Below are positions 1 to 64,000 of a DNA stretch of 64,000 nucleotides, piece by piece. The notes beneath the pieces were generated by a model. The model was not told the DNA's origin. It was given only the letters and a program-made list of their open reading frames with translations, and did not search any database. The DNA comes from Acaryochloris sp. CCMEE 5410 (GTDB lineage: Bacteria > Cyanobacteriota > Cyanobacteriia > Thermosynechococcales > Thermosynechococcaceae): NCBI RefSeq assembly GCF_000238775.2, contig NZ_AFEJ02000001.1, forward strand, positions 4,216,001-4,280,000, read 5' to 3'. The stretch's first letter is position 1. Each line of letters opens with the position of its first letter. The position numbers were made by a program, and so were the translations under genes.

Positions 1-1
1 G

Positions 2-67
2 GATGGCAATGTAGGCGCGCGGATTCTCTACAAGCTCTGTAATTTGATGGGGCTATCTCAGCCCTAG
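2..67 (+). CDS. Possible 3' end of a gene cut by the window edge
   Basis: An open frame runs from the first bases of the window to a TAG at 65-67 and would encode about 21 residues ending in LMGLSQP. An open stretch this short can easily arise by chance, so this is only a candidate C-terminus. No family can be named. Confidence 0.2.
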   Translation, partial: DGNVGARILYKLCNLMGLSQP

Positions 68-109
68 AGGCTACTTTCAACTCTAGCAAGAGTGCAACTA
101 AAATACTGA

Positions 110-310
110 TTAAACTTGTTGGTGATTCAAAAAGTGATCGGATTGAAGTGCTTCTAAGAATTCCTGTGCGCTATAGCATCGAGTCGGTTGGCGCTGTCTG
201 AGTTCCTGACAAGCGGCCTGTATTTCAAGAGCTTTGACAAACAAACGTCCTCTTTGCCGTTGTTCAATAAACTCTAAAAGTTCAGTGACAGAATAATGTG
301 CAAATTGCAT
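110..310 (-). CDS. Small hypothetical protein, 66 aa
   Basis: This short gene has an ATG start at 310 and predicts a charged, Gln- and Glu-rich, probably helical protein with no membrane segment or signal peptide. I do not recognise a family. It lies about 120 bases left of the insertion sequence and points away from it. Its size and orphan position make it uncertain; it could be a remnant of a toxin-antitoxin-like small gene or simply a chance frame. Confidence 0.4.
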   Translation of the reverse strand: MQFAHYSVTELLEFIEQRQRGRLFVKALEIQAACQELRQRQPTRCYSAQEFLEALQSDHFLNHQQV

Positions 311-422
311 GCTTACTTCTTTATGGCCAAGTCTTTTCTACAGTGCCAAAGGGATGAATACAATAGTAACCAATTCTACGGTTTTGATGATTGACAATTC
401 CTACGTAGTAGTATCATCTATT

Positions 423-432
423 CCCCATGAAT
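423..432. repeat. Left target-site duplication of the IS
   Basis: The sequence CCCCATGAAT lies directly outside the left IS end and is repeated exactly at 1599-1608 outside the right end. Confidence 0.92.
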
Positions 433-1598
433 CAGGGCTGTTTTAAGTTAGCAGCGAAAAAATAATATCGACCCGATTAGCCAGCTTAGTCATCGCGGTT
501 TTGAGGGATTGATAGTCGTTTAGCCGCAGGATATTAATCCCAATAGTTCTAAGCACTGACCAATTGAGCAGTGCTTGTTCATCTTCGAGTCGATAATCAT
601 CTTCGCCAAAAACAACATCCTTCGGCCAATGCAACCGATTTTCAATGCCCCAATGTTCTCGGACCAGAGATTGCCAATGCTGGGGTGAGGTGGCAGCTGA
701 ACTGATGTAATAGGCCGTATTGTGATACTCCTTTCCTTTGCTTTGTGCCCCATCGTTGGACACAAAGCACAGAGCGAATTGCTGTCCATTCTTGTAGGGC
801 TATGCCGACAGGCTCATAAACCTGTATACACCGATGTTCATCTCGTCCTCTACTTTGGGCGGAGTGGATGTGCTCAGCCATGGGTTTAAGACACTCAAAG
901 TAAGTCTGGAGGTGGTCGTAAAGTCTTCCCTGATTGGATTTGACCGCCACAAGATAGTCGTTACCCGAGGCCACAATCTTCTCAAGTGTTTTTTGGGCGT
1001 GTAAGGCATCCATGGTAATCAGCAAGCCATCGAGTTGAAGGGTTTCCAACAAAGCCTGGACGACTTTGATTTCGCTATTATCCTCCTGAGTGAGGGCTTC
1101 GAGCTTGAGGGTGATGCCTGCTTCCACCGCAAATAAACTCACCAAGCCCACAAAACGCTGCTTCCCCTTGGCATCTGTCAGCCCCTGACGAATCCGTTTG
1201 CCATCAATGGAGGCTGCATAATTATCGGGAGAGTGAGTCTGGGCTTTCGAGAGCATCCATGCTTCAAATTGGTGGCTCAACGCTTGGAAGTCAAGCCCCT
1301 TCATCACTCGACGAAAGGTACAGTGAGACGGAACTTCGAGGCTCTCAAGCCCCAATAGCTCACTTAAAGGCTGGCGATAATCGCTCACAAAGGTTTCTAA
1401 CGGACGGTACCCTTGATATCCAGCAAGCATGCCCATCACCATCAATAGCAACAGCAGCCATAACGGATGAATACGGCCATGGGCACTGCGGAAATCCGGG
1501 ACTTGCTTCAAAGTATCGATTAGATGGCTCATCGGTCTCTCTACTGTTGGTCAGTAGAACCATCCTATTTTTTCTAGGAGTAACGTAAAACAACCCTG
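433..1598 (-). mobile_element. ISAs1-family insertion sequence, 1166 bp
   Basis: The element is bounded by imperfect terminal inverted repeats that begin CAGGG(C/T)TGTTTTA, at 433-450 and 1581-1598, matching at 16 of 18 positions. Both ends are flanked by the same 10-bp sequence CCCCATGAAT (423-432 and 1599-1608), a target-site duplication of the length expected for ISAs1 elements. The single gene inside is an ISAs1/H-repeat-type transposase read on the minus strand. Intact ends plus an exact duplication point to a recent insertion, but the transposase is frameshifted, so the copy is probably not autonomous. Confidence 0.93.
443..1532 (-). pseudogene. ISAs1-family transposase, frameshifted
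   Basis: The gene starts at 1532 (MSHLIDTLKQVPDFR, typical of the family N-terminus). It carries the first two catalytic acids in ASIDGKRIRQG and LLITMDALHAQ. Reading continues in frame to about residue 255, where similarity moves into the +1 frame (consistent with one inserted base or two deleted). The second frame (443-763) carries the C-terminal block HWGIENRLHWPKDV with the catalytic Glu. The break near 760-770 therefore separates the DD part from the E. The family is not known for programmed frameshifting, so I call it a pseudogene, though a sequencing error or a rare translational shift is possible. Confidence 0.88.
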
Positions 1599-1608
1599 CC
1601 CCATGAAT
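1599..1608. repeat. Right target-site duplication of the IS
   Basis: This is the exact partner of 423-432, directly outside the right terminal inverted repeat. Its perfection indicates that little time has passed since insertion. Confidence 0.92.
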
Positions 1609-1747
1609 AGCTTCCAACCAATTTTTGACTGACTAACCCTACGGACAATTTTCTTCAATTTGACTCGCTAACTCAATCTGGATTTTAGTGAGAATAGGCA
1701 TAATTCTGTTGGGTCAATAACCTCCATCATCTATATGAGTAAATGCG

Positions 1748-2362
1748 ATGTCTCAGATCCGCACGAATCGTGATTTATGCCTTGAGATTAATAACTTATT
1801 GCAACAGCAGATCCAGAACAAGCGCACACTTGAAATATATCTGAGAGCTTTATTAGCAGGTGTTAATTGTTATGCAGATGCTGTTTCCATCCGGGCTAAT
1901 GAATTTTATGAGCTCTTAGAAAGAGGATTTGTTGGTGTTCCATTACCTTTTAGTACCGAATGGAATGAACAGTATGATGATCTTCCGAACAATTTCGCAA
2001 GCTTTCATAGTGTTCAGTTAACCTTAATTAGACAAATCGTTGATCTGCATGAAATGGCTGATCACGGCATGCTTGCCAACAAACTACGATATTTTGGAAT
2101 CCATTCCCCCCGGAAATCAATTTGGTATAACTTTGAGCCAGTAAGCTATCTTGAATGCGCTGTAGCTGGTTCCTTGGACGGCGGGAACTTAAAAAATGAT
2201 ATCCTGCAGCAATCTGTTCCAGGTGTAGTCGAAACCTTAGACGATAGTGCTCATCATGGAACCAAAAATTCAGAAGATATGCCTTCTCCTCAGAACGATT
2301 TAGAAAGGGTTACTTGGCAACAATTTCAAGTGTTTCTGGACTGCGGGCAAATGTACGAATGA
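1748..2362 (+). CDS. Hypothetical protein, 204 aa
   Basis: The ATG at 1748 opens a 204-residue soluble protein with no signal peptide or membrane segment. The first about 140 residues look helical and contain alternating aromatic and acidic positions; the last 60 are acidic and low in complexity. I do not recognise a domain. Its end lies two bases from the end of gatA, which is transcribed toward it, so the two are convergent with no room for a separate terminator. Confidence 0.6.
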   Translation: MSQIRTNRDLCLEINNLLQQQIQNKRTLEIYLRALLAGVNCYADAVSIRANEFYELLERGFVGVPLPFSTEWNEQYDDLPNNFASFHSVQLTLIRQIVDLHEMADHGMLANKLRYFGIHSPRKSIWYNFEPVSYLECAVAGSLDGGNLKNDILQQSVPGVVETLDDSAHHGTKNSEDMPSPQNDLERVTWQQFQVFLDCGQMYE

Positions 2363-2364
2363 GA

Positions 2365-3813
2365 TTATAGTTTGGGAGATGTCTTGTGCCATTCTGTAGA
2401 TTGCTCATAGGCATAGGCGGCTTGTAGTACCTGATCTTCCCGCAAGACATTACCAACAATCTGCAGACCAATCGGTAACCCTTGGTCATCAAAGCCACAG
2501 GGTAGGCTGAGGCCCGGTAACCCTGCTAGATTTACAGGAATCGTCATCAAGTCCGAGAGATACATGCTTAAGGGATCAGCGGTTTTCTCTCCTGCCTTAA
2601 ATGCGGTTGTTGGCGTGGTGGGACAGACCAACACATCCACGCTCTCGAATGCCTTTTCAAAGTCTTCCTTGATTAACGTGCGGACTTTTTGAGCTTTCAA
2701 ATAGTAAGCATCGTAATATCCTGCAGACAGAGCATAGGTGCCAATCATAATCCGGCGTTTCACTTCAGCGCCGAACCCTTCTGCCCGAGTATTGGTGTAC
2801 ATGGACATCAAATCCTCAGAGTCATCGGTGCGGTAGCCATACTTGACGCCATCGTAGCGGGCTAAGTTCGCAGAGGCTTCTGACGGGGCAATTACATAAT
2901 AAGTCGGCAATCCATAGCGGAAGCGCGGACAAGAGATCTCTTGCACCTCAGCACCTAGTTCAGCTAGTTGATCGATCGCCTTGCGCACCGCCTTTTCTAC
3001 AACTGAATCTAGTCCTTCTCCAAAAGTTTCGGTGATCACGCCCACCTTTTTCCCTTTGAGGTCAGGAATCAGAGACTTGGAATAATCAGGAATTTCGACT
3101 TTGAGGCTAGTAGAGTCTTGGGGGTCGTAGCCCGCGATTTCTTGTAGAAGGATGGCAGCATCTTCGACCGTGCGACCAAAGGGACCAATTTGGTCCAAGG
3201 AAGAGGCATAGGCCACTAGGCCAAAGCGAGACACCAAACCATAGGTAGGCTTGAGGCCGACTACGCCACAGAGGGCGGCTGGCTGTCGAATAGAACCACC
3301 TGTATCCGAGCCAATGGATACCACACATTCATCAGCGGCTACTGCTGCAGCCGAGCCCCCTGAGGATCCGCCCGGTACTCGGGACATATCCCAGGGATTG
3401 CCCGTGACTTGGTAGGCAGAGTTTTCTGTGGAGCTGCCCATGGCAAATTCATCCAGGTTGGTTTTACCCACCATAACCGCCCCCGCAGCCGCTAATTTTT
3501 GGGTTACGGTAGACTCGTAAGGGGGAATAAAGTTTTGAAGGATTTTTGACCCACAGGTTGTAGCAATTCCTTTGGTACACATATTATCTTTGATACCAAT
3601 GGGAATCCCCGCTAGTAAACCAATCTCTTCCCCCGCAGCTAACTTAGCATCGACCTGTTTAGCTTGGGCGAGTGCTTGGTCAGCAGTAATGGCCAAAAAG
3701 CTATGGAGTTTGGGTTCTAATTGATGAATGGTTTCCAGGGCTGCTTCGGTAATTTCTTGGGCTGATCGCTCTTTAGTGATTAGCTCTTGATGCAACGCTT
3801 GGATGGATGCCAT
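2365..3813 (-). CDS. gatA: Glutamyl-tRNA(Gln) amidotransferase subunit A
   Basis: GatA is the amidase subunit of the GatCAB complex. It releases ammonia from glutamine so that mischarged Glu-tRNA(Gln) can be converted to Gln-tRNA(Gln), a route cyanobacteria use because they lack glutaminyl-tRNA synthetase. The 482-residue protein has the amidase-signature triad: Lys75 in GIKDN, Ser150 in PGGSSGGS and Ser174 in GSDTGGS. I chose the ATG at 3813 ([11 protein letters not shown]) because the frame continues upstream without family-like sequence and the divergent GH57 gene starts at 3865. gatB and gatC are not adjacent, as is usual in cyanobacteria. Confidence 0.97.
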
Positions 3814-3864
3814 GCAGCAAATCCTTCTGTTCAAAATGTGCCAATCCTCAGTATACGGTGACCT

Positions 3865-6096
3865 ATGACTCACCCGCTTTATATCGCCTTTATTTGGCAT
3901 CAGCATCAGCCTCTTTATAAAAGCCGAGTCACCGGCCAATACCGACTTCCTTGGGTTCGGTTGCACGGGACTAAAGATTATTTAGATTTGGTCCTGTTGC
4001 TGAGTCGCTATCCTAAATTGCACCAAACGGTTAATTTAGTGCCATCGCTACTAATGCAGATTGAAGACTATGTAGCAGGGACTGCCATTGACCCTTATTT
4101 GGAAGTGGCGACTCTGCCTACAGAAAAGCTGACACCAGAGCAACATCAATTTATTGCCCAGCATTTCTTTGATGCCCATCACCAAACCTTGGTTGATCCC
4201 CATCCCAGATATTCTGAACTGTTTTGCCAGAAGCAGGAAAAAGGGCAAGCCTGGTGCTTAGAAAACTGGACGGCCCAAGACTATGGCGATTTATTGGCCT
4301 GGCACAATCTCGCCTGGATTGATCCCCTGTTTTGGGATGATCCGGATATTGCCCGCTGGCTTAAACAGGACCGCAATTTTAGTCTTCAAGATCGCAAAGA
4401 CATTATCGAAAAGCAGCGTCAGATCCTCAGTCGCATTGTGCCCCAACATCGACAGATGCAGGATGACGGTCAGCTAGAGGTAATGACGACCCCCTACACC
4501 CACCCCATTTTGCCCCTGTTAGCGGATACCGATGCGGGACGAGTCGCGGTGCCCCATATGGATTTACCGGAAACTCAGTTTCAGTGGCCGGAAGATATCC
4601 CTCGCCATCTCAAGAAAGGATGGGAGATGTATGAGGAACGATTTGGACGCTCTCCCCGAGGGTTATGGCCGTCTGAGCAGTCTGTGAGTCCTAGTATTTT
4701 GCCCTATGTGGCCAAGCAAGGTTTTGATTGGCTGTGTTCCGATGAAGCCGTTTTAGGATGGACTACCCATCATTTCTTCCATCGGGATGAGTATGGCAAT
4801 GTCTTTGAACCGGAGATTCTCTACCAGCCGTATCGCTTAAGTACCTATGAAGGCGATCTGTCGATTGTCTTTCGAGATCACCGATTGTCGGATCTCGTAG
4901 GCTTTACCTATAGCGCCATGCAGCCGGAAGAAGCCGCCTCTGATTTGGTGGGGCATCTGCATGCGATCGCAAACACCCTCATCGACCGCCAACCTGAAGA
5001 AGGCACCGCTCTGGCGAAACCCTGGCTGGTGACGATTGCCCTCGATGGCGAAAACTGTTGGGAGTACTATGAAAGGGATGGCATCCCTTTCATAGAGAGC
5101 CTCTATCAAAAGCTGAGTGAGATAGATGACCTCAAGCTCGTCACCGTCTCTGAATATCTGGAACAGTTCCCACCCCAAGCAACTCTGCCGACGACTAAAC
5201 TCCATAGCGGATCTTGGGTGGATGGCAGTTTCACCACTTGGATTGGCGATCCCGTTAAGAATCGAGCCTGGGATTTATTGACCGAGGCGAGAAAGACCTT
5301 AGAGAAGCATCCTGAAGCCACAGAAGAACAGAATCCAGACGCTTGGGAAGCCTTATATGCCGCAGAAGGGTCTGACTGGTTTTGGTGGTTTGGTGAAGGA
5401 CATTCTTCCAATCAAGATGAAATTTTTGATCAGCTTTTCCGGGAGCATTTAGTTGCCCTCTATCAATCCTTAGACGAGCCAGTCCCCGAAGTTCTGCAGT
5501 ATCCTCTGGAAGAGCATCAGTCAACGGCGGATCATCGTCCCCAAAGCTTTATCCACCCTGTAATCAACGGTGTTGTGGATGAACAAGATTGGGATCATGC
5601 AGGCCGGATAACCATCGCGGGTTCCAGAGGGACCATGCATCGTAGTAGTACCATCCAGCGCCTTTGGTATGGGTTGGATCACCTGAATTTTTACATGCGA
5701 TTTGATTTTCAGGTTGGTAAAAAACCGGGCGTTGATTCTCCCCCAGAACTGCACTTGTTGTGGTTCTATCCGGGACAAACGATGAACAATAGCCTCATCC
5801 CTCTGGGCCAAGTTCCTGATCAAAGTCCTCTGAACTACCGATATCACCATCATCTGGGCATTAATCTCACCAATCACGATATTTGGCTGGAAGAAGCAGC
5901 TGACCATAATCAGTGGTACGGTCGCTCCCATCGGGTACAGATTGGTCTTGATCAATGCCTAGAAATCGCAGTGCCTTGGAGCGATTTACATCTACAGCCT
6001 GATTGGCCCCTAGAGTTAGTGGTCGTTTTATCTAAACACGGTGAGTTCGTTGAACACCTGCCTGATAATACGTTGGTGCCCTTGCAAGTGCCTTAG
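3865..6096 (+). CDS. Glycoside hydrolase family 57 protein, 743 aa
   Basis: GH57 enzymes hydrolyse or transfer alpha-glucans, usually glycogen or starch-like substrates in the cytoplasm. The N-terminal barrel shows the family blocks in order: HQHQPLY near residue 12, YTHPILPLL near 212, the nucleophile Glu271 in GLWPSEQS, and the acid/base Asp394 in ALDGENCW. After about residue 550 there is a separate beta-rich C-terminal domain of the type that follows several GH57 catalytic domains. There is no signal peptide. It is divergent from gatA with about 50 bases between the starts. Exact activity (amylase, glucanotransferase or branching) cannot be read from the sequence. Confidence 0.92.
5067..5095. 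repeat. Perfect 14-bp inverted repeat inside the GH57 gene
   Basis: The arms 5067-5080 (CTATGAAAGGGATG) and 5082-5095 are exact reverse complements separated by a single G. The palindrome encodes part of YYERDGIPF, just after the catalytic Asp block. Confidence 0.85.
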
Positions 6097-6126
6097 AAGT
6101 ATGATTGGCTCTTTGCCTACACAAAA

Positions 6127-6165
6127 CAATAGCCCCCAGAACTACACCAGTTCTGGGGGCTATTG
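6127..6165. terminator. Bidirectional hairpin terminator, GH57/amt
   Basis: A perfect 16-bp stem (6127-6142 with 6150-6165, loop TACACCA) with a G+C-rich core and A/T edges lies between the convergent GH57 and amt genes. It could end transcription from both sides. Confidence 0.85.
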
Positions 6166-6218
6166 TTGATGAAAGATGACATATTCAACCCAGTGGATGG
6201 GGCTGGTACAAGGAAGCC

Positions 6219-7676
6219 TTATGCCTCTTTGAGGAAGCCACTGTAGGCTTCCATGCCATGTTCGCTGATATCGAGTCCTTTGATTTCTTCTTCTTCAGGA
6301 ACCCGGAGTCCAGCAATTGCCTTGATGGCAGCCCAAGCAATGGCCGTTGTGACCAACGTGAAAGCACCGACAGCCAAGATCCCCACGATTTGCGGAATCA
6401 TTTGTTCAAATCCACCGCCTAGGATAAGACCCTTTGCAGGACCGCCTCCTTCGCCATAGATCAGACCATCTGGTCCTTGAGAAAATAGACCGACCGCCAA
6501 AGTGCCCCAAACACCACAAACACAGTGAACAGAGATGGCACCCACTGGGTCATCAATCTTCATGCCATCAATGATAGTGACCGCAAACACAACAATCACC
6601 CCAGCAATCAGACCAATCACCGCAGCCCAAGGAACCGTCACCCAAGCACAAGGGGCCGTAATGCCCACTAATCCAGCCAAGATGCCATTGATGACCATGG
6701 ATAAATCAGGCTTGCCGAGGTAGAACCAAGCCGTGAAAGTTGCAGCAACGCCACCGAAAGCAGCCGCAATGTTTGTGGTCAGGGCCACATGAGCAATGGC
6801 AGCACCATCCCCTACCCCCATAGTGGATCCTGGGTTAAAGCCAAACCATCCTAACCACAGAATCAAACACCCTAGGGTGGCAATACTCATATTGTGACCA
6901 GGCATAGCAGTGGCCCCAGTTTGAGAATAGCGACCTAACCGAGGTCCAAGGAACGCAGCACCAACGAAAGCTGCCCAGCCTCCGACAGAGTGGACGACTG
7001 TAGAACCGGCAAAGTCCCAAAAGCCCATACCTGCTAACCAGCCGCCACCCCAAATCCAGTGACCAGAGATGGGATAGAGAATGCCAGTGAGTACTAAGCT
7101 AAAAATCAAGAAAGAGACAAACTTAATGCGCTCAGCCACTGCTCCAGACACGATGGTGGCTGCAGTTCCAGCAAACACAAGTTGGAAGAGGAACTTTGCA
7201 AAGAGGGGAACGCCCGTCCAGTTCAAAGCGCTAAAGATACCTTCATAGGCATCTCCTGTCGCAGGACTATTATCAGCACCTCCGACAAACCATCCAGCCG
7301 TCCCTAAGACGGGGCTGCCATCACCAAACATCAAGCCAAAACCAATGGCCCAGTAGGCAATAGTGGCCAATGCAAACACAATCAAGTTTTTGGCTAGGAT
7401 ATTGACGGCATTCTTTTGACGGCAGAAGCCCGTTTCCAGCATGCCGAACCCGGCGTTCATAAAAAAGACTAAAAAAGCACAGAGCAGTACCCAGACCGTA
7501 TCTAACCCAACGGTGAGGGTTGCTGTGGGGTCAGGGGGAGCTGCTTCTTGGGCAACAGCGGCCACGGACCAAAATAATAAAACTATTGCTGTCATTGGCA
7601 TGCAAAGCTGCCAAGCAGGAGATAAGCGCTTTCTGCGCTTGAGGTTTTTAGGCCTCGAGTTAATTGGCTTAGACAT
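6219..7676 (-). CDS. amt: Ammonium transporter, intact copy
   Basis: Amt/MEP/Rh-type ammonium channel of the cytoplasmic membrane, 485 residues. Starting at ATG 7676, a basic N-terminus is followed by a hydrophobic stretch ending AVAQEA, a plausible cleaved signal peptide, then about 11 membrane helices. The pore residues are visible: [14 protein letters not shown] carries the conserved Asp and first pore His, and [11 protein letters not shown] the second. The cytoplasmic tail ends near YSGFLKEA. The frame extends upstream to 7754, but that N-terminus is less signal-like. An NtcA box at 7880-7893 predicts induction under nitrogen limitation. It is near-identical to the adjacent copy at 8109-9601. 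Confidence 0.95.
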
Positions 7677-7734
7677 CACCACAATACGTTTCCTAGATAA
7701 ACGATGGACAACCAATTGCTCTAGTAGTTGATTT
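6226..7734 (-). repeat. Direct repeat copy 1 (amt), 1509 bp
   Basis: This block matches 8152-9659 apparently base for base, except for one T in a run of five at 7387-7391. Similarity stops abruptly at both ends. It covers nearly the whole amt coding region plus about 58 bases upstream of the start. Confidence 0.93.
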
Positions 7735-7879
7735 GATAAGGGCATCAAAATCATGACTTAATAACAACTTGAGGGCCATCTTTGAATGATTACTTAAGTG
7801 ATAGTTGGGACTTGAATGCACTCAAACCTATTTGGGGTCCTAATCTAATCGATTCAACAGTGCTAGGTACTGTAATTCT

Positions 7880-7893
7880 GTATTTTTAGATAC
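7880..7893 (-). promoter_or_regulatory. NtcA-binding site upstream of amt copy 1
   Basis: The motif GTA-N8-TAC matches the full NtcA consensus. Twenty bases downstream on the minus strand begins a sequence, CTGTTGAATCGAT, which also occurs at the same distance from the NtcA box of copy 2 and covers the expected -10 region. Confidence 0.75.
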
Positions 7894-8006
7894 ATTTTTC
7901 TTTTGCAAAAGACCTCATGGCTTAACTGGATCAGCCCATTGAAGCCTCAATCATAAAATATTCTCCACCCTATCCTTAGATGTAAACCTGAGCCTGTGTA
8001 GTTTGG

Positions 8007-8056
8007 ATATATTCACAAAACGCCCTGGAGAATACCAGGGCGTTTTGTGAATATAT
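8007..8056 (-). terminator. Perfect 22-bp hairpin terminator downstream of amt copy 2
   Basis: Arms 8007-8028 and 8035-8056 are exact reverse complements (core CGCCCTGG/CCAGGGCG, A/T-rich outer stem) around a 6-base loop. It lies about 50 bases past the stop of the upstream amt copy and before the promoter of the next, so it should insulate the two genes. Confidence 0.85.
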
Positions 8057-8108
8057 GTTGTTCAACCTCTAATGCCAGACATTTTCTAGATAGCTTTTTA
8101 GAGAATTC

Positions 8109-9601
8109 TTAGCGTATTGCTGAGGTTGCTCGGCTGCCTTGAACTTGAGCATCTTTGAGGAAGCCACTGTAGGCTTCCATGCCATGTTCGCTGATATCGA
8201 GTCCTTTGATTTCTTCTTCTTCAGGAACCCGGAGTCCAGCAATTGCCTTGATGGCAGCCCAAGCAATGGCCGTTGTGACCAACGTGAAAGCACCGACAGC
8301 CAAGATCCCCACGATTTGCGGAATCATTTGTTCAAATCCACCGCCTAGGATAAGACCCTTTGCAGGACCGCCTCCTTCGCCATAGATCAGACCATCTGGT
8401 CCTTGAGAAAATAGACCGACCGCCAAAGTGCCCCAAACACCACAAACACAGTGAACAGAGATGGCACCCACTGGGTCATCAATCTTCATGCCATCAATGA
8501 TAGTGACCGCAAACACAACAATCACCCCAGCAATCAGACCAATCACCGCAGCCCAAGGAACCGTCACCCAAGCACAAGGGGCCGTAATGCCCACTAATCC
8601 AGCCAAGATGCCATTGATGACCATGGATAAATCAGGCTTGCCGAGGTAGAACCAAGCCGTGAAAGTTGCAGCAACGCCACCGAAAGCAGCCGCAATGTTT
8701 GTGGTCAGGGCCACATGAGCAATGGCAGCACCATCCCCTACCCCCATAGTGGATCCTGGGTTAAAGCCAAACCATCCTAACCACAGAATCAAACACCCTA
8801 GGGTGGCAATACTCATATTGTGACCAGGCATAGCAGTGGCCCCAGTTTGAGAATAGCGACCTAACCGAGGTCCAAGGAACGCAGCACCAACGAAAGCTGC
8901 CCAGCCTCCGACAGAGTGGACGACTGTAGAACCGGCAAAGTCCCAAAAGCCCATACCTGCTAACCAGCCGCCACCCCAAATCCAGTGACCAGAGATGGGA
9001 TAGAGAATGCCAGTGAGTACTAAGCTAAAAATCAAGAAAGAGACAAACTTAATGCGCTCAGCCACTGCTCCAGACACGATGGTGGCTGCAGTTCCAGCAA
9101 ACACAAGTTGGAAGAGGAACTTTGCAAAGAGGGGAACGCCCGTCCAGTTCAAAGCGCTAAAGATACCTTCATAGGCATCTCCTGTCGCAGGACTATTATC
9201 AGCACCTCCGACAAACCATCCAGCCGTCCCTAAGACGGGGCTGCCATCACCAAACATCAAGCCAAAACCAATGGCCCAGTAGGCAATAGTGGCCAATGCA
9301 AACACAATCAAGTTTTGGCTAGGATATTGACGGCATTCTTTTGACGGCAGAAGCCCGTTTCCAGCATGCCGAACCCGGCGTTCATAAAAAAGACTAAAAA
9401 AGCACAGAGCAGTACCCAGACCGTATCTAACCCAACGGTGAGGGTTGCTGTGGGGTCAGGGGGAGCTGCTTCTTGGGCAACAGCGGCCACGGACCAAAAT
9501 AATAAAACTATTGCTGTCATTGGCATGCAAAGCTGCCAAGCAGGAGATAAGCGCTTTCTGCGCTTGAGGTTTTTAGGCCTCGAGTTAATTGGCTTAGACA
9601 T
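8109..9601 (-). pseudogene. amt: Ammonium transporter, second copy, frameshifted
   Basis: This copy has the same start (ATG at 9601), signal peptide and membrane helices as the neighbouring amt gene. One T is missing from the run at 9313-9316, so the frame breaks after about residue 96 (ILAK then a premature stop). The rest stays open from about 9311 to 8109. Past the repeat boundary the tail differs: [18 protein letters not shown] instead of GFLKEA. If the deletion is real the gene is dead. Its being in a homopolymer inside a perfect repeat makes a base-calling or assembly error a serious alternative. It keeps its own NtcA box and terminator. Confidence 0.88.
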
Positions 9602-9659
9602 CACCACAATACGTTTCCTAGATAAACGATGGACAACCAATTGCTCTAGTAGTTGATTT
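8152..9659 (-). repeat. Direct repeat copy 2 (amt), 1508 bp
   Basis: Second copy of the amt block, in the same orientation, offset by about 1926 bases from copy 1. The only difference I find is a T run shortened from five to four at 9313-9316. Confidence 0.93.
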
Positions 9660-9810
9660 AGATGTAGAGACTTCAGCCATTCCTAAACTTTGGATACTAA
9701 AGCAATTAAACGATCTAAAGAAGATAAGCCCGATCGGTAAAGCAAATTGGATATGGGATCACCCAACCCACTGATTTAATCGATTCAACAGTGGTAGAGG
9801 CCGCAGTTCT

Positions 9811-9824
9811 GTATAGGGTGATAC
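9811..9824 (-). promoter_or_regulatory. NtcA-binding site upstream of amt copy 2
   Basis: GTA-N8-TAC motif with a different spacer from the copy 1 site, but with the same downstream element (CTGTTGAATCGAT) at the same spacing. It supports nitrogen control of the frameshifted copy too. Confidence 0.75.
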
Positions 9825-9944
9825 ATTTCTTTCTGGGTAGAGAACAGAGTAACCTGAAAGGAGTGGATCAATAACACCTTGGGGTTTCTCACCTAATTCC
9901 CCAAAACTTTACACTGATAAAGCATCTAGGGTTTGACATTAAAT

Positions 9945-10808
9945 ATGAGTAAGGTTTGGGAAATCGATTTTTATTCGCGCCCCATTTTAGACGAGCAACA
10001 AAAAAAAATTTGGGAACTATTGGTTTGTGATTCTCAGCGAAACTTTGAGTTCACCAAAGTCTGCTCAGGTTCGCAGGCCAATGCCCGTTGGCTACAAGAA
10101 GCATTAGCTGAGGCGTTACCCCTATGGCGTCAGCAAGGGAATTATGGTGAGCAAGACTTTCCAGAAAGAATTCGCTTTTTTCGGCGTTCGATGAAAAGTA
10201 TCATTCCGCGGGCTTGTGAAGCGTTGGAGATCCCAGCCCAGCCGAGTCGGAGAACATTTGGGGTGTATCAGTGGCTTTGCGAACGGGAGCAGACTGTATA
10301 CCCTCAGCATCCGGGGTATCAACCCATGATGGCTGCGCCCATGACCTTTGAACCTACCTTGCCGAAGCCTTTACCAGATGCTCTGCAAGGAGAGGGTTGG
10401 CGGCTTGTGACGCTTCAACTCAGTGCATTTGAAGATATGGATGAGTGGGATATTGCTTTTGGCGCTAAAATTCCATTGGCGCAGCTGAATCTACCGCCAG
10501 AGACTGCAATTCCTGGACTCCTGATTTTCTCGGAGCGCTCTACGCCCTTGGCAGGGTGGATGTCGGGTTTAGAATTAGCCTGCCTGAAACTGGAAATGGA
10601 TCCTAAACCTCAATTGCTTCTAGAAACAGGACTTAGCGATCGCTGGGTGATTGCCTATCTGAATGATGATCCCCTGGTAGCTGAAATTCAGGACTTTGAA
10701 AAAACTAAGCAGGCTGCCCAGCAAATTCATTTTGTGGCTGTGCAATCTTCGCCTGAATCTGAACAATTTGCCGGGTTCTGGTTAATGCAAGAAATAATGG
10801 CTGCTTAA
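9945..10808 (+). CDS. Tab2/Atab2-family RNA-binding protein
   Basis: The 287-residue protein starts MSKVWEIDFYSRPI, the hallmark opening of the Tab2/Atab2 (DUF1092) family. In chloroplasts the family promotes translation of photosystem I mRNA; cyanobacterial members are assumed to act in photosystem expression. It is soluble, without a signal peptide. The C-terminal part carries a second conserved block (GLSDRWVIAYLNDD) and the terminal GFWLMQE. I prefer the ATG at 9945; an in-frame TTG at 9933 adds only four residues. It runs divergently from the frameshifted amt copy, with the NtcA box lying between them. Confidence 0.88.
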   Translation: MSKVWEIDFYSRPILDEQQKKIWELLVCDSQRNFEFTKVCSGSQANARWLQEALAEALPLWRQQGNYGEQDFPERIRFFRRSMKSIIPRACEALEIPAQPSRRTFGVYQWLCEREQTVYPQHPGYQPMMAAPMTFEPTLPKPLPDALQGEGWRLVTLQLSAFEDMDEWDIAFGAKIPLAQLNLPPETAIPGLLIFSERSTPLAGWMSGLELACLKLEMDPKPQLLLETGLSDRWVIAYLNDDPLVAEIQDFEKTKQAAQQIHFVAVQSSPESEQFAGFWLMQEIMAA

Positions 10809-10873
10809 TGCGGGGTTCTAGCTTCATCTTGTGAAAGTTAGGTCAAATCTGTAGACAGTTCTCCAGGTTGGCT

Positions 10874-11878
10874 TTAGGCACCTAGAGCTAGCCATCGTTT
10901 CTGAAGCGTATTCAGGCTAAGATAGGCCAACTTGGGAGAAAAATCTGATCTGAGTAGCCCACCATGGGGCCAGAAGCCGTCATCCGCTAGATCCCACCAC
11001 GTCACGGCTTGGATATAAGATTTGCTGTAGCACAGGGTATAGGACTGTTCGACCCAGTCGGCTTGGATATTTTTATTCCAAGGAGCATGCCAGAGCACGG
11101 GTGGATCTGGGCAAGGGGTATTCTCAGCCCGAGTGGTATTGGAAGAAACCTCTAACTCTGTGATGTGAATCGGTGTACCGAGCTGGCTAAATCGCTCTAA
11201 GAGTCGGTTGACTTCAAACATGTCCTGATTGGGGTAATACAGCTGCATACCGATAATTTCAAACGGGATATCATTCTCAAGACAGGTTTGTAGATATTGA
11301 TAGGCACTGTGTAATGGGGGTTGGCGGGGACCCTTGGGAATATATTCGGCCCACTGACAGCAGGTGTTTCGCTTTGTGATAGCCTTCGACCGTTGCTAGA
11401 GAAGCGAATTGAGTCATCTCTCGCTGGTGTTCTGCAGAGAAATTGAGGGTATTGGCCCAGTCCGTACCCGATGAATCCGAGACTCAGCACAGGCCAAATT
11501 CAAATTCAGAGGAAAGTCTGCTGGTGTATAGCCTCGGCCTTGGTTGTCGGCATAAAGGGCAACTTTACCAAACCCTTTAACCGCCAGATAGAGAACAATT
11601 GCAAACGGAACAGGGGGGGGTGTGGTCCACAATACACCCGAGTCTACTTGACGGGGAGGATTGGGCATGGGTTCATCCCCTAAGGTGAGGAAAAACGTTT
11701 GGTTGAAGACTTTAGCAGGCATGGGTTTGCCCGTAGATGTCCATGCCTGCAGCTTGATCCGATTCGTAAGGGCGGGAACCTTGGCCTTAGATTGTTCAGA
11801 GCGTGAAGCGCCCAAGGTGAGGAGTGCTGCTGTTCCGCCAGTTAGCGTTAAAAATTGCCGTCGATCGATTGCCGCCAT
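10874..11878 (-). pseudogene. GH10 endo-1,4-beta-xylanase-like gene, decayed
   Basis: The N-terminus has a Tat-type signal (DRRQFLTLTGG) and a beta-rich domain. Near 11460-11490 sequence resembling GH10 (TDWANTLNFS, ATVEGYHKAKH) appears in another frame. Near 11355 the frame returns to the original for QWAEYIPKGPR, QLYYPNQDMFE and HITELEV, the last holding the GH10 nucleophile Glu. At 335 codons the gene is short for the family: the part of the barrel expected before TDWANTLN, with the acid/base region, seems missing. At least two frameshifts plus an internal deletion make this a pseudogene of a secreted glycosidase. Confidence 0.85.
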
Positions 11879-11955
11879 GCAGGGTCCCCCATTTTGAGTT
11901 GTCAGCTAAAGTTAGCGATCCGGGTAATCTGACTGCAAGGTACCCAATATTTGTA

Positions 11956-14559
11956 ATGGCCATATCCTCAGACTCACAATTTGATGATCTGAACCCCTCT
12001 TCTGCGGATACAGCGGCGGCTACCTCGCCGCGATCGCTCCTCGGTATTCTCTGTCTAGGGCTATATTTTTTGTTCACGCTAATGCCTGATAGTCACAGCA
12101 TTATGGCGGCGTGGCCCTGGGTGTTGGTGTGGCAATTGACCTGGCTGTGTCCCGTGCTCTGGCTAGTGGGACAGCTTTGGCAGCGTTCACCGATCCCTCG
12201 TTTACAGCAAGGTCTAGATTGGCTCGCTGCATTGACCGTGGTGGGGTTGCTGCTATCGGCCTTCTTGGCTAGATTCCCCAACCAGGCGCGTTGGTACACG
12301 GGGGCTGCCCTGGGTGGCATAGCCGCCATCTACTGCGTCAATGCCTGGGCACGAACGCCCCTTCGCCGTCAACAATTACTGGTGACCCAAGGCATCGTGA
12401 GTGCGGGGTTGATTGTCACCAGTCTTGGCCTTTGGGTGAGTCAGACCTTATTGCCAGAGCTGAATCGCCTCCAGTCGCTGCAAAAATTAGGGGTGCAAGC
12501 TAGCTATAACTTCTCAACTCTAGAACTGCGAAATTGGGCTCCCTTTGGTCATCAAAACTATGTGGCTGGCTATTTAGTGCTAGCTCTGCCGCTTTTACTG
12601 GGTTTGGGATTGACCCATCTGCGTTGGCGATGGTGGTGGTTTGGCTGTTTGGGGCTGGGTCTCATTGATCTGTACACCACTAGCTCTAGAGGTGGTTGGT
12701 TAGGGCTTTTGGTTGCCGGTGTGTATTTGGGATTGGTCCTCTTTCGTCAACAGGGATTGAACCGTCGCTGGTTAATGGGCGGAATTGGCATTGTTTTCGT
12801 CTTAGTATTCGCCAACAATCGCCTTAGCAGTCAAATCAGTAATTTTTTGCAAGGCCGTTCCGGTGGAGATATGGCCTATCGACTGATTACTCATGTGGCC
12901 GGTTGGAACATGGGACTGCAACAACCTGTGACGGGAATGGGCGCAGGAAGTGTGCCTTTGGCCTATCAAGCCTATCGACCTCACTGGGCAGGCTTAGAAG
13001 CCGAACATGCCTATCAATTACATGGAACCTTGCCACAAATTTGGGCCGAGCTGGGTTTGGCAGGAATGGTTCCTTTTGTCCTTTTGCTGGGGTGGCTAAT
13101 TTGGCAAGGGGGGCGATACATGACCCAAGCCACAGCCAATCTCTTGCCCCAAAGTTTGTTCGCTGGCCTTTTAGGATACAGTCTCGTTTCTCTGACAGAT
13201 TATCAGTTAGACAATATTGGCATTAGTGGTTTTATTATTATTAGTCTCGGTTGCCTCGCTGGCTTTATGAGGCCTACCAAGGAAGTAACCCAAGTCAAAG
13301 CGCCATCTGATAAGCGTAGTAAATCAATCGCAGGTGTCCTGCTTGGCGTTGTTCTAGCCTTTGGAATATCGGTTGCCCCCATCCATGCTGCTTGGCAGGT
13401 GTCTCACCAAGGATTTGCTGCTTTAGATCAGCAAGAGATCGAGCGATTCCGCCTGCACTTGGCAGATGCTCAAGCCAAGGCCCCGTGGGAACCCTATTAT
13501 TCCTACCAATTGGGATGGAACTTAGGAGAAATGGGATTAAAAACCCAGGATCCTAAGTTCCGAAGTTACCTAATTCAAACTGCAACTCAGCACTTTATCC
13601 AAGGTAATCAGGCCGCTCCAGATCAAGAGTTTGGCCATACTAACTTAGGGTGGCTATATCTGCAGACAGATCCACGGCAAGCGACCCAGGAGTTTGCCCG
13701 GTCGGCAGAACTGGTGCCTGCAAAACGAGGGGTCTTTTTTGGGCTGGGTCTCAGTTTAATCGGTCAGGGCCAAACCGATCTTGCTGTGCAAGCCATGACC
13801 TTAGAATGTCTGCGCAATCCTATCTGGATTACGAGTCCGGCGTGGAAGTCACCCCCCTTGCAATCTATCTATGAAAAGGTTCTTGCGAACTTAGGACAAA
13901 CCTATGACCAATTGTTGCAGGGACATCAGCATTTAGATGATCTCAATACCCATCTCCATAAAGGTAGAGGCAGTTTGGAATGGTGGCGTGGCAACTTCGA
14001 AGCGGCCCAAGCCGATCTCGACACCTATGGTAGCCCCCTCAGTCGAGCTTTGGTAGAGGTGGCTCAAAGTCAGCCAGGGGAACCTATTCAAGTTTCTCCA
14101 GAATTATCAAATGCCTCTCGCTATATCCTGCAAGCTTGGGCCATGCCGGATCAACGATCGTCTTTGTTGGCTAAAGCCTGGTTAAGGGGAATGGGGACCG
14201 ATAAAACAGAGCAACTGGTGAAAGTTACCTTAGACAGCATGCAGCAGGCCCAAACGTTTCAGGAATGGTTGCAAGACTATCCCATCGTGCGGAAATATCA
14301 TCGACAACGGGCCGGTTTTGGGGTGTTGAGTCGTCATACTGATGGTCCTAATCCGACAGACTTTTTTCAGGTCATCGATAATGTAGTTATGACTGAAATT
14401 TTTAGTGACATGATGCCTGTGCCTGAATATTTTCCTGATTTAGATCGAACCCTAAAAGAGCGCCGTAGTGCTTTGTTATCAGAGGTTAAAGCCTTATCAG
14501 AGAATGCTATGCTGACCTCATCGCTGATGCAAAGTGGTGCAATGGATAGAACCCACTAA
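11956..14559 (+). CDS. O-antigen ligase/polymerase-like membrane protein with TPR tail
   Basis: The 867-residue protein has about 12 membrane helices over residues 25-480 and a soluble C-terminal half with TPR-like repeats. The membrane part carries Wzy/WaaL (O-antigen ligase) features: GHQNYVAGYL, TSSRGGWLGLL and the long periplasmic loop before EHAYQLHGTLPQIWAELG. Such proteins join or polymerise surface polysaccharide on the periplasmic side; relatives were once annotated as IctB-like bicarbonate transporters. I chose ATG 11956 (MAISSDSQFDD) because earlier starts would overlap the divergent GH10 remnant. The substrate is not predictable, and no glycosyltransferase genes are adjacent. Confidence 0.85.
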   Translation: MAISSDSQFDDLNPSSADTAAATSPRSLLGILCLGLYFLFTLMPDSHSIMAAWPWVLVWQLTWLCPVLWLVGQLWQRSPIPRLQQGLDWLAALTVVGLLLSAFLARFPNQARWYTGAALGGIAAIYCVNAWARTPLRRQQLLVTQGIVSAGLIVTSLGLWVSQTLLPELNRLQSLQKLGVQASYNFSTLELRNWAPFGHQNYVAGYLVLALPLLLGLGLTHLRWRWWWFGCLGLGLIDLYTTSSRGGWLGLLVAGVYLGLVLFRQQGLNRRWLMGGIGIVFVLVFANNRLSSQISNFLQGRSGGDMAYRLITHVAGWNMGLQQPVTGMGAGSVPLAYQAYRPHWAGLEAEHAYQLHGTLPQIWAELGLAGMVPFVLLLGWLIWQGGRYMTQATANLLPQSLFAGLLGYSLVSLTDYQLDNIGISGFIIISLGCLAGFMRPTKEVTQVKAPSDKRSKSIAGVLLGVVLAFGISVAPIHAAWQVSHQGFAALDQQEIERFRLHLADAQAKAPWEPYYSYQLGWNLGEMGLKTQDPKFRSYLIQTATQHFIQGNQAAPDQEFGHTNLGWLYLQTDPRQATQEFARSAELVPAKRGVFFGLGLSLIGQGQTDLAVQAMTLECLRNPIWITSPAWKSPPLQSIYEKVLANLGQTYDQLLQGHQHLDDLNTHLHKGRGSLEWWRGNFEAAQADLDTYGSPLSRALVEVAQSQPGEPIQVSPELSNASRYILQAWAMPDQRSSLLAKAWLRGMGTDKTEQLVKVTLDSMQQAQTFQEWLQDYPIVRKYHRQRAGFGVLSRHTDGPNPTDFFQVIDNVVMTEIFSDMMPVPEYFPDLDRTLKERRSALLSEVKALSENAMLTSSLMQSGAMDRTH

Positions 14560-14619
14560 TGTTCTGTTGCACCCTGTCAATCTAGTTTTTAATTGCGCTT
14601 TTCTTCGGAGAATAACCCT

Positions 14620-14925
14620 ATGAGTGAACCCAGCGATCAGGTCCCTATGAAAGATGCTACCCCTAGCGATCCCACTCGGGTTGAGGAATTTAAACTCAGC
14701 AGTGGCTCAGTGATAGACAAAGTAAAAGAGCTGGTCAAAAAAGGCAATGTCCGCAAAATCATTATTAAAACGGACGCCGGACGTTCGTTAGTGGAGATTC
14801 CCCTGTCTGTCGGCGTGGGGGTGGGTGCTGTTGGGATCATCACTGCCCCGTTATTAACTGTTTTGGGTGTTGTGGGAGTTTTTGCAGCACGTCTTACTAT
14901 TGTTATAGAAAAATCCCTGGAATAG
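14620..14925 (+). CDS. DUF4342 domain protein, 101 aa
   Basis: This small protein has a polar N-terminal third, a predicted helix (SSGSVIDKVKELVKKGNVRK) and a Gly/Val-rich hydrophobic segment over residues 60-95, the layout of DUF4342 proteins of unknown function. The start at 14620 has GGAG nine bases upstream; an earlier in-frame ATG at 14593 lacks this. It sits 60 bases after the O-antigen-ligase-like gene and 12 bases before the next gene, so co-transcription is likely. It may be membrane-associated. Confidence 0.75.
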   Translation: MSEPSDQVPMKDATPSDPTRVEEFKLSSGSVIDKVKELVKKGNVRKIIIKTDAGRSLVEIPLSVGVGVGAVGIITAPLLTVLGVVGVFAARLTIVIEKSLE

Positions 14926-14937
14926 TTAAGGACTGGA

Positions 14938-15378
14938 ATGGAATTTCAAACGCAAGCTCAGCAGGAGTGCCACACCAAAGTTGCCAGCTGGATGGATGAA
15001 CTCTTTGAGGACATCCCTTGGGAGAAACTAGATGACCCAGGTTTTGGTCTGTTTATGGGGTCAGCATGGGTAGAGGTACGTGTTTTTCCTTGGCAAGAAG
15101 ATAGCGTGATCAATATTCGCTCTACTGTCGTATCCGGAGCCAATATGGCTGCTGACTTGCAATCCCATCTATTGCGTGAAAATGCAGAAATGCGGTTTGG
15201 CGCATTTTCCGTGAATGATGCGGGTGACATCCTATTTGAACATACGATTGTGGGGTCAACTTGCGATCCCAATGAGCTAGAAGCCTCCGTGCATGCGGTC
15301 TTGGCTGCTGCGGATAATTACGATGATCAGATTGTTCAACGCTGGGGTGGAGAGCGAGCGTTGGATCGGAATCCTTAA
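14938..15378 (+). CDS. YbjN/CesT-like small protein, 146 aa
   Basis: A soluble acidic protein with alternating strands and helices. The sequence FGLFMGSAWVEVRVFPW followed by DILFEHTIVGS resembles the fold shared by YbjN-domain proteins and type III secretion chaperone-like proteins. Cyanobacterial members have no settled function. It follows the DUF4342 gene by 12 bases, probably in one transcript. The family assignment rests on overall pattern, not a catalytic motif. Confidence 0.65.
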   Translation: MEFQTQAQQECHTKVASWMDELFEDIPWEKLDDPGFGLFMGSAWVEVRVFPWQEDSVINIRSTVVSGANMAADLQSHLLRENAEMRFGAFSVNDAGDILFEHTIVGSTCDPNELEASVHAVLAAADNYDDQIVQRWGGERALDRNP

Positions 15379-15469
15379 AGATAGCTCCCCAAAACAGTGT
15401 GGCCAATATTTAATGCTGTGAAGGCTTCAGATATTGGCTACAACAACTGATAGGTATGGGAATGAGAGA

Positions 15470-16144
15470 ATGAACCTGTTGACCAAAAGACTCCTGATTG
15501 CTGGGATTTTTTTGGTAGTTTGTGTGGGTATTTATGGTGTTTTCCGCAAACTGGGCTTAATTTTTCCCTTAACTCATGTCCCTGACCTTTTATGTGGTAA
15601 CCAGTGTGCGCCTAAGCGATTACATCGGCCACCTGTGGGCAATCGCCTGATCAATGGAAATCAGGCGATCGCAACAATAACGAATCGCTCTACCCTCGAT
15701 TCTGAAAAACTCACCCTTCTGATCGAAAAATCTAAATTTAGGCTGACAGTTTACTACGACCAAAAACCGCTCAAATCCTATCCAGTAGTATTGGGGAGTG
15801 TACCGACGGGAGACAAGTTACGAGAAGGCGATCGCAAAACCCCCGAAGGTTTGTTTCAACTCCAAGATAAATATCCCCATCCCAGCTGGTCAAAATTTCT
15901 CTGGTTGAATTATCCAACGGCTGATTCTTGGCGCAAGCATCTAGACGCCAAACGCCAGGGCACAATCAAGGCTAGTGATACTGTGGGCAGTGCAATTGGG
16001 ATTCATGGGGTACCCAGAGGCTCCGATCATTTAATCGATCAGCGGCAAAACTGGACTTGGGGCTGTATCGCGCTCAAGAATAAAGATGTGGATGAGCTTT
16101 ATGGGATTGTGAGCAAGGGGACTTGGATTGAAATTTTGCCCTAG
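15470..16144 (+). CDS. L,D-transpeptidase (YkuD domain)
   Basis: The 224-residue protein has an N-terminal membrane anchor (about residues 7-26) and a C-terminal YkuD domain in the periplasm. The catalytic signature is present: HGVPRG followed by TWGCIAL with Cys199 as nucleophile. Such enzymes form 3-3 peptidoglycan cross-links or attach proteins to peptidoglycan. I chose the ATG at 15470 (MNLLTKRLL) over an in-frame TTG at 15434 because it places the membrane helix at the very N-terminus. Confidence 0.92.
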   Translation: MNLLTKRLLIAGIFLVVCVGIYGVFRKLGLIFPLTHVPDLLCGNQCAPKRLHRPPVGNRLINGNQAIATITNRSTLDSEKLTLLIEKSKFRLTVYYDQKPLKSYPVVLGSVPTGDKLREGDRKTPEGLFQLQDKYPHPSWSKFLWLNYPTADSWRKHLDAKRQGTIKASDTVGSAIGIHGVPRGSDHLIDQRQNWTWGCIALKNKDVDELYGIVSKGTWIEILP

Positions 16145-16328
16145 TGCTGATCCCTGGCGCTGTAGTACTGAGCAGGATTGTGCTGTAAGAGATTAGCCCG
16201 GTGTTGTATCCCTGTCCTGCGGCCTTGCTGATAACCACAGGAAAGTAATTTTAGGTGTGAAGTAAGGATTTATTAGGTGTCTTAGGTGAAATTATCAGGA
16301 TGATATGGACTGGTATGGGATGTCTCGG

Positions 16329-17993
16329 TTATTTACCCAATTCTGCTAGGCGCTTATCTAACAGCATGAGAAAAGGCTTGATTTGGTCTTGATTGGGGGT
16401 GTAGTAGAGGTTGGCATTGCCCCGATCTGTATCTTCCCAAAACTTGGGTTGAGATGCCCGTAAGCGATCGCAAGTTTTCTCGATCCGCTGCCGAAAGGCT
16501 TTATCCCCCAAAACGGCAATATCATCCAAAATATCGGCAATGATACAGTCTACAAAGTCATACTTTTGCTCTTTGAGATAAAACAGGGCTAGACAAATTT
16601 GCAAGGTGCGTACCCCACTATTAAGATGAGGCTGATTGGAATTATCGGTTTCAATCTCAGGGGGACGATCCACCAGCAGCATCTCGCCGAGCAGCTGTTT
16701 TTGAATCTCTTCAGACCATTGTTGTTGATGGACTAGCACCAAGATTTTTTTCATCTCTGCTGCCACCACATCCACAATGAAATACATGGCAGAACTACTC
16801 CGACCATAACCATAGGCTTCATTCCCATACAGACGCAGGTAATAGAAGCTCTGCCAGGAATGGTGAAGACGGTGGTGGGTGACGAGGTTCTCAATAAAAG
16901 CCCGATAGTGAAAGGCCAAATTATAGAGATTGCGGGCCTCATTATGTTTGACCCCATGTTTCAGGGCAAACCGGAACATGGTGTTAAAGCGGACAATAAT
17001 CACTTCTAAGAGCTGATCATCTTTCAGTTCGATCGCTTTTAAGCCAATATTGCTCATCTCTGAAGCACAGAGGGACGCTAAATCAAATTCCGAATCATCC
17101 AAGAGATGGACATAGATATTTCCCAAGAGGCGAAAGCATTTCTGCTCATAAAAGGTTTTGCTTCGTTCTAGATCCTCGAATTGATCAATCAGGGTTTTGA
17201 AGGAAATATCTGAGCAGACCGTATGACCGACTCTGAAGAACTTGGGATTAATATGGGGCTTTGTGGTGATATAAGTCTGAATCATCAGACTTATATTTTG
17301 AATGGCTTGGGCCTTGGGTTCCTTGAAGGTCAGGTATTCCAGCAAATTTCCTAACTGGTTCAAAGACTCTAACAGGCGGTGCTGACATTCTTCTCGATAG
17401 GCATTGTTGTGGAGGAGTCGGTTGACGGAAGATCGCTGTAATTTGTGAATATTAGCGATATGGGTATCAACAATCTTGCGGATCACCGTAATTGGCTGAA
17501 TGCTTTTGAGAACATAGAAAATATAGGGAAATGCAATGATGATCGACCCCGGTAAAAAGATATAGAGGTTGAGCATCAGGCTGGCGGGCCTGATGCTGGC
17601 TGTATCTTGGTAATACTTGATCAGAAGAGCATGGCTGCCACCGATCATCAGGAACCAAATGTAGGCTAAGCTCACCCAATCCCGCATGTAGAGTTCCGCA
17701 ATTTTGGGAATGGTTTGGGCGGCGACGGAGATGGCAATCACCAAGGTCCCTAAGGTTAGGGCAATGAGGGATAGCCATACTTCGGGAGCAAAGGCAATAT
17801 CGAGGGTTTCTAAAAAATTAGGATAAACTTGCCAGATTTGTTCTAGGGTTTGTCTGGACAGGGTAAATAGACGGGTGCAGATGATATCGATGGAGATAAA
17901 TCCTGCTAGCACCGTCAGAAACGACAATAGGGAACGGTGCTTAGACCCGAGGGCAATGATTCGATGCAGCAGATAAAGGACTTTTAGATCCAC
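16329..17993 (-). CDS. Multi-pass membrane protein, possibly DUF2254-like, 554 aa
   Basis: Four membrane helices lie in the first about 170 residues (20-40, 70-92, 105-125, 145-165), followed by a long helical cytoplasmic domain. This resembles DUF2254 predicted membrane proteins but no decisive motif is visible. The start is GTG at 17993, preceded by AAAGGAG. Upstream lies an unusual 230-base structured leader with a small ORF on the same strand (18154-18225). Function is unknown. Confidence 0.7.
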   Translation of the reverse strand: MDLKVLYLLHRIIALGSKHRSLLSFLTVLAGFISIDIICTRLFTLSRQTLEQIWQVYPNFLETLDIAFAPEVWLSLIALTLGTLVIAISVAAQTIPKIAELYMRDWVSLAYIWFLMIGGSHALLIKYYQDTASIRPASLMLNLYIFLPGSIIIAFPYIFYVLKSIQPITVIRKIVDTHIANIHKLQRSSVNRLLHNNAYREECQHRLLESLNQLGNLLEYLTFKEPKAQAIQNISLMIQTYITTKPHINPKFFRVGHTVCSDISFKTLIDQFEDLERSKTFYEQKCFRLLGNIYVHLLDDSEFDLASLCASEMSNIGLKAIELKDDQLLEVIIVRFNTMFRFALKHGVKHNEARNLYNLAFHYRAFIENLVTHHRLHHSWQSFYYLRLYGNEAYGYGRSSSAMYFIVDVVAAEMKKILVLVHQQQWSEEIQKQLLGEMLLVDRPPEIETDNSNQPHLNSGVRTLQICLALFYLKEQKYDFVDCIIADILDDIAVLGDKAFRQRIEKTCDRLRASQPKFWEDTDRGNANLYYTPNQDQIKPFLMLLDKRLAELGK

Positions 17994-18023
17994 AGGTCAG
18001 CGGAGTCTCCTTTAAACGACTAT

Positions 18024-18084
18024 CCGCTCCCAATCGGAACAAACTGGTTAGCTGAGCTAGGTCAATCTGTTGAATTGGGAGCGG
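18024..18084 (-). promoter_or_regulatory. Leader stem-loop before the membrane protein gene
   Basis: Arms 18024-18034 (CCGCTCCCAAT) and 18074-18084 are perfect 11-bp inverted repeats enclosing 39 bases. The enclosed segment 18055-18063 is exactly complementary to 18180-18188 within the upstream small ORF, and a further hairpin (18136-18141 with 18145-18150) lies between. The layout resembles a translation- or ligand-controlled leader, but no known riboswitch class is recognised. Confidence 0.5.
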
Positions 18085-18153
18085 TCTAGCGGATCATTCA
18101 AGTTAAAGTCTGACTGCCGAAAGAACTCCGACATGAACTACTAGGTAGTTGAT

Positions 18154-18225
18154 TCAGAGAACAGTCTCGGCGCACAGCCGACCTAGCTTAACTTGATGAC
18201 CCTGCATTTTACTACTATCTTGCAT
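18154..18225 (-). CDS. Candidate 23-codon leader ORF with ideal Shine-Dalgarno
   Basis: An ATG at 18225 is preceded by AAGGAGGTGAT, an uninterrupted match to the 16S rRNA 3' end, ending four bases before the ATG. The predicted peptide starts MQDSSKMQGHQVKLGR and ends at TGA (18154-18156). It is followed by several inverted repeats and then, about 160 bases on, the membrane protein gene on the same strand. This could be a real small protein or a regulatory leader peptide. No family is recognised. Confidence 0.5.
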   Translation of the reverse strand: MQDSSKMQGHQVKLGRLCAETVL

Positions 18226-18339
18226 GGGCATCACCTCCTTAATCCCTGGACGGTTTATTCTCAAACACATCAAGTGTGGAATGCTCTAAAGATAGCACAT
18301 CTATTCCAGAGTGCAACGGTCAAAGCCTTAAACGATGGG

Positions 18340-19416
18340 TTAGGACGAAAATTGCAGCCAAGCTAAGCGAGTACCGGGATAAAAGTGAGCCAAAATTTGC
18401 TGGTAGTTATATTGTCGTTGCGCCAATTGATTGGCACCGTTTTGGCTCATGCCAAACCCTTTGTGGACTTCTTGTACGATTTGATCCGAGGCGGCATAGA
18501 GGGATTCCACCACTGCGCCGTTGTGGGAAAGGACAATACCTGCTGTGTCTTCAACTGCAGCTAAAGTAGAGCCGGTTTCGGTTTCGATACCTTTATAAGC
18601 TTGCCATCGTTGAGTATCGCCTAGATCAAATAATGGGTTAGCTGGACGCGCAATATGGGCTAAAGCATAGGAGCGGGCGGCAATTGCCTGGGATTTAAGA
18701 GCTTCTAAAGGCCATGAGGCTGGCATCTCTGAACCCACAACGCTGTAAAGGTAGGACTCCATATCGAGATGGTTGACCCCTGTGAGTTTGCCGTTATTGG
18801 CTACCACCTGAATAGCACCTCGATACCACCGACCGGATACATAAACCAAGCCTGTGTCTGATTCAGGCTTAATCCAAACTACGTTAGGGGCGCTCTGAGC
18901 ACCAATCCGCATCTGTCCGCTCTGGGCCATAAAGTTTTCGGCAGCGGAGGGCACAAGCTTTTTGACCGCCTGACCTTGCTGATCCACCACTGTAGCGGGG
19001 GTGGAAGAGCCAATCACTAAGTAGGGAGATTGCTGTGCGATCGCAACTCGAATCGGAACTCGGGGAGACGCTTGAGTAGGTTTGGGGGGCAAAGCCAGTG
19101 CCTCAGCCTGAGTGGCCTGATAAGAAGAAGCCTTACTGGTTGGTTCTGAGAAAGGCGTAGTAGCAGGCTTGGTCTTCGTAGGAGCTGGACGCTGGATATC
19201 CGAACTCGGTGCCGGTTGTGTCGGCACTAGAGTCGTTAACTCTGGTGCGGGAATAACAGGGGTTGAAGGTCTGACGGGCTGAACCCTGGATGTTGATTGG
19301 ACTGTTGTTTGACGATCACAGCCACTGACAATGAGCCCTCCAAGACTGATGGTCAGCAATAGAACAGCACGGGAGACAGAGCTGAACCCAAAAATCTTTG
19401 ATTGAGGGCAAAACAT
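18340..19416 (-). CDS. SpoIID/LytB-domain lipoprotein
   Basis: The 358-residue protein has an N-terminal signal with a lipobox-like LIVSGC, so it is probably lipid-anchored. Residues 40-115 form a Pro/Thr/Ser-rich linker. The C-terminal SpoIID-type domain contains YLYSVVGSEMPASWPLEALKSQAIAARSYAL, broken here as YLYSVVGSEMP then WPLEALKSQAIAARSYA, and GFGMSQNGANQLA. SpoIID proteins cleave or remodel peptidoglycan glycan strands after peptide removal. The family block containing the catalytic Glu (GSEMP) is intact. It lies alone, divergent from the next gene. Confidence 0.88.
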   Translation of the reverse strand: MFCPQSKIFGFSSVSRAVLLLTISLGGLIVSGCDRQTTVQSTSRVQPVRPSTPVIPAPELTTLVPTQPAPSSDIQRPAPTKTKPATTPFSEPTSKASSYQATQAEALALPPKPTQASPRVPIRVAIAQQSPYLVIGSSTPATVVDQQGQAVKKLVPSAAENFMAQSGQMRIGAQSAPNVVWIKPESDTGLVYVSGRWYRGAIQVVANNGKLTGVNHLDMESYLYSVVGSEMPASWPLEALKSQAIAARSYALAHIARPANPLFDLGDTQRWQAYKGIETETGSTLAAVEDTAGIVLSHNGAVVESLYAASDQIVQEVHKGFGMSQNGANQLAQRQYNYQQILAHFYPGTRLAWLQFSS

Positions 19417-19858
19417 ATTAATTGAGATTAAAGATATTCAAAATAAGTCTGTTATCTTCTTTATTCTATCGTTTGACGCCCATATCATGATTTTATACCG
19501 TCAACTAGAAAAAAGAAGAGGTAGACCCCCTTTTAAAGTTCCCGTTTATATTCCTGAACAGGGCAATCGCTTCTTCCTGATAGTTGGATATACCAATTCA
19601 TAAAAGCAGATTATTTGTCGGCCACAAATATTAAAAAAATAAGAAAATATTGCGAAATATGGTCTTTGGAAATAAAAGCAAAGCGTTATACAGCCTTAAT
19701 CTGCAAAGCTTTATATCGATATCTCATCAATTGTAAAGAACCACACCAATAATGAGACTCACAGGAGGACAATGAGAGTAATAAAAGAATTTTAGTTAAA
19801 TTCCTTTATTTTTCAGTTCAGTTCTTAACTGATCCCCTGTGTTTCTCGATTGAGCCTC
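19417..19858. other. A+T-rich intergenic region, 442 bp
   Basis: Divergent promoter region between the SpoIID-like gene (-) and the secreted hypothetical gene (+). It is strongly A/T-rich with poly-A tracts around 19630-19660. A seven-codon frame (ATG at 19772) follows AGGAGG but is too short and too close to its SD to be called. No repeats or RNA gene seen. Confidence 0.6.
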
Positions 19859-20389
19859 ATGAATAAGTATTGGTTTGATATCTCTAAATCCTCACTTCAG
19901 AAGAGCAAACGGTATACAAGACTACCGATGTATCTTCTCAGTGGTGTGGTCTTGGTGCATGTATGGGGTGTTACATCCCTCTGTGCCAATGCTCAATCCA
20001 CCCTAAAGGGGATCGAACCGGCAAAGGATATGAATTCCAATACGGCTGTGGCGGTTTCGCTACCCCAGTCTCCTCTCCAGGATGGCGTTCATCTATTTGG
20101 GCGATCCCAAGAACCTGGACAGTTACAAACTGAATACTTGATTTTTAAAATGAAGCGCAATCGGGTGATCGGGGCCTTCTTTATGCCATCGTCTTCCTTT
20201 GATTGCTTTGCGGGGCATTTGAAAGGTGGGAACTTAAACCTATCGGTGCTCGAAAGCTATGAGCAGCAGACCTATGAGCATAGCGTCAACTTAAATCAGT
20301 ATTACGCCATCAAACAGATCAACAATAACGACATGCGCATTCTTGATGTTTGTGCAGTTCATTCAGGCCACACTGCTCAAGAGCCATGA
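19859..20389 (+). CDS. Secreted hypothetical protein, 176 aa
   Basis: Starting at ATG 19859, a basic N-terminus is followed by a hydrophobic segment (about residues 24-43) ending near CANAQS, a likely signal peptide cleaved at ANA. The mature part contains GVHLFGRSQEPGQLQTEYLIF and two later Cys residues. Similar exported proteins of unknown function occur in filamentous and unicellular cyanobacteria, but I can assign no family. Its stop lies four bases from the stop of the convergent gene 20394-21035. Confidence 0.7.
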   Translation: MNKYWFDISKSSLQKSKRYTRLPMYLLSGVVLVHVWGVTSLCANAQSTLKGIEPAKDMNSNTAVAVSLPQSPLQDGVHLFGRSQEPGQLQTEYLIFKMKRNRVIGAFFMPSSSFDCFAGHLKGGNLNLSVLESYEQQTYEHSVNLNQYYAIKQINNNDMRILDVCAVHSGHTAQEP

Positions 20390-20393
20390 TTGA

Positions 20394-21035
20394 CTAACGT
20401 AGCGCTAAGGTCTCATCTAAGGTTAAATCGAGATCCTGTTTGGCATCGATAACGACCACTTCTACTTTTTCGCGCCGACCTAACAACCAGCCCCCTAATG
20501 CACCTGCGCCTGCACCGCCTAAAACTTCTAGGACGCCGGCATCGCCAAAGATTTCAGCTAAAACCCCGGCGGCAGCCCCCCCCACCAGCGCTCCCTGCCA
20601 AATGCGGTCGTTATTGCCTTTACGAATTTCTTCTTTGCGAGTGATCACATCAGACGTAGCGTCGATGTCCTGCCGTTCGCGGTTGGTCAAGATGAGAGTA
20701 TTGGCAACAAACTGAGATCCGTCGCCACTGGGTTCGAGTTGCCCTGCAATGCGACTGCCTCGGGGAATCAAGATCGTGCCTCGGGAATTACGGACATTCT
20801 CAACCACTGTCAAGGTCACGGGTAAGGTTTCATCGGGCTTGAGAATGATTCGTTCAGCCCCTTGGTAAGCTGCTGGAATCACAGTACCGGATCTGAGGGC
20901 CACTCGGCTAGAACGAGGAAAACTCTGAGCTTGAACAGGCAGAGCTTGAATCAGAGGTGCAACACCAGCACTACAAATCCCCAACGCCAATAGCGCTGCT
21001 AACCCGGCTTGAGAAGTTGGTCGATGAATAGTCAT
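20394..21035 (-). CDS. Secreted protein with glycine-zipper segment, 213 aa
   Basis: The start at 21035 (MTIHRPTSQAG) gives a signal peptide ending near VQAQS. The central domain (SGTVIPAAYQGAERIIL, RGTILIPRGSRIAGQLEP) resembles the beta domain of TrbI/VirB10-like and related cyanobacterial exported proteins. A Gly/Ala-rich hydrophobic stretch (GALVGGAAAGVLAEI then GAGAGALGGWLLG) forms a glycine zipper that may insert in a membrane. An upstream in-frame ATG at 21092 would bury the signal peptide. Function is unknown. Confidence 0.72.
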   Translation of the reverse strand: MTIHRPTSQAGLAALLALGICSAGVAPLIQALPVQAQSFPRSSRVALRSGTVIPAAYQGAERIILKPDETLPVTLTVVENVRNSRGTILIPRGSRIAGQLEPSGDGSQFVANTLILTNRERQDIDATSDVITRKEEIRKGNNDRIWQGALVGGAAAGVLAEIFGDAGVLEVLGGAGAGALGGWLLGRREKVEVVVIDAKQDLDLTLDETLALR

Positions 21036-21129
21036 GGGATTGTCCTCGCATGAAATATGTTGCACTTTGTCCTTGCATATTCTGAAAGACAACGGGGTAG
21101 CGAGGAATGTTCCTGACGGTTAAGGGAAA

Positions 21130-21594
21130 TTACGGTGACTCAGACTGGGCATAATATTGCTCTGCGACTTGTTTAAGGCGCTGTAGCTGACTCTGCATAT
21201 CTCGACGAGTCAGTTTCGCTGCAAAGGTCTGAAAACCAAAGGCAACAACCGGATTCTCCATCCGGAACTCAAACCGATTAATCAAGCGAGTGCCGCCAAT
21301 CTCGGGTTGGCATTGCCAGCGATCTCGCCCTTGGAAAAAACCATCAAATGCCCAAACCACAAGTCCTTCTTGCCGTTCAATTACGCGACTCTGTAAGGTA
21401 GGGTTAAGCAGCGGGATCCGAATCATAAAACGAGTTTGGCTACCGATCTGTGAACTCCATTCTCCTACGGGTTCACATTTTAAGAGAGGATTGAGCCAAC
21501 GGTGCATCAGCTCTTGGTCGGTAATGGTTTGATCGACGATAGCAATCGGGGCATCGATGTAGACAGATTGTTCAAAGGTGGTTGTGTCTGCCAT
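21130..21594 (-). CDS. SRPBCC (START-like) family protein, 154 aa
   Basis: The protein begins MADTTTFEQSVYIDAPIAIV, a typical polyketide-cyclase/START-fold opening, and continues with strand-rich sequence and a long C-terminal helix (RDMQSQLQRLKQVAEQYY), the usual lid of the ligand cavity. Such proteins bind small hydrophobic molecules; ligand unknown. I chose ATG 21594 over the ORF extension to 21651, which adds unrelated sequence. It is transcribed in the same direction as the preceding secreted protein gene (95 bases apart). Confidence 0.8.
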   Translation of the reverse strand: MADTTTFEQSVYIDAPIAIVDQTITDQELMHRWLNPLLKCEPVGEWSSQIGSQTRFMIRIPLLNPTLQSRVIERQEGLVVWAFDGFFQGRDRWQCQPEIGGTRLINRFEFRMENPVVAFGFQTFAAKLTRRDMQSQLQRLKQVAEQYYAQSESP

Positions 21595-21846
21595 ATTCAG
21601 TAGAAAAACGGTTGGCAATTGCTGAATCAAACACGATGTTAAAACAAGCAAACGATTGGTGGTGCTGCATTGTGCAACAGCCTTGGCAATCTCACTTTAA
21701 GATATGAAGCGCCGATTGGGTACTGAATTCTCTTGAGTTTCATCAATCTGAGAGGCATGAATGCCACCTGATGGGTTTTAGATTGGCCATTATCCTCCAA
21801 ACTATTGTTCTAGCCGTGACATCGCTATTCATCATAGGAGACAGTT

Positions 21847-23139
21847 TTGAACTTCTCACGACGCCATTTCCTCTCCATTGCCGGGGCCAGCTTAACGGGG
21901 ACCCTCATCAGTGCTCCGCTATCGCGCCTGTTTACAAGAGCGGCCAATGGACTATCGATTCAAGCTGAAGGCTATGGTCCGCTGGTTCCCGATCCCTATG
22001 GACTCTTAGATTTGCCCCGTGGCTTTCAATATCGGGCGTTTTCCCATACGGGAGAGCGGATGAGCGATGGTTTTCCGGTGCCTGGAAAACATGATGGCAT
22101 GGCAGCCTTTTCGGGGCCTAATCAGACGACCATTCTGATTCGTAATCATGAATTAAGTCCGAACCAGTCGCCCTCTGTTCAGGGGGACAATGCCTATGAT
22201 CCGCGATGTACGGGGGGGACAACGACGCTGGTGCTGAATGCTCAGCGTCAGTTAATCCGGCATTATGCTTCTTTGACAGGGACCTATCGTAATTGTGCGG
22301 GGGGACCTACTCCTTGGGGATCGTGGATTAGTTGTGAAGAGAATACGTCCACGCCCGAGAGTGATCCGGAGGTGAGTAAACGGCATGGGTATAACTTCGA
22401 AGTGCCGATGCAGGCAACCGGACCCGTGGAACCCAAGCCTCTTGTCGCAATGGGGCGTTTTAACCATGAAGCGGTTGCGGTCGACCCCGATAGCAATATT
22501 GTCTACCAAACGGAAGATCGTGGGGATGGGCTGTTCTATCGTTTTCGTCCTCAGCAGCCGCAAAATTTACAGGCTGGAGGAGTGCTTGAAGCCTTAAAAA
22601 TTAAAGGGCAACCTCAACTTAATACCAAACAGGATATACCCATCGGTCAACCCCTGCCTGTGGAATGGGTGCGTATCGACAATCCTGATCCGGTCACAGA
22701 TACCGTTCGAGCGGAGGGATATGCCAAAGGGGCTGCGCTATTTAGTCGTGGGGAAGGTATTTGCTTGGGTAAAGGCGAGGTTCTGTTCTGTTGTACAAGC
22801 GGTGGCGTTGCTAGCCTTGGCCAAGTCTGGCGGTATACCCCCAACGATAAGGATGGTGGTACTTTGACTTTATTTGTTGAACCCAATAATCCAGGAGTAT
22901 TGGACTATCCTGACAATTTAACCATGGCTCCCTTTGGCGATCTCTTTCTGTGTGAGGATGGGCGAGGTGAACAATTTATTCGGGGTATTAATCAGCAGGG
23001 ACAACTCTATGCGTTTGCCCGTAATGCTTTAAATGACAAAGAGTTAGCGGGTGCCTGTTTTTCGACTAATCCTTTAACGTTATTTGTGAATATCCAAACG
23101 CCTGGCATTACCTTTGCCATTTGGGGACCTTTTGTCTAG
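21847..23139 (+). CDS. PhoX-family (DUF839) phosphatase, Tat-exported
   Basis: The 430-residue protein starts with a twin-arginine signal (SRRHFLSIAGA) and matches the PhoX/DUF839 family, calcium-dependent alkaline phosphatases secreted under phosphate limitation. Landmarks are HDGMAAF, RNHEL, GGTTTLV, TPWGSWISCEEN, FNHEAVAVDP and YPDNLTMAPFGDLFLCEDG. The start is a TTG at 21847 with AGGAG seven bases upstream. At 430 residues it is shorter than classical PhoX but normal for cyanobacterial DUF839 proteins. I see no clear Pho box in the promoter. Confidence 0.88.
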   Translation: MNFSRRHFLSIAGASLTGTLISAPLSRLFTRAANGLSIQAEGYGPLVPDPYGLLDLPRGFQYRAFSHTGERMSDGFPVPGKHDGMAAFSGPNQTTILIRNHELSPNQSPSVQGDNAYDPRCTGGTTTLVLNAQRQLIRHYASLTGTYRNCAGGPTPWGSWISCEENTSTPESDPEVSKRHGYNFEVPMQATGPVEPKPLVAMGRFNHEAVAVDPDSNIVYQTEDRGDGLFYRFRPQQPQNLQAGGVLEALKIKGQPQLNTKQDIPIGQPLPVEWVRIDNPDPVTDTVRAEGYAKGAALFSRGEGICLGKGEVLFCCTSGGVASLGQVWRYTPNDKDGGTLTLFVEPNNPGVLDYPDNLTMAPFGDLFLCEDGRGEQFIRGINQQGQLYAFARNALNDKELAGACFSTNPLTLFVNIQTPGITFAIWGPFV

Positions 23140-23500
23140 TTTTATCCAAACATAGAACTCAAACTTTGGGTGTGATGAAAACAATTTGGCTGAATAAATA
23201 TAAACTGGTGGAGAAATAAAGATCACATCGAAGGTTAAAAGTTAGCAATATTGGGTCAAGATGGTGCGCAACATGTGCCTTTCTGGGCTGAGTAAAACAG
23301 CTTCATATTGCTCGTATAGCGTTCTGGATATTGATCACTAGGGTTGTCAGAGCCTGATATCTTCAATAGTGACTATCCGCCTATGTTATCTCCACGATAT
23401 GGATATGAATCAATCTGTACCATCCCTCACTTTATGTGCCTAAGTTTGAGAACACGAGATGCATTAACGATGCTCTTTTTGCCCTAGTCCCACTGACTGC
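23140..23500. other. Intergenic region, 361 bp
   Basis: Between the PhoX-like gene and the methyltransferase gene, both on the plus strand. No coding frame, strong hairpin or repeat seen. It presumably holds the promoter of the methyltransferase gene. Confidence 0.5.
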
Positions 23501-24385
23501 ATGGATTCAGAAACCAATTTTTCTTCGCTACAACTGACCTGTCCCATTTGCGATCAAAGCAGTGTGCGTTTATTTCGCAAGAATAGTTATTGGATACGAG
23601 AATGCGATCGCTGCCATCACCAATTTTCAGAACAACAACCGACTGCCAAAAGTGTTAGCCAGATCTATGATGGCCAATATTTTCAGGGAGATGGTCCAGG
23701 CTATATCGATTACTTAGCAGAAGCCGAATTATTGCAACAACTCGGCCAATATTATGCTGAGCGATTGGCTTATTATGTGTTGCCGGGTACCGTTTTAGAT
23801 GTCGGTGCAGCGGCGGGTTTTGTCCTTCAAGGACTGATGACTGCTGGATGGCGGGGAGAAGGGGTAGAGCCCAATCCGCGCATTGCTGAATTTGGTGAGG
23901 AGCAGTTGGGATTGAAAATGACTGTTGGCACCCTTGAGAATTATCCTACCCAAAATCGGTTTGATCTGGTGATGATGGTTCAAGTCATCCAACACTTCTA
24001 CAATTTGAAACTAGCGCTCCATACGGCCAGTATGGTGACTAAACCTGGCGGGTTTTGGTTGATTGAAACCTGGGATCGATCGAGTCTACTGGCTCGGATG
24101 CGGGGCCAGAATTGGCATGCCTATACCCCTCCGAGCCGTTCCCATTGGTTCTCGCCACCGGGGTTAGAACGTCTGGTTGCCCAATATGGGTTTCAGGAAG
24201 TGGCGCGGGGCAGTCCGAGTAAGTGGATGAATGGTCAGTATCGGAAATCGGTATTGCGATACCAACTGATGGATAAGGCTTGGGGCAAGACCTTAGCCCA
24301 AGGTTTGAATTTGATGCCTGACCAGATAAAAACCCCTTATATCGGCGGGGATATCTTTTGGGGCCTTTATCAAAAGGCGGTTTAG
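23501..24385 (+). CDS. SAM-dependent methyltransferase with N-terminal zinc ribbon
   Basis: The 294-residue protein opens with two CxxC pairs (CPIC near residue 14, CDRC near 35), a small zinc ribbon. A Rossmann methyltransferase domain follows with motif I VLDVGAAAGFVL near residue 99, an acidic motif II (GVEPNPRIAEFG) and FDLVMMVQVIQH. Proteins with this layout methylate sugars or other small metabolites in polysaccharide or secondary pathways; substrate unknown. It lies 118 bases upstream of recA on the same strand, but a functional link is not implied. Confidence 0.85.
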   Translation: MDSETNFSSLQLTCPICDQSSVRLFRKNSYWIRECDRCHHQFSEQQPTAKSVSQIYDGQYFQGDGPGYIDYLAEAELLQQLGQYYAERLAYYVLPGTVLDVGAAAGFVLQGLMTAGWRGEGVEPNPRIAEFGEEQLGLKMTVGTLENYPTQNRFDLVMMVQVIQHFYNLKLALHTASMVTKPGGFWLIETWDRSSLLARMRGQNWHAYTPPSRSHWFSPPGLERLVAQYGFQEVARGSPSKWMNGQYRKSVLRYQLMDKAWGKTLAQGLNLMPDQIKTPYIGGDIFWGLYQKAV

Positions 24386-24503
24386 GGTGGGCTGTGGGGT
24401 TGGTTCTTTGCAGAATTGCCCAGGGCAGCGCTGGCAAAATAGCACTTTGGTATGGTGCACAATAAAGTGATGCTTGCCCAATTTAATTTGATTTGAGGTG
24501 TTC

Positions 24504-25574
24504 ATGGCCGCTGATAATTCCACTAACTCTGAGAAAGACAAAGCCCTAGGCGTCGTCCTGAATCAAATCGAACGTACCTTTGGGAAAGGATCGATTATGC
24601 GTTTGGGTGATGCCACCCAGATGAAAGTGGAGACGATTTCGAGTGGTGCTTTAACCCTGGATTTGGCTTTAGGGGGCGGCTTGCCCAAAGGCCGGGTAAT
24701 TGAGATTTATGGTCCTGAAAGTTCCGGTAAAACAACCTTGGCGTTGCATGCGATCGCAGAAGTGCAGCGATCCGGCGGCATTGCCGCTTTTGTGGATGCT
24801 GAACATGCTCTCGACCCCACCTATGCTTCAGCCGTAGGCGTCGATACGGAAAATCTGCTGGTGGCTCAACCTGATACCGGGGAATCGGCCTTAGAAATTG
24901 TCGACCAGCTGGTCCGCTCTACCGCCGTTGATATTGTAGTGATTGACTCCGTAGCGGCCCTCGTTCCTCGCGCTGAAATTGAAGGTGATATGGGAGATTC
25001 CCATATGGGACTGCAGGCCCGCCTGATGAGTCAGGCCCTACGGAAAATTACTGGCAATATTGGTCGCACTGGCTGCACGGTGGTGTTCCTCAACCAGCTA
25101 CGCCAAAAAATTGGCGTGACCTACGGTAATCCGGAAGTGACTACAGGCGGAAACGCTCTCAAGTTCTATGCTTCAGTACGTTTAGATATTCGCCGGATCC
25201 AGACTTTGAAAAAAGGTACTGAAGAGTTTGGGATTCGAGCCAAGGTCAAAGTGGTCAAAAATAAAGTGGCTCCTCCGTTTCGGATTGGAGAATTTGACAT
25301 TATCTTTGGTCAAGGCATCTCTACCCTGGGTTGCCTGTTAGATATGGCGGAAGAAACTGACATTCTGATTCGCAAAGGGGCTTGGTATAGCTACAACGGC
25401 GAAAATATTGGTCAAGGCCGTGACAATACGGTTCGCTATATGAAGGATAATCCTGAGTTTACGGAGTCCCTGACCCAGCAAGTGCGAGCCAAGCTAGATA
25501 CAGGGGCGGAAGTGTCGGCCAATACTGTTGCGTCTACTAAAAAAGGGGAAAAATCAAAAGAGAAATCAGAGTAG
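24504..25574 (+). CDS. recA: Recombinase RecA
   Basis: RecA forms filaments on single-stranded DNA and catalyses strand exchange and SOS co-protease activity. The 356-residue protein shows Walker A (GPESSGKTT, residues 70-78), the DNA-binding loop 1 region ([20 protein letters not shown]), loop 2 ([18 protein letters not shown]) and a Lys/Glu-rich C-terminus. I chose ATG 24504 with GAGG just upstream; a GTG at 24498 is also in frame. No LexA-type operator is evident upstream. The last nine bases overlap the end of the convergent phoD-like gene. Confidence 0.98.
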
Positions 25575-27173
25575 GTCCGTTGATCGGGATGAGAAGGTGA
25601 TTGCAGAGGTAGTGGGTTGAATATTATCCATTCTCTGGGCACCCGGCTGACCGTTTTTAATCTGATAGGACGCCAATGTGCGTATGGTTGCGCCTGGCTT
25701 CTCGACTTGTTCCACTACCCGCAACTGTGCGGTCCATTGCTGGGGCGTGACTTCACAAACCACATATCCTCGATACCGACTCTCAAAGAACTGAATGTGG
25801 GGGTTCACTTTTAAAGCTAAGGTAAATAGGTCAGGATTGGGGCCACGGGAGCTGATCGACGTGCCGACAATCTCCGTTGCCACCACGGGGGATTGTGGAT
25901 CTTGAAAATCTGATTTTAAGTCGGTGACCCAAAACGAGTGGATATCGCCACCAATGACGACGGGGTTTTTAGGTTGATATTGGCTGATGGATTCGAGGAT
26001 GCGATCGCGGGTGGCAGCATAGCCATCCCAACCATCGGTCCAATATCCAGCCAGTGGTCCGATGCCTTGTTTTAGCTCGGCCATCAACATTGGCTGAGCA
26101 ATGACCGTCCAACCCGTAGATGCATTTTTTAAGCCATCTAAAAGCCATCGTTCTTGCTCGAAACCCAGCAGCGATCGCTTTGGATCCAGGCGCTCGTCAC
26201 AATTGAAGGCAACTTGCCCACCCCCTTTGCCGTTTTGATCGCAGGCTTGATCATCTCGGTATTGGCGAGTGTCTAAGCAATGGAATTCAGCTAAATTCCC
26301 AAAGCAAAACCGTCGATAGAGCTGTAAGTGATCCCCTTGGGGTTGGGAGGTAGGGCGTAGGGGGAGATGCTCATAATAGGCTTGATAAGCAGCTTGCCGA
26401 CGCCGTCGGAACATAGCTGGATCCTCAAAGCCTTGGGACTCATCATTGGCATAATCATTCTCGACTTCATGGTCATCCCAAATACAGATAAAAGGAAATG
26501 CTGCATGGGCTGCTTGCAAGTGCGGATCGCTCTTGTACAGGGCATAGCGCCAACGATACCCCTTGAGGTCGATGGGATTGGGGCCGACATGTTGGCGAGG
26601 TCGTCCAGATTTCGGTTTCCCTTCGTAGATGTAGTCTCCCAAATGAAACACTAAATCCAACTCTTCTTGAGCTAAGTGCTTATAGGCCGTGTAATGGCCA
26701 TATTCATAGTGCTGACAAGACACATAGGCAAATTTGAGGTGCTCAGCCTCAGATGCGGAAGCAGGTATAGTGCGGGTCCGACCGATGGGACTGATTTCAT
26801 CTCCGGCTTGAAATCGATACCAATACCATTGTCCTGGCGATAAGTTGTCCACCACGACATGTACTGAATGGCCCCATTGGGGAACGGCTTGGACCGTTCC
26901 TTCTTGAACTACCTTGGTCATCTGGGCATCCGTTGCAATTTGCCACTGAATAGGAATAGCAACAGCAGGCATGGGTTGCCCTGATAAGGGCTCAGGAGCC
27001 AGCCGGGTCCACAACACGACGCTATTAGACTCTGGGTCCCCCGAAGCGACCCCTAAGCTAAATGGGTAGGCCGAAAATTTGGGCTGTGCGAGTAGGGGTA
27101 GCTGGTGGTTAGACCAAAGAACCCACCCCATAGCGCTACCAGCGGTCAATAAGAATTGCCTGCGGTTCAACAT
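25566..27173 (-). CDS. phoD: PhoD-family alkaline phosphatase, Tat-exported
   Basis: The 535-residue protein starts with a Tat signal ([14 protein letters not shown]). It has the PhoD N-terminal domain ([21 protein letters not shown], written in two parts SLGVASGDP and SVVLWTRL) and metal-binding blocks [36 protein letters not shown] and GGDIHSFWV. It would release phosphate from organic esters outside the cytoplasmic membrane, using Ca and Fe in known homologues. It is convergent with recA, overlapping by nine bases. Together with the PhoX-like gene it gives two unrelated exported phosphatases within 5.5 kb. Confidence 0.94.
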
Positions 27174-27262
27174 ATTTATATCTGGTAAAGATGAGAAGTT
27201 TGACTATCTATACCTTGATGCAATTCAGAGGCCTAGGTTTCTAGAATTTAACCTCAATCCAG

Positions 27263-27604
27263 TCAGGAATGGGTTGGGTCATCATCTTGAAGATCGGTAG
27301 TGGATGTTCTGTCAGACAACCTGCCCCAAGGCTGTCCACGCCAGTTCCAGAGACGATTAACGGCGACTTGCTCAGGGAGGCCAAACAGTGTTAGAGGAAC
27401 CAGGTGTCGTGACATATATAGGACATTGACGGTTCGTATCCTTGCAGTAATAAAACTCGAATCAATGTCAGCATCGGCAAGAATCATGACATCTCGACGA
27501 ATATTCCTGGCAACAAAACGCGACAAGGTTTGTCCTTGACGAAAGATTTGACGACGTCTGTGTTTCTGAACTTGATGGAAGAGCGCTTTAATCGCCTGCA
27601 GCAT
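27263..27604 (-). CDS. Hypothetical protein, 113 aa
   Basis: The ATG at 27604 opens a small basic protein with a helical Arg/Gln/His-rich N-terminus (HQVQKHRRRQIFRQG) and a polar acidic tail. No membrane segment or known motif is visible. It lies directly upstream of, and in the same direction as, the phoD-like gene (89 bases), so they may share a transcript. It could also be unrelated. Confidence 0.5.
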   Translation of the reverse strand: MLQAIKALFHQVQKHRRRQIFRQGQTLSRFVARNIRRDVMILADADIDSSFITARIRTVNVLYMSRHLVPLTLFGLPEQVAVNRLWNWRGQPWGRLSDRTSTTDLQDDDPTHS

Positions 27605-27765
27605 GATTGCTGAGATTCATAACTAAACGTTATGGCGTCCTAAACACGAATTAATATTCTGAATCGAACGTTCTCAATTATGATCAAAGAAGTGATTGTT
27701 CTTATCAAATCTTTAAATCACCCCTTTAAGAAACATCCTTATACCGTTGTCTAGGGAGTCAACTC

Positions 27766-28125
27766 ATGGCTACATCCGAGAAAAAACCCGAAGAAGGGGC
27801 AATTGAGCTCTACCAAACTCCTCCCCTACCTCAAAATCGACCCATCGCAGCAAGAACCTTAGAAGTTGTAGATACTTCAAGCTTGCCTGGTAATCGTCCG
27901 ATCACTGCGGTCCACTTAGAAGTGGTCGATACTGATACCCTACCGAACCACCGCCCCATCATCCGGTCTGGGTTGGATATCGTTGACGAAGAAAGCTTAG
28001 TTGGTAATCGTCCCATTGTGAATATGGGTTTGCCCTTGGTTCCTTCTCCGAACCTGCCCAACAATCGCCCCGTTGCCACGGAACCCATTTACGATCCAGC
28101 CGACTTGATGGGCTATATCGACTAA
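27766..28125 (+). CDS. LPxNRPI repeat protein, 119 aa
   Basis: After a short polar start, the protein consists of about five tandem repeats of 20 residues, each of the form LPxNRPI followed by a variable segment and (L/I)(E/D)(V/I)VD. The Asn-Arg-Pro core is almost invariant. There is no signal peptide or membrane segment. A strong AGGGAG precedes the ATG at 27766. The regular period suggests an extended or solenoid-like scaffold, but no function is known to me. Confidence 0.78.
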   Translation: MATSEKKPEEGAIELYQTPPLPQNRPIAARTLEVVDTSSLPGNRPITAVHLEVVDTDTLPNHRPIIRSGLDIVDEESLVGNRPIVNMGLPLVPSPNLPNNRPVATEPIYDPADLMGYID

Positions 28126-28157
28126 CGGTTCATTAAGCTTAATAATGAACGCAATCA

Positions 28158-28188
28158 GGTGAGACAGCGGTTTATCCCCTGTCTCCTC
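28158..28188 (+). terminator. Weak stem-loop after the LPxNRPI gene
   Basis: GAGACAG (28161-28167) pairs with CTGTCTC (28179-28185), extendable imperfectly outward. It sits about 35 bases after the stop. There is no clear T tract, so termination is only suggested. Confidence 0.35.
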
Positions 28189-28298
28189 CTGCCCTATACC
28201 CTTTTCAAAAAAGACCAGGCAAAATAAAGTAAGGTGACTTCCGCTTAAACTTTGTCTAGAGCAAAGTATTGCCTAAGCCCATCCTTCTGTAATTGAGT

Positions 28299-29246
28299 AT
28301 GCCAAACCTCAATGAATGCTATCGCACCTTAGAGTTGAGGGTTGGCGCGTCTTTAGAAGAGGTCAATGAAGCCTACAAAGACTTAGTCTTTATTTGGCAC
28401 CCCGATCGTATTCCCCAAAGCCGCGAGCGTTTGCAGCAAAAAGCCATCGTCAAGCTACAAGATCTCAACAAAGCTCGTGACTATCTGCAATCCTACCTGC
28501 AACGACGTCAAAACTTGCGGTCAGCCCGTCGTCCGGCTCAGAAAGCAGCGGCAGCAGGCCAGGCCCGATCAGCCAGTTCACCTGCTCCTGCAAAAACGAC
28601 AAGACGCACAGCTCCACCCCGCACCACTCAAAAGCCTAAAGAGCGACAATCCCAAGCTGCTCAAAAGTTTCGGCAGCGCACCAAGGCAACTCAACCCCCA
28701 CCCAGATCTGTTCCCAATCCTAAGACGCAAAAGGCTGCTCCGCCCCAAAGTAAGCCTCCTCAGCCACCTGTTGCGACCGATTCTGCTGCTAAGCGAGCTG
28801 CTAAACGATGGCGCACAGGTCGAGCGGCAGAGCCTGCTAAAACAGCTCCTGCAGCAACCAAGTCTACCTCGCGTCCTCTGACGCCAGACCACAGTGGTGT
28901 CGATTGGCACGGTGCTGATCTACAAGAGCGGGATTTCTCAGGGCGCAATCTGAGTCAAGCTAATTTAGCGAATGTCAATCTCAAAGATGCATTTATGCAT
29001 AAGGTGAATCTGGCGGGTGCTAATTTGACAAATGCCAATTTGACTCGTGCCAATCTACTCCAAGCCAACCTCACCCAGGCCAACTTGCAAGGCGCTAATC
29101 TGACCGCTGCAGATTTAAGTGGCGCTGATTTGCGAGGGGCAGATTTTACCGGGGCCAATATGGGTATCGGCAAAAAAGTAATGGTCAAACTAACGGGTGC
29201 TAATCTCTCTGGGGCGATTATGCCTAACGGCACAATCCATACCTAA
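28299..29246 (+). CDS. J-domain protein with pentapeptide repeats, 315 aa
   Basis: Residues 1-65 form a J domain with the HPD motif (WHPDRIPQS), the signature for stimulating DnaK ATPase. Residues 70-195 are a disordered Lys/Arg/Ala/Pro-rich linker. Residues about 200-315 are pentapeptide repeats of A(N/D)Lxx type (ANLTNANLTRANL), which fold as a right-handed beta helix. The architecture is a known cyanobacterial type. The repeats may recruit a client or partner to DnaK, but this is inferred. I chose the ATG at 28299; a TTG two codons upstream is also in frame. Confidence 0.88.
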   Translation: MPNLNECYRTLELRVGASLEEVNEAYKDLVFIWHPDRIPQSRERLQQKAIVKLQDLNKARDYLQSYLQRRQNLRSARRPAQKAAAAGQARSASSPAPAKTTRRTAPPRTTQKPKERQSQAAQKFRQRTKATQPPPRSVPNPKTQKAAPPQSKPPQPPVATDSAAKRAAKRWRTGRAAEPAKTAPAATKSTSRPLTPDHSGVDWHGADLQERDFSGRNLSQANLANVNLKDAFMHKVNLAGANLTNANLTRANLLQANLTQANLQGANLTAADLSGADLRGADFTGANMGIGKKVMVKLTGANLSGAIMPNGTIHT

Positions 29247-29605
29247 AATGGCTTGGTAGTCGGTATTGAGAAGACGCCATAGTAAAGAGCAAAGCTGCTA
29301 TCTTCAATGGAATGGTCTAGTGTCGTGATGACACCACGCTCCAGGGTAAATTCGTCACAATAAATAAGGTGCTCTTAAAAGACATGCTGAATGAGGCTGT
29401 GCTTGGATGGTTCCTGGAAATGGTCATTCGACGTGTGGCATAGCGCATAGAGTCAAACCTATCTTCGACATTCTCAGCGTCCGTAGTGTGAAAAGACTCA
29501 GTACGCTTGGGCGTGGCAGAACGATGGAGCTTTATCTACGCACTCTGCATATTTGGCTCAGTATCGAGTGCAAACTATAATCCACAAACTTTAGGTGTCA
29601 ACACA
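29247..29605. other. Intergenic region, 359 bp
   Basis: Lies between the J-domain gene and the SDR gene, both on the plus strand. A minus-strand open stretch near 29250-29370 lacks a start codon and is not called. An in-frame extension of the SDR reading frame back to 29507 does not look like family sequence. No repeats or RNA gene seen. Confidence 0.5.
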
Positions 29606-30550
29606 ATGGCGTTTGATTTAGAAAATATCCCTTCTCAGCAAGGCAAGGTTGCCATTGTGACTGGGGCGAATACAGGCCTGGGCTATGAAACGGTGAGTTA
29701 TCTAGCGCAAAAGCACTTCAAGGTGATCATGGCTTGCCGTGATTTGGAGAAAGCGGCACAAGCCAAAGCCAAAATCAAGATGACAGTGCCGGTCGCGGAT
29801 TTAGAGATTCTCCAGATTGATTTGTCTGATTTGTCATCTGTAAGAGGGTTTGCCCAAATCTTTCGACAGAACTACAACAGCCTCGACCTTCTGATCAATA
29901 ATGCTGGAATTATGTGGCCTCCCTATGCCCTGACTGTAGATGGGTTTGAGAGCCAAATGGGAGCCAATTACTTTGGTCATTTTCTCCTGACGGCATTGCT
30001 GTTGGATCTGATGCCGAATACCTCTGAATCTCGGGTGGTGTCTCTGAGTAGCAATGCTCATCGGTTGGGGGCTGGGAAAATTAATTTTGACGATTTGCAA
30101 TCGAAACAGAACTACTCCAAAACGGGAGCCTATGCCCAGAGTAAGCTGGCCTGTTTGATGTTTGGGAATGAATTGCAGCGACGGTTAGCTCAAGCCGGTA
30201 AAAAAATTCTTTCCGTCACGGCTCACCCTGGCGTTTCCAACACAGAACTCGCCAGACATATGCCTCAATACCAGGTTCAACTTATTCAATATACGATTGG
30301 TCCGTGGCTCTGCCATGCCCCGGATCAGGCCGCCCTGCCCATTGTGATGGCGGCGCTTGACCCTGAGGCCCAAGGGGGAGAATATTTTGGCCCTCAAGGG
30401 TTTATGGAAATGAAAGGTCAGCCTGGACGGGCCACACAGTCAAACTATGCCCAAAATCTAGCTGCTGCTGCCCAGCTCTGGGATGTCTCAGAAGAATTAA
30501 CAGGGTGCACCTTTGCTATACCTCAAGTTCAAGCCGTCACAACGTCATAG
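29606..30550 (+). CDS. Short-chain dehydrogenase/reductase, 314 aa
   Basis: A classical SDR of the retinol-dehydrogenase/protochlorophyllide-reductase-like branch. Motifs present: TGANTGLGYE nucleotide-binding turn, NNAGIM, the catalytic Ser in VVSLSSNAH, and YAQSK with Tyr and Lys. The Arg in MACRDLEKA after strand 2 favours NADP(H). Substrate unknown. I start at ATG 29606 because the frame upstream has no family similarity. Its 3' end overlaps the convergent epimerase-like gene by 22 bases. Confidence 0.88.
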   Translation: MAFDLENIPSQQGKVAIVTGANTGLGYETVSYLAQKHFKVIMACRDLEKAAQAKAKIKMTVPVADLEILQIDLSDLSSVRGFAQIFRQNYNSLDLLINNAGIMWPPYALTVDGFESQMGANYFGHFLLTALLLDLMPNTSESRVVSLSSNAHRLGAGKINFDDLQSKQNYSKTGAYAQSKLACLMFGNELQRRLAQAGKKILSVTAHPGVSNTELARHMPQYQVQLIQYTIGPWLCHAPDQAALPIVMAALDPEAQGGEYFGPQGFMEMKGQPGRATQSNYAQNLAAAAQLWDVSEELTGCTFAIPQVQAVTTS

Positions 30551-31596
30551 TCAATCAACTGCTGAAACATATCGACAAGGGATGTGGCTAGGGGGCGATA
30601 AGTTAGCCCTAGCTCGCGGATGCTTTTGCTGTTATCGACGCCAAAGGGAACACCCACGTTTCTATCAATGATTTTGCGCGTCATACTGCTATCCAATAAT
30701 GGTCCCACTAGCCAAATCAATGCTTTGGGTAGAACACTTTTGGGGAAGGGATAAGCCTCGCCAAAATGAGCCCGCAAAATCTCAGCCATTTGAGGGAAAT
30801 TTGTGTTGTATCCAGAGGTGATATGGCGGCCTTGGGCATTGGGAGTAAATCCCGCAGCCAGATGCGCTTCTGCGACATCCCGAACGTCCACGACCCCCAT
30901 CTGATAGTCTGGTACGCCCATTTTCATCGTGCCATCTCCCAGCTGTTTGATCAGTGAGAAGGACTCTGAAGTAGCAAAAGGGTTAATCCCAGGCCCTAAA
31001 ACGAGGGAGGGATTGATGGTGACTAAGTTCCAGCGGTTCTGGCTCTTGGCAATTTTCCAAGCTTCTTGCTCAGCTAAGGTTTTGGAATAGGAATAGGGCT
31101 GATGGGTGAGGGAGGAGGTGGTATTCCAGTCTGCTTCAGTAAATAAATCGCCTGGAACCATTTCTAAGTCTGCACTATCGCCATAAATGGCGGCACAACT
31201 GCTGGTGACCACCACCCGCTTCACAGACTCAGTTTGATTGGCTTGTTCTAAAACATTGCGGGTGCCGAGCTGGGCTGGTTCAATCAGATCTTTTTGTGGA
31301 TTATCAACGGCAATAGTGAAAGGGGAAGCCGTGTGAAACACTACGGTACAGCCCTGCATGGCCTCGGCGTAGGATCCTAGCGTCAGTAAATCTGACTGGA
31401 AATATTGGATCTGCCCTGGAGACTGATCTGCCAAAGCATTAAGGTATTTAAGCTTCTCAGTATTGCTGGGATTGCGAACAGCTGCGTGAACGGTAAAGCC
31501 TTCTTCCAGTAAACGCTTGACGAGCCATCCGGCGACATAACCAGTCGCTCCAGTGACGAGAACGGGGGCTGACGTATCGTAGGTGGGGTTGGTCAT
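30529..31596 (-). CDS. Extended SDR (dihydroflavonol-4-reductase-like), 355 aa
   Basis: The N-terminus has the extended-SDR motif LVTGATGYVAGWLVKRLL, followed by FHTASPF, VVTSSCAAIYG and the catalytic YSYSK. This matches the dihydroflavonol reductase/cinnamoyl-CoA reductase-like subgroup, NADPH-dependent reductases of aldehydes or ketones. The true substrate in a cyanobacterium is unknown. It overlaps its convergent neighbour by 22 bases and has a 26-bp palindrome in its promoter region. Confidence 0.88.
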   Translation of the reverse strand: MTNPTYDTSAPVLVTGATGYVAGWLVKRLLEEGFTVHAAVRNPSNTEKLKYLNALADQSPGQIQYFQSDLLTLGSYAEAMQGCTVVFHTASPFTIAVDNPQKDLIEPAQLGTRNVLEQANQTESVKRVVVTSSCAAIYGDSADLEMVPGDLFTEADWNTTSSLTHQPYSYSKTLAEQEAWKIAKSQNRWNLVTINPSLVLGPGINPFATSESFSLIKQLGDGTMKMGVPDYQMGVVDVRDVAEAHLAAGFTPNAQGRHITSGYNTNFPQMAEILRAHFGEAYPFPKSVLPKALIWLVGPLLDSSMTRKIIDRNVGVPFGVDNSKSIRELGLTYRPLATSLVDMFQQLIDYDVVTA

Positions 31597-31705
31597 ACTG
31601 CTTCCCTATTGCTGCAGGATTGGTCAAAATACCGTTATCCCGTAGAGTAGCGTATTCACTGGGTGGATGCTGGAGCAAGAGGTTCTGGGTCGCTTGATAG
31701 TGCGC

Positions 31706-31731
31706 AAGGGGGTTGCGATCGCAACCCCCTT
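31706..31731. promoter_or_regulatory. Perfect 26-bp palindrome with HIP1 core
   Basis: Bases 31706-31718 (AAGGGGGTTGCGA) and 31719-31731 are exact reverse complements without a spacer, and the centre is GCGATCGC. It lies between divergently transcribed genes, about 110 bases from the SDR start, so an operator is possible; a transcriptional hairpin or a HIP1-related feature is an alternative. Confidence 0.6.
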
Positions 31732-31875
31732 ACTCAATACCTATAGGTATTTGTGGTGTCCTTCAAGCTCTTTGACTAGTAGTGGGCTAAGCTCGATCAT
31801 CTGAGTTGCACCTGTCCGAGATTGCTTCTTTCATATGAAACGCTAGACCACTGCACTGCAACAGTTACTTGGATC

Positions 31876-32217
31876 ATGGCTGAACATTATCTCTTGATAT
31901 CTGATGACGTGCCTTTGGCACAATTCGAAAGTGAAGAATCAGACATGTGGTATCTCTTCGGAAAAATTGCACCTATTCCATCGGGTAAAGTTGCTATTCA
32001 TAAGATTTTCTCAGTTACAAAGCATCTAGAATTCAAAGCTGTGTTGTGTGATTGGTCCCAAGGTTATCGGTGCGATCTACAAGCTGGAACAAGCATCATT
32101 CCATGTGTATTGATGGAATGTAATCCACAACAAGTCATCCTCAGAATGCTCACTGCCTCTGAAACAATCGCTTGGTCAAAACAACACCTTCGGCCATTGT
32201 CCATCAGTGAATTTTGA
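31876..32217 (+). CDS. Hypothetical protein, 113 aa
   Basis: A small soluble protein starting MAEHYLLISDDVP with scattered aromatic residues and three Cys (two in CDWSQGYRC). No signal peptide, membrane segment or recognised motif. I chose the ATG at 31876; the frame extends to a TTG at 31822. The Cys spacing could bind a metal but is not a standard motif. Confidence 0.55.
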   Translation: MAEHYLLISDDVPLAQFESEESDMWYLFGKIAPIPSGKVAIHKIFSVTKHLEFKAVLCDWSQGYRCDLQAGTSIIPCVLMECNPQQVILRMLTASETIAWSKQHLRPLSISEF

Positions 32218-32270
32218 ATCGGTCTTAACTGTCCCTTGCTGGGAGTATCTGGTGTTGGCAGCCCTTACCG

Positions 32271-32564
32271 TTACTCTGGAGTAGTTTGCTGAGCGGTTAC
32301 CAAATATAGGAGAGGACCAAAAGAGCCCATCAATATCGTTGCCAGAACCCAAGGCCATGGATTGCGATTATTTTTCTTTGCCTCTGGAATCAACCAGCTC
32401 AACACTAGTCCTAACGCAATCACCAAGTCTGTAAGCACTTGCCAACCAGCTGGGCTATAGCGGTTGTAATCTAAAATGCCCAGATAGCCGACCTGGGCCA
32501 TGGCATACCCCGACAAAAGGGTAAAGGGAACCAGAATGATGAGCGCTATTTGTTTGTTGATCAT
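32271..32564 (-). CDS. Small membrane protein, possibly DUF2834-like, 97 aa
   Basis: Three hydrophobic helices (residues 5-24, 38-58 and 72-90) and almost no soluble loops. AAGGAG stands upstream of the ATG at 32564 (MINKQIALIIL). The pattern LSGYAMAQVGYLGI and the length resemble DUF2834 proteins, of unknown function. It is divergent from an XRE regulator gene (start 32691), which may control it. Confidence 0.7.
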   Translation of the reverse strand: MINKQIALIILVPFTLLSGYAMAQVGYLGILDYNRYSPAGWQVLTDLVIALGLVLSWLIPEAKKNNRNPWPWVLATILMGSFGPLLYLVTAQQTTPE

Positions 32565-32690
32565 AACTAACTCCTTGCAAAGTGATCTGCATCTAGCCTG
32601 ACCGCTCTGTTGGATAGCCGCAATAACCTCATAGGTCATTGAATTCATGATCGGTCTCGGTTGAGAATAGAGAGCAGAGTGGAGATATGC

Positions 32691-33527
32691 ATGACCTCTG
32701 CCGACCCACAAAACTTTCAACATATTTGTCGCCATTGGCGTAAATTTAGGAAGCTATCGCAACTGGATTTAGCCCTGGCAGCTAATGTGTCACAACGCCA
32801 TGTCAGTTGGCTGGAAACCGGGCGTAGTCATCCTAGCCGTGCCATGATAGAGCGACTTTCAGAGGCCATGAATATCCCCTTACGGGAACGGAATGTGCTG
32901 TTACAAGCCGCTGGGTATGCAACAACCTATCGCGAAACGGCCTTGGATCAGCCTGTGATGAGGCCAGTGCTAGACGCACTGAATCATGTCTTGCAATACC
33001 ATGCCCCCTTGCCAGCTATCGTGGTTGATCGCGGCTGGAACGTTAAAAAAGCCAATCAGGCTGCAGAACTACTGCTCAGCCTTGGGGGAGACCTGCCAGC
33101 ATTTCAGAAAAATGTAGGGGCAGATGAGCCTCTCAATTTAGCCTTGCTAACGCTTCATCCCGAGGGGCTCAGGCAATATATAACCAATTGGGATCAGGTT
33201 TGGCCTTCGATCATCCGCCGACTGAGGCGTGAATCTCTGGCCTCGGGGGATCGAGCTCTGCAAGAGCAATTTGCCCAATATATCGAATTAGCTGGTCCAG
33301 AAGGTTATAGCGAGCCAGATAGTGCTAGTTTATTGCCCGTTTTACCCTTGGAACTGGATATTAAGGGGTTGGAACTGAGTCTATTCTCGATTATTGCGAC
33401 CTTTGGTACACCCCAGGACATTACGACTGATGAACTTCGGATTGAAACCTTTTATCCTACCGATGCTAAAACCGAACAGTTTTTTCGGAACCATCATTTT
33501 GAGAAGTCCGTTGTAGGTGAAATGTAG
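32691..33527 (+). CDS. XRE-family regulator with MmyB-like ligand domain, 278 aa
   Basis: Residues 10-70 are a helix-turn-helix (RKLSQLDLALAANVSQRHVS, ending SWLETGRSHPS), typical of the XRE/MmyB type. The rest is a PAS-like MmyB ligand-binding domain (PAIVVDRGWNVKKANQAA, then FGTPQDITTDELRIETFYP). Such regulators often act on a divergent neighbour, here the small membrane protein at 32271-32564. The ATG at 32691 follows GTGGAG. Ligand unknown. Confidence 0.88.
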   Translation: MTSADPQNFQHICRHWRKFRKLSQLDLALAANVSQRHVSWLETGRSHPSRAMIERLSEAMNIPLRERNVLLQAAGYATTYRETALDQPVMRPVLDALNHVLQYHAPLPAIVVDRGWNVKKANQAAELLLSLGGDLPAFQKNVGADEPLNLALLTLHPEGLRQYITNWDQVWPSIIRRLRRESLASGDRALQEQFAQYIELAGPEGYSEPDSASLLPVLPLELDIKGLELSLFSIIATFGTPQDITTDELRIETFYPTDAKTEQFFRNHHFEKSVVGEM

Positions 33528-33677
33528 TGGGGAATGACCCACGGATCACCTAGAGCCATCTTGCACAAAGCTCGGCCAAGGTTTGTCTACAACTATCGGA
33601 TGTACTCCATCAAAAGCGCTATGATTGCCCTCCTGCGATGTGATTGCCTGCTGGATGACCTCAAGATGGCAGTGGTT

Positions 33678-34034
33678 TTATTCCCCCACAATTGTGAGCT
33701 TTGCCCATTGTTGAGGGTCGTTGCTGGTAAATAGCTGTAGAGCATCACCTGCAAAATCTGGATGGGGTGTCCCCAGTTCATAGATGGAATTTTTGGTGGT
33801 TACATACACCCGTCCTGCTTTGGTTAGGCATCCTTTGATGGGAGAAGATTTCAGCTTTTTCCCAGCCGGATACTTGGAGTGGTTAAAGATTTGCCCCTGA
33901 ATAACGACTTGATTGCCGATATCAACGCAAAGCCACGATTCGATAATCGGTAGGCTGAGAGATGCAGTATTGGATGCAGTTAAAGTGGGTTGAGAATGTT
34001 CTAAATAATAGTCCGTGATGTCATCAGCAATCAT
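33678..34034 (-). CDS. Hypothetical protein, 118 aa
   Basis: The protein begins MIADDITDYYLEHS and contains strand-rich segments (GRVYVTTKNSIYELG), without signal peptide or membrane segment. Similar short proteins with the TKNSIYELG motif are found in cyanobacteria, but I know no function. I chose ATG 34034; a TTG two codons upstream is also in frame. It is isolated, with 270 bases to the next gene. Confidence 0.6.
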   Translation of the reverse strand: MIADDITDYYLEHSQPTLTASNTASLSLPIIESWLCVDIGNQVVIQGQIFNHSKYPAGKKLKSSPIKGCLTKAGRVYVTTKNSIYELGTPHPDFAGDALQLFTSNDPQQWAKLTIVGE

Positions 34035-34310
34035 GATCAAGCTTGGTAGGGTTGATGCTCAGTTAGGGGAGGAGTTCTGTGGGCAAAGAACAACACAGCA
34101 GTGATGGGTTCAGATGTCTCTAGTCTAAGCAGAATCTCCCGCAGAAAGTACAGTGAGAATGCGGAAATCTATGCTATCTGATAGGCGGAATTGGAGTAGA
34201 CTGCCTAGTTAAATATTCGGAGTGATTGCGATAGCATTGACAAAATTGTTGCTGTTATTCGGCGTAGCTGTACTGAAGCTAGTAACGTTGGCTTTGATGA
34301 GTCTTTTAAA

Positions 34311-35204
34311 TTAATTTTTGGTGTCGTAGAGAGTCTTCCAGTCTGGAAAAGTCATGCCTAATAGATTGCTGAGATCTGCAGTTTGTTTGAGTTGAATGGG
34401 CCGGAGAAATTGAATTGCTTCCTGTAGGTCTTCAGCATCCTTGTCTCGGTCCACTTCCCGAACTGCTAATTTGAGGCCAGAAGAGCGAATCTTTTTGGGG
34501 AGTAATGAGGCCAGTTGGTTGAAAGGCCATGTGTATCGTAGACGAAATAAAGCACTCTTTTGGTAGAACTGCTTTGGCGTTGCATGAAATTTTTCCGAGA
34601 GATTCTCAGGCGCAAAGGAGGCATCGACCCCCAGCCACTCAAACGTCTTGGTCATGCAGGCTTCCGCATTATTACAAAGTTCTTCAAAGGTGAGAAACAA
34701 AAATTGATCGGGCGAAAAATATTGAAAGTAATGGTTGAGCTGCTTGGGATAATTACTAACATCTTGATAAAGCGGATTATTCTGTACGGCTGTTAGTAGG
34801 CTTTGATTTTCGTTCCCTTGACGAGTTTCATGCCAGTAGTGACTCACCGTGCGCTCAATGGGGTCCCTCATGATGTAAATAAAGCGAGCTTCAGGGTTAA
34901 ACTGGGCGATGCGTTCAGCCACATCCGTAATATGAGGCTCTTTGGCATACAGCGTACTCGATTCACCCAGAATTGTTGCCTCACCAGCACCCTCAAAGAG
35001 GCGGAGATATTTCTCTTCATTTCCCCACAGGCCGAGCTTTTTCATATTGGGCCAGTTCAACTGTTGGGGATGCACAAAATAGCAGGGCTCTTTGGGCTCG
35101 CACATGAAAATAGACGGGTGATTATTGAGATATTGGTGCAAGGATGAGGTGCCCGATTTCATCGCACCAATAATAAACAGATTCGGTTTTCTTAAATCGC
35201 TCAT
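34311..35204 (-). CDS. Sulfotransferase domain protein, 297 aa
   Basis: The 5'-phosphosulfate-binding loop FIIGAMKSGTSSL (residues 10-22) and the 3'-phosphate-binding block YIMRDPIERTVSHYWH (near residue 110) mark a PAPS-dependent sulfotransferase. The family adds sulfate to hydroxyl or amino groups of carbohydrates, lipids or small molecules. It is soluble. It is the third gene on the strand after lipoxygenase and P450 (87 bases after the P450 stop), so an oxylipin hydroxyl is a plausible acceptor, though not proven. Confidence 0.9.
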   Translation of the reverse strand: MSDLRKPNLFIIGAMKSGTSSLHQYLNNHPSIFMCEPKEPCYFVHPQQLNWPNMKKLGLWGNEEKYLRLFEGAGEATILGESSTLYAKEPHITDVAERIAQFNPEARFIYIMRDPIERTVSHYWHETRQGNENQSLLTAVQNNPLYQDVSNYPKQLNHYFQYFSPDQFLFLTFEELCNNAEACMTKTFEWLGVDASFAPENLSEKFHATPKQFYQKSALFRLRYTWPFNQLASLLPKKIRSSGLKLAVREVDRDKDAEDLQEAIQFLRPIQLKQTADLSNLLGMTFPDWKTLYDTKN

Positions 35205-35291
35205 GGTATTAATGTGGAGGCCGCCTTAGCTTCACTTCTTTCTACAGTAGCAGTTGGTTCTAGTCAATCTGCACGGTGAAAAATGGAAGGT

Positions 35292-36824
35292 TTATGACCG
35301 CAAGATAAATCGAGCTTTTAGCTGTCTAGGCACAGAGACGCCAAAATAAAATTCTTGGTCATGGGGCTGATCGCCAAATTCGATCTCTACTTTTGCTAAC
35401 AAGGTGGCTAAGGTTAAGCGCATAAAGAATTTGGCAAAATCTTGACCAATGCAAGCTCGATCACCTCGACCAAACGGGAAAAAGTAATCGCTACCATAGT
35501 CATTTTCGGCCAACGTTTTGGCATCCCAGCGTTCTGGCTGAAAAGAGTCTGAATCGTGCCAGTGGGGTGAGAGGCGATGGAGAAACCAGTTATTGATAAA
35601 AATTTGGGTATTCGCGGGAATCTCGTGACCCGCTAGATGGGTAGCGCCAACCGTATTGCGCGTAAAAAAGGGCACGGGCGGCCAGAGTCGCAGGGACTCT
35701 CGCAATACTTGCTCCACTGGGAGACAATTTTCCAGTCGTTCCAAGGTGAGGGGTTCCTTGAATAACCCGTCCAAATCGTGCTGAAGCGCCGATAGGGCTT
35801 GAGGATGCTGAAACAGCAAATGAAGTGTAGAGGTAATACCGCTGGGTGCAGAAACCGCTCCGCCTGGGTAGACCCCAGCGCAGAAGTTTCGCATTTGTTC
35901 AGGGGTAAAGGCAGAGCCTCCTCGTTTCAGAACCCAATCCAGGAGCGAACCACCAGCAGGATCGGCTTGAGTGGTTTCTAGCACTTCGCTAAAGCGCTGA
36001 AACCATTGGCGACTTGCTTCTTTATAGTGCTTACCTTTTGGTTCTTCCGGAATCATCCAGCTGGCAATGGAGGATCGGTTCATGCGATCAGTGCCTGTTG
36101 CACAGAGGGTATTGAACTGTTCAAAGACCTGATCGGGAAAGACTTGGCCTACGGTTGCCAGGGAAAAACTGTCGAAGACTAGTTTCTGAATGACCTCATA
36201 AGCTGGGAGCATTTCGGTCTCAGACTGTTTGACCAATGCCTCCGCCCGACTTTCGATAAAAACCTGCAAGGGCTGAATTTGAGTCTCCATCCACTCGCGG
36301 AAGTAGGTCATATTAAATGGATTATTTTTAACCAGATGCTGCCATTTCGATCCAGCAGTTTTGGCCACAAAAGGATGACTATCCGTGAGGATGGGGCGAA
36401 GGGCTTTGCGGGGGATATCTTTATAAAAATCAGCTTGGTTGGCCCGATGTTCATGGGAATGTGGGTTAGTCTGCTGCTGGGCCGTAAGCAGGACTTGTTG
36501 GATTAAATCGGGGTCGTTGAGAACTAAGGATGGCCGGGCCAAAATCCAGAATAAGGACAAGCCACCATATTGCTGCCCCTGTTCTCCTAGCACCTGCCAA
36601 ATCGGTTTCCCTTGCTGCAGAACCCAGACATTACCAATGGGGAAGAGAGGCTGAGGGCCTGGAATCTGGCTGAATGCTTGGGTCTGTTTGCTAAAGATCC
36701 GCTGAAATAAGGCCTGGGAATAGGACTGTAACTTTGACTCTACCCACTGTCGGGGTTTGGCCTCTATCTGTTTGAGGGTATTGTGCAGTCCTGTAGTGAG
36801 GGATCCGGCTGATAGACCTGTCAT
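35292..36824 (-). CDS. Cytochrome P450 without canonical O2-activating acid, 510 aa
   Basis: The heme-binding loop FGRGDRACIG places the axial Cys at 458. ESLR at 376-379 is the ExxR motif and FQPERW the PERF-like motif. In the I helix, where monooxygenases have AGx(D/E)TT, this protein reads GGAVSAP (321-327): the acid is Val324 and the Thr is Ser325. Such loss is typical of P450s that rearrange hydroperoxides or use peroxide (CYP74, CYP8, CYP152). With a lipoxygenase gene 113 bases upstream, a hydroperoxide-processing role is likely. No membrane anchor is obvious. Confidence 0.92.
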   Translation of the reverse strand: MTGLSAGSLTTGLHNTLKQIEAKPRQWVESKLQSYSQALFQRIFSKQTQAFSQIPGPQPLFPIGNVWVLQQGKPIWQVLGEQGQQYGGLSLFWILARPSLVLNDPDLIQQVLLTAQQQTNPHSHEHRANQADFYKDIPRKALRPILTDSHPFVAKTAGSKWQHLVKNNPFNMTYFREWMETQIQPLQVFIESRAEALVKQSETEMLPAYEVIQKLVFDSFSLATVGQVFPDQVFEQFNTLCATGTDRMNRSSIASWMIPEEPKGKHYKEASRQWFQRFSEVLETTQADPAGGSLLDWVLKRGGSAFTPEQMRNFCAGVYPGGAVSAPSGITSTLHLLFQHPQALSALQHDLDGLFKEPLTLERLENCLPVEQVLRESLRLWPPVPFFTRNTVGATHLAGHEIPANTQIFINNWFLHRLSPHWHDSDSFQPERWDAKTLAENDYGSDYFFPFGRGDRACIGQDFAKFFMRLTLATLLAKVEIEFGDQPHDQEFYFGVSVPRQLKARFILRS

Positions 36825-36922
36825 GGGTGTATATCCTCTTATGCTGAATAGTTGCGGTTGCCACGAGGTAATCTGCCAAGGCCCATCGCGTTGGCAAGTG
36901 CATTTTTGATGGCGAGTAGACT

Positions 36923-36952
36923 TTAGATATTGATGCTCTAGATATTGATGCT
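36923..36952 (-). repeat. Tandem 15-bp duplication across the lipoxygenase stop
   Basis: The last codons of the lipoxygenase (AGC ATC AAT ATC TAG) are repeated immediately afterward as AGC ATC AAT ATC TAA, in frame. Confidence 0.85.
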
Positions 36953-38950
36953 CTGGGGAATGTTGGACGGCTGTAGGTAGCGGTAAGGGTAGGGGCGATG
37001 GCGGTTTCGTTCTGCGATCGCAGTTTCGATATCCAGTAAATTGGCCTGAAAACGATGCAGAGGCGCGAGTACACGCTGATCAGAGAACCAGGACTTTTCG
37101 TATTGACCGAGTTGCGTATGGTAAATCTGCCCGAGCAAATACGTTAACTCCAGCTGATTTAAGGCCTGGTGTAGGGGGGGCAGTTGGTTGAGCCGATCCT
37201 GGGAAGACATCGCTGTCGTGTTGGGAGCGGGCTGGTAGCCTGCTAATGGCATCCCTGGGGTATAGACCATGATGTCGCCCTGGGGAAAATTCACAGCGGC
37301 ATGTTGGGCACTCGCGGTAAAAATGATCAGCGTGAGGGCTTGAATTAAGTAGGCCTGGGTTCGCAATTGTCCATCCTCACCAAAATCTGGGACTCGGCCA
37401 CCCTCTTCAGCCTGTAGCTCCTGCGCCCAAGCCTGAAGGGCCGCATCTTTTTGCACGGAGTCATCTGTTGGGTAGTACAAGCTCACATAATCAGTGACCC
37501 AAGTTTCGATGGCCTGCCAAATCAGCAAGGCATCGTCTCGATAGGGATGGATGGGCAGTGCCGCTGCATTATCCAAACCCAGTTGCTGCAATTGTTGGGG
37601 CAGCATGGCCTGATTAAAGGAATAGCTTTGTAATCCCTTTACGGCTAAGACCCTGGCACAGTCGATGGTGGCAGCCAAGACCGTATCCACTCCACCTTCT
37701 GGCGCCATTAACATGCTTTGAGCGCCGTTGTTGATACTTAAGGTGCCTTCAAAGTGAGGCCGAAGCAGGACACTCACAGGATGAGACGGCAGTAATTGGC
37801 GATGGGTGGCAATTACAAACGGGCTAATAAACAGATGGGTTCGACCCAAATGGGTGACGGCCTCGTGGTAATTGCTATCGGCAACTTGCACGCAGGTCTT
37901 CGCCATGTCCCAGGCCTGTTTTTGGTCTGGATTCTGATCCGTAGGCGGCGTCAGAATCGGTGTTTCAGGCCCTGGAGATTGGCGGCATTGAATAGCGATG
38001 GGCTGGAGATTTCGGCAGGGGGCATCAGCTGAGGGAACAGCAAAAAGGGCGATGGGAGCCGAAATATATTTTTGCTGATCGGGGTAGTTACCATTGATCG
38101 CACCGGCCAAAATAGCATAATCGGCGATGTATAGTCGGCCCTCGGTGACCGCTGTTTGCAGAGAATCGTCTGCTCCCATCACGGCCTGATAATGCTGATT
38201 CGTAACCGGGAAATGAGAGCAGAGGGTGTCTCCCGATAAATGACGGACTTGTTGCAGCAAAACAGGATTAGGACCGGCTACTCGCAAGTAAGCAAAAAAC
38301 TCATCTTCCTGAAAGTATTCGGCACACTCCGGTAACGGAATTGTCGCGAATTGCTGATTAAAGTCTGCTATTGAAGTAGGACGATCTTGTCTACATTCAT
38401 GGGCTAGATGTTCTTTTAAGTTCAAGTGCAGAATCCGTAATAGATCATGCTCTAAATGGGCGGCTAAACTGTGCAGCAAGCTTTCTGAATCAGCGAACGA
38501 CAACCGTAAACCGTTAATCAACGTCGTTGGTGCTGTTTTCAGCAGATGCCAGATGAGACGCCACCGCACCTCGGGGCGTTGAGTCAAGATATTCACCAAG
38601 GTTTTGCGAATGAGACGGGAAATATGTTGCTCTGCTTCATGCTCATGGTGGTGATTGTGGGCGCCAACAATGGCATTCGAGAGAATCTTGAACATGGTAC
38701 GGAACAACTTTGACCACCAAGTCCGAGAGGGGAGTTCCTCTTGGGGTAAGCGATCCACCATGGCTACAGGGGCAATGTGACTGTAGTTGTATTGATATTT
38801 GCGTCGAGCTGCTTTTAGCGCTGCGGGAATCGGCTCCGGCTGGGTCGGATTAGGACGAGTGGAGGTCAGAGTGGGTTGATGTTTGTCCTGTTGAATTTCA
38901 ACAGGCGTGATTTGGGTCGGCAGGCCAGTGAGGGAGTACTGATGCGTCAT
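36938..38950 (-). CDS. Lipoxygenase, 670 aa
   Basis: The protein matches the lipoxygenase signature exactly: His362-X4-His367-X4-His372-X17-His390-X8-His399. The later HAAVN supplies His550 and Asn554, and the chain ends in Ile670, whose carboxylate is the fifth iron ligand. Lipoxygenases insert O2 into polyunsaturated fatty acids to make hydroperoxides. There is no PLAT domain or signal peptide; residues 1-50 are polar and probably disordered. The residue at the Coffa position appears to be Ala (LMAPEGG), which would favour S stereochemistry, but that alignment is uncertain. It leads a likely operon with P450 and sulfotransferase. Confidence 0.95.
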   Translation of the reverse strand: MTHQYSLTGLPTQITPVEIQQDKHQPTLTSTRPNPTQPEPIPAALKAARRKYQYNYSHIAPVAMVDRLPQEELPSRTWWSKLFRTMFKILSNAIVGAHNHHHEHEAEQHISRLIRKTLVNILTQRPEVRWRLIWHLLKTAPTTLINGLRLSFADSESLLHSLAAHLEHDLLRILHLNLKEHLAHECRQDRPTSIADFNQQFATIPLPECAEYFQEDEFFAYLRVAGPNPVLLQQVRHLSGDTLCSHFPVTNQHYQAVMGADDSLQTAVTEGRLYIADYAILAGAINGNYPDQQKYISAPIALFAVPSADAPCRNLQPIAIQCRQSPGPETPILTPPTDQNPDQKQAWDMAKTCVQVADSNYHEAVTHLGRTHLFISPFVIATHRQLLPSHPVSVLLRPHFEGTLSINNGAQSMLMAPEGGVDTVLAATIDCARVLAVKGLQSYSFNQAMLPQQLQQLGLDNAAALPIHPYRDDALLIWQAIETWVTDYVSLYYPTDDSVQKDAALQAWAQELQAEEGGRVPDFGEDGQLRTQAYLIQALTLIIFTASAQHAAVNFPQGDIMVYTPGMPLAGYQPAPNTTAMSSQDRLNQLPPLHQALNQLELTYLLGQIYHTQLGQYEKSWFSDQRVLAPLHRFQANLLDIETAIAERNRHRPYPYRYLQPSNIPQSINI

Positions 38951-39632
38951 TGTTGATCCGGTCTATGTGTGTTCTGACGTAAATGGCAACTGCCTGTGAT
39001 CAGGGGTGTAGGGATAGTCCGTAGCAGCTACCGATTCAGCTCTAGTGTTCCCAAGTCTGGCCTAGATTTTACTGTCGAAATAGCTTGAAGTCTGGGCAAG
39101 CTTGTACTATCAAGATTGATAACTATTTAGTCCCTAAATGAGAAATGTTTGTATTAAAACCGATGTCAATTGAATTGTGATAAATCGAGTTATAGACTTA
39201 TTCTTAATGGTTAGCTAAAAGTGAGGCTACTGAGTGCTGCTGATGCTTTATCAAACTTAATATTGCTAGGTATTTATTGATTTAGGCTGATATCGCTGTT
39301 TAAATTGAGAGAGATGCAAATAATAGACTATTCAAAATTAAAATATCTAATTTCCCGTCTTTATCAATATTTTTTCGGGTTTATGATAGCTCGATTAAAA
39401 CGCAGTCTTAGATGGCTGATCTAAATATTACAATTACAACTATGCCTCATTAATTTGGTGTCTATCCATCGTGATCCTTGTTTGCTGAATAGTCTTGAAA
39501 CCATAACAAAGAAATTTCTGAGAACTTGCAAGTTTTAGGTGAGTTTGGGGAACATCTAGATTGAAGCAATTGCTTGTATTTTTCTTTTAAGAAAAGTTAG
39601 TTATTCTATTTCCTGGCTTGGAGCAATAATTG
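38951..39632. other. A+T-rich divergent promoter region, 682 bp
   Basis: The region separates the lipoxygenase operon (-) from the signalling operon (+). It is A/T-rich from about 39100 on, with no coding frame. Two small palindromes stand close to the kinase start: AAGCAATTGCTT near 39564 and a 7-bp stem TTTTCTT/AAGAAAA at 39580-39595. The kinase SD (GGAG) is at 39620-39623. Confidence 0.6.
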
Positions 39633-42600
39633 ATGTTGGGGACAATCGCGGACTGTCGTCTGGTTGAGCATCTCTATGAGAGTGAGAATTCTATTGTGTA
39701 TCGGGGCCAACGACAGGCTGAGCCGCATCAGGTCATTCTGAAAGTCTTGAAAGAAGATTACCCAACTGCTTCAGAACTGACTCGGTATCGTCAAGAATAT
39801 GAGATTACCCGCAGCCTCGAACTCGAAGGGGTGATCAAAGTGTTGGGGTTAGAGCCCTATCAACGGACCCTAGCTATTATTTTGGAAGATGTTGAAGGGG
39901 TGTCCCTGAAGTCCTATTACCAGGGAAAGGTGGTGCCATTGGTGGAGTTTCTACCCTTAGCCATCAGTATTACCGAAGTTTTAGGTCGGATTCATAGTCA
40001 TAATGTCATCCATAAAGATTTGAATCCTAGCAACATCATTTTGAATCCAGACACGCATCAGTTACGGATCATTGATTTTGGCATTTCTACCCAACTCAGC
40101 CGAGAAACAACCATCCTTAAAAACCCTCAAGTTCTCGAAGGAACGCTGCCCTATATTGCGCCTGAACAGACGGGGCGCATGAATCGCTCTTTGGATTATC
40201 GGACGGACTTTTATGCATTGGGGGTGATGTTTTATGAGCTACTGACGGGACAGTTACCTTTTACGGCTGAGGATCCGCTGAAGTTAGTCCATTGTCACTT
40301 AGCGCAACAGCCCACCCCTCCCCATCAAGTCAATCTCGACATTCCTAGGGTGTTATCTGACTTGGTGATGATCTTAACGTCGAAAACCGCCGAAGAACGG
40401 TATCAGAGTGCATTCGGAATCCAAGCTGATTTGGCGACCTGTTGGCAACAACTGAAGCAAACAGGGGAAATTCGAGCCTTTCCGCTTCGGACCCAGGACC
40501 ATTCGGATAAGTTTCATATTCCGCAAAAGCTCTATGGGCGGTCCCAAGAAATTGCGACCTTATTAACGGCCTTTGAGCGGGTCAATCACCCCCAAAATCC
40601 AACCAAAGGGAGTGAAATGATGCTGGTGGCGGGGTATTCCGGGATTGGCAAATCGGCTCTAGTCGCAGAAGTCCATAAACCGATTACCGAAAAACGAGGA
40701 TATTTTATCTCGGGGAAATACGATCAATTTCAGCGAGATGTGCCTTACTCGGCAGTCATCAGTGCGTTTCAAGATTTAGTCAAGCAACTCCTGACTGAAA
40801 GTGAAACCCAATTACTCCAATGGCGACGACAATTGCTGGCTGCTTTGGGACCGAATGGTCAAGTCATCATTGATGTCATCCCTGAAATTGAGTTGATTAC
40901 AGGGTCTCAGCCTCCAGTGCCTGAATTGGGACCTGCAGAAGCTTTGAACCGATTTAACCTGGTATTTCAAAATTTTATTCGGGTGTTTTGTACCCCAGCC
41001 CATCCCTTAGTGTTGTTCTTAGATGATTTGCAATGGGCTGATTCCGCCAGCTTAAAGTTGATCAAGTTGATGATGACGGATCGGCAAATGCGATCGCTGT
41101 TGCTCATCGGTGCTTACCGTGATAACGAAGTCGATGCGACCCATCCCTTGATGACCTTGGTGAAGCAGCTCTGGCAAGAAAAAGTCAACATCAATACGAT
41201 TACGCTACAGCCTCTCTCTCAGCTGCATTTGTGCCAGCTGATTGCGGATACTGTTCACCATAATTTAGAGACCACCCTCTCCTTAGCGGAGTTAGTCCTC
41301 AATAAAACGGAAGGAAATCCCTTTTTCGTCAATGAGTTTCTGAAGAATCTCTATGGGGAAGAGCTGTTGCAGTTTAATCCCCGCGCTCAACAGTGGGAAT
41401 GGGATATGGCCCAAATTCAGTCTCAGGATCTCACGGATAACGTGATTGAACTGTTGATTAGCAAACTGAAAAAATTACCCCCTGCTACCCAAGATGTTTT
41501 GCGGTTGGCTGCTTGTGTGGGGGCTGAATTTGATCTGCAGACCCTGAGCCTGATTCGTCAGCAATCCCATGCCGAGGTATTTTCGGATTTGAAAGTCGCG
41601 ATTCAGCTTGGGTTGATCTTTGCCCAGTCTGAGCTCAATGATGCGTTAGTGATTACGGATTTCCGCTTTGGTCACGATCGGATTCAACAAGCCGCTTATG
41701 CGTTAATTGATACCGATAGCCGTTCTGCAGTGCACTTAAGAATTGGCCGTTTGTTATGGCATAACGTGGAAACGGAACAACTGGCAGAGCGTATTTTTGA
41801 GGTGGTGGACCATCTCAATCAGGCCCTCCTCCTGATTACGGATCTAGACGAACAAGGTCAGGTCGCTCAACTTAACCTCAAAGCGGGCCAGAAAGCAAAA
41901 TCAGCGACGGCTTACGGTGCTGCCGTCCGGTATCTGCAAACGGGATTGAGTTTAGTGGGAGAGACGGGATGGCAAAATGCCTATCCCTTAACCCTCCAGC
42001 TCCATCAAGAAGCAGTTGAAGCGGCGTATCTACACCAAGATTATCCCCAGCAAGAACAGTTAACGACTGTGGTGCTGCAGCAGGCCAGAACCGTGTTGGA
42101 TATGGTGAAAGTCTACCGGGTCAAGATTTTGGCCCGTTCTGCTCAGAATCGCCATCTAGAGGCAACGGATATTGGCTTTGAGATTTTGGAGCGGCTAGGG
42201 GTCACCTTTGTAGACCCCACCCCTGAGAACTTGCAGCAAGAGTTGGAGCAAACCAAGCAGCTCTGTGGGGACCGCTCGATCCAAGATTTGATCCGTTTGT
42301 CTCCTATGACTGCAGAGGACAAACTAGCAGCCATGCAGATTCTCTCGGATATCTTGTCCTCTGGCTATCAAGCCTCTTTTGAACGCTTTATTCTCAGTAA
42401 TCTGAAGCAAATTCACTTATCTCTCACCTATGGCAATACGGCACCTTCCGCGTTTGCCTACGACTGCTATGGCATTACCCTCTGTGGGGTCGTCGGAGAT
42501 ATTGAAGCAGGCTATCAGTTTGGCCGGTTGGCCTTACAGGTGGTTGATAAGTTTCAGGCGAAAAAGACCAAGAGTCGGGTGGTCTTTGTGTTCAATGCGT

Positions 42601-44105
42601 TTGTGCGCCACTGGACAGATCCCCTGAATTTGACGATTCCCGATTTGCATGAAGGGTATCAAATTGGTTTAGAAACCGGGGATTTAGAATATGCCAGCTA
42701 TTCCCTCTGTTGGGAGGCGATGCATTCTTTATTAACGGGGGAGCAACTGTCAGATTTGGCGCTGCGAATGCTGGAGTTTCAGCAAGCCATTGCCGGTTTT
42801 CAACAGGCCGCTTGCCTCCTGTATCTCCAAATTTTTCAACAGGTCACTGCTCATTTAACTGAGCCTAACTTGGATCCGACCCGCTTGTCTGGGACGTACC
42901 TACAAGAACGACAGGTCCTTGTGGACAGTGCGGATAATAAGCTAGCCTTAGCATTCTTTTATACCTTGAAAGCTCAGGTGGCTTACCTGTTGGGACAGCC
43001 TAAGATGGCTTTAGAGAGTACCCAACAAGCGGCGGCCTATGTGGACGGGATGACGGCTGCAGCGACGGTTGCCAGCCTCAATTTTTACGATTCTCTGGCC
43101 CGGTTAGCTCTCTATGATGGGCTACCCCCTGTAGAGCAAGAGCAGATGTTGGCAGTCGTTGCTACGAATCAAGACCAACTCCAGAAATGGGCTAACCATG
43201 CACCTGCCAACCATCAGCATAAATATTGCTTAGTAGAAGCAGAGCGGTATCGCGTCTTGCGGCAGCTACCGCAGGCGGGGGAGGCTTATGATCGAGCGAT
43301 TGCCCTGGCACAATCCCACCATTACCCTAATGAAGCCGCCTTAGCGAATGAGCTGGCAGCGAAGTGTTTTCTGCAGCAAGAGCGAGATAACTTTGCTCGG
43401 GTGTATCTGAATGAAGCTTATTACGGGTACTACTGCTGGGGGGCCACGGCTAAATTACGTCAATTAGAAGCGTCCTACCCCTACCTCCTGGCCCAGCAGG
43501 TAATCCATTCCCAACAGGGCACTATTCCCACTACACCTCTAGCCGCGGCAGCATCAACGAGTACCATTCGCACGGGGCAAGCTCTGGATCTGAATACGGT
43601 CTTGCAGGCTTCACAGGCGATTGCAGGGGAAATTGTCCTCGATAAGCTATTGATGACCCTGATCAAAATCCTTGTGCGCAATGCAGGGGCCCAAGTAGGG
43701 CATTTAATTCTGAATGTGGAAGGCAGCCTTGTTATTGAAGCCTCGTTTAATTCTCAATCTGACCAGGGTCAAGTGCTGCAGTCTCAGCCCATTGCGGATC
43801 AGCTCCCCGATAGTATCATCAACTATGTGCTCCGAACCCAGGAGAGCGTTGTCCTTCGACAGGCTACCCAAGACAGTAACTTTGGCTTGGATACTTATAT
43901 CACGACCCATCAGCCCAAATCGATTCTTTGTGCGCCGCTCCTGAATCAAGGACAGTTGAGCGGGATTCTTTATTTAGAAAATAATCTGACGACGGGAGCC
44001 TTTACGGCGGATCGCCTAGAAATTTTGCAGCTGCTGTCAGGACAGGCTGCGATCGCAATCGACAATGCCCTGCCTGTATACCAACCTGGAAGAGAAAGTC
44101 GATGA
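39633..44105 (+). CDS. Ser/Thr kinase - AAA ATPase - GAF signalling protein (5' part of a split hybrid kinase)
   Basis: A 1490-residue multidomain protein. Residues 1-270 are a Hanks-type kinase (VIHKDLNPSN loop, IIDFGIS). Around 336 a Walker A (GYSGIGKSAL) and later Walker B (LVLFLDDLQWAD) mark a large STAND/AAA ATPase, followed by about 700 residues of TPR-like helices. Residues about 1317-1478 form a GAF domain. Proteins of this type normally continue directly into a histidine kinase; here the frame ends 20 residues after a tandem CCTG repeat (44069-44076) and the kinase continues in the +1 frame. Confidence 0.9.
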   Translation: MLGTIADCRLVEHLYESENSIVYRGQRQAEPHQVILKVLKEDYPTASELTRYRQEYEITRSLELEGVIKVLGLEPYQRTLAIILEDVEGVSLKSYYQGKVVPLVEFLPLAISITEVLGRIHSHNVIHKDLNPSNIILNPDTHQLRIIDFGISTQLSRETTILKNPQVLEGTLPYIAPEQTGRMNRSLDYRTDFYALGVMFYELLTGQLPFTAEDPLKLVHCHLAQQPTPPHQVNLDIPRVLSDLVMILTSKTAEERYQSAFGIQADLATCWQQLKQTGEIRAFPLRTQDHSDKFHIPQKLYGRSQEIATLLTAFERVNHPQNPTKGSEMMLVAGYSGIGKSALVAEVHKPITEKRGYFISGKYDQFQRDVPYSAVISAFQDLVKQLLTESETQLLQWRRQLLAALGPNGQVIIDVIPEIELITGSQPPVPELGPAEALNRFNLVFQNFIRVFCTPAHPLVLFLDDLQWADSASLKLIKLMMTDRQMRSLLLIGAYRDNEVDATHPLMTLVKQLWQEKVNINTITLQPLSQLHLCQLIADTVHHNLETTLSLAELVLNKTEGNPFFVNEFLKNLYGEELLQFNPRAQQWEWDMAQIQSQDLTDNVIELLISKLKKLPPATQDVLRLAACVGAEFDLQTLSLIRQQSHAEVFSDLKVAIQLGLIFAQSELNDALVITDFRFGHDRIQQAAYALIDTDSRSAVHLRIGRLLWHNVETEQLAERIFEVVDHLNQALLLITDLDEQGQVAQLNLKAGQKAKSATAYGAAVRYLQTGLSLVGETGWQNAYPLTLQLHQEAVEAAYLHQDYPQQEQLTTVVLQQARTVLDMVKVYRVKILARSAQNRHLEATDIGFEILERLGVTFVDPTPENLQQELEQTKQLCGDRSIQDLIRLSPMTAEDKLAAMQILSDILSSGYQASFERFILSNLKQIHLSLTYGNTAPSAFAYDCYGITLCGVVGDIEAGYQFGRLALQVVDKFQAKKTKSRVVFVFNAFVRHWTDPLNLTIPDLHEGYQIGLETGDLEYASYSLCWEAMHSLLTGEQLSDLALRMLEFQQAIAGFQQAACLLYLQIFQQVTAHLTEPNLDPTRLSGTYLQERQVLVDSADNKLALAFFYTLKAQVAYLLGQPKMALESTQQAAAYVDGMTAAATVASLNFYDSLARLALYDGLPPVEQEQMLAVVATNQDQLQKWANHAPANHQHKYCLVEAERYRVLRQLPQAGEAYDRAIALAQSHHYPNEAALANELAAKCFLQQERDNFARVYLNEAYYGYYCWGATAKLRQLEASYPYLLAQQVIHSQQGTIPTTPLAAAASTSTIRTGQALDLNTVLQASQAIAGEIVLDKLLMTLIKILVRNAGAQVGHLILNVEGSLVIEASFNSQSDQGQVLQSQPIADQLPDSIINYVLRTQESVVLRQATQDSNFGLDTYITTHQPKSILCAPLLNQGQLSGILYLENNLTTGAFTADRLEILQLLSGQAAIAIDNALPVYQPGRESR

Positions 44106-45147
44106 ACGGACTCAGGAACTCTCCCAAGCCCTAGAAGATTTACAACTCGCTCAAGAAGGACTGATTCAGTCAGAAAAAATGGCGGCATTGGGACAATTGA
44201 TCGCGGGCGTGGCTCATGAAATTAATACTCCCTTGGGGGCGATTCGGTCTTCGATTGAATATATTGCTAATTTTCTCGATCAACATCTGACCACCCTGCC
44301 GCAATTTTTTCGGGAGTTACCCATCGAGCAAGCCGAGCAATTTCAGTCCCTGTTGTTACGCGCCTTAACCCCTTCACCGACCCTGTCTGGTCGTGAACGA
44401 CGCCATACCCGTAAGGCAATCGCCAAGCAACTCACCGAGCAGGGGATTTTATCGGCGGAGTCCTTAGCCAGTTTATTGCTGGATTTAGGGATTTGTGATG
44501 ATCTCCATGATCTCCTTCCTCTCCTGTCTGAACCCAGGAGTGAACCCTTATTAAAGATGGTGCGCCAGTTTACGCGGGTGCGTGAAAGTACACGGGATAT
44601 TGCGACCGCTAGCGATCGTTCTGCCAAAATTGTGTTTGCTCTGAAAACTTATGCCCGCTATGACCATAGCGGAGACAAGATTGAAGCCAATATCACGGAC
44701 GGCATTGATGCAGTCTTAACCCTCTATCACAACCAAATCAAACATGGAGTGACGGTCCATCGCTCTTTTGCCGAGATTCCCCCCATTGCTTGCTATTTTG
44801 ATGAACTGAATCAGGTGTGGACCAACCTCCTGCATAATGCCCTCCAGGCCATGGACCATCAAGGCACCCTTGATATTGATGTCAGTCAACAGGCAGATCA
44901 AGTCTGCGTCAAGATTACCGATAGCGGTCCTGGCGTTCCCCTGGAGTTAAAAGAGAAAATTTTTGAGCCCTTTTTCACCACCAAACCTCCTGGTGAAGGC
45001 AGTGGTTTAGGGCTTGACATTGTTCGCAAAATAATTGACAAGCATCAGGGTACCCTAAGCTTGGACTCCGTTCCAGGCCGCACGACGTTTAGTGTGACCT
45101 TGCCCATGTCTGTCATGCCGACCCCTCAACCGACTCCTGCCCTATGA
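44065..45147 (+). CDS. Histidine kinase (3' part of the split hybrid kinase), 360 aa
   Basis: The frame opens within the end of the preceding gene (ATG at 44065) and reads [16 protein letters not shown], a coiled coil, then the H box [10 protein letters not shown] with His51, an N box ([11 protein letters not shown]) and G boxes ([22 protein letters not shown]). Removing one of the two tandem CCTG units would fuse it in frame to the GAF domain. It may be expressed by reinitiation from the overlapping ATG, or be a casualty of the frameshift. Its stop overlaps the next start (ATGA). Confidence 0.88.
44069..44076 (+). repeat. Tandem CCTG duplication breaking the kinase frame
   Basis: CCTGCCTG lies exactly at the junction. 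With a single unit the sequence would read [12 protein letters not shown], the usual GAF-to-kinase linker; with two, the frame shifts by +1. Confidence 0.8.
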
Positions 45148-45539
45148 CCAAACTGGCCATTCTTTGTGTTGATGATGAAGTCATTATTCTCAATAGTCTT
45201 CTACGACAGTTGCAAACTGCGTTTGACGATCACTATATCTATGAAACGGCTGAAAATGCCAGCGAGGCATTGGAGCTGATTGAAGAACTGCAGGAAGAAA
45301 ATACAGATCTGTTAGTGATTGTGTCGGATTGGCTTATGCCTGGGGCAAAAGGAGATGAATTTCTGATTCAAGTCCACCAGAAGTTCCCAGGAGTCGTCAA
45401 GATTTTGCTGACGGGCCAAGCTGATGAAGCAGCGGTAGAACGAGCGCAGTCCCAAGCCAATCTGTTTAATTGTTTACGCAAACCCTGGAATGAAAGTGAT
45501 CTGATCCAATGTATTCAATCAGCCTTAGGAACAGTGTAA
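45144..45539 (+). CDS. Single-domain response regulator, 131 aa
   Basis: A lone receiver domain: acidic pair in LCVDDEVI, phospho-acceptor Asp in VSDWLMPG, switch Thr in LLTGQADE, and Lys in LRKPW. It has no output domain, so it probably relays phosphate or binds a partner. Its ATG overlaps the stop of the histidine kinase by four bases, implying translational coupling. It closely resembles the receiver of the next protein, so the two are likely duplicates. Confidence 0.95.
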   Translation: MTKLAILCVDDEVIILNSLLRQLQTAFDDHYIYETAENASEALELIEELQEENTDLLVIVSDWLMPGAKGDEFLIQVHQKFPGVVKILLTGQADEAAVERAQSQANLFNCLRKPWNESDLIQCIQSALGTV

Positions 45540-45554
45540 AGACTAAGCAGGACG

Positions 45555-46829
45555 ATGCCTAAACCCATAATTGTTTGTGTGGATGATGAAATCGCAGTCC
45601 TAGATAGCCTCAGACGTGAGCTATCTGAAGTGTTTGAAGATACCTGCGAAATAGAAACTGCCATGGGAGGCAAGGATGCCATGGCCCTGGTCCATGACCT
45701 GATCGCAGATGAATGCGATTTATCGGTCATCATTGCTGATTATCTGATGCCGGATATCAAAGGAGACGCGGTCTTACAACAAGTCCATCAGCTCTCTCCC
45801 CAAACTTTAACCATCATGTTGACGGGGCAAGCGAATGTTGATGGTATTTCCAATGCCATCAATACGGCCCAGCTGTATCACTACATTGCCAAACCCTGGC
45901 AACCTGAAGCGTTACAGTTAACGGTGCGAGAGGCCCTCAATCGCTATCAGCTCTCTAAAAAAATTAAAGACTATCAACAAACCCTCGAACGTAAAGTTGA
46001 AGAGCGCACCCAGAAATTATCCGAAACATTGCATACCCTGCAAACCACCCAGGCAGAACTGATTCAGGCGGAAAAAATGGCTGCTCTAGGCCAGTTAGTG
46101 GCGGGCGTGGCCCATGAAATTAATACCCCGGTGGGCAATGCCCTGTTAGCTGCCTCGGTATTGAATAATGAAACCAGTTCTTTAACTCAAGCCTTTGAGC
46201 AAGGAGCGTTAAAACGATCGGCCTTAGTGGGCTATTTGCAGACTGCTCAAGAGAGTAGTGATCTGATCTTGCAAAATCTGCATGGGGCGGCGGCCCTCAT
46301 TCAAAACTTCAAGCAAGTTGCGGTGGATCAAACCAGCCATGAGCAACGAGAGTTTCAGATCATCCCGTATATTGAGAGTGTATTGACCAATTTGGAACCG
46401 AAATTAAAACAGACTCGCCATACGGTTACGGTTTCAGGGGATGCTGCTCTAAAAACCACTAGTTATCCAGGAGCACTGTCACAAGTTGTGACTAACTTTG
46501 TCATGAATTCCCTTATGCATGCCTACCAACCTGGAGAGGCAGGGCAATTAAAATTTGAAGTGACTCAACAACAAGATCGGATTATTCTCGAATATGCCGA
46601 TGATGGTTGTGGCATTCCTGCAGAACATCAGCCTAAGATTTATGAGCCTTTTTTTACCACGGGTCGAGATCGCGGCGGCAGTGGTTTAGGTCTGCATATT
46701 GTTCACAATCTGGTCACCCAGTCCCTTGGAGGAACCGTGTCTTGCCAGAGTGAGGTTTCCGTAGGAACCCAGTTTATGCTGCAGTTACCCTTGACCTTAA
46801 GGAAGGGGGAGGCTCATGCCCGAGGATAA
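45555..46829 (+). CDS. Receiver-histidine kinase, 424 aa
   Basis: Residues 1-130 form a receiver (VCVDDEIA, IADYLMPD with the Asp, MLTGQAN, AKPW). A coiled coil (LERKVEERTQKLSE) leads to the H box AHEINTPVGN with His187 and the catalytic domain (NFVMNSLMHA, YADDGCGIP, GSGLGLHIV). It resembles the kinase encoded at 44065-45147. Without a sensor domain, its input is presumably phosphorylation of its own receiver. The 3' end overlaps the next gene by 14 bases. Confidence 0.95.
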   Translation: MPKPIIVCVDDEIAVLDSLRRELSEVFEDTCEIETAMGGKDAMALVHDLIADECDLSVIIADYLMPDIKGDAVLQQVHQLSPQTLTIMLTGQANVDGISNAINTAQLYHYIAKPWQPEALQLTVREALNRYQLSKKIKDYQQTLERKVEERTQKLSETLHTLQTTQAELIQAEKMAALGQLVAGVAHEINTPVGNALLAASVLNNETSSLTQAFEQGALKRSALVGYLQTAQESSDLILQNLHGAAALIQNFKQVAVDQTSHEQREFQIIPYIESVLTNLEPKLKQTRHTVTVSGDAALKTTSYPGALSQVVTNFVMNSLMHAYQPGEAGQLKFEVTQQQDRIILEYADDGCGIPAEHQPKIYEPFFTTGRDRGGSGLGLHIVHNLVTQSLGGTVSCQSEVSVGTQFMLQLPLTLRKGEAHARG

Positions 46830-48078
46830 ATCCTTGCTTTCTGCAGGAACCCTTGAAGCCGATGATGAACTTCAGTTTTTGGAAGAGTTAGCCTGCCATT
46901 CCCAGAGTGAGGTGATTCCAGGGGGATGGAAAGTCATTGTAGTGGACGATGAAGAACAGGTTCATGAGGTGACGCGTCTCGCCCTGAAAAACTTCAAATT
47001 TGCTGATAAACCCCTGGAAATTATTTCGGCTTATTCCAGTGAAGAAGCTCAGCAGGTATTGAATCAAAACCCAGATACAGCAGTGTTGCTGTTAGATGTG
47101 GTGATGGAGACGGATGAAGCTGGCCTAGAGCTGGTCAAGCATATCCGTGATCATTTGCATAATATCTTTGTGCGTATTATTTTGCGCACCGGCCAGCCGG
47201 GCATCGCTCCCGAAAAATCGGTGATTGAAGGCTATGACATCAATGACTACAAAACTAAAACCGAACTCACCCAACAAAAACTCTTTTCTACCTTAATTAC
47301 AGCCATTCGGTCTTATCGAGATTTACTCACCGTTGAGGAGAGTCGTCAACAGATTGCGTCTTTAAATCAACAGTTAGAAGATGCCAAACTCAGTTTGGAG
47401 AATAAGGTCAAAGAACGCACCCAAGCGCTGCAGCAGCAAACCTTAGCCTTAGCTGCCAAAAACAAGCAGCTAGAAGAAGAGATTCAGGCCAAACTCTATG
47501 CCCAGCAGACTTTAGAAGCGACCAATAAGAAGTTGGATGAAGCCAATAAGCAGCTGTCTCTGATTGCGAATCATGATGCCCTCACGGGGTTGGCGAACCG
47601 CCGTCGTTTTGATGAGTATTTGCAACAAATTTGGAAGCAAACTCAGCGAGAACAACAGCCCTTAAGCCTTTTAATTTGCGATATTGATTTTTTCAAGCAG
47701 TATAACGATACCTATGGTCACCTAGAAGGAGATATTTGCCTCCGAACGGTGGCCCAAAAGATTCACCAAACCATTGTGCGTCCCTTAGATTTAGTGGCCC
47801 GCTTTGGGGGGGAAGAATTTGCGATTGTGTTGCCCAATACCGATTTAGAGGGAGGGCAAGTGGTGGCGGAGCGCCTGAGAATGATCATTCAGAAGTCTCA
47901 ACTTCCCCATCGTGGATCTTCTGTGAGCGAATTTGTGACCGTTAGTATTGGGGCCGCTACGGTGCGATCGCATCCCCATACCTCCGTATCGAGCTTAATC
48001 AGCCGAGCCGATCAGGCCCTCTATCAAGCGAAACAATCTGGACGAGACCAAGTGGTTGCTCTATCAATAACGGAGTAG
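46816..48078 (+). CDS. Receiver-GGDEF diguanylate cyclase, 420 aa
   Basis: Receiver at residues 38-170 (VVDDEEQ, LLLDVVMETD with the Asp, LRTGQPG, YKTKTEL), a long coiled coil at 180-250, then a GGDEF domain. The active-site motif is GGEEF (intact), and RPLD stands five residues before it, the c-di-GMP inhibitory site. The protein should make c-di-GMP when its receiver is phosphorylated. It starts 14 bases inside the previous gene, so translation is probably coupled. Confidence 0.95.
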   Translation: MPEDKSLLSAGTLEADDELQFLEELACHSQSEVIPGGWKVIVVDDEEQVHEVTRLALKNFKFADKPLEIISAYSSEEAQQVLNQNPDTAVLLLDVVMETDEAGLELVKHIRDHLHNIFVRIILRTGQPGIAPEKSVIEGYDINDYKTKTELTQQKLFSTLITAIRSYRDLLTVEESRQQIASLNQQLEDAKLSLENKVKERTQALQQQTLALAAKNKQLEEEIQAKLYAQQTLEATNKKLDEANKQLSLIANHDALTGLANRRRFDEYLQQIWKQTQREQQPLSLLICDIDFFKQYNDTYGHLEGDICLRTVAQKIHQTIVRPLDLVARFGGEEFAIVLPNTDLEGGQVVAERLRMIIQKSQLPHRGSSVSEFVTVSIGAATVRSHPHTSVSSLISRADQALYQAKQSGRDQVVALSITE

Positions 48079-48097
48079 GTTTTTCAGCAGGAGAAGA

Positions 48098-49204
48098 GTG
48101 CGATTTACAGACAGCCGGGGAACACTGGATGTAATTCGCGAGATCAGCCGAACGGCCATGCAAGACGTCAATGCTCCAACATCTCCATTCCAGGAAGCTT
48201 CCAGGACATCATCCCTAGAGAACTCTGATCAGGATCGACCCGTTATTCTGATTGCTGAAGATGATCGGATGACGCGAGCCATGATTAGTCATATCCTCAC
48301 GAATGATGGATATCGGGTCGTGGAAGCCGAGGATGGAGAAACCTGTTTGGCCGCTTACCAAAAGAGTCCTCCTAACCTAGTGCTACTAGACGCCATGATG
48401 CCAGGTATGAACGGCTTTGAGTGCTGTGGTGAACTGATGAAGTTCCCTGAGAGTACCTACACCCCCGTTCTGATGATCACGGGATTAGAAGATCAGACCT
48501 CTGTTGATTGGGCCTTTGATGTGGGAGCATCAGACTACATTACGAAACCGATCCATTGGCCTGTTTTGCGACAGCGGGTGCGGATTCAGCTAGAAAGAAC
48601 CCAACTCCATAAACAGCTGGAAGAAGCGAACAAGCGCTTAACCTACCTAGCTTCAGTGGATGAATTGACCCAACTTCCGAATCGCCGAGCTTTTACTGAA
48701 GCCCTTAACCGGGAATGGCGAAGAATGGCGCGGGAAAATTCTAGTTTAGCCTTAATCATGATCGATATTGACTATTTCAAAGTCTATAACGATACCTATG
48801 GACACCCGGTTGGGGATAGTTGCCTATTTCAGGTGGCCCGAGTTATCAAGGGTTGTGTCAGGCGTCCCGCTGATCTACCGTCTCGATATGGGGGGGAAGA
48901 ATTTGCAGTAATTTTGCCGAATACCACGTTATCAGGAGCAATTCATGTTGCTGAAAATATTCGGTTGTCTGTACAAAGACTCATGATTCCCCATAAAAAC
49001 TCGGCAAATGGTCCCTATGTCTCTCTCAGTTTGGGGGTGGCCAGTGTCATTCCTGATATCCAGGCAATGGAATCAGAAACTCCCTTGCTGTTGGCCGCAG
49101 ACCAAGCGCTATACAAAGCCAAGGCTGAAGGCAGAAATCGTGTGTGTGTCGATCAAACCTTGTCAACGATAGAAAGCGAACAACTCATCGTCGATTCTGT
49201 GTAA
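48098..49204 (+). CDS. Receiver-GGDEF diguanylate cyclase, 368 aa
   Basis: A receiver at about 49-165 (IAEDDRM, LLDAMMPGM with the Asp, MITGLED, TKPIHW) is joined by a short coiled coil to a GGDEF domain with intact GGEEF and the inhibitory RPAD. It is the last gene of the signalling run, 19 bases after the previous stop. I use GTG 48098 with AGGAG four bases upstream; an ATG at 48158 is a possible alternative that would drop only disordered residues. It and the previous cyclase are paralogues. Confidence 0.93.
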   Translation: MRFTDSRGTLDVIREISRTAMQDVNAPTSPFQEASRTSSLENSDQDRPVILIAEDDRMTRAMISHILTNDGYRVVEAEDGETCLAAYQKSPPNLVLLDAMMPGMNGFECCGELMKFPESTYTPVLMITGLEDQTSVDWAFDVGASDYITKPIHWPVLRQRVRIQLERTQLHKQLEEANKRLTYLASVDELTQLPNRRAFTEALNREWRRMARENSSLALIMIDIDYFKVYNDTYGHPVGDSCLFQVARVIKGCVRRPADLPSRYGGEEFAVILPNTTLSGAIHVAENIRLSVQRLMIPHKNSANGPYVSLSLGVASVIPDIQAMESETPLLLAADQALYKAKAEGRNRVCVDQTLSTIESEQLIVDSV

Positions 49205-49209
49205 ACCCT

Positions 49210-50337
49210 CTAATACAGCTCATATTTCAAGAATTGACAGGCAATGGAGCCATTGTTGATCGCCGTGCGCTGGCAAGATTTGAGGCCAATCGATTGAGAT
49301 AAGGCTTTATTCCCACTTAAAACAAAGGCGGTCCAGCCTTTGAAGCGTTGTTTGAGGATTTGACCCAATTGACGATAGAAATCCCCCAGTTCCCGAGGAT
49401 TCCCTAAGCGCTCGCCATAGGGCGGGTTGCAGATGAGGATGCCGCTATCGGTGGGCGGTTCAACATCCTGTAAGTTGATAGCTTCAAACCAGATATAGTC
49501 TGCGACATGGCAATTTTGGGCATTGAGCTGGGCTTGGTCAATCACCTCGGGATTTTGGTCACTGCCCCAAATGGGCATGGGCAGTTGTGAGCATTGTTGT
49601 TCTCTCGCCTTAGTTTGTAAAGATGCCCATAGCGCCGCATCAAAATCTGGCCAGGTTTGAAAGCCAAATCTCTGCCGAAAAGCACCCGGTGCAATTCTGA
49701 GACCCTGTAAGCAGGCTTCCAAAGGTAGGGTGCCGGAGCCACAGAGGGGATCCATAAAGGCTAAATCGGATTGCCAGCCCGATAAGCGAATCAGAGCAGC
49801 CGCCAAGGATTCTTTTAAGGGAGCAGCCCCTACCGCTGGACGATAACCCCGTCGATGGAGGCTGCTGCCGGAACTATCCAGGCTAACCACACAGCGACCT
49901 TGATGGAGGTGAACGTTGATCCGCACGTCTGGAGTTTGGGTATCGATGTGCGATCTCGCTCCGAATTGCTGGCGCTGTTGATCGATAATGGCATTTTTAA
50001 CTTGCAGGGCTGTGAAGTGACTATGGTTCAGCTGAGCTGTTTTCCCGGTGGCATCAACAGCCAAGGTATAGTCTGGGGTTAAATAATCCTGCCAAGGCAG
50101 TTTTTGGATGCCTTGGTAAAGATCGTCGGCATCATGGCAAGGGAACGCTTCTAGGCGCAGTAGAATCCGAAATGGCAGTCTGGCCCAGAGATTCATGTGA
50201 TATAGCAATTTAAGATCCCCCTGAAAGGCTACTCCACAAAATCCAGGCTCAACGGATTGCGCCCCTAATTCTGTCAGTTCTTGGGCGGCTAAGGACTCTA
50301 GTCCTCGGGCAACGGTGGCAAAATATTGTCTGGGCAT
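49210..50337 (-). CDS. THUMP-domain rRNA/tRNA methyltransferase, 375 aa
   Basis: The N-terminal half is a THUMP domain (FATVARGLESLAAQEL, then the RNA-binding RINVHLHQGRCVVSLD). The C-terminal half is an N-methyltransferase fold with FMDPLCGSGTLPLEA for SAM and the catalytic NPPYGERLG. This is the layout of RlmL/YcbY-type 23S rRNA guanine-N2 methyltransferases (N-terminal part only; the second methyltransferase of RlmK is absent). It is convergent with the diguanylate cyclase, the two stops being five bases apart. Confidence 0.92.
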   Translation of the reverse strand: MPRQYFATVARGLESLAAQELTELGAQSVEPGFCGVAFQGDLKLLYHMNLWARLPFRILLRLEAFPCHDADDLYQGIQKLPWQDYLTPDYTLAVDATGKTAQLNHSHFTALQVKNAIIDQQRQQFGARSHIDTQTPDVRINVHLHQGRCVVSLDSSGSSLHRRGYRPAVGAAPLKESLAAALIRLSGWQSDLAFMDPLCGSGTLPLEACLQGLRIAPGAFRQRFGFQTWPDFDAALWASLQTKAREQQCSQLPMPIWGSDQNPEVIDQAQLNAQNCHVADYIWFEAINLQDVEPPTDSGILICNPPYGERLGNPRELGDFYRQLGQILKQRFKGWTAFVLSGNKALSQSIGLKSCQRTAINNGSIACQFLKYELY

Positions 50338-50535
50338 GACAGGGACCTCTTAAGAGTGGGCGGGAGAATCCCCAGCCACGACATCGCTTTGCTTATTGAA
50401 GCATTTTGGTTCGCGAACTGAATGGATGCCGTGACTTTCTCGGCAAAGGAGATAGTATGGATAGCCCTGAACAAGATAAAATTCAAACTGGATAGGCTTT
50501 GGTTTATCTTGCTATTCGTTTCGGAAAACTAACCC

Positions 50536-51876
50536 ATGATTCATGAAGTGTTTATGCCTGCCCTCAGCTCCACGATGGAGGAGGGAAAAATTGTCTCTTG
50601 GTCTAAGGAGCCAGGTGACAAGGTCGAAAAGGGTGAAACGGTTCTGGTGGTTGAATCTGATAAGGCAGATATGGATGTGGAGTCCTTCCATGAGGGATAT
50701 CTAGCAGCCATTGCAGTGCCTGCAGGTGGGGTGGCCAAAGTCGGTGCGGCCATAGGCTATGTTGCCGAAACGGAAGCTGAAATTGCTGAAGCGGAAAAGA
50801 AAGCATCTGCCGCTGAGTCTGCGGCCCCTGCTACGCTCACTCCGGCCCCCGCGCCTGCAGCTCCAGCCCCTGCTGCCGCAGCTCCGGCTCCTCCGGCTGC
50901 AGCCCCGGCTCCTGTTGCCACGATTCCAGCGGCTCCAGCAGCTACCTTAAACGGAGGCAGTGCACCGGCTGCTCCATCTAACGGTCGAGTGGTGGTTTCA
51001 CCTCGGGCGCGGAAGCTCGCTAAGCAATTCAAAGTTGATCTCAATACCCTAACGGGCAGTGGTCCTCATGGTCGCATCGTGGCGGCTGATATAGAAGCAG
51101 CCTCTGGCCAAACCTCGACCACCGCCACGGCGCCAGCCGCCAGCACTGCTGCGCCTCAGCCATCCCTACCTGCCCCCGCTCCTTTACCCGCTGGAGCAGC
51201 AGCCGGTGAAGTGGTTCCCTTCAATACCTTGCAGCAGGCTGTGGTGAACAATATGGTGGCTAGCCTGGCCGTGCCCACCTTCCATGTGGAATATTCCATT
51301 GTTATAGATGCCCTAGACCAGCTGTATAAGCAGGTCAAGACCAAAGGTGTCACTATGACGGCCCTCTTGGCCAAAGCCGTGGCGGTTACCCTGCGCCAGC
51401 ATCCCCTGGTCAATGCCAGCTGTGCCCCACAAGGAATCCAGTACAGCAGCGCCATCAATATTGCCGTGGCGGTTGCCATGCCCGGGGGCGGTTTGATTAC
51501 GCCAGTTCTGCAACAGGCGGATCAGATGGATTTATATTCCCTCTCTCGCACTTGGAAAGATTTAGTCGCTCGCGCCCGTAGCAAACAGCTGCAGCCGGAT
51601 GAATACAGTACCGGTACCTTTACCCTTTCCAATCTGGGAATGTTTGGGGTCAACAGCTTTGATGCCATTCTGCCCCCAGGGCAAGGGTCCATTCTGGCGA
51701 TTGGTGGGTCTAAGCCCCAAGTCGTGGCGGATGATCAGGGCATGATGGGAGTGAAGCGACTGATGAATGTCAACATTACCTGCGATCACCGGGTGATCTA
51801 TGGTGCCGATGCCGCTGCCTTTTTGAAGGATTTAGCGGAGTTGATTGAAACCAATCCCCAATCCTTGACTCTGTAA
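50536..51876 (+). CDS. pdhC: Dihydrolipoyllysine acetyltransferase, PDH E2
   Basis: E2 of pyruvate dehydrogenase transfers the acetyl group to CoA. Residues 1-78 form a lipoyl domain with Lys43 in ESDKADMD; 90-150 an Ala/Pro linker; about 152-190 the E3-binding domain (VSPRARKLAKQ, GSGPHGRIVAADIE); then a second linker and the catalytic domain. The catalytic motif reads CDHRVIYGAD, with Tyr in the position of the usual Asp (DHRxxDG), a feature I associate with plastid/cyanobacterial E2. E1 and E3 genes are not nearby, as is common in cyanobacteria. Confidence 0.94.
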   Translation: MIHEVFMPALSSTMEEGKIVSWSKEPGDKVEKGETVLVVESDKADMDVESFHEGYLAAIAVPAGGVAKVGAAIGYVAETEAEIAEAEKKASAAESAAPATLTPAPAPAAPAPAAAAPAPPAAAPAPVATIPAAPAATLNGGSAPAAPSNGRVVVSPRARKLAKQFKVDLNTLTGSGPHGRIVAADIEAASGQTSTTATAPAASTAAPQPSLPAPAPLPAGAAAGEVVPFNTLQQAVVNNMVASLAVPTFHVEYSIVIDALDQLYKQVKTKGVTMTALLAKAVAVTLRQHPLVNASCAPQGIQYSSAINIAVAVAMPGGGLITPVLQQADQMDLYSLSRTWKDLVARARSKQLQPDEYSTGTFTLSNLGMFGVNSFDAILPPGQGSILAIGGSKPQVVADDQGMMGVKRLMNVNITCDHRVIYGADAAAFLKDLAELIETNPQSLTL

Positions 51877-51946
51877 TCCATAGATGGGAGCTTCATCATG
51901 AAGGCTTCTCCTTTTGTGAAGCTTCCGATTACAACGCATTTCCACA

Positions 51947-51983
51947 TCACACCTAAAAATTGATCCGCTTATTTTAGGTGTGA
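51947..51983. terminator. Hairpin terminator between convergent E2 and FIST genes
   Basis: The 12-bp perfect stem TCACACCTAAAA (51947-51958) pairs with 51972-51983 around a 13-base loop, directly beside the FIST stop codon, with T and A tracts on both sides. Confidence 0.7.
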
Positions 51984-51984
51984 A

Positions 51985-53238
51985 TTAATCGTCCTGGCTG
52001 CGAAAAATACCAAAGGCGGCGGTGTAGCCATGAAGAAAGGTTGTGCCAGCAATGGGACCAATTTCGCCATTACAGAAAAAACCGCTGACCGGAATATTGT
52101 GAAAATAGCGTCTAAAGAGTTGAGAGTCGAAGTCGGGCTCTCCATAGAACCGCTCTCCTCGCCCTAAGCAATCAAACAGCAGGGCGGCTGTGGGCTGAGA
52201 TTGATCTGGGGGCGATTTTTGGAAATAGTGTTGGAGCAGTTCTTCCAGTTCATCGGCAGAGGCTTGGGCATCTCGTAGGTGAAATTGAATCCGTTGACCG
52301 GGACGGATGCGATCGCCAATGGCAATTGCCCCAATGCGGGGGTCCACCCCAATTAAGTTGCGAATTAAAAAATCGCCTGGTTCTAGGTTTTGCTTAAACT
52401 CATTACAGACAATGCCCACCGAAAGGGAATGCTGGGCTAACTCTCGTTCGTCTTCATCTAAATCCTGAACCAAGGTTTGCAGGGCTTCCAAGGGCGTCTG
52501 TAGCTCGACTTCATCGGCATTAAACGTGGCTTCTACCGGAACAGTTTGCTCTTCCACCTGCAGCACAACGTTGCGCTCGGCTTCAGCCACCCGATAGGGT
52601 TGACCAATCGGTCGACATCCTTGGGCCACAATCGTTTCGATCATGATATTGCCACTCAGGGCAACGCCCACTGTGCCCTCGCGGTAGAGCTGGTCGTCAC
52701 AAAACAGACCACTACCACTCCAGGAAGAACGACCACTGGCAAGACCGCCAATTTTGACGGCACCTGGGTAGGCATAATCTAGCCCTTGCAGCAGATCACT
52801 AATTTTTGAGCTAGAGGGATCGGCAAACAGGATGAAATGGGGTTGATGAGCTGGATCCACTTCCAGTAACTCAGTCCAGGTTAAAGGGGCACTATCCGGA
52901 TCCGGTAGCTCATCTTCATAGATATGAAAGGTTTGAATGTCAACACCGGGTAATGAGGCCAAGGTGAGGGTAATGCCAGGTTCTTCTTCAACTTCTGCTG
53001 TAGATCCACCCTGGGTGGGGCCAATCACGCCATTCCCCCCACATCCAATAAAATTCTGGACAGGCAATTTATCTGCCAGTAGGGGCTGTAATCGAGGAAA
53101 TTCGCTGGCAAAGGTGGTTGAAATAAATAGAATGGCTAAATCTGCAGGGGCATCCAAAGATTGCATGGCTGTGGCAATCACTTCATCTAGGGCAGCTTCT
53201 AGAGAGGGTTGTGTCGATAGTGCACTAGCCCACTTCAT
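51985..53238 (-). CDS. FIST N/C domain sensory protein, 417 aa
   Basis: The protein has an N-terminal FIST domain (MKWASALSTQPSLEAALDEV, split as WASALST and SLEAALDEV; FIGCGGNGVIGP) and a C-terminal FIST-C domain ending SGFFCNGEIGPIAGTTFLHGYTA (in parts GFFCNGEIGP and FLHGYTA). FIST domains are thought to sense small molecules, perhaps amino acids, and often accompany signalling proteins. No kinase or cyclase is fused here, so it may work through partners. AAGGAG precedes the ATG at 53238. Confidence 0.92.
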   Translation of the reverse strand: MKWASALSTQPSLEAALDEVIATAMQSLDAPADLAILFISTTFASEFPRLQPLLADKLPVQNFIGCGGNGVIGPTQGGSTAEVEEEPGITLTLASLPGVDIQTFHIYEDELPDPDSAPLTWTELLEVDPAHQPHFILFADPSSSKISDLLQGLDYAYPGAVKIGGLASGRSSWSGSGLFCDDQLYREGTVGVALSGNIMIETIVAQGCRPIGQPYRVAEAERNVVLQVEEQTVPVEATFNADEVELQTPLEALQTLVQDLDEDERELAQHSLSVGIVCNEFKQNLEPGDFLIRNLIGVDPRIGAIAIGDRIRPGQRIQFHLRDAQASADELEELLQHYFQKSPPDQSQPTAALLFDCLGRGERFYGEPDFDSQLFRRYFHNIPVSGFFCNGEIGPIAGTTFLHGYTAAFGIFRSQDD

Positions 53239-53494
53239 CTTTGCTCCTTAGGAGGGTTTCCTGACATCATGTCTGCGGTATTTCAGAACATTGACGGGGC
53301 TGATCGACGGCAGAACGGCGACCCCGAATGGGGTAATCCCAAGAACACTCTAATATGTCTGCTGATGCTTTGACAGTAATCCGCTGGGGATAATTGCCGT
53401 TCGTTAAGATTGAAGGGGCACCAGCCAGTATTCTAGATACATTCCCTTGATTTACCGATTAGGGTGAGGAGTCGCTGCTCACCGCCTTAAGATT

Positions 53495-53974
53495 ATGGCC
53501 TTGGACAATTTACGAACACTGTATCAACAAGTCATATTAGAGCATTACAACAAGTCTCGTCATCTTGGCATGACGGATCTAGTCCATCGCCATCAACGGG
53601 GACATCATCCATCCTGTGGCAATACGATTGAGCTGACGGTTCAGTTAGAAGCGTTAGAAGAACGGATTGCTGACGTTCAATTAGAAGGTGAGGGATGTGC
53701 GATCGCAATGGTGTCCACTGATTTCATGGCGGATGCGATACCGGGCAAAACTATCCCTGAAGCCTTGCAAATAGTCCAAGCCTTCCAAAATATGATGAAA
53801 GGCGAAGGAGACTTCCCGCGAGAGCATCGTCAGCTCAACGTTATGCAGGGGGTGACCCAATTGCCCGTTCGGATTAAATGTGCCACCCTGACCTGGCACA
53901 CCCTTAAACCCGCCTTAGAGCATCAGAGTGTAGAATCAGCGGATGAGTTTGTCAGCAATGAGGAGGATGATTAA
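53495..53974 (+). CDS. sufU: SufU-like iron-sulfur/sulfur-transfer protein, 159 aa
   Basis: The IscU/SufU fold is recognised from LYQQVILEHYNKSRHLG and from three conserved Cys: C41 (HPSCGN), C68 (GEGCAIA) and C129 (IKCATL). Classical SufU binds zinc through Cys41, Asp43, Cys66 and Cys128 and accepts sulfur from SufS. Here residue 43 is Asn (GGC AAT), not Asp, and the preceding NP is HP. The stop and the next start share one A (TAATG), so it is coupled to the Ycf51 gene. Confidence 0.9.
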   Translation: MALDNLRTLYQQVILEHYNKSRHLGMTDLVHRHQRGHHPSCGNTIELTVQLEALEERIADVQLEGEGCAIAMVSTDFMADAIPGKTIPEALQIVQAFQNMMKGEGDFPREHRQLNVMQGVTQLPVRIKCATLTWHTLKPALEHQSVESADEFVSNEEDD

Positions 53975-54513
53975 TGCCCACCCCTACCCCTGAGTTTTTT
54001 CAGCAAGCTTGTCAGTGGTGTGCCATCTTCATGCTTGTTAGCGGCGCGTTTACAGGGCTTGCTTTCGTGTTTAAGTGGGGCATTCGCTTCCGCTTTGTCG
54101 GTATCACCAGCCTTTTAGGGGTGCTGACGGGCAGTTTACTCGCCTTAAGCTTTTTCCCTTTAAGTAAAGCTGTGATTCCAGGAGCCGCTAAGTACAATCT
54201 GGTTTACGATTTAGCGGGCCCCGAAGTAGTGATCTCGGTCTCACCGACGATTACGCCTACGGAATTGGAGGCGACTCTCTTACAAGCCTCAGAAAATCTA
54301 TTCTCCCCCGGACGAGTCGGTCGGGGCACCAATGACCTAACCATCAAAGTTCGCACGATTTTGCATCAGAAATCAGGCATGTCTCAACTCATTCCCCTGG
54401 GGCAAATTCAGCGCTCTTTGACCGTTCGTGACGACCCTAACGCTAAAATCACTTTGAATCAGGATAATTTAGCGGCTCTCGCCACCACGACTTTTGATCC
54501 CTCCTCTAGTTAA
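53974..54513 (+). CDS. ycf51: Ycf51-family (DUF2518) membrane protein, 179 aa
   Basis: Residues 14-34 and 40-62 are membrane helices (MLVSGAFTGLAFVFKWG; ITSLLGVLTGSLLALSF), followed by a soluble domain (VISVSPTITPTELEATLLQASENL, split here for length). It matches Ycf51, a family encoded in red-algal plastids and cyanobacteria with no defined function. Its ATG overlaps the sufU stop. The soluble part may face the cytoplasm. Confidence 0.85.
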   Translation: MPTPTPEFFQQACQWCAIFMLVSGAFTGLAFVFKWGIRFRFVGITSLLGVLTGSLLALSFFPLSKAVIPGAAKYNLVYDLAGPEVVISVSPTITPTELEATLLQASENLFSPGRVGRGTNDLTIKVRTILHQKSGMSQLIPLGQIQRSLTVRDDPNAKITLNQDNLAALATTTFDPSSS

Positions 54514-54592
54514 AATCAATATTGGAAGTCAGCTTCCCTAGCCAAATGGGAATCAGGAGAGGACTGACTTATTGCTTCGTACCGTCCCACCT

Positions 54593-55756
54593 ATGTCTAA
54601 GTTCTCATCACCCTCTGTCTCCTCCTCGGTTGAGTGCACTAGTCAAGCCATTGCACCCCAAAGTGTCATTCGAGCTGAGCAAAGTCTGGCTCAATTAGAA
54701 TCTTTGATCCAGCCCTATGGCCAACGACCGCTAGTGGTCGCTGGAGAGCATAGTTTAGCGGTCTTGCAACCTTACTTGGCTGCAATTTCAACGTTGGAGT
54801 TGGCGGTTGCCCATTATGGCAAAGATTGCAGTGAAGCCAGTCTCAAGGCCTTAGGAGAGGCGGTGACCTGTCATCGTGCAGACGTCATTATTGGGGTAGG
54901 CGGAGGCAAAGCGTTAGATGCAGCCAAACTCTTGGCCCATCAAAACCGCTGTCCCGTGATCACGATTCCCACCTCTGCCGCCACCTGTGCGGCCTGGACG
55001 GCTTTATCGAACTTATATTCGGAGGTAGGAGCATTTCAGTATGATGTCGGTTTACCTCGATGTCCTGATTTACTGATCCTGGATTACGAGGTGATCCAAA
55101 CTGCTCCCCCGCGAACGCTGATTGCTGGTATTGGGGATGCGTTAGCGAAGTGGTACGAAGCGTCTGTGAGTAGCGGCCATTCCCAGGAAACCCTAACGAT
55201 TGCTGCCGTGCAACAAGCCCGCGTACTCAGAGATATTCTGTTTCAGAAATCCGTGAAAGCCATTGCTCAACCAGGCAGTGACGAGTGGCGACAAGTGGTG
55301 GATGCCACGGTGTTAATGGCTGGAGTGGTCGGGGGACTAGGAGGAGCCCAATGTCGTACTGTGGCTGCCCATGCCGTCCATAATGGCCTGACCCATCTCT
55401 CGCCGACTCGCGCCAGCTTACATGGGGAAAAAGTGGCCTATGGCATTTTGGTGCAGTTGCGTTTAGAAGAACTAGTCCAGCATAACCATCTCGCGACAAC
55501 GGCTCGCCATCAGCTGCTCAAATTCTATAAAGAGATTGGCTTACCGATGACTCTGGCCGATTTAGGGATGGAGGATGTGTCTCTGAAAGACTTACAAATG
55601 GCGGCACAAGTGGCTTGCCAGCCAGATTCAGATCTCCACTATTTACCCTTTACGGTGATGCCAGATCAGCTGCTAGCGGCGATGGTCTCTACGGCCAGTC
55701 CCATGGCGGACGGTAGTGCTAATCCAAGCTCTCCATCGGAAGAGGTTTGCCCATGA
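54593..55756 (+). CDS. Iron-containing alcohol dehydrogenase family (glycerol dehydrogenase-like), 387 aa
   Basis: The NAD-binding part shows VIIGVGGGKALDAAKLLA near residue 100 and PVITIPTSAATCA. The metal-binding C-terminal half has GIGDALAKWYEA with an Asp ligand, HAVHNGLTHL and LHGEKVAYG with His ligands. This is the pattern of glycerol dehydrogenase-like members of the iron/zinc ADH group; the true substrate is unknown. I use ATG 54593, with a TTG at 54572 as an alternative. The stop overlaps the next gene (ATGA), so the two enzymes are coupled. Confidence 0.87.
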   Translation: MSKFSSPSVSSSVECTSQAIAPQSVIRAEQSLAQLESLIQPYGQRPLVVAGEHSLAVLQPYLAAISTLELAVAHYGKDCSEASLKALGEAVTCHRADVIIGVGGGKALDAAKLLAHQNRCPVITIPTSAATCAAWTALSNLYSEVGAFQYDVGLPRCPDLLILDYEVIQTAPPRTLIAGIGDALAKWYEASVSSGHSQETLTIAAVQQARVLRDILFQKSVKAIAQPGSDEWRQVVDATVLMAGVVGGLGGAQCRTVAAHAVHNGLTHLSPTRASLHGEKVAYGILVQLRLEELVQHNHLATTARHQLLKFYKEIGLPMTLADLGMEDVSLKDLQMAAQVACQPDSDLHYLPFTVMPDQLLAAMVSTASPMADGSANPSSPSEEVCP

Positions 55757-56964
55757 GTTTGGATTGGATCAAACCGGCTAACCGATTGAGTGCATTGCCG
55801 CCTTATGTATTTGCCCGTTTAGATGAACTCAAAACCTCGGCCCGCCAGCAAGGGCTGGATCTGATTGATTTGGGCATGGGTAACCCGGATGGTTCGCCGC
55901 CGGAACCTGTGATCGAAGCTGCGATCGCAGCCCTGAAATCTCCCAATAATCATGGCTATCCTCCCTTTGAAGGCCATGCAGACTTTCGTCATACCATTAC
56001 CGATTGGTATCATCGCCGATATGACGTATTGCTCGATCCTGAAATTGAGGCTTTACCGTTACTCGGCTCAAAAGAAGGCTTAACCCACCTCGCCCTGGCC
56101 TATATCAATCCGGGGGATGTGGTGTTGGTCCCCAATCCGGCCTACCCACCTCACTTTCGCGGCCCCGCCCTGGCCGGAGCGGAAATTTACGGTTTGCCCT
56201 TAAAGGCAGAAAATGACTGGCTGATTGACTTAGGCAGCATTCCCGATCAGGTGGCAGAACGGGCCAAAATCCTCTACTTCAATTACCCCAGTAATCCGAC
56301 GACGGCTGTGGCCCCCCGAGAGCTGTTTACAGAAATTGTCGCCTTTGCTCGTAAACATCAAATTTTGCTGGTTCATGACCTCTGCTATGCCGAGCTAGCG
56401 TTTGATGGCTATCAGCCTGTCAGCCTGCTGGAAATTCCAGGGGCAAAGGAGATTGGTGTTGAATTTCATACCCTGTCCAAAACCTACAATATGGCTGGTT
56501 GGCGGGTGGGGTTTGTGGTGGGAAATCCCCAAATTATTCAAGGGCTGCGAACCTTGAAAACCAACTTAGACTATGGCATTTTTGCCGTGGTTCAGGCGGC
56601 CGCTCAAACCGCGCTGCAACTGCCCGATAGCCATTTGCAAGGGGTTCAGCAGCGCTACCGAGAGCGACGAGATTTTGTCATTGCCGGATTGGGAGAGTTG
56701 GGCTGGCACATCCCCAAAACGAAAGCAACCATGTATTTATGGGCACCCTGTCCTGTAGAGATGTCCTCCGCAGACTTTGCCTTAAAGCTGATCCAAGAAA
56801 CCGGAATTGTGATGACGCCAGGGAGTGCCTTTGGTCATCATGGCGAAGGCTATTTGCGGATTAGTTTGATCGCGGATTGCGATCGCCTCGGTGAAGCCAT
56901 TCATCGTATCCGTCAATCTCAGATTTGTGGTATGCCTACCAGCAACGTTATCAGCCCATCATGA
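55753..56964 (+). CDS. PLP aminotransferase, class I/II (aspartate/LL-DAP type), 403 aa
   Basis: The fold-type I aminotransferase motifs are clear: IDLGMGNPDGSPP, PNPAYPPHF, NYPSNPTTAV, the PLP-binding Lys in LSKTYNMAGWRVG, and GYLRISLI with the carboxylate-binding Arg. The NHGYPP(F)EGHADFR block resembles the LL-diaminopimelate/AlaC-like group more than classical aspartate aminotransferase. Substrate unclear. The ATG at 55753 overlaps the preceding stop. Confidence 0.9.
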   Translation: MSLDWIKPANRLSALPPYVFARLDELKTSARQQGLDLIDLGMGNPDGSPPEPVIEAAIAALKSPNNHGYPPFEGHADFRHTITDWYHRRYDVLLDPEIEALPLLGSKEGLTHLALAYINPGDVVLVPNPAYPPHFRGPALAGAEIYGLPLKAENDWLIDLGSIPDQVAERAKILYFNYPSNPTTAVAPRELFTEIVAFARKHQILLVHDLCYAELAFDGYQPVSLLEIPGAKEIGVEFHTLSKTYNMAGWRVGFVVGNPQIIQGLRTLKTNLDYGIFAVVQAAAQTALQLPDSHLQGVQQRYRERRDFVIAGLGELGWHIPKTKATMYLWAPCPVEMSSADFALKLIQETGIVMTPGSAFGHHGEGYLRISLIADCDRLGEAIHRIRQSQICGMPTSNVISPS

Positions 56965-57042
56965 AGGGAAGGTTTCAAACATCTGTGATCATTTGTTGTT
57001 TCTCAAGTCAGAGCGGCTTCCCCCTGCTATTTGGGAGGAGCC

Positions 57043-58377
57043 ATGACCGTTTCTAGAAGCATCTGTTTAGGATTTTTAGTCGCCATCTTAGTCGGTGCAG
57101 GCTTACTTCTGCTCCCCATCTCAACAGCTAGTGGAAACTGGAATAGCCCTGTTATTGCCCTGTTTACGGCCACCTCTGCTGTTTGCGTCACGGGCCATGT
57201 GGTGGTGGATACGGGATCCTACTTCTCCCCTGTAGGCCAGGTCTTTATCCTCACCCTGATCCAGTTGGGAGGGTTGGGGTATATGGTGTCCACCACGTTT
57301 TTGCTGTTGTTACTGGGACGGAAATTTGGCCTCAGAGATAAGATTGCCCTCCAGCAGGCCTTAGATCGCTCTAAATTACAGGGATCTAACCAGGTAGTGG
57401 TGTCCATCATTGCCACTATCTTGGTCTTTGAGCTGCTGGGTATGATCTTCCTATTTGGGGTGTTTAGCCAGCAGTATCCGACCCCCCTTGCCCTCTGGTA
57501 TGCCGTGTTTCACAGCATCAGCGCTTGGAATAATGCCGGATTTAGCTTATTCCCGGATAGCCTGAGTAGCTATCAGTTTTCCTGGATCGTCAATCTCACC
57601 ATTTCTGGTCTAGTCATTATTGGCGGCATTGGCTATGAAGCTATTTTTGAAGTGTATTTGTGGCTGCGCGATCGTCTAACCGGGAAACAAAAACGAACCC
57701 TGTTCTCTCTTAATTTTCGAGTGGTGACGAGTACCACAGTGATGCTATTAACCCTAGGCACCATCGCTTTTTACCTGACAGAATCTCGTAATCCAGACAC
57801 TTTACAATCTCTGAGCTGGAATGATCAGCTGATCTCAGCCTGGTTTCAGTCCATGACGACCCGTACCGCTGGGTTTAACACCATTGATATTGGCAGTATG
57901 ACTAATGCAGGGTTATTCCTGACCATTGCCTTTATGTATGTAGGCGGTAGTCCGGGTGGAACGGGGGGTGGGGTGAAGACGACCACGATTCGAGTCTTAA
58001 GTAGTTGTACCAAAGCGATTCTCCGGGGCAAGGAATCCGTCACCATGTATGAACGCCAAATCCCCGTATCCTTGATTCTGAAAGCGGTGGGGGTCGTGGT
58101 GGGTTCAATCACCACGATTGTATCGGCGACCACCTTAATGTCGATTGCTGATCCAGGGGTGGAATTCATCAATATTTTGTTTGAAGTGGTGTCTGCTTAT
58201 GCCACGGTTGGTTTATCGACTGGGATTACGGCGGCTTTAACCGGAAGTTCGAAACTTATTTTGGCCGCCACCATGTATATGGGGCGCGTCGGTGTCTTAC
58301 TCTTAATGGCAGCCTTATTGGGCGATCCTCGCCCTAGTACTGTTCGGTATCCAGAAGAGTCTTTATTGGTCGGCTAA
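57043..58377 (+). CDS. ktrB: Potassium uptake protein KtrB (TrkH/KtrB family)
   Basis: The 444-residue membrane protein has about eight membrane helices arranged in four M-P-M units. The four selectivity-filter loops with the key Gly are visible: SAVCVTGHVV, SAWNNAGFSLF, TTRTAGFNTID and SAYATVGLSTGI. The cation gate region includes GGSPGGTGGGVKT. It would transport potassium with the help of KtrA next door. GGGAGGAG stands before the ATG at 57043. Confidence 0.93.
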   Translation: MTVSRSICLGFLVAILVGAGLLLLPISTASGNWNSPVIALFTATSAVCVTGHVVVDTGSYFSPVGQVFILTLIQLGGLGYMVSTTFLLLLLGRKFGLRDKIALQQALDRSKLQGSNQVVVSIIATILVFELLGMIFLFGVFSQQYPTPLALWYAVFHSISAWNNAGFSLFPDSLSSYQFSWIVNLTISGLVIIGGIGYEAIFEVYLWLRDRLTGKQKRTLFSLNFRVVTSTTVMLLTLGTIAFYLTESRNPDTLQSLSWNDQLISAWFQSMTTRTAGFNTIDIGSMTNAGLFLTIAFMYVGGSPGGTGGGVKTTTIRVLSSCTKAILRGKESVTMYERQIPVSLILKAVGVVVGSITTIVSATTLMSIADPGVEFINILFEVVSAYATVGLSTGITAALTGSSKLILAATMYMGRVGVLLLMAALLGDPRPSTVRYPEESLLVG

Positions 58378-58419
58378 CTCGCTTTTTGGATAAAAAACTA
58401 GCATTATGGATATACACCC

Positions 58420-59115
58420 GTGAATTTATCATCATTGAGTTTATTCCCAGGTCTTAACAAGAAAAAACAGCAGTTTGCTGTGATCGGCTTAGGTCGTTTT
58501 GGTCGAGCGGCTTGCCAGGCCTTACATCAGGCGGGTCAAGAAGTGTTAGGGACGGATATTGATGAAAAACGTGTAACCGAAGTCGTCAATAATCACTGGG
58601 CGGCCCATGCGCTGCAGCTTGATTCCACGGATCCATTGGCGTTGAAGGAAGCAGGAATTTACGAGTTTGATACGGTCATTATTGCCATCGGTAACTATCT
58701 GCAAGAAAGCATTATTACGACTCTCAATGTTAAAGAAGCCGGTGTTGCCAAAGTCGTGGCTAAAGCTTCTTCAGAAGTGCATGGTAAGCTGCTCAAACGA
58801 GTCGGGGCTGATCAGGTGGTCTTTCCTGAAAATGAAGCGGGCTATGCCTTGGCCCGGACCCTGACGAAGCCTTCTATCCTGGATCACTTTGAGCTAGATC
58901 CGCAGCATAGCATCGTTGAAATTGTGGTGCCTGATGAATTTCATAATAAATCGATTGGAGAATTGCAGCTTCGTAGTCGTTATGGCCTCAACGTTCTAGC
59001 GATTTGTCGCGATCAGAAATTTAATATCAATCCCAGTCCCGATCTCAATTTGCAAAAAGGATCTGTGATGGTGGTGATTGGGGAAACCAAAGCGATTGAT
59101 GAGCTGCCTCTTTAA
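58420..59115 (+). CDS. ktrA: Potassium uptake regulatory subunit KtrA (TrkA-N/TrkA-C)
   Basis: The RCK regulatory protein has a TrkA-N Rossmann domain (VIGLGRFGRA near residue 21, TDIDEKRV) and a C-terminal TrkA-C domain from about residue 160. It forms a cytoplasmic ring gating KtrB in response to ATP or NAD. The start is a GTG at 58420. The gene follows ktrB by 42 bases and most likely shares its transcript. Confidence 0.92.
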   Translation: MNLSSLSLFPGLNKKKQQFAVIGLGRFGRAACQALHQAGQEVLGTDIDEKRVTEVVNNHWAAHALQLDSTDPLALKEAGIYEFDTVIIAIGNYLQESIITTLNVKEAGVAKVVAKASSEVHGKLLKRVGADQVVFPENEAGYALARTLTKPSILDHFELDPQHSIVEIVVPDEFHNKSIGELQLRSRYGLNVLAICRDQKFNINPSPDLNLQKGSVMVVIGETKAIDELPL

Positions 59116-59162
59116 CAGGTGATAATGTTAATAGCCTACAGCTTGAGGAATAAGTCCTAGCT

Positions 59163-60110
59163 TTGTCTGATGTCTCGTCTTTAACTTCTATCCCCCAAGC
59201 CTCTCCTGAGTTCAAGTCAGGCTTTGTTGCCATTGTTGGTCGGCCCAACGTGGGGAAGTCGACGTTGATGAATCAACTGATTGGGCAGAAAATCGCGATT
59301 ACGTCTCCAGTGGCCCAAACCACCCGCAATCGCCTCCGGGGGATTTTAACCACCCCCATAGCCCAAATGATTTTTGTGGATACTCCTGGTATCCATAAGC
59401 CACATCATCAATTGGGGGAAATCTTAGTCAAAAATGCGCGCATGGCTATTCATGCGGTGGATGTGGTGTTATTTGTGGTGGATTGCTCAGAGCCGTTAGG
59501 GGGTGGAGACCGATTTATTGCCCAGTTACTGGCCCAAACCAACACACCTGTCATCCTAGGGCTGAATAAGCTTGATATACAGCGGAAAACAGCCCAGCAG
59601 GCCTTGACATTAGACCAAACCTATAAGGCCCTGGCGAAAGAACACCATTGGCCCGTGTGTAAATTTTCGGCGTTAACGACGGCCAAACTCAAGTCGCTGC
59701 AGCGCCAACTGATTGAAAAGCTGGCTCCTGGTCCTTACTATTACCCCCCCGATCTGGTGACCGATCAGCCGGAACGGTTCATTATGGGAGAGTTGATTCG
59801 AGAACAAATTTTGCTGCTGACCCGGCAAGAAGTCCCCCATTCTGTGGCTATTGTGATTGAGCGAGTCGATGAATCACCCAAAATCACCCGTATTTTAGCC
59901 ACCATTCATGTGGAACGCCCCTCTCAAAAACAGATTCTCATTGGCAAAAAGGGCAGTATGCTCAAAGCCATTGGCACCGAAGCCCGCCAACAAATTCAAA
60001 AACTGATTGCAGGTAAAGTTTATTTGGAGCTGTTTGTTAAGGTGCAACCCAAATGGCGGCAGTCCAGAATGCAGTTGGCGGAATTGGGATATCAGGTGGA
60101 ATCAAATTAG
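59163..60110 (+). CDS. era: GTPase Era
   Basis: Era is an essential GTPase for 30S ribosome assembly. G motifs are GRPNVGKST (G1), the Thr in TTRNRLRG (G2), DTPGIH (G3), NKLD (G4) and SAL (G5), followed by a KH domain (GKKGSMLKAIGTEARQQIQ, residues 263-281). Only TTG codons are available for the start before the G1 motif; TTG 59163 gives the usual short N-terminus. It follows ktrA by 47 bases. Confidence 0.95.
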   Translation: MSDVSSLTSIPQASPEFKSGFVAIVGRPNVGKSTLMNQLIGQKIAITSPVAQTTRNRLRGILTTPIAQMIFVDTPGIHKPHHQLGEILVKNARMAIHAVDVVLFVVDCSEPLGGGDRFIAQLLAQTNTPVILGLNKLDIQRKTAQQALTLDQTYKALAKEHHWPVCKFSALTTAKLKSLQRQLIEKLAPGPYYYPPDLVTDQPERFIMGELIREQILLLTRQEVPHSVAIVIERVDESPKITRILATIHVERPSQKQILIGKKGSMLKAIGTEARQQIQKLIAGKVYLELFVKVQPKWRQSRMQLAELGYQVESN

Positions 60111-60151
60111 GCGCGTCCGATCAATCTCGTGGATTCCTGTTGAGTGCTGCG

Positions 60152-60400
60152 CTAGGTGGGCACTAGTTCTCCCGGTCTGAGCCGTGCCCATTTACCTGCA
60201 TCCTCGGAAAAGCTGGCACATCCGACGACATCCCATTCCATTTCGATCTCTTCCCCGCGATTGCGGATATTGACATTAATCGTCGGTTGCTCGGGTTCAA
60301 ACTTGGGATGATCGGTGAGATGAGGCTGTAGATGCTGGGTTTCTACCGCATGATAGGTGATGCATTGATCAACGAATTGGCAATTGATGCAAATACACAT
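60152..60400 (-). CDS. ycf34: Ycf34-family protein, 82 aa
   Basis: The protein begins MCICINCQFVDQC and ends GKWARLRPGELVPT, with the Cys positions and VGCASF segment of Ycf34. The family is found in cyanobacteria and plastids and is reported to bind an iron-sulfur cluster and to affect photosynthetic electron flow. I chose the ATG at 60400; the frame reaches 60415 but those residues are not family-like. Monocistronic. Confidence 0.92.
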   Translation of the reverse strand: MCICINCQFVDQCITYHAVETQHLQPHLTDHPKFEPEQPTINVNIRNRGEEIEMEWDVVGCASFSEDAGKWARLRPGELVPT

Positions 60401-60469
60401 GGTTCTCGCCCTCATCGAATGGCTAGAGCCTCGCTGCCCCAGGACAACTCCTAGCCCCTTACCGACACT

Positions 60470-61744
60470 TTAGCGGATTTGCGATTGAGGATGCCAGGTT
60501 TGTATAACCCTGCCTGTAAGGGGCTGCCCATACCAGGGCGTATTCTGGCTCAGGGATTTTAAGGTTTGGGCGTTAGCACACCAGGACTGCTGAGGATCAA
60601 AGAGCACCATTTCTGCGGGCTGCCCCACTTCCACCCTGGAAGGCGCTTGTCCCAAACAGTGGCTAGGTGAGGTACTGAGCCGTTGCCATAGGGTGAGGGG
60701 TGACCAGCGCTTGCTGGCGACCAAGGACTGCCACAGTAGGGATAATGCCAGCTCTAAGCCAATGGCGCCAGGAGGAGCCGCACTGAAGGCAACGGTTCTT
60801 TCTTCATAGGTATAGGCATGATGATCAATGGCGATCGCATCGATAACACCCGTTTCTAATCCTTGAATCAACGCCTCCTGATCTTCGATATTGCCAACGG
60901 GAGGATCTAATCGCCAGTTGACATCATAGGTACTTAGAGACTGGCTATTGCCTAACACATGCATCCAGGTGGTACTGGCCGTGATTGGTAGACCACGAGC
61001 TTTGGCAGCTTGAATCAGCTCGACACTTCGAGCCGTAGACACCCGCATAATATGAACAGGCACCTGAGTTGCAGAGATGATTTCTAACAGGGCTGCTAAG
61101 ACCGATGTCTCAGCCATGGTGGGGGCTTCTGATAACCCTAATCGCAGGGCATCGAGGCCTTCGCGCATAACGCCACTGCCTGCTAAGGCTGGATCGCAAG
61201 GCCAAAGGGCAATGGGGTAGGACTCAGCCCCTAGATATTCACAGAGTCGTCGCAATAAGATGGCGTTTTGAAGCGATCGGCCATCACTAAACCCGACCAC
61301 CCCAGCTTGAATTAAATCCGCATATTCAACCAGCTGCTTGCCTTCCAGATTTTGGGTCATGGCACCCCAAGCTTGGACTTGCAGAGGTAAATCAGGGGGA
61401 AGCTGAGCTTTGATTCGAGCTAAACCATCGCCATTATCCAGCGGCGGATGGGTATCGGGGAGAAGGGTGAGGCGGGTGAAACCCCCTGCGATCGCAGATG
61501 CGGTCAAAGACGCCAAGGTCTCCCGTGTTTCAAACCCCGGATCGTCGGAATGGCTATAGAGATCAACAAGTCCAGGCGCTAAGATCAGTCCTGAACAATC
61601 CCGTTCCTGACCGTTAGAGACATTGCTGGAACCGGGTTCTGTGATGTCTATGATTGTGCCATCTTCAATTAGGACATCAGCCACCCGATCAACTTGTGAC
61701 GGTGGATCTAACACGCGCACTTGTTTGAGCTGTTCTTGTGTCAT
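60470..61744 (-). CDS. Dihydroorotase homologue lacking HxH motif, 424 aa
   Basis: An amidohydrolase matching the dihydroorotase family along its length (LILAPGLVDL; GFTRLTLLPDTHPPLDN; AIDHHAYTYEE). The metal-binding DxHxH of active enzymes reads DLYSHSDDPG: the first His is Tyr, and the substrate-binding Arg region is altered; the MPNT motif reads LPDT. Such homologues (PyrC-prime/PyrX type) are usually inactive partners of aspartate transcarbamoylase, though this form is widespread in cyanobacteria under the name dihydroorotase. Confidence 0.85.
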   Translation of the reverse strand: MTQEQLKQVRVLDPPSQVDRVADVLIEDGTIIDITEPGSSNVSNGQERDCSGLILAPGLVDLYSHSDDPGFETRETLASLTASAIAGGFTRLTLLPDTHPPLDNGDGLARIKAQLPPDLPLQVQAWGAMTQNLEGKQLVEYADLIQAGVVGFSDGRSLQNAILLRRLCEYLGAESYPIALWPCDPALAGSGVMREGLDALRLGLSEAPTMAETSVLAALLEIISATQVPVHIMRVSTARSVELIQAAKARGLPITASTTWMHVLGNSQSLSTYDVNWRLDPPVGNIEDQEALIQGLETGVIDAIAIDHHAYTYEERTVAFSAAPPGAIGLELALSLLWQSLVASKRWSPLTLWQRLSTSPSHCLGQAPSRVEVGQPAEMVLFDPQQSWCANAQTLKSLSQNTPWYGQPLTGRVIQTWHPQSQIR

Positions 61745-61794
61745 ACCCGATCCGTCGTGGGTTCTCCTAGATCAAGACTAAAGATGGATACCAG

Positions 61795-63147
61795 TTATAG
61801 CGCCCCTGCTGCTGTTTGGTCCAATACACCGCCTGCTAAATGGGTGGTGATATTCATCGCCTGCAAAATGGGGTGACCGTCCGTATCATAATCGATGACG
61901 CTGACGGCGCCATTGCCCTGTTTGAAGCACCAAAAGTGTTCCGGTCCTAACCCAGCAAGATGACAGAGCACCACTTTGTTAATGGCATCATGGGCCACCA
62001 CTAATCCCGTTTGTTCTGTTTTACCAGTGGCTAAGGCTTGGGCAACAATATCATCCCAAGCGGCAATGGCTCGGTCCCAAACCTGTTGCAAATTTTCACC
62101 TTCCGGCATTTGCACGGTTTCTGGGGCTGTACGCCACCGATCAAGCTCACCGGGATAGTGGTCTTCAATTTCAGATTCTAAACAGCCTTCCCAGGTCCCA
62201 TGGCTAATTTCCCATAAAGGTTCTGAAAGATCGAGCTGCACCTGAGGGTGATGCTGGAGAATTAGTTCTGCGGTTTCTTTGGGGCGAGCCAGAGAGCTGC
62301 TGATGGCAAAGTCAATGGGAATTGTTTTGAGGAAATCGGCGGCCTGCTGACCTTGGCCACGACCATTGTCATTCAAGGGCACATCGATTTGTCCTTGAAA
62401 CTGGCCGCGACGATTCCAGTCCGTTTCGCCATGGCGCACGAGAATAAGGCGTAATCCCTGATAATGCCGCCATAATTTGGGTAATGGCAATCCGAGATGA
62501 TTTGTTAAGTTCAGGGCTTCAAGCTGCGGCTTTTGCTTAAAGCCATCGGGGAAATTGAGAACGCTAATATTGCAGTTGGCTTGCTGGAGTCGTTGATAGC
62601 GATCGGGGGTTAATCCGAGAGCGGTGCTGAGTAACGCTCGGTTAATGCCGCTATGGCCGACTAATAAGATGGTTTGCCCCTCATGTTGAGGCAGCAGTTT
62701 TTGCCATAGGGCTTTGGCCTGGTCGTAGAGCGCCGGGACAGGATAAAAAGATTCGGAACCTTCTGGGCTAGATAGCTCCATACAGAGCTTCTCTGGAGCA
62801 GAATTCCAACATTGATATTGTTCTGGGAAATCGGTTTTGACCTGCTCAAAGAGCATGCCTTCCCAAAGGGGGAGGCCAATCTCAATCAATCCTTGTTCCA
62901 CCTGGATCGCTGGGACTGCAGCATTATTAGCGAGGGCATCATGAATCGTTGCAGCCGTTTGTCCAGCTCGCTGCAACGGGCTGCAGTAAATAGCATCAAA
63001 AGCAATTCCGTTTAAAGCCTCACCCACTCGACGGGCATCAGCTAATCCTTGTTCGGTTAAGGATGATTCATCAAGATGACCTTGGACGCGGCCTTCTACA
63101 TTAAAGGTGCTTTCACCATGCCGGACCAATATTACGCGAGTAGCCAG
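61795..63147 (-). CDS. Tandem histidine phosphatase (phosphoglycerate mutase-like), 450 aa
   Basis: Two histidine phosphatase domains in tandem: VRHGESTFN at the N-terminus and LVRHGETDWN near residue 230, each with its later His (VGHSGI and VAHDAI). Cyanobacterial relatives include two-domain phosphatases of carbohydrate phosphates. Start: the family N-terminus MATRVIxVRHG corresponds here to a CTG at 63147, eight bases after GGAGG. The next possible start, TTG 63129, would lie 26 bases away and delete the first strand. Confidence 0.9.
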   Translation of the reverse strand: MATRVILVRHGESTFNVEGRVQGHLDESSLTEQGLADARRVGEALNGIAFDAIYCSPLQRAGQTAATIHDALANNAAVPAIQVEQGLIEIGLPLWEGMLFEQVKTDFPEQYQCWNSAPEKLCMELSSPEGSESFYPVPALYDQAKALWQKLLPQHEGQTILLVGHSGINRALLSTALGLTPDRYQRLQQANCNISVLNFPDGFKQKPQLEALNLTNHLGLPLPKLWRHYQGLRLILVRHGETDWNRRGQFQGQIDVPLNDNGRGQGQQAADFLKTIPIDFAISSSLARPKETAELILQHHPQVQLDLSEPLWEISHGTWEGCLESEIEDHYPGELDRWRTAPETVQMPEGENLQQVWDRAIAAWDDIVAQALATGKTEQTGLVVAHDAINKVVLCHLAGLGPEHFWCFKQGNGAVSVIDYDTDGHPILQAMNITTHLAGGVLDQTAAGAL

Positions 63148-63160
63148 GGACTTGACCTCC
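63145..63160 (-). promoter_or_regulatory. Shine-Dalgarno and probable CTG start
   Basis: GGAGG (63156-63160, minus strand) stands eight bases before CTG (63145-63147). No ATG, GTG or TTG occurs at the position where homologous proteins begin. Confidence 0.6.
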
Positions 63161-63281
63161 AGAAGGATAACGGCTGCATCAGGATGGCGCTCACTTGATA
63201 TTCAGAGTGGTCTAAGCTGAGGCCAGAAAGATTTTAACCTGTGGTGAGGGTTGTTGGTTAGTGAATCCTCATTTCGAGTGC

Positions 63282-63307
63282 ATTGATCGGCAGGAACCGA
63301 TCAATGA
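63282..63307. promoter_or_regulatory. 10-bp inverted repeat in a divergent promoter region
   Basis: CATTGATCGG (63282-63291) and its exact reverse complement (63298-63307) flank CAGGAA. It lies between the divergent phosphatase and membrane-protein genes, 78 bases before the latter's ATG: a candidate operator or small hairpin. Confidence 0.45.
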
Positions 63308-63384
63308 GACAACAAAGATTAGGATAAGAAAGCTGTCGATGGCAAAGACTCCATATCCAACGTGATGAGGGCAAAGACTTCAAT

Positions 63385-64000
63385 ATGGCAAATGATCAAA
63401 AAATTCAGCAGCAACAGCGCTATCGCTTAGTCTTAATCATTTTGACCGCGATTGTAACCTTTCTGATTAGCGTGGAACTGATTAGCAGTTGGAGTCAGCC
63501 TAAAGCCCAAAGTCAGCTCAATCTCTATCAAAGTGATTTGTTGTTGCAAGCGTCGGAATGGCAGCCGGTCGTTGAAGATGAAGCGCCAACTCAAACCCTT
63601 TCTAATCCTCTTTTAGAAGCTGATCCTGTAGCCGCAGCTCTGAAAGCTTACCGCCAGGTCCGCAGTTCGGTGCAAACGGATTTGGAGCGGATGGAGAAAA
63701 CGGCTTCATCGGAGGATGCTACAGCGATGGCTCAACAGCAAAATCGCAGTCAGTTCAGGGATAATTTAGATCTCAGAATTGGTTTACTGCTGGCTCAGTC
63801 GGATCAGGTCGAGGATGCGATCGCAACCTGGTCTCCCCTGACCACCTCCCAAACTACCGTCAGTAATGCCGCCGCCGCCTCCAGTTTAATGGGGCTATGG
63901 AGCGATCCACCTCAACTGCTGCCCAATGCTCAACAATCCCTTCAATCTCAGCTATCCGGCTGGTTTGAAGACCAAGCCTTAGAACGTCTGTTTACCTTAT
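63385..64000 (+). CDS. Membrane protein N-terminus, probably CPBP-type protease (cut by the window)
   Basis: The open frame from ATG 63385 runs off the end of the window (205 codons seen). A basic start is followed by a membrane helix (YRLVLIILTAIVTFLISVEL, residues 13-32) and then a polar extracytoplasmic segment with a helical repeat-like region (LASSDQVEDA-type helices). This layout is the N-terminal extension of cyanobacterial CPBP (CAAX-type) intramembrane proteases; the diagnostic EExxxR motif would lie beyond the window, so the name is tentative. Confidence 0.65.
   Translation, partial: MANDQKIQQQQRYRLVLIILTAIVTFLISVELISSWSQPKAQSQLNLYQSDLLLQASEWQPVVEDEAPTQTLSNPLLEADPVAAALKAYRQVRSSVQTDLERMEKTASSEDATAMAQQQNRSQFRDNLDLRIGLLLAQSDQVEDAIATWSPLTTSQTTVSNAAAASSLMGLWSDPPQLLPNAQQSLQSQLSGWFEDQALERLFTL

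Follow-up and report, generated by a model that had tools for sequence, protein, structure and literature searches.

A lipoxygenase–P450 gene pair in Acaryochloris as a candidate two-enzyme oxylipin cassette, with a sulfotransferase gene beside it

Three genes follow one another on the minus strand in a stretch of 64,000 nucleotides from Acaryochloris sp. CCMEE 5410 (contig NZ_AFEJ02000001.1, positions 4,216,001 to 4,280,000; this whole stretch is called the window below), and encode a lipoxygenase (LOX), a cytochrome P450 and a PAPS-type sulfotransferase. An earlier note on this DNA read them as a chain leading from a fatty-acid hydroperoxide through a rearranged or hydroxylated product to a sulfated oxylipin. 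The locus raises the question of whether these genes form one pathway and how many of them belong to it. To our knowledge, most bacterial lipoxygenases have no assigned next step.

The three genes and the lipoxygenase

All three open reading frames were intact and lay exactly where they had been reported, all on one strand: the LOX gene (36938..38950, (-), 670 aa), a gap of 113 bp (36825..36937, (-)), the P450 gene (35292..36824, (-), 510 aa), a gap of 87 bp (35205..35291, (-)) and the sulfotransferase gene (34311..35204, (-), 297 aa). Each product matched its Pfam family above the curated cut-off: the LOX PF00305 (E 2.6e-65, 221.6 bits versus a cut-off of 23.6; catalytic domain only, residues 199–654), the P450 p450 (E 1.3e-45, 156.5 versus 22.8 bits) and the sulfotransferase Sulfotransfer_3 (E 2.1e-21, 77.6 versus 27 bits). 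A scan of the locus for promoters and terminators gave no more signals than shuffles (6 versus a mean of 7.9, and 5 versus 6.1).

The best solved relative of the LOX in a PDB sequence search was 4RPE (E 1.8e-116). Alignment to the 15-LOX-type chains 4RPE and 4G32 placed five residues in register, H362 and H367 (37850..37867, (-)), H550 and N554 (37289..37303, (-)) and the C-terminal Ile670 (36941..36943, (-)), which we take to be the iron ligands (the His-His-His-Asn-Ile set), so that the description of an intact lipoxygenase with all five ligands stood. Ala410, presumably the “Coffa” site, suggests that the hydroperoxide product is probably S-configured. Ten desaturase matches above cut-off make polyunsaturated fatty acids plausible substrates for the LOX. 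The same genome also encodes a catalase–LOX fusion.

Linkage of lipoxygenase and P450 genes

We found that LOX and a P450 of the window type are adjacent in all five genomes that hold both among 29 genomes of the family (the window's own, G003, G005, G004 and G008). The P450s of the other four are 52–83% identical to that of the window, and the two genes are separated by 108, 110, 199 and 8 bp in G003, G005, G004 and G008, respectively. Among 386 cyanobacterial genomes, for each of which the best three P450 candidates were scored and further copies may be missed, four carried a window-type P450 at E ≤ 1e-35, and LOX adjoined it in all four. A LOX search limited to the best two candidates per genome gave 62 LOX, not including the window's own, and 61 of their loci entered a census (G408 was left out; six loci have less than 1.5 kb on one side of LOX). 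An adjacent same-strand P450 was present at 13 of the 61, or at 10 without group D. The P450 profile used for the linkage search was seeded partly with LOX-neighbour P450s and may favour finding more of them. The group-D P450 had no PDB match and was not recognised by Pfam; its assignment is based on the ExxR and Cys motifs and on its likeness to P0001, a protein that does score above the Pfam cut-off. As background, only 3 of 229 ORFs lying more than 1.5 kb from LOX were P450s, and two of these themselves come from LOX–P450 sets, one as the second of two tandem copies and the other as a split gene.

It could be argued that the two genes are chance neighbours with no common pathway, since cyanobacterial genomes carry several P450s and 48 of the 61 LOX loci have no P450 beside them. 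This appears very improbable, as the pair is kept at 52–61% identity in G004 and G008 and the proportion of 13/61 stands against 3/229. The adjacency is conserved and recurrent beyond chance. In a scan of further contigs two LOX loci were detected, that of the G003 relative and one in Anabaena azotica, and the latter had no P450 match within 21 kb. A plasmid search with the window P450 gave four haloarchaeal P450s (24–27% identity).

Phylogenetic analysis showed how the pairs are composed. The P450 clade A+B+C (SH-aLRT 100), to which the window P450 belongs, had 12 of 13 rows beside LOX, one of the 12 being a second tandem copy (12 of 14 if a partial G511 copy is counted). The tree omitted that copy, one truncated unlinked row and two rows from L104, namely a fragment beside LOX and an otherwise ordinary P450 that is truncated where the locus ends. 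This clade adjoins three LOX lineages that are far apart on the LOX tree. Conversely, the LOX clade nearest the window LOX (n=15, support 96) comprised five members of group A, eight of group E and two unlinked ones, and its group-E LOX pair with P450s of a different clade. Partners differ, and the pairing recurs. Six group-E P450s passed the Pfam cut-off (L213, L218, two of L221, L224 and L231) in a scan that omitted L217, L223 and L227.

One of these pairs involves a characterized type of LOX. The LOX of genome G170 matches CspLOX2 of Cyanothece PCC 8801, a crystallised bacterial mini-LOX (PDB 5MED), over its full length (1288 bits), and a P450 of the window's clade lies 37 bp downstream. 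The window LOX differs in being about 40% identical to CspLOX2 and in belonging to another LOX clade. The major product of CspLOX2 is given as 11R-HPODE in PMC5437038, and the term P450 is absent from the main text of that paper. The P450 beside a CspLOX2-type gene is directly testable because the product of its partner enzyme is already known.

The P450 and its proposed reaction

The window P450 carries the marks of its superfamily, namely the Pfam match, ExxR (E376) and an uninterrupted FPFGRGDRACIG loop with the haem ligand Cys458 (35451..35453, (-)). Its I-helix is different: the motif GGAVSAPS (residues 321–328; 35841..35864, (-)) replaces AGxET, which is present in most other P450s compared, and V324-S325 occupy the place of the acid–alcohol pair of conventional monooxygenases, leaving no acid at the O2-activation position. 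The acid is missing in the window P450 and in 25 of 25 LOX-neighbour P450s (22 directly beside LOX, second tandem copies in L184 and L221, and the L104 fragment, which adjoins a transposase-like ORF), whereas it is present in 54 of 56 other P450s, a set found by window-like or group-B-like queries and not a random sample. The two exceptions, G511 and G613, are both group-B-like, with no LOX in flanks of 4.5–8 kb on either side. At the level of sequence, these observations agree with the earlier note, which had ascribed features of hydroperoxide-using enzymes to this P450. The absent acid is compatible with hydroperoxide use and is not proof of it.

These data suggest, with a probability of roughly 0.7, that the LOX and P450 genes form a two-enzyme oxylipin cassette. 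By dioxygenation, the LOX would turn a polyunsaturated fatty acid of C18, or perhaps C20, into a hydroperoxide, which the adjacent P450 would take as its only oxidant, without O2 or a redox partner, and would isomerise, dehydrate or cleave in the manner of an epoxy-alcohol synthase, allene oxide synthase (AOS) or hydroperoxide lyase. Substrate, stereochemistry, use of the hydroperoxide and product class are what we infer for this cassette.

The P450 might instead work as a conventional monooxygenase with O2 and NADPH, its I-helix being merely unusual, and hydroxylate a LOX product or an unrelated substrate. The canonical haem loop and ExxR would fit such an enzyme, as would the closest solved chains by sequence among the matches listed, monooxygenases that include CYP97A3, CYP46A1 and CYP3A. 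However, an acid missing from every LOX-neighbour P450 and from only 2 of 56 others makes this improbable; besides, no ferredoxin or reductase was recognised among the scanned neighbours of the window genes, although a general ferredoxin could serve cyanobacterial P450s.

Another candidate is a peroxygenase of the CYP152 kind, using H2O2 to hydroxylate fatty acids or LOX-derived hydroxy acids. CYP152 enzymes likewise lack the acid–alcohol pair, and group-B P450s have Arg at the acid position. A group-E P450 also matched fatty-acid peroxygenases weakly (E 8e-5 to 5e-4), with unrelated P450s at lower E and CYP74A2 at E 2e-3 in the same list. In contrast, P450s of the window group have V-S or I-S at these positions and no Arg, the linkage to LOX in several lineages requires no H2O2 chemistry, and the best listed fold matches are BM3 and CYP97. 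We regard this alternative as unlikely.

The proposed LOX–P450 cassette resembles the plant and animal cascades of LOX with the CYP74 clan (AOS, HPL, EAS, DES), in which, as described in PMC10813956, the P450 acts on the LOX hydroperoxide and needs neither O2 nor redox partners. In the window pair, too, a LOX hydroperoxide would be passed to a P450 with a non-monooxygenase I-helix. The same source describes an I-helix region of the CYP74 clan unlike that of monooxygenases, and the window P450, with no acid–alcohol pair, shares this feature. CYP74s also have a nine-residue extra motif in the haem-binding domain (PMC10813956). The window P450 lacks this motif and has an uninterrupted haem loop, and CYP74 membership was rejected. 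It further differs from the plant and animal enzymes in being bacterial and in lying beside its own LOX gene. In a fold comparison with a structure model of only moderate confidence (pLDDT 68.4), the best 50 matches listed were BM3/CYP102-type, CYP97, CYP170 and similar chains, the closest of them, like the closest sequences, being monooxygenases; such a list does not by itself decide on likeness to CYP74. No CYP74 chain was listed among the best 60 of 280 PDB sequence matches to the window P450 or the best 60 of 417 to the P450 profile, results that are indecisive alone, and the match of the group-E P450 to CYP74A2 was weak (E 0.0022), ranking below 31 other P450 sequences. The window I-helix motif also differs from the AOS sequence quoted in PMC13049297.

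Other dioxygenase-coupled haem enzymes show partial likeness. In PMC13049297, PGIS and plant AOS are described as having Asn in SRS4 and PGIS as self-sufficient, and fungal DOX–CYP fusions, PGIS and thromboxane synthase appear as self-sufficient P450s accompanying a dioxygenase, with Asn or a nonpolar residue in SRS4. Group-B P450s of the present set have Asn at the alcohol position. Such a P450 companion recalls the present pair, but in those fusion and eukaryotic systems the dioxygenase is a haem enzyme and not an iron LOX, and they are fused or eukaryotic. Cyanobacteria themselves are described as having catalase-related LOX systems, such as the catalase–LOX of Acaryochloris marina and the 10S-DOX with a catalase-related lyase of Nostoc punctiforme (PMC11719350, PMC10813956, PMC13049297, PMC8124189). 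They too couple a cyanobacterial dioxygenase to a hydroperoxide-using haem enzyme, whereas the second enzyme of the window is a P450, encoded by a separate gene and from another protein family. Among the titles and abstract openings of the matches listed, none pointed to a paper on paired LOX and P450 genes in cyanobacteria, and the words lipoxygenase and oxylipin are absent from the main text of a paper on cyanobacterial P450s (PMC7014017). A P450 without the O2-activating acid, adjacent to LOX at 13 of 61 cyanobacterial loci, is a candidate for the step that follows bacterial LOX. If true, prokaryotes would have an equivalent of the LOX–CYP74 cascade of plants and the DOX–CYP cascade of fungi, built from other P450 clades.

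The sulfotransferase and other neighbouring genes

The third gene was called a PAPS sulfotransferase, and its product fits this assignment by sequence, with the family score passed and both KSGTSSL (residues 16–22) and RDPIERTVSHY (113–123), presumably PAPS-binding motifs, present. Its distribution differs from that of the pair. A close orthologue was found only in G003 among the 28 other family genomes, giving two of the five pair genomes overall; none was detected in G004, G005 or G008, whose genomes are 87%, 87% and 76% complete. The gene is not beside the P450 in G005 or G008, nor in G004, where 521 bp are available. A putative insertion element separates the P450 and sulfotransferase genes in G003, where the order was deduced from two contig ends having in common a TACTGTA duplication and the inverted ends of the element. 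Of the linkage sought in other genomes, the pair was recovered (5/5) and the trio for the most part was not (2/5, one of them by deduction across a contig break).

The modelled fold of the sulfotransferase is closest to 3RNL, a bacterial chain (Z 26.5), followed by heparan-sulfate-type enzymes (Z 21–24), whereas the sulfotransferase domains of curacin and olefin synthases, which act on acyl chains, scored Z 15–16. The nearest solved sequences were also heparan sulfate sulfotransferases and 3RNL; the former are eukaryotic enzymes acting on glycans. After this likeness in fold to glycan-type enzymes and the absence of the gene from the G005 and G008 loci and from the 521 bp in G004, the sulfated oxylipin was downgraded as the main reading.

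The full three-step route, ending in a sulfated oxylipin, would extend the LOX–P450 cassette and is not exclusive of it. Epoxy-alcohols and hydroxy acids carry an OH open to sulfation and would supply the acceptor, the P450 and sulfotransferase genes lie 87 bp apart on one strand, and G003 probably has them in this order as well. On the other hand, an orthologue in two of five pair genomes (the other three 76–87% complete), the inferred insertion element that splits the two genes in G003, and a fold nearest 3RNL and glycan enzymes (Z 21–26 against 15–16 for acyl-chain domains) make this route unlikely. In the chain first proposed, the LOX and P450 steps are well supported by the recurrent linkage and the missing I-helix acid, while the sulfation step, based on adjacency in two close genomes, is weak. 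The sulfotransferase is best described as a local addition, accessory to the pair and seen only in the window genome and one close relative, with a putative role in the pathway. Among the literature matches listed, no bacterial example of a sulfated oxylipin was found. A broader view, that cyanobacteria have a LOX-to-P450 cascade of their own, with P450s of non-CYP74 clades lacking O2 activation and repeatedly paired with distant LOX, and that its product in Acaryochloris is sulfated, is correspondingly speculative.

Two short-chain dehydrogenase-type genes (29507–31596) and an MmyB-type regulator gene (32661–33527) were not included among the pathway genes, as they were not seen at the G003 locus. 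Adjoining the sulfotransferase gene is one for a 120-aa protein (33678..34040, (-)) of unassigned family and uncertain membership; it has no Pfam match, occupies the same place in G003 and has a 79% identical orthologue in L099. The G003 genes past these two match no window protein. On the other side, a large gene of two overlapping ORFs (39630..45147, (+)), judged kinase-like by eye from its translation and not by a family scan, is divergent from LOX and probably represents context outside the pathway. In G004 the kinase-like gene is on another contig, and it is again a divergent neighbour of LOX in G003, G005 and G008 (as a 383-aa ORF in the last).

Gene linkage in close relatives

The lipoxygenase (LOX, 36938-38950), P450 (35292-36824) and sulfotransferase (34311-35204) genes all lie on the minus strand of the window, separated by 113 and 87 bases, as the earlier note had placed them, and each product scored above the curated Pfam cut-off in a scan of the window proteins. 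The five iron ligands claimed for LOX were all retained (H362, H367, H550, N554 and I670), as were the KSGTSSL and RDPIERTVSHY motifs of the sulfotransferase and the ExxR motif and Cys loop of the P450, whose I-helix reads GGAVS. The closest named relative found was an Acaryochloris MAG, with a LOX 81% identical.

The three genes had been proposed to form a sulfated oxylipin pathway, with linkage of the trio in relatives named as a check. Among 29 family genomes, we found that the pair held but the trio did not: LOX and P450 of the window's type (group A of the LOX-neighbour P450 sets A-E) adjoined in five (the window's own, G003, G005, G004 and G008; identities to the window proteins 59–81% for LOX and 52–83% for P450), and an orthologue of the sulfotransferase (86%) was present in just one of the four other pair-bearing genomes, G003. 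In G003, 171 bp separated the end of the P450 from a contig end and 142 bp the start of the sulfotransferase from a different contig end; these ends shared a 17-bp inverted match and a repeated TACTGTA, whereas the window has a single TACTGTA in uninterrupted sequence at this site. We infer from this difference that the LOX–P450–sulfotransferase order was probably common to both genomes and that an insertion element later broke the G003 copy. The sequence downstream of the P450 differed from the window's in G005 and G008, and the 521 bp between the P450 and the contig end in G004 contained no sulfotransferase. Our main reading is a putative two-enzyme LOX–P450 oxylipin cassette, with the sulfotransferase as a local neighbour.

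The sulfotransferase model (pLDDT 79.8) had 3RNL as its top fold (Z 26.5), followed by heparan sulfate 3-O-/N-sulfotransferases (Z 21–24), curacin and olefin synthase domains (Z 15–16), tyrosylprotein sulfotransferases (Z about 13) and SULTs (Z 10.6–12.5). This ranking of a predicted structure speaks, if anything, against a lipid acceptor, though a common fold names no substrate.

A kinase-like gene divergent from LOX was retained in G003, G005 and G008, which may hint at regulation, but no more. In the window, this large gene (39630-45147) is spread over two ORFs that overlap, of 1491 and 360 aa, but G003, G004 and G005 have it as a single ORF of 1829–1867 aa; the split is either a frameshift or a sequence error. 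The gene block next to the pair in the window (39630-49204) has orthologues in G003 and G004, where an extra LOX lies at the block's far end (L098 458-2599 and L106 11316-13328, respectively).

LOX–P450 pairing across cyanobacteria

A PF00305 search of 386 genomes, with at most two LOX scored per genome, detected 62 LOX (E≤1e-20), spread over 53 of them. A same-strand P450 was located within 468 bp of LOX at 13 of the 61 loci examined, against a background of 3 P450s among 229 ORFs (≥150 aa, >1.5 kb from LOX). Two of these three P450s themselves belonged to LOX–P450 sets, one as the second copy of a tandem and the other as a split gene. The split gene adds a further pairing case: it lies downstream of the second LOX of the window's genome (L104 8344-13180, contig C2), where a transposase-like ORF interrupts a P450-like gene. 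In G006 (L109), an intact relative of this gene adjoins a LOX fragment.

When the window P450 was searched against the 386 phylum genomes (at most three candidates scored per genome), four matches were found at E≤1e-35: its own, G303, G170 and G047. A same-strand LOX lay directly upstream in G303 and G170 (398 and 37 bp, respectively), and in G047 the P450 comes first, 45 bp ahead of a diverged LOX (Pfam E 2.8e-10). LOX was also present at all three additional members of this P450 type, G594 (80% identical to the G047 P450), G002 and G500; no LOX was found within the 14–15 kb retrieved around each of G511 (partial) and G613. The G170 LOX matched CspLOX2 (PDB 5MED) over its full length (1288 bits). 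In G500 (L184 3924-8852), two P450s lie in tandem after LOX and share 59% and 89% identity with the G303 P450.

LOX-neighbour rows fell in two places of the midpoint-rooted P450 tree, groups A, B and C plus one orphan (SH-aLRT 100) and groups D and E plus the G006 gene (support 92); a long-branch warning makes their depth uncertain, and the starred branches force only two changes. In the LOX tree, the LOX paired with A, B and C made up one group each, mutually distant. The window group had as its nearest kin the eight LOX of group E and two that lack a P450 neighbour (15-row clade, support 96). Taken together, the two trees suggest differing partners: a single P450 clade stands next to three or more LOX lineages, and closely placed LOX lineages have P450s from different clades.

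Possible chemistry of the pair

Of 81 aligned P450s (the window's excluded from the count), all 25 LOX neighbours lacked the acid of the I-helix acid-alcohol pair, and 54 of the remaining 56 had it, although these rows are related, so that the counts are not independent and reduce by lineage to two P450 clades. Residues of the LOX neighbours at the two positions were V/I-S, R-N, F-S, A-G, Q-G or L-G; the two acid-less P450s of the remaining set were group-B-like and lacked LOX. According to PMC13049297, plant AOS and PGIS have Asn in SRS4, TXS has a nonpolar residue there, and PGIS and TXS are self-sufficient. By analogy, LOX-neighbour P450s probably belong to the same behaviour class. LOX would convert PUFA to a hydroperoxide, from which a self-sufficient P450 would make a rearranged, dehydrated or cleaved oxylipin. 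The window's genome (8.09 Mb) has 10 above-cut-off matches to fatty-acid desaturases.

The P450 model (pLDDT 68.4) aligned best with BM3 and CYP97 (Z 29–31). Assignment to CYP74 was dropped because the window P450 lacks the haem-domain insertion described for CYP74s in PMC10813956.

LOX is combined with haem enzymes in plants and corals, cyanobacteria such as Acaryochloris marina couple it with catalase-type partners, and fungi have fusions of haem dioxygenase with P450 (PMC11719350, PMC10813956, PMC13049297 and PMC8124189; PMC13049297 for fungi). No description of a cyanobacterial LOX–P450 pairing was found in the literature searched, subscription papers being mostly outside its reach. Given both points, the pairing appears to be a novel form within a known LOX-plus-haem-enzyme logic.

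Other LOX loci

Another oxylipin locus of the window's genome (L110 6664-12838, contig C1 near 3.16 Mb) groups an 805-aa catalase-LOX fusion with a 565-aa haem peroxidase of animal type and a second, 571-aa LOX-like gene product. G005 has a cluster (L108 476-12658) in which a third kind of LOX lies with a patatin-like lipase, an old-yellow-enzyme type protein (Oxidored_FMN) and cytochrome-c-like proteins, RoxA-like ones among them; ORFs with similar starts occur in G002 (L111). Dihaem oxylipin enzymes of Pseudomonas, 10S-DOX and 7,10-diol synthase, are described in PMC4496055. Besides, one 861-aa protein of G217 (L207 3768-6353) combines LOX, C2 and polyketide-cyclase-like domains.
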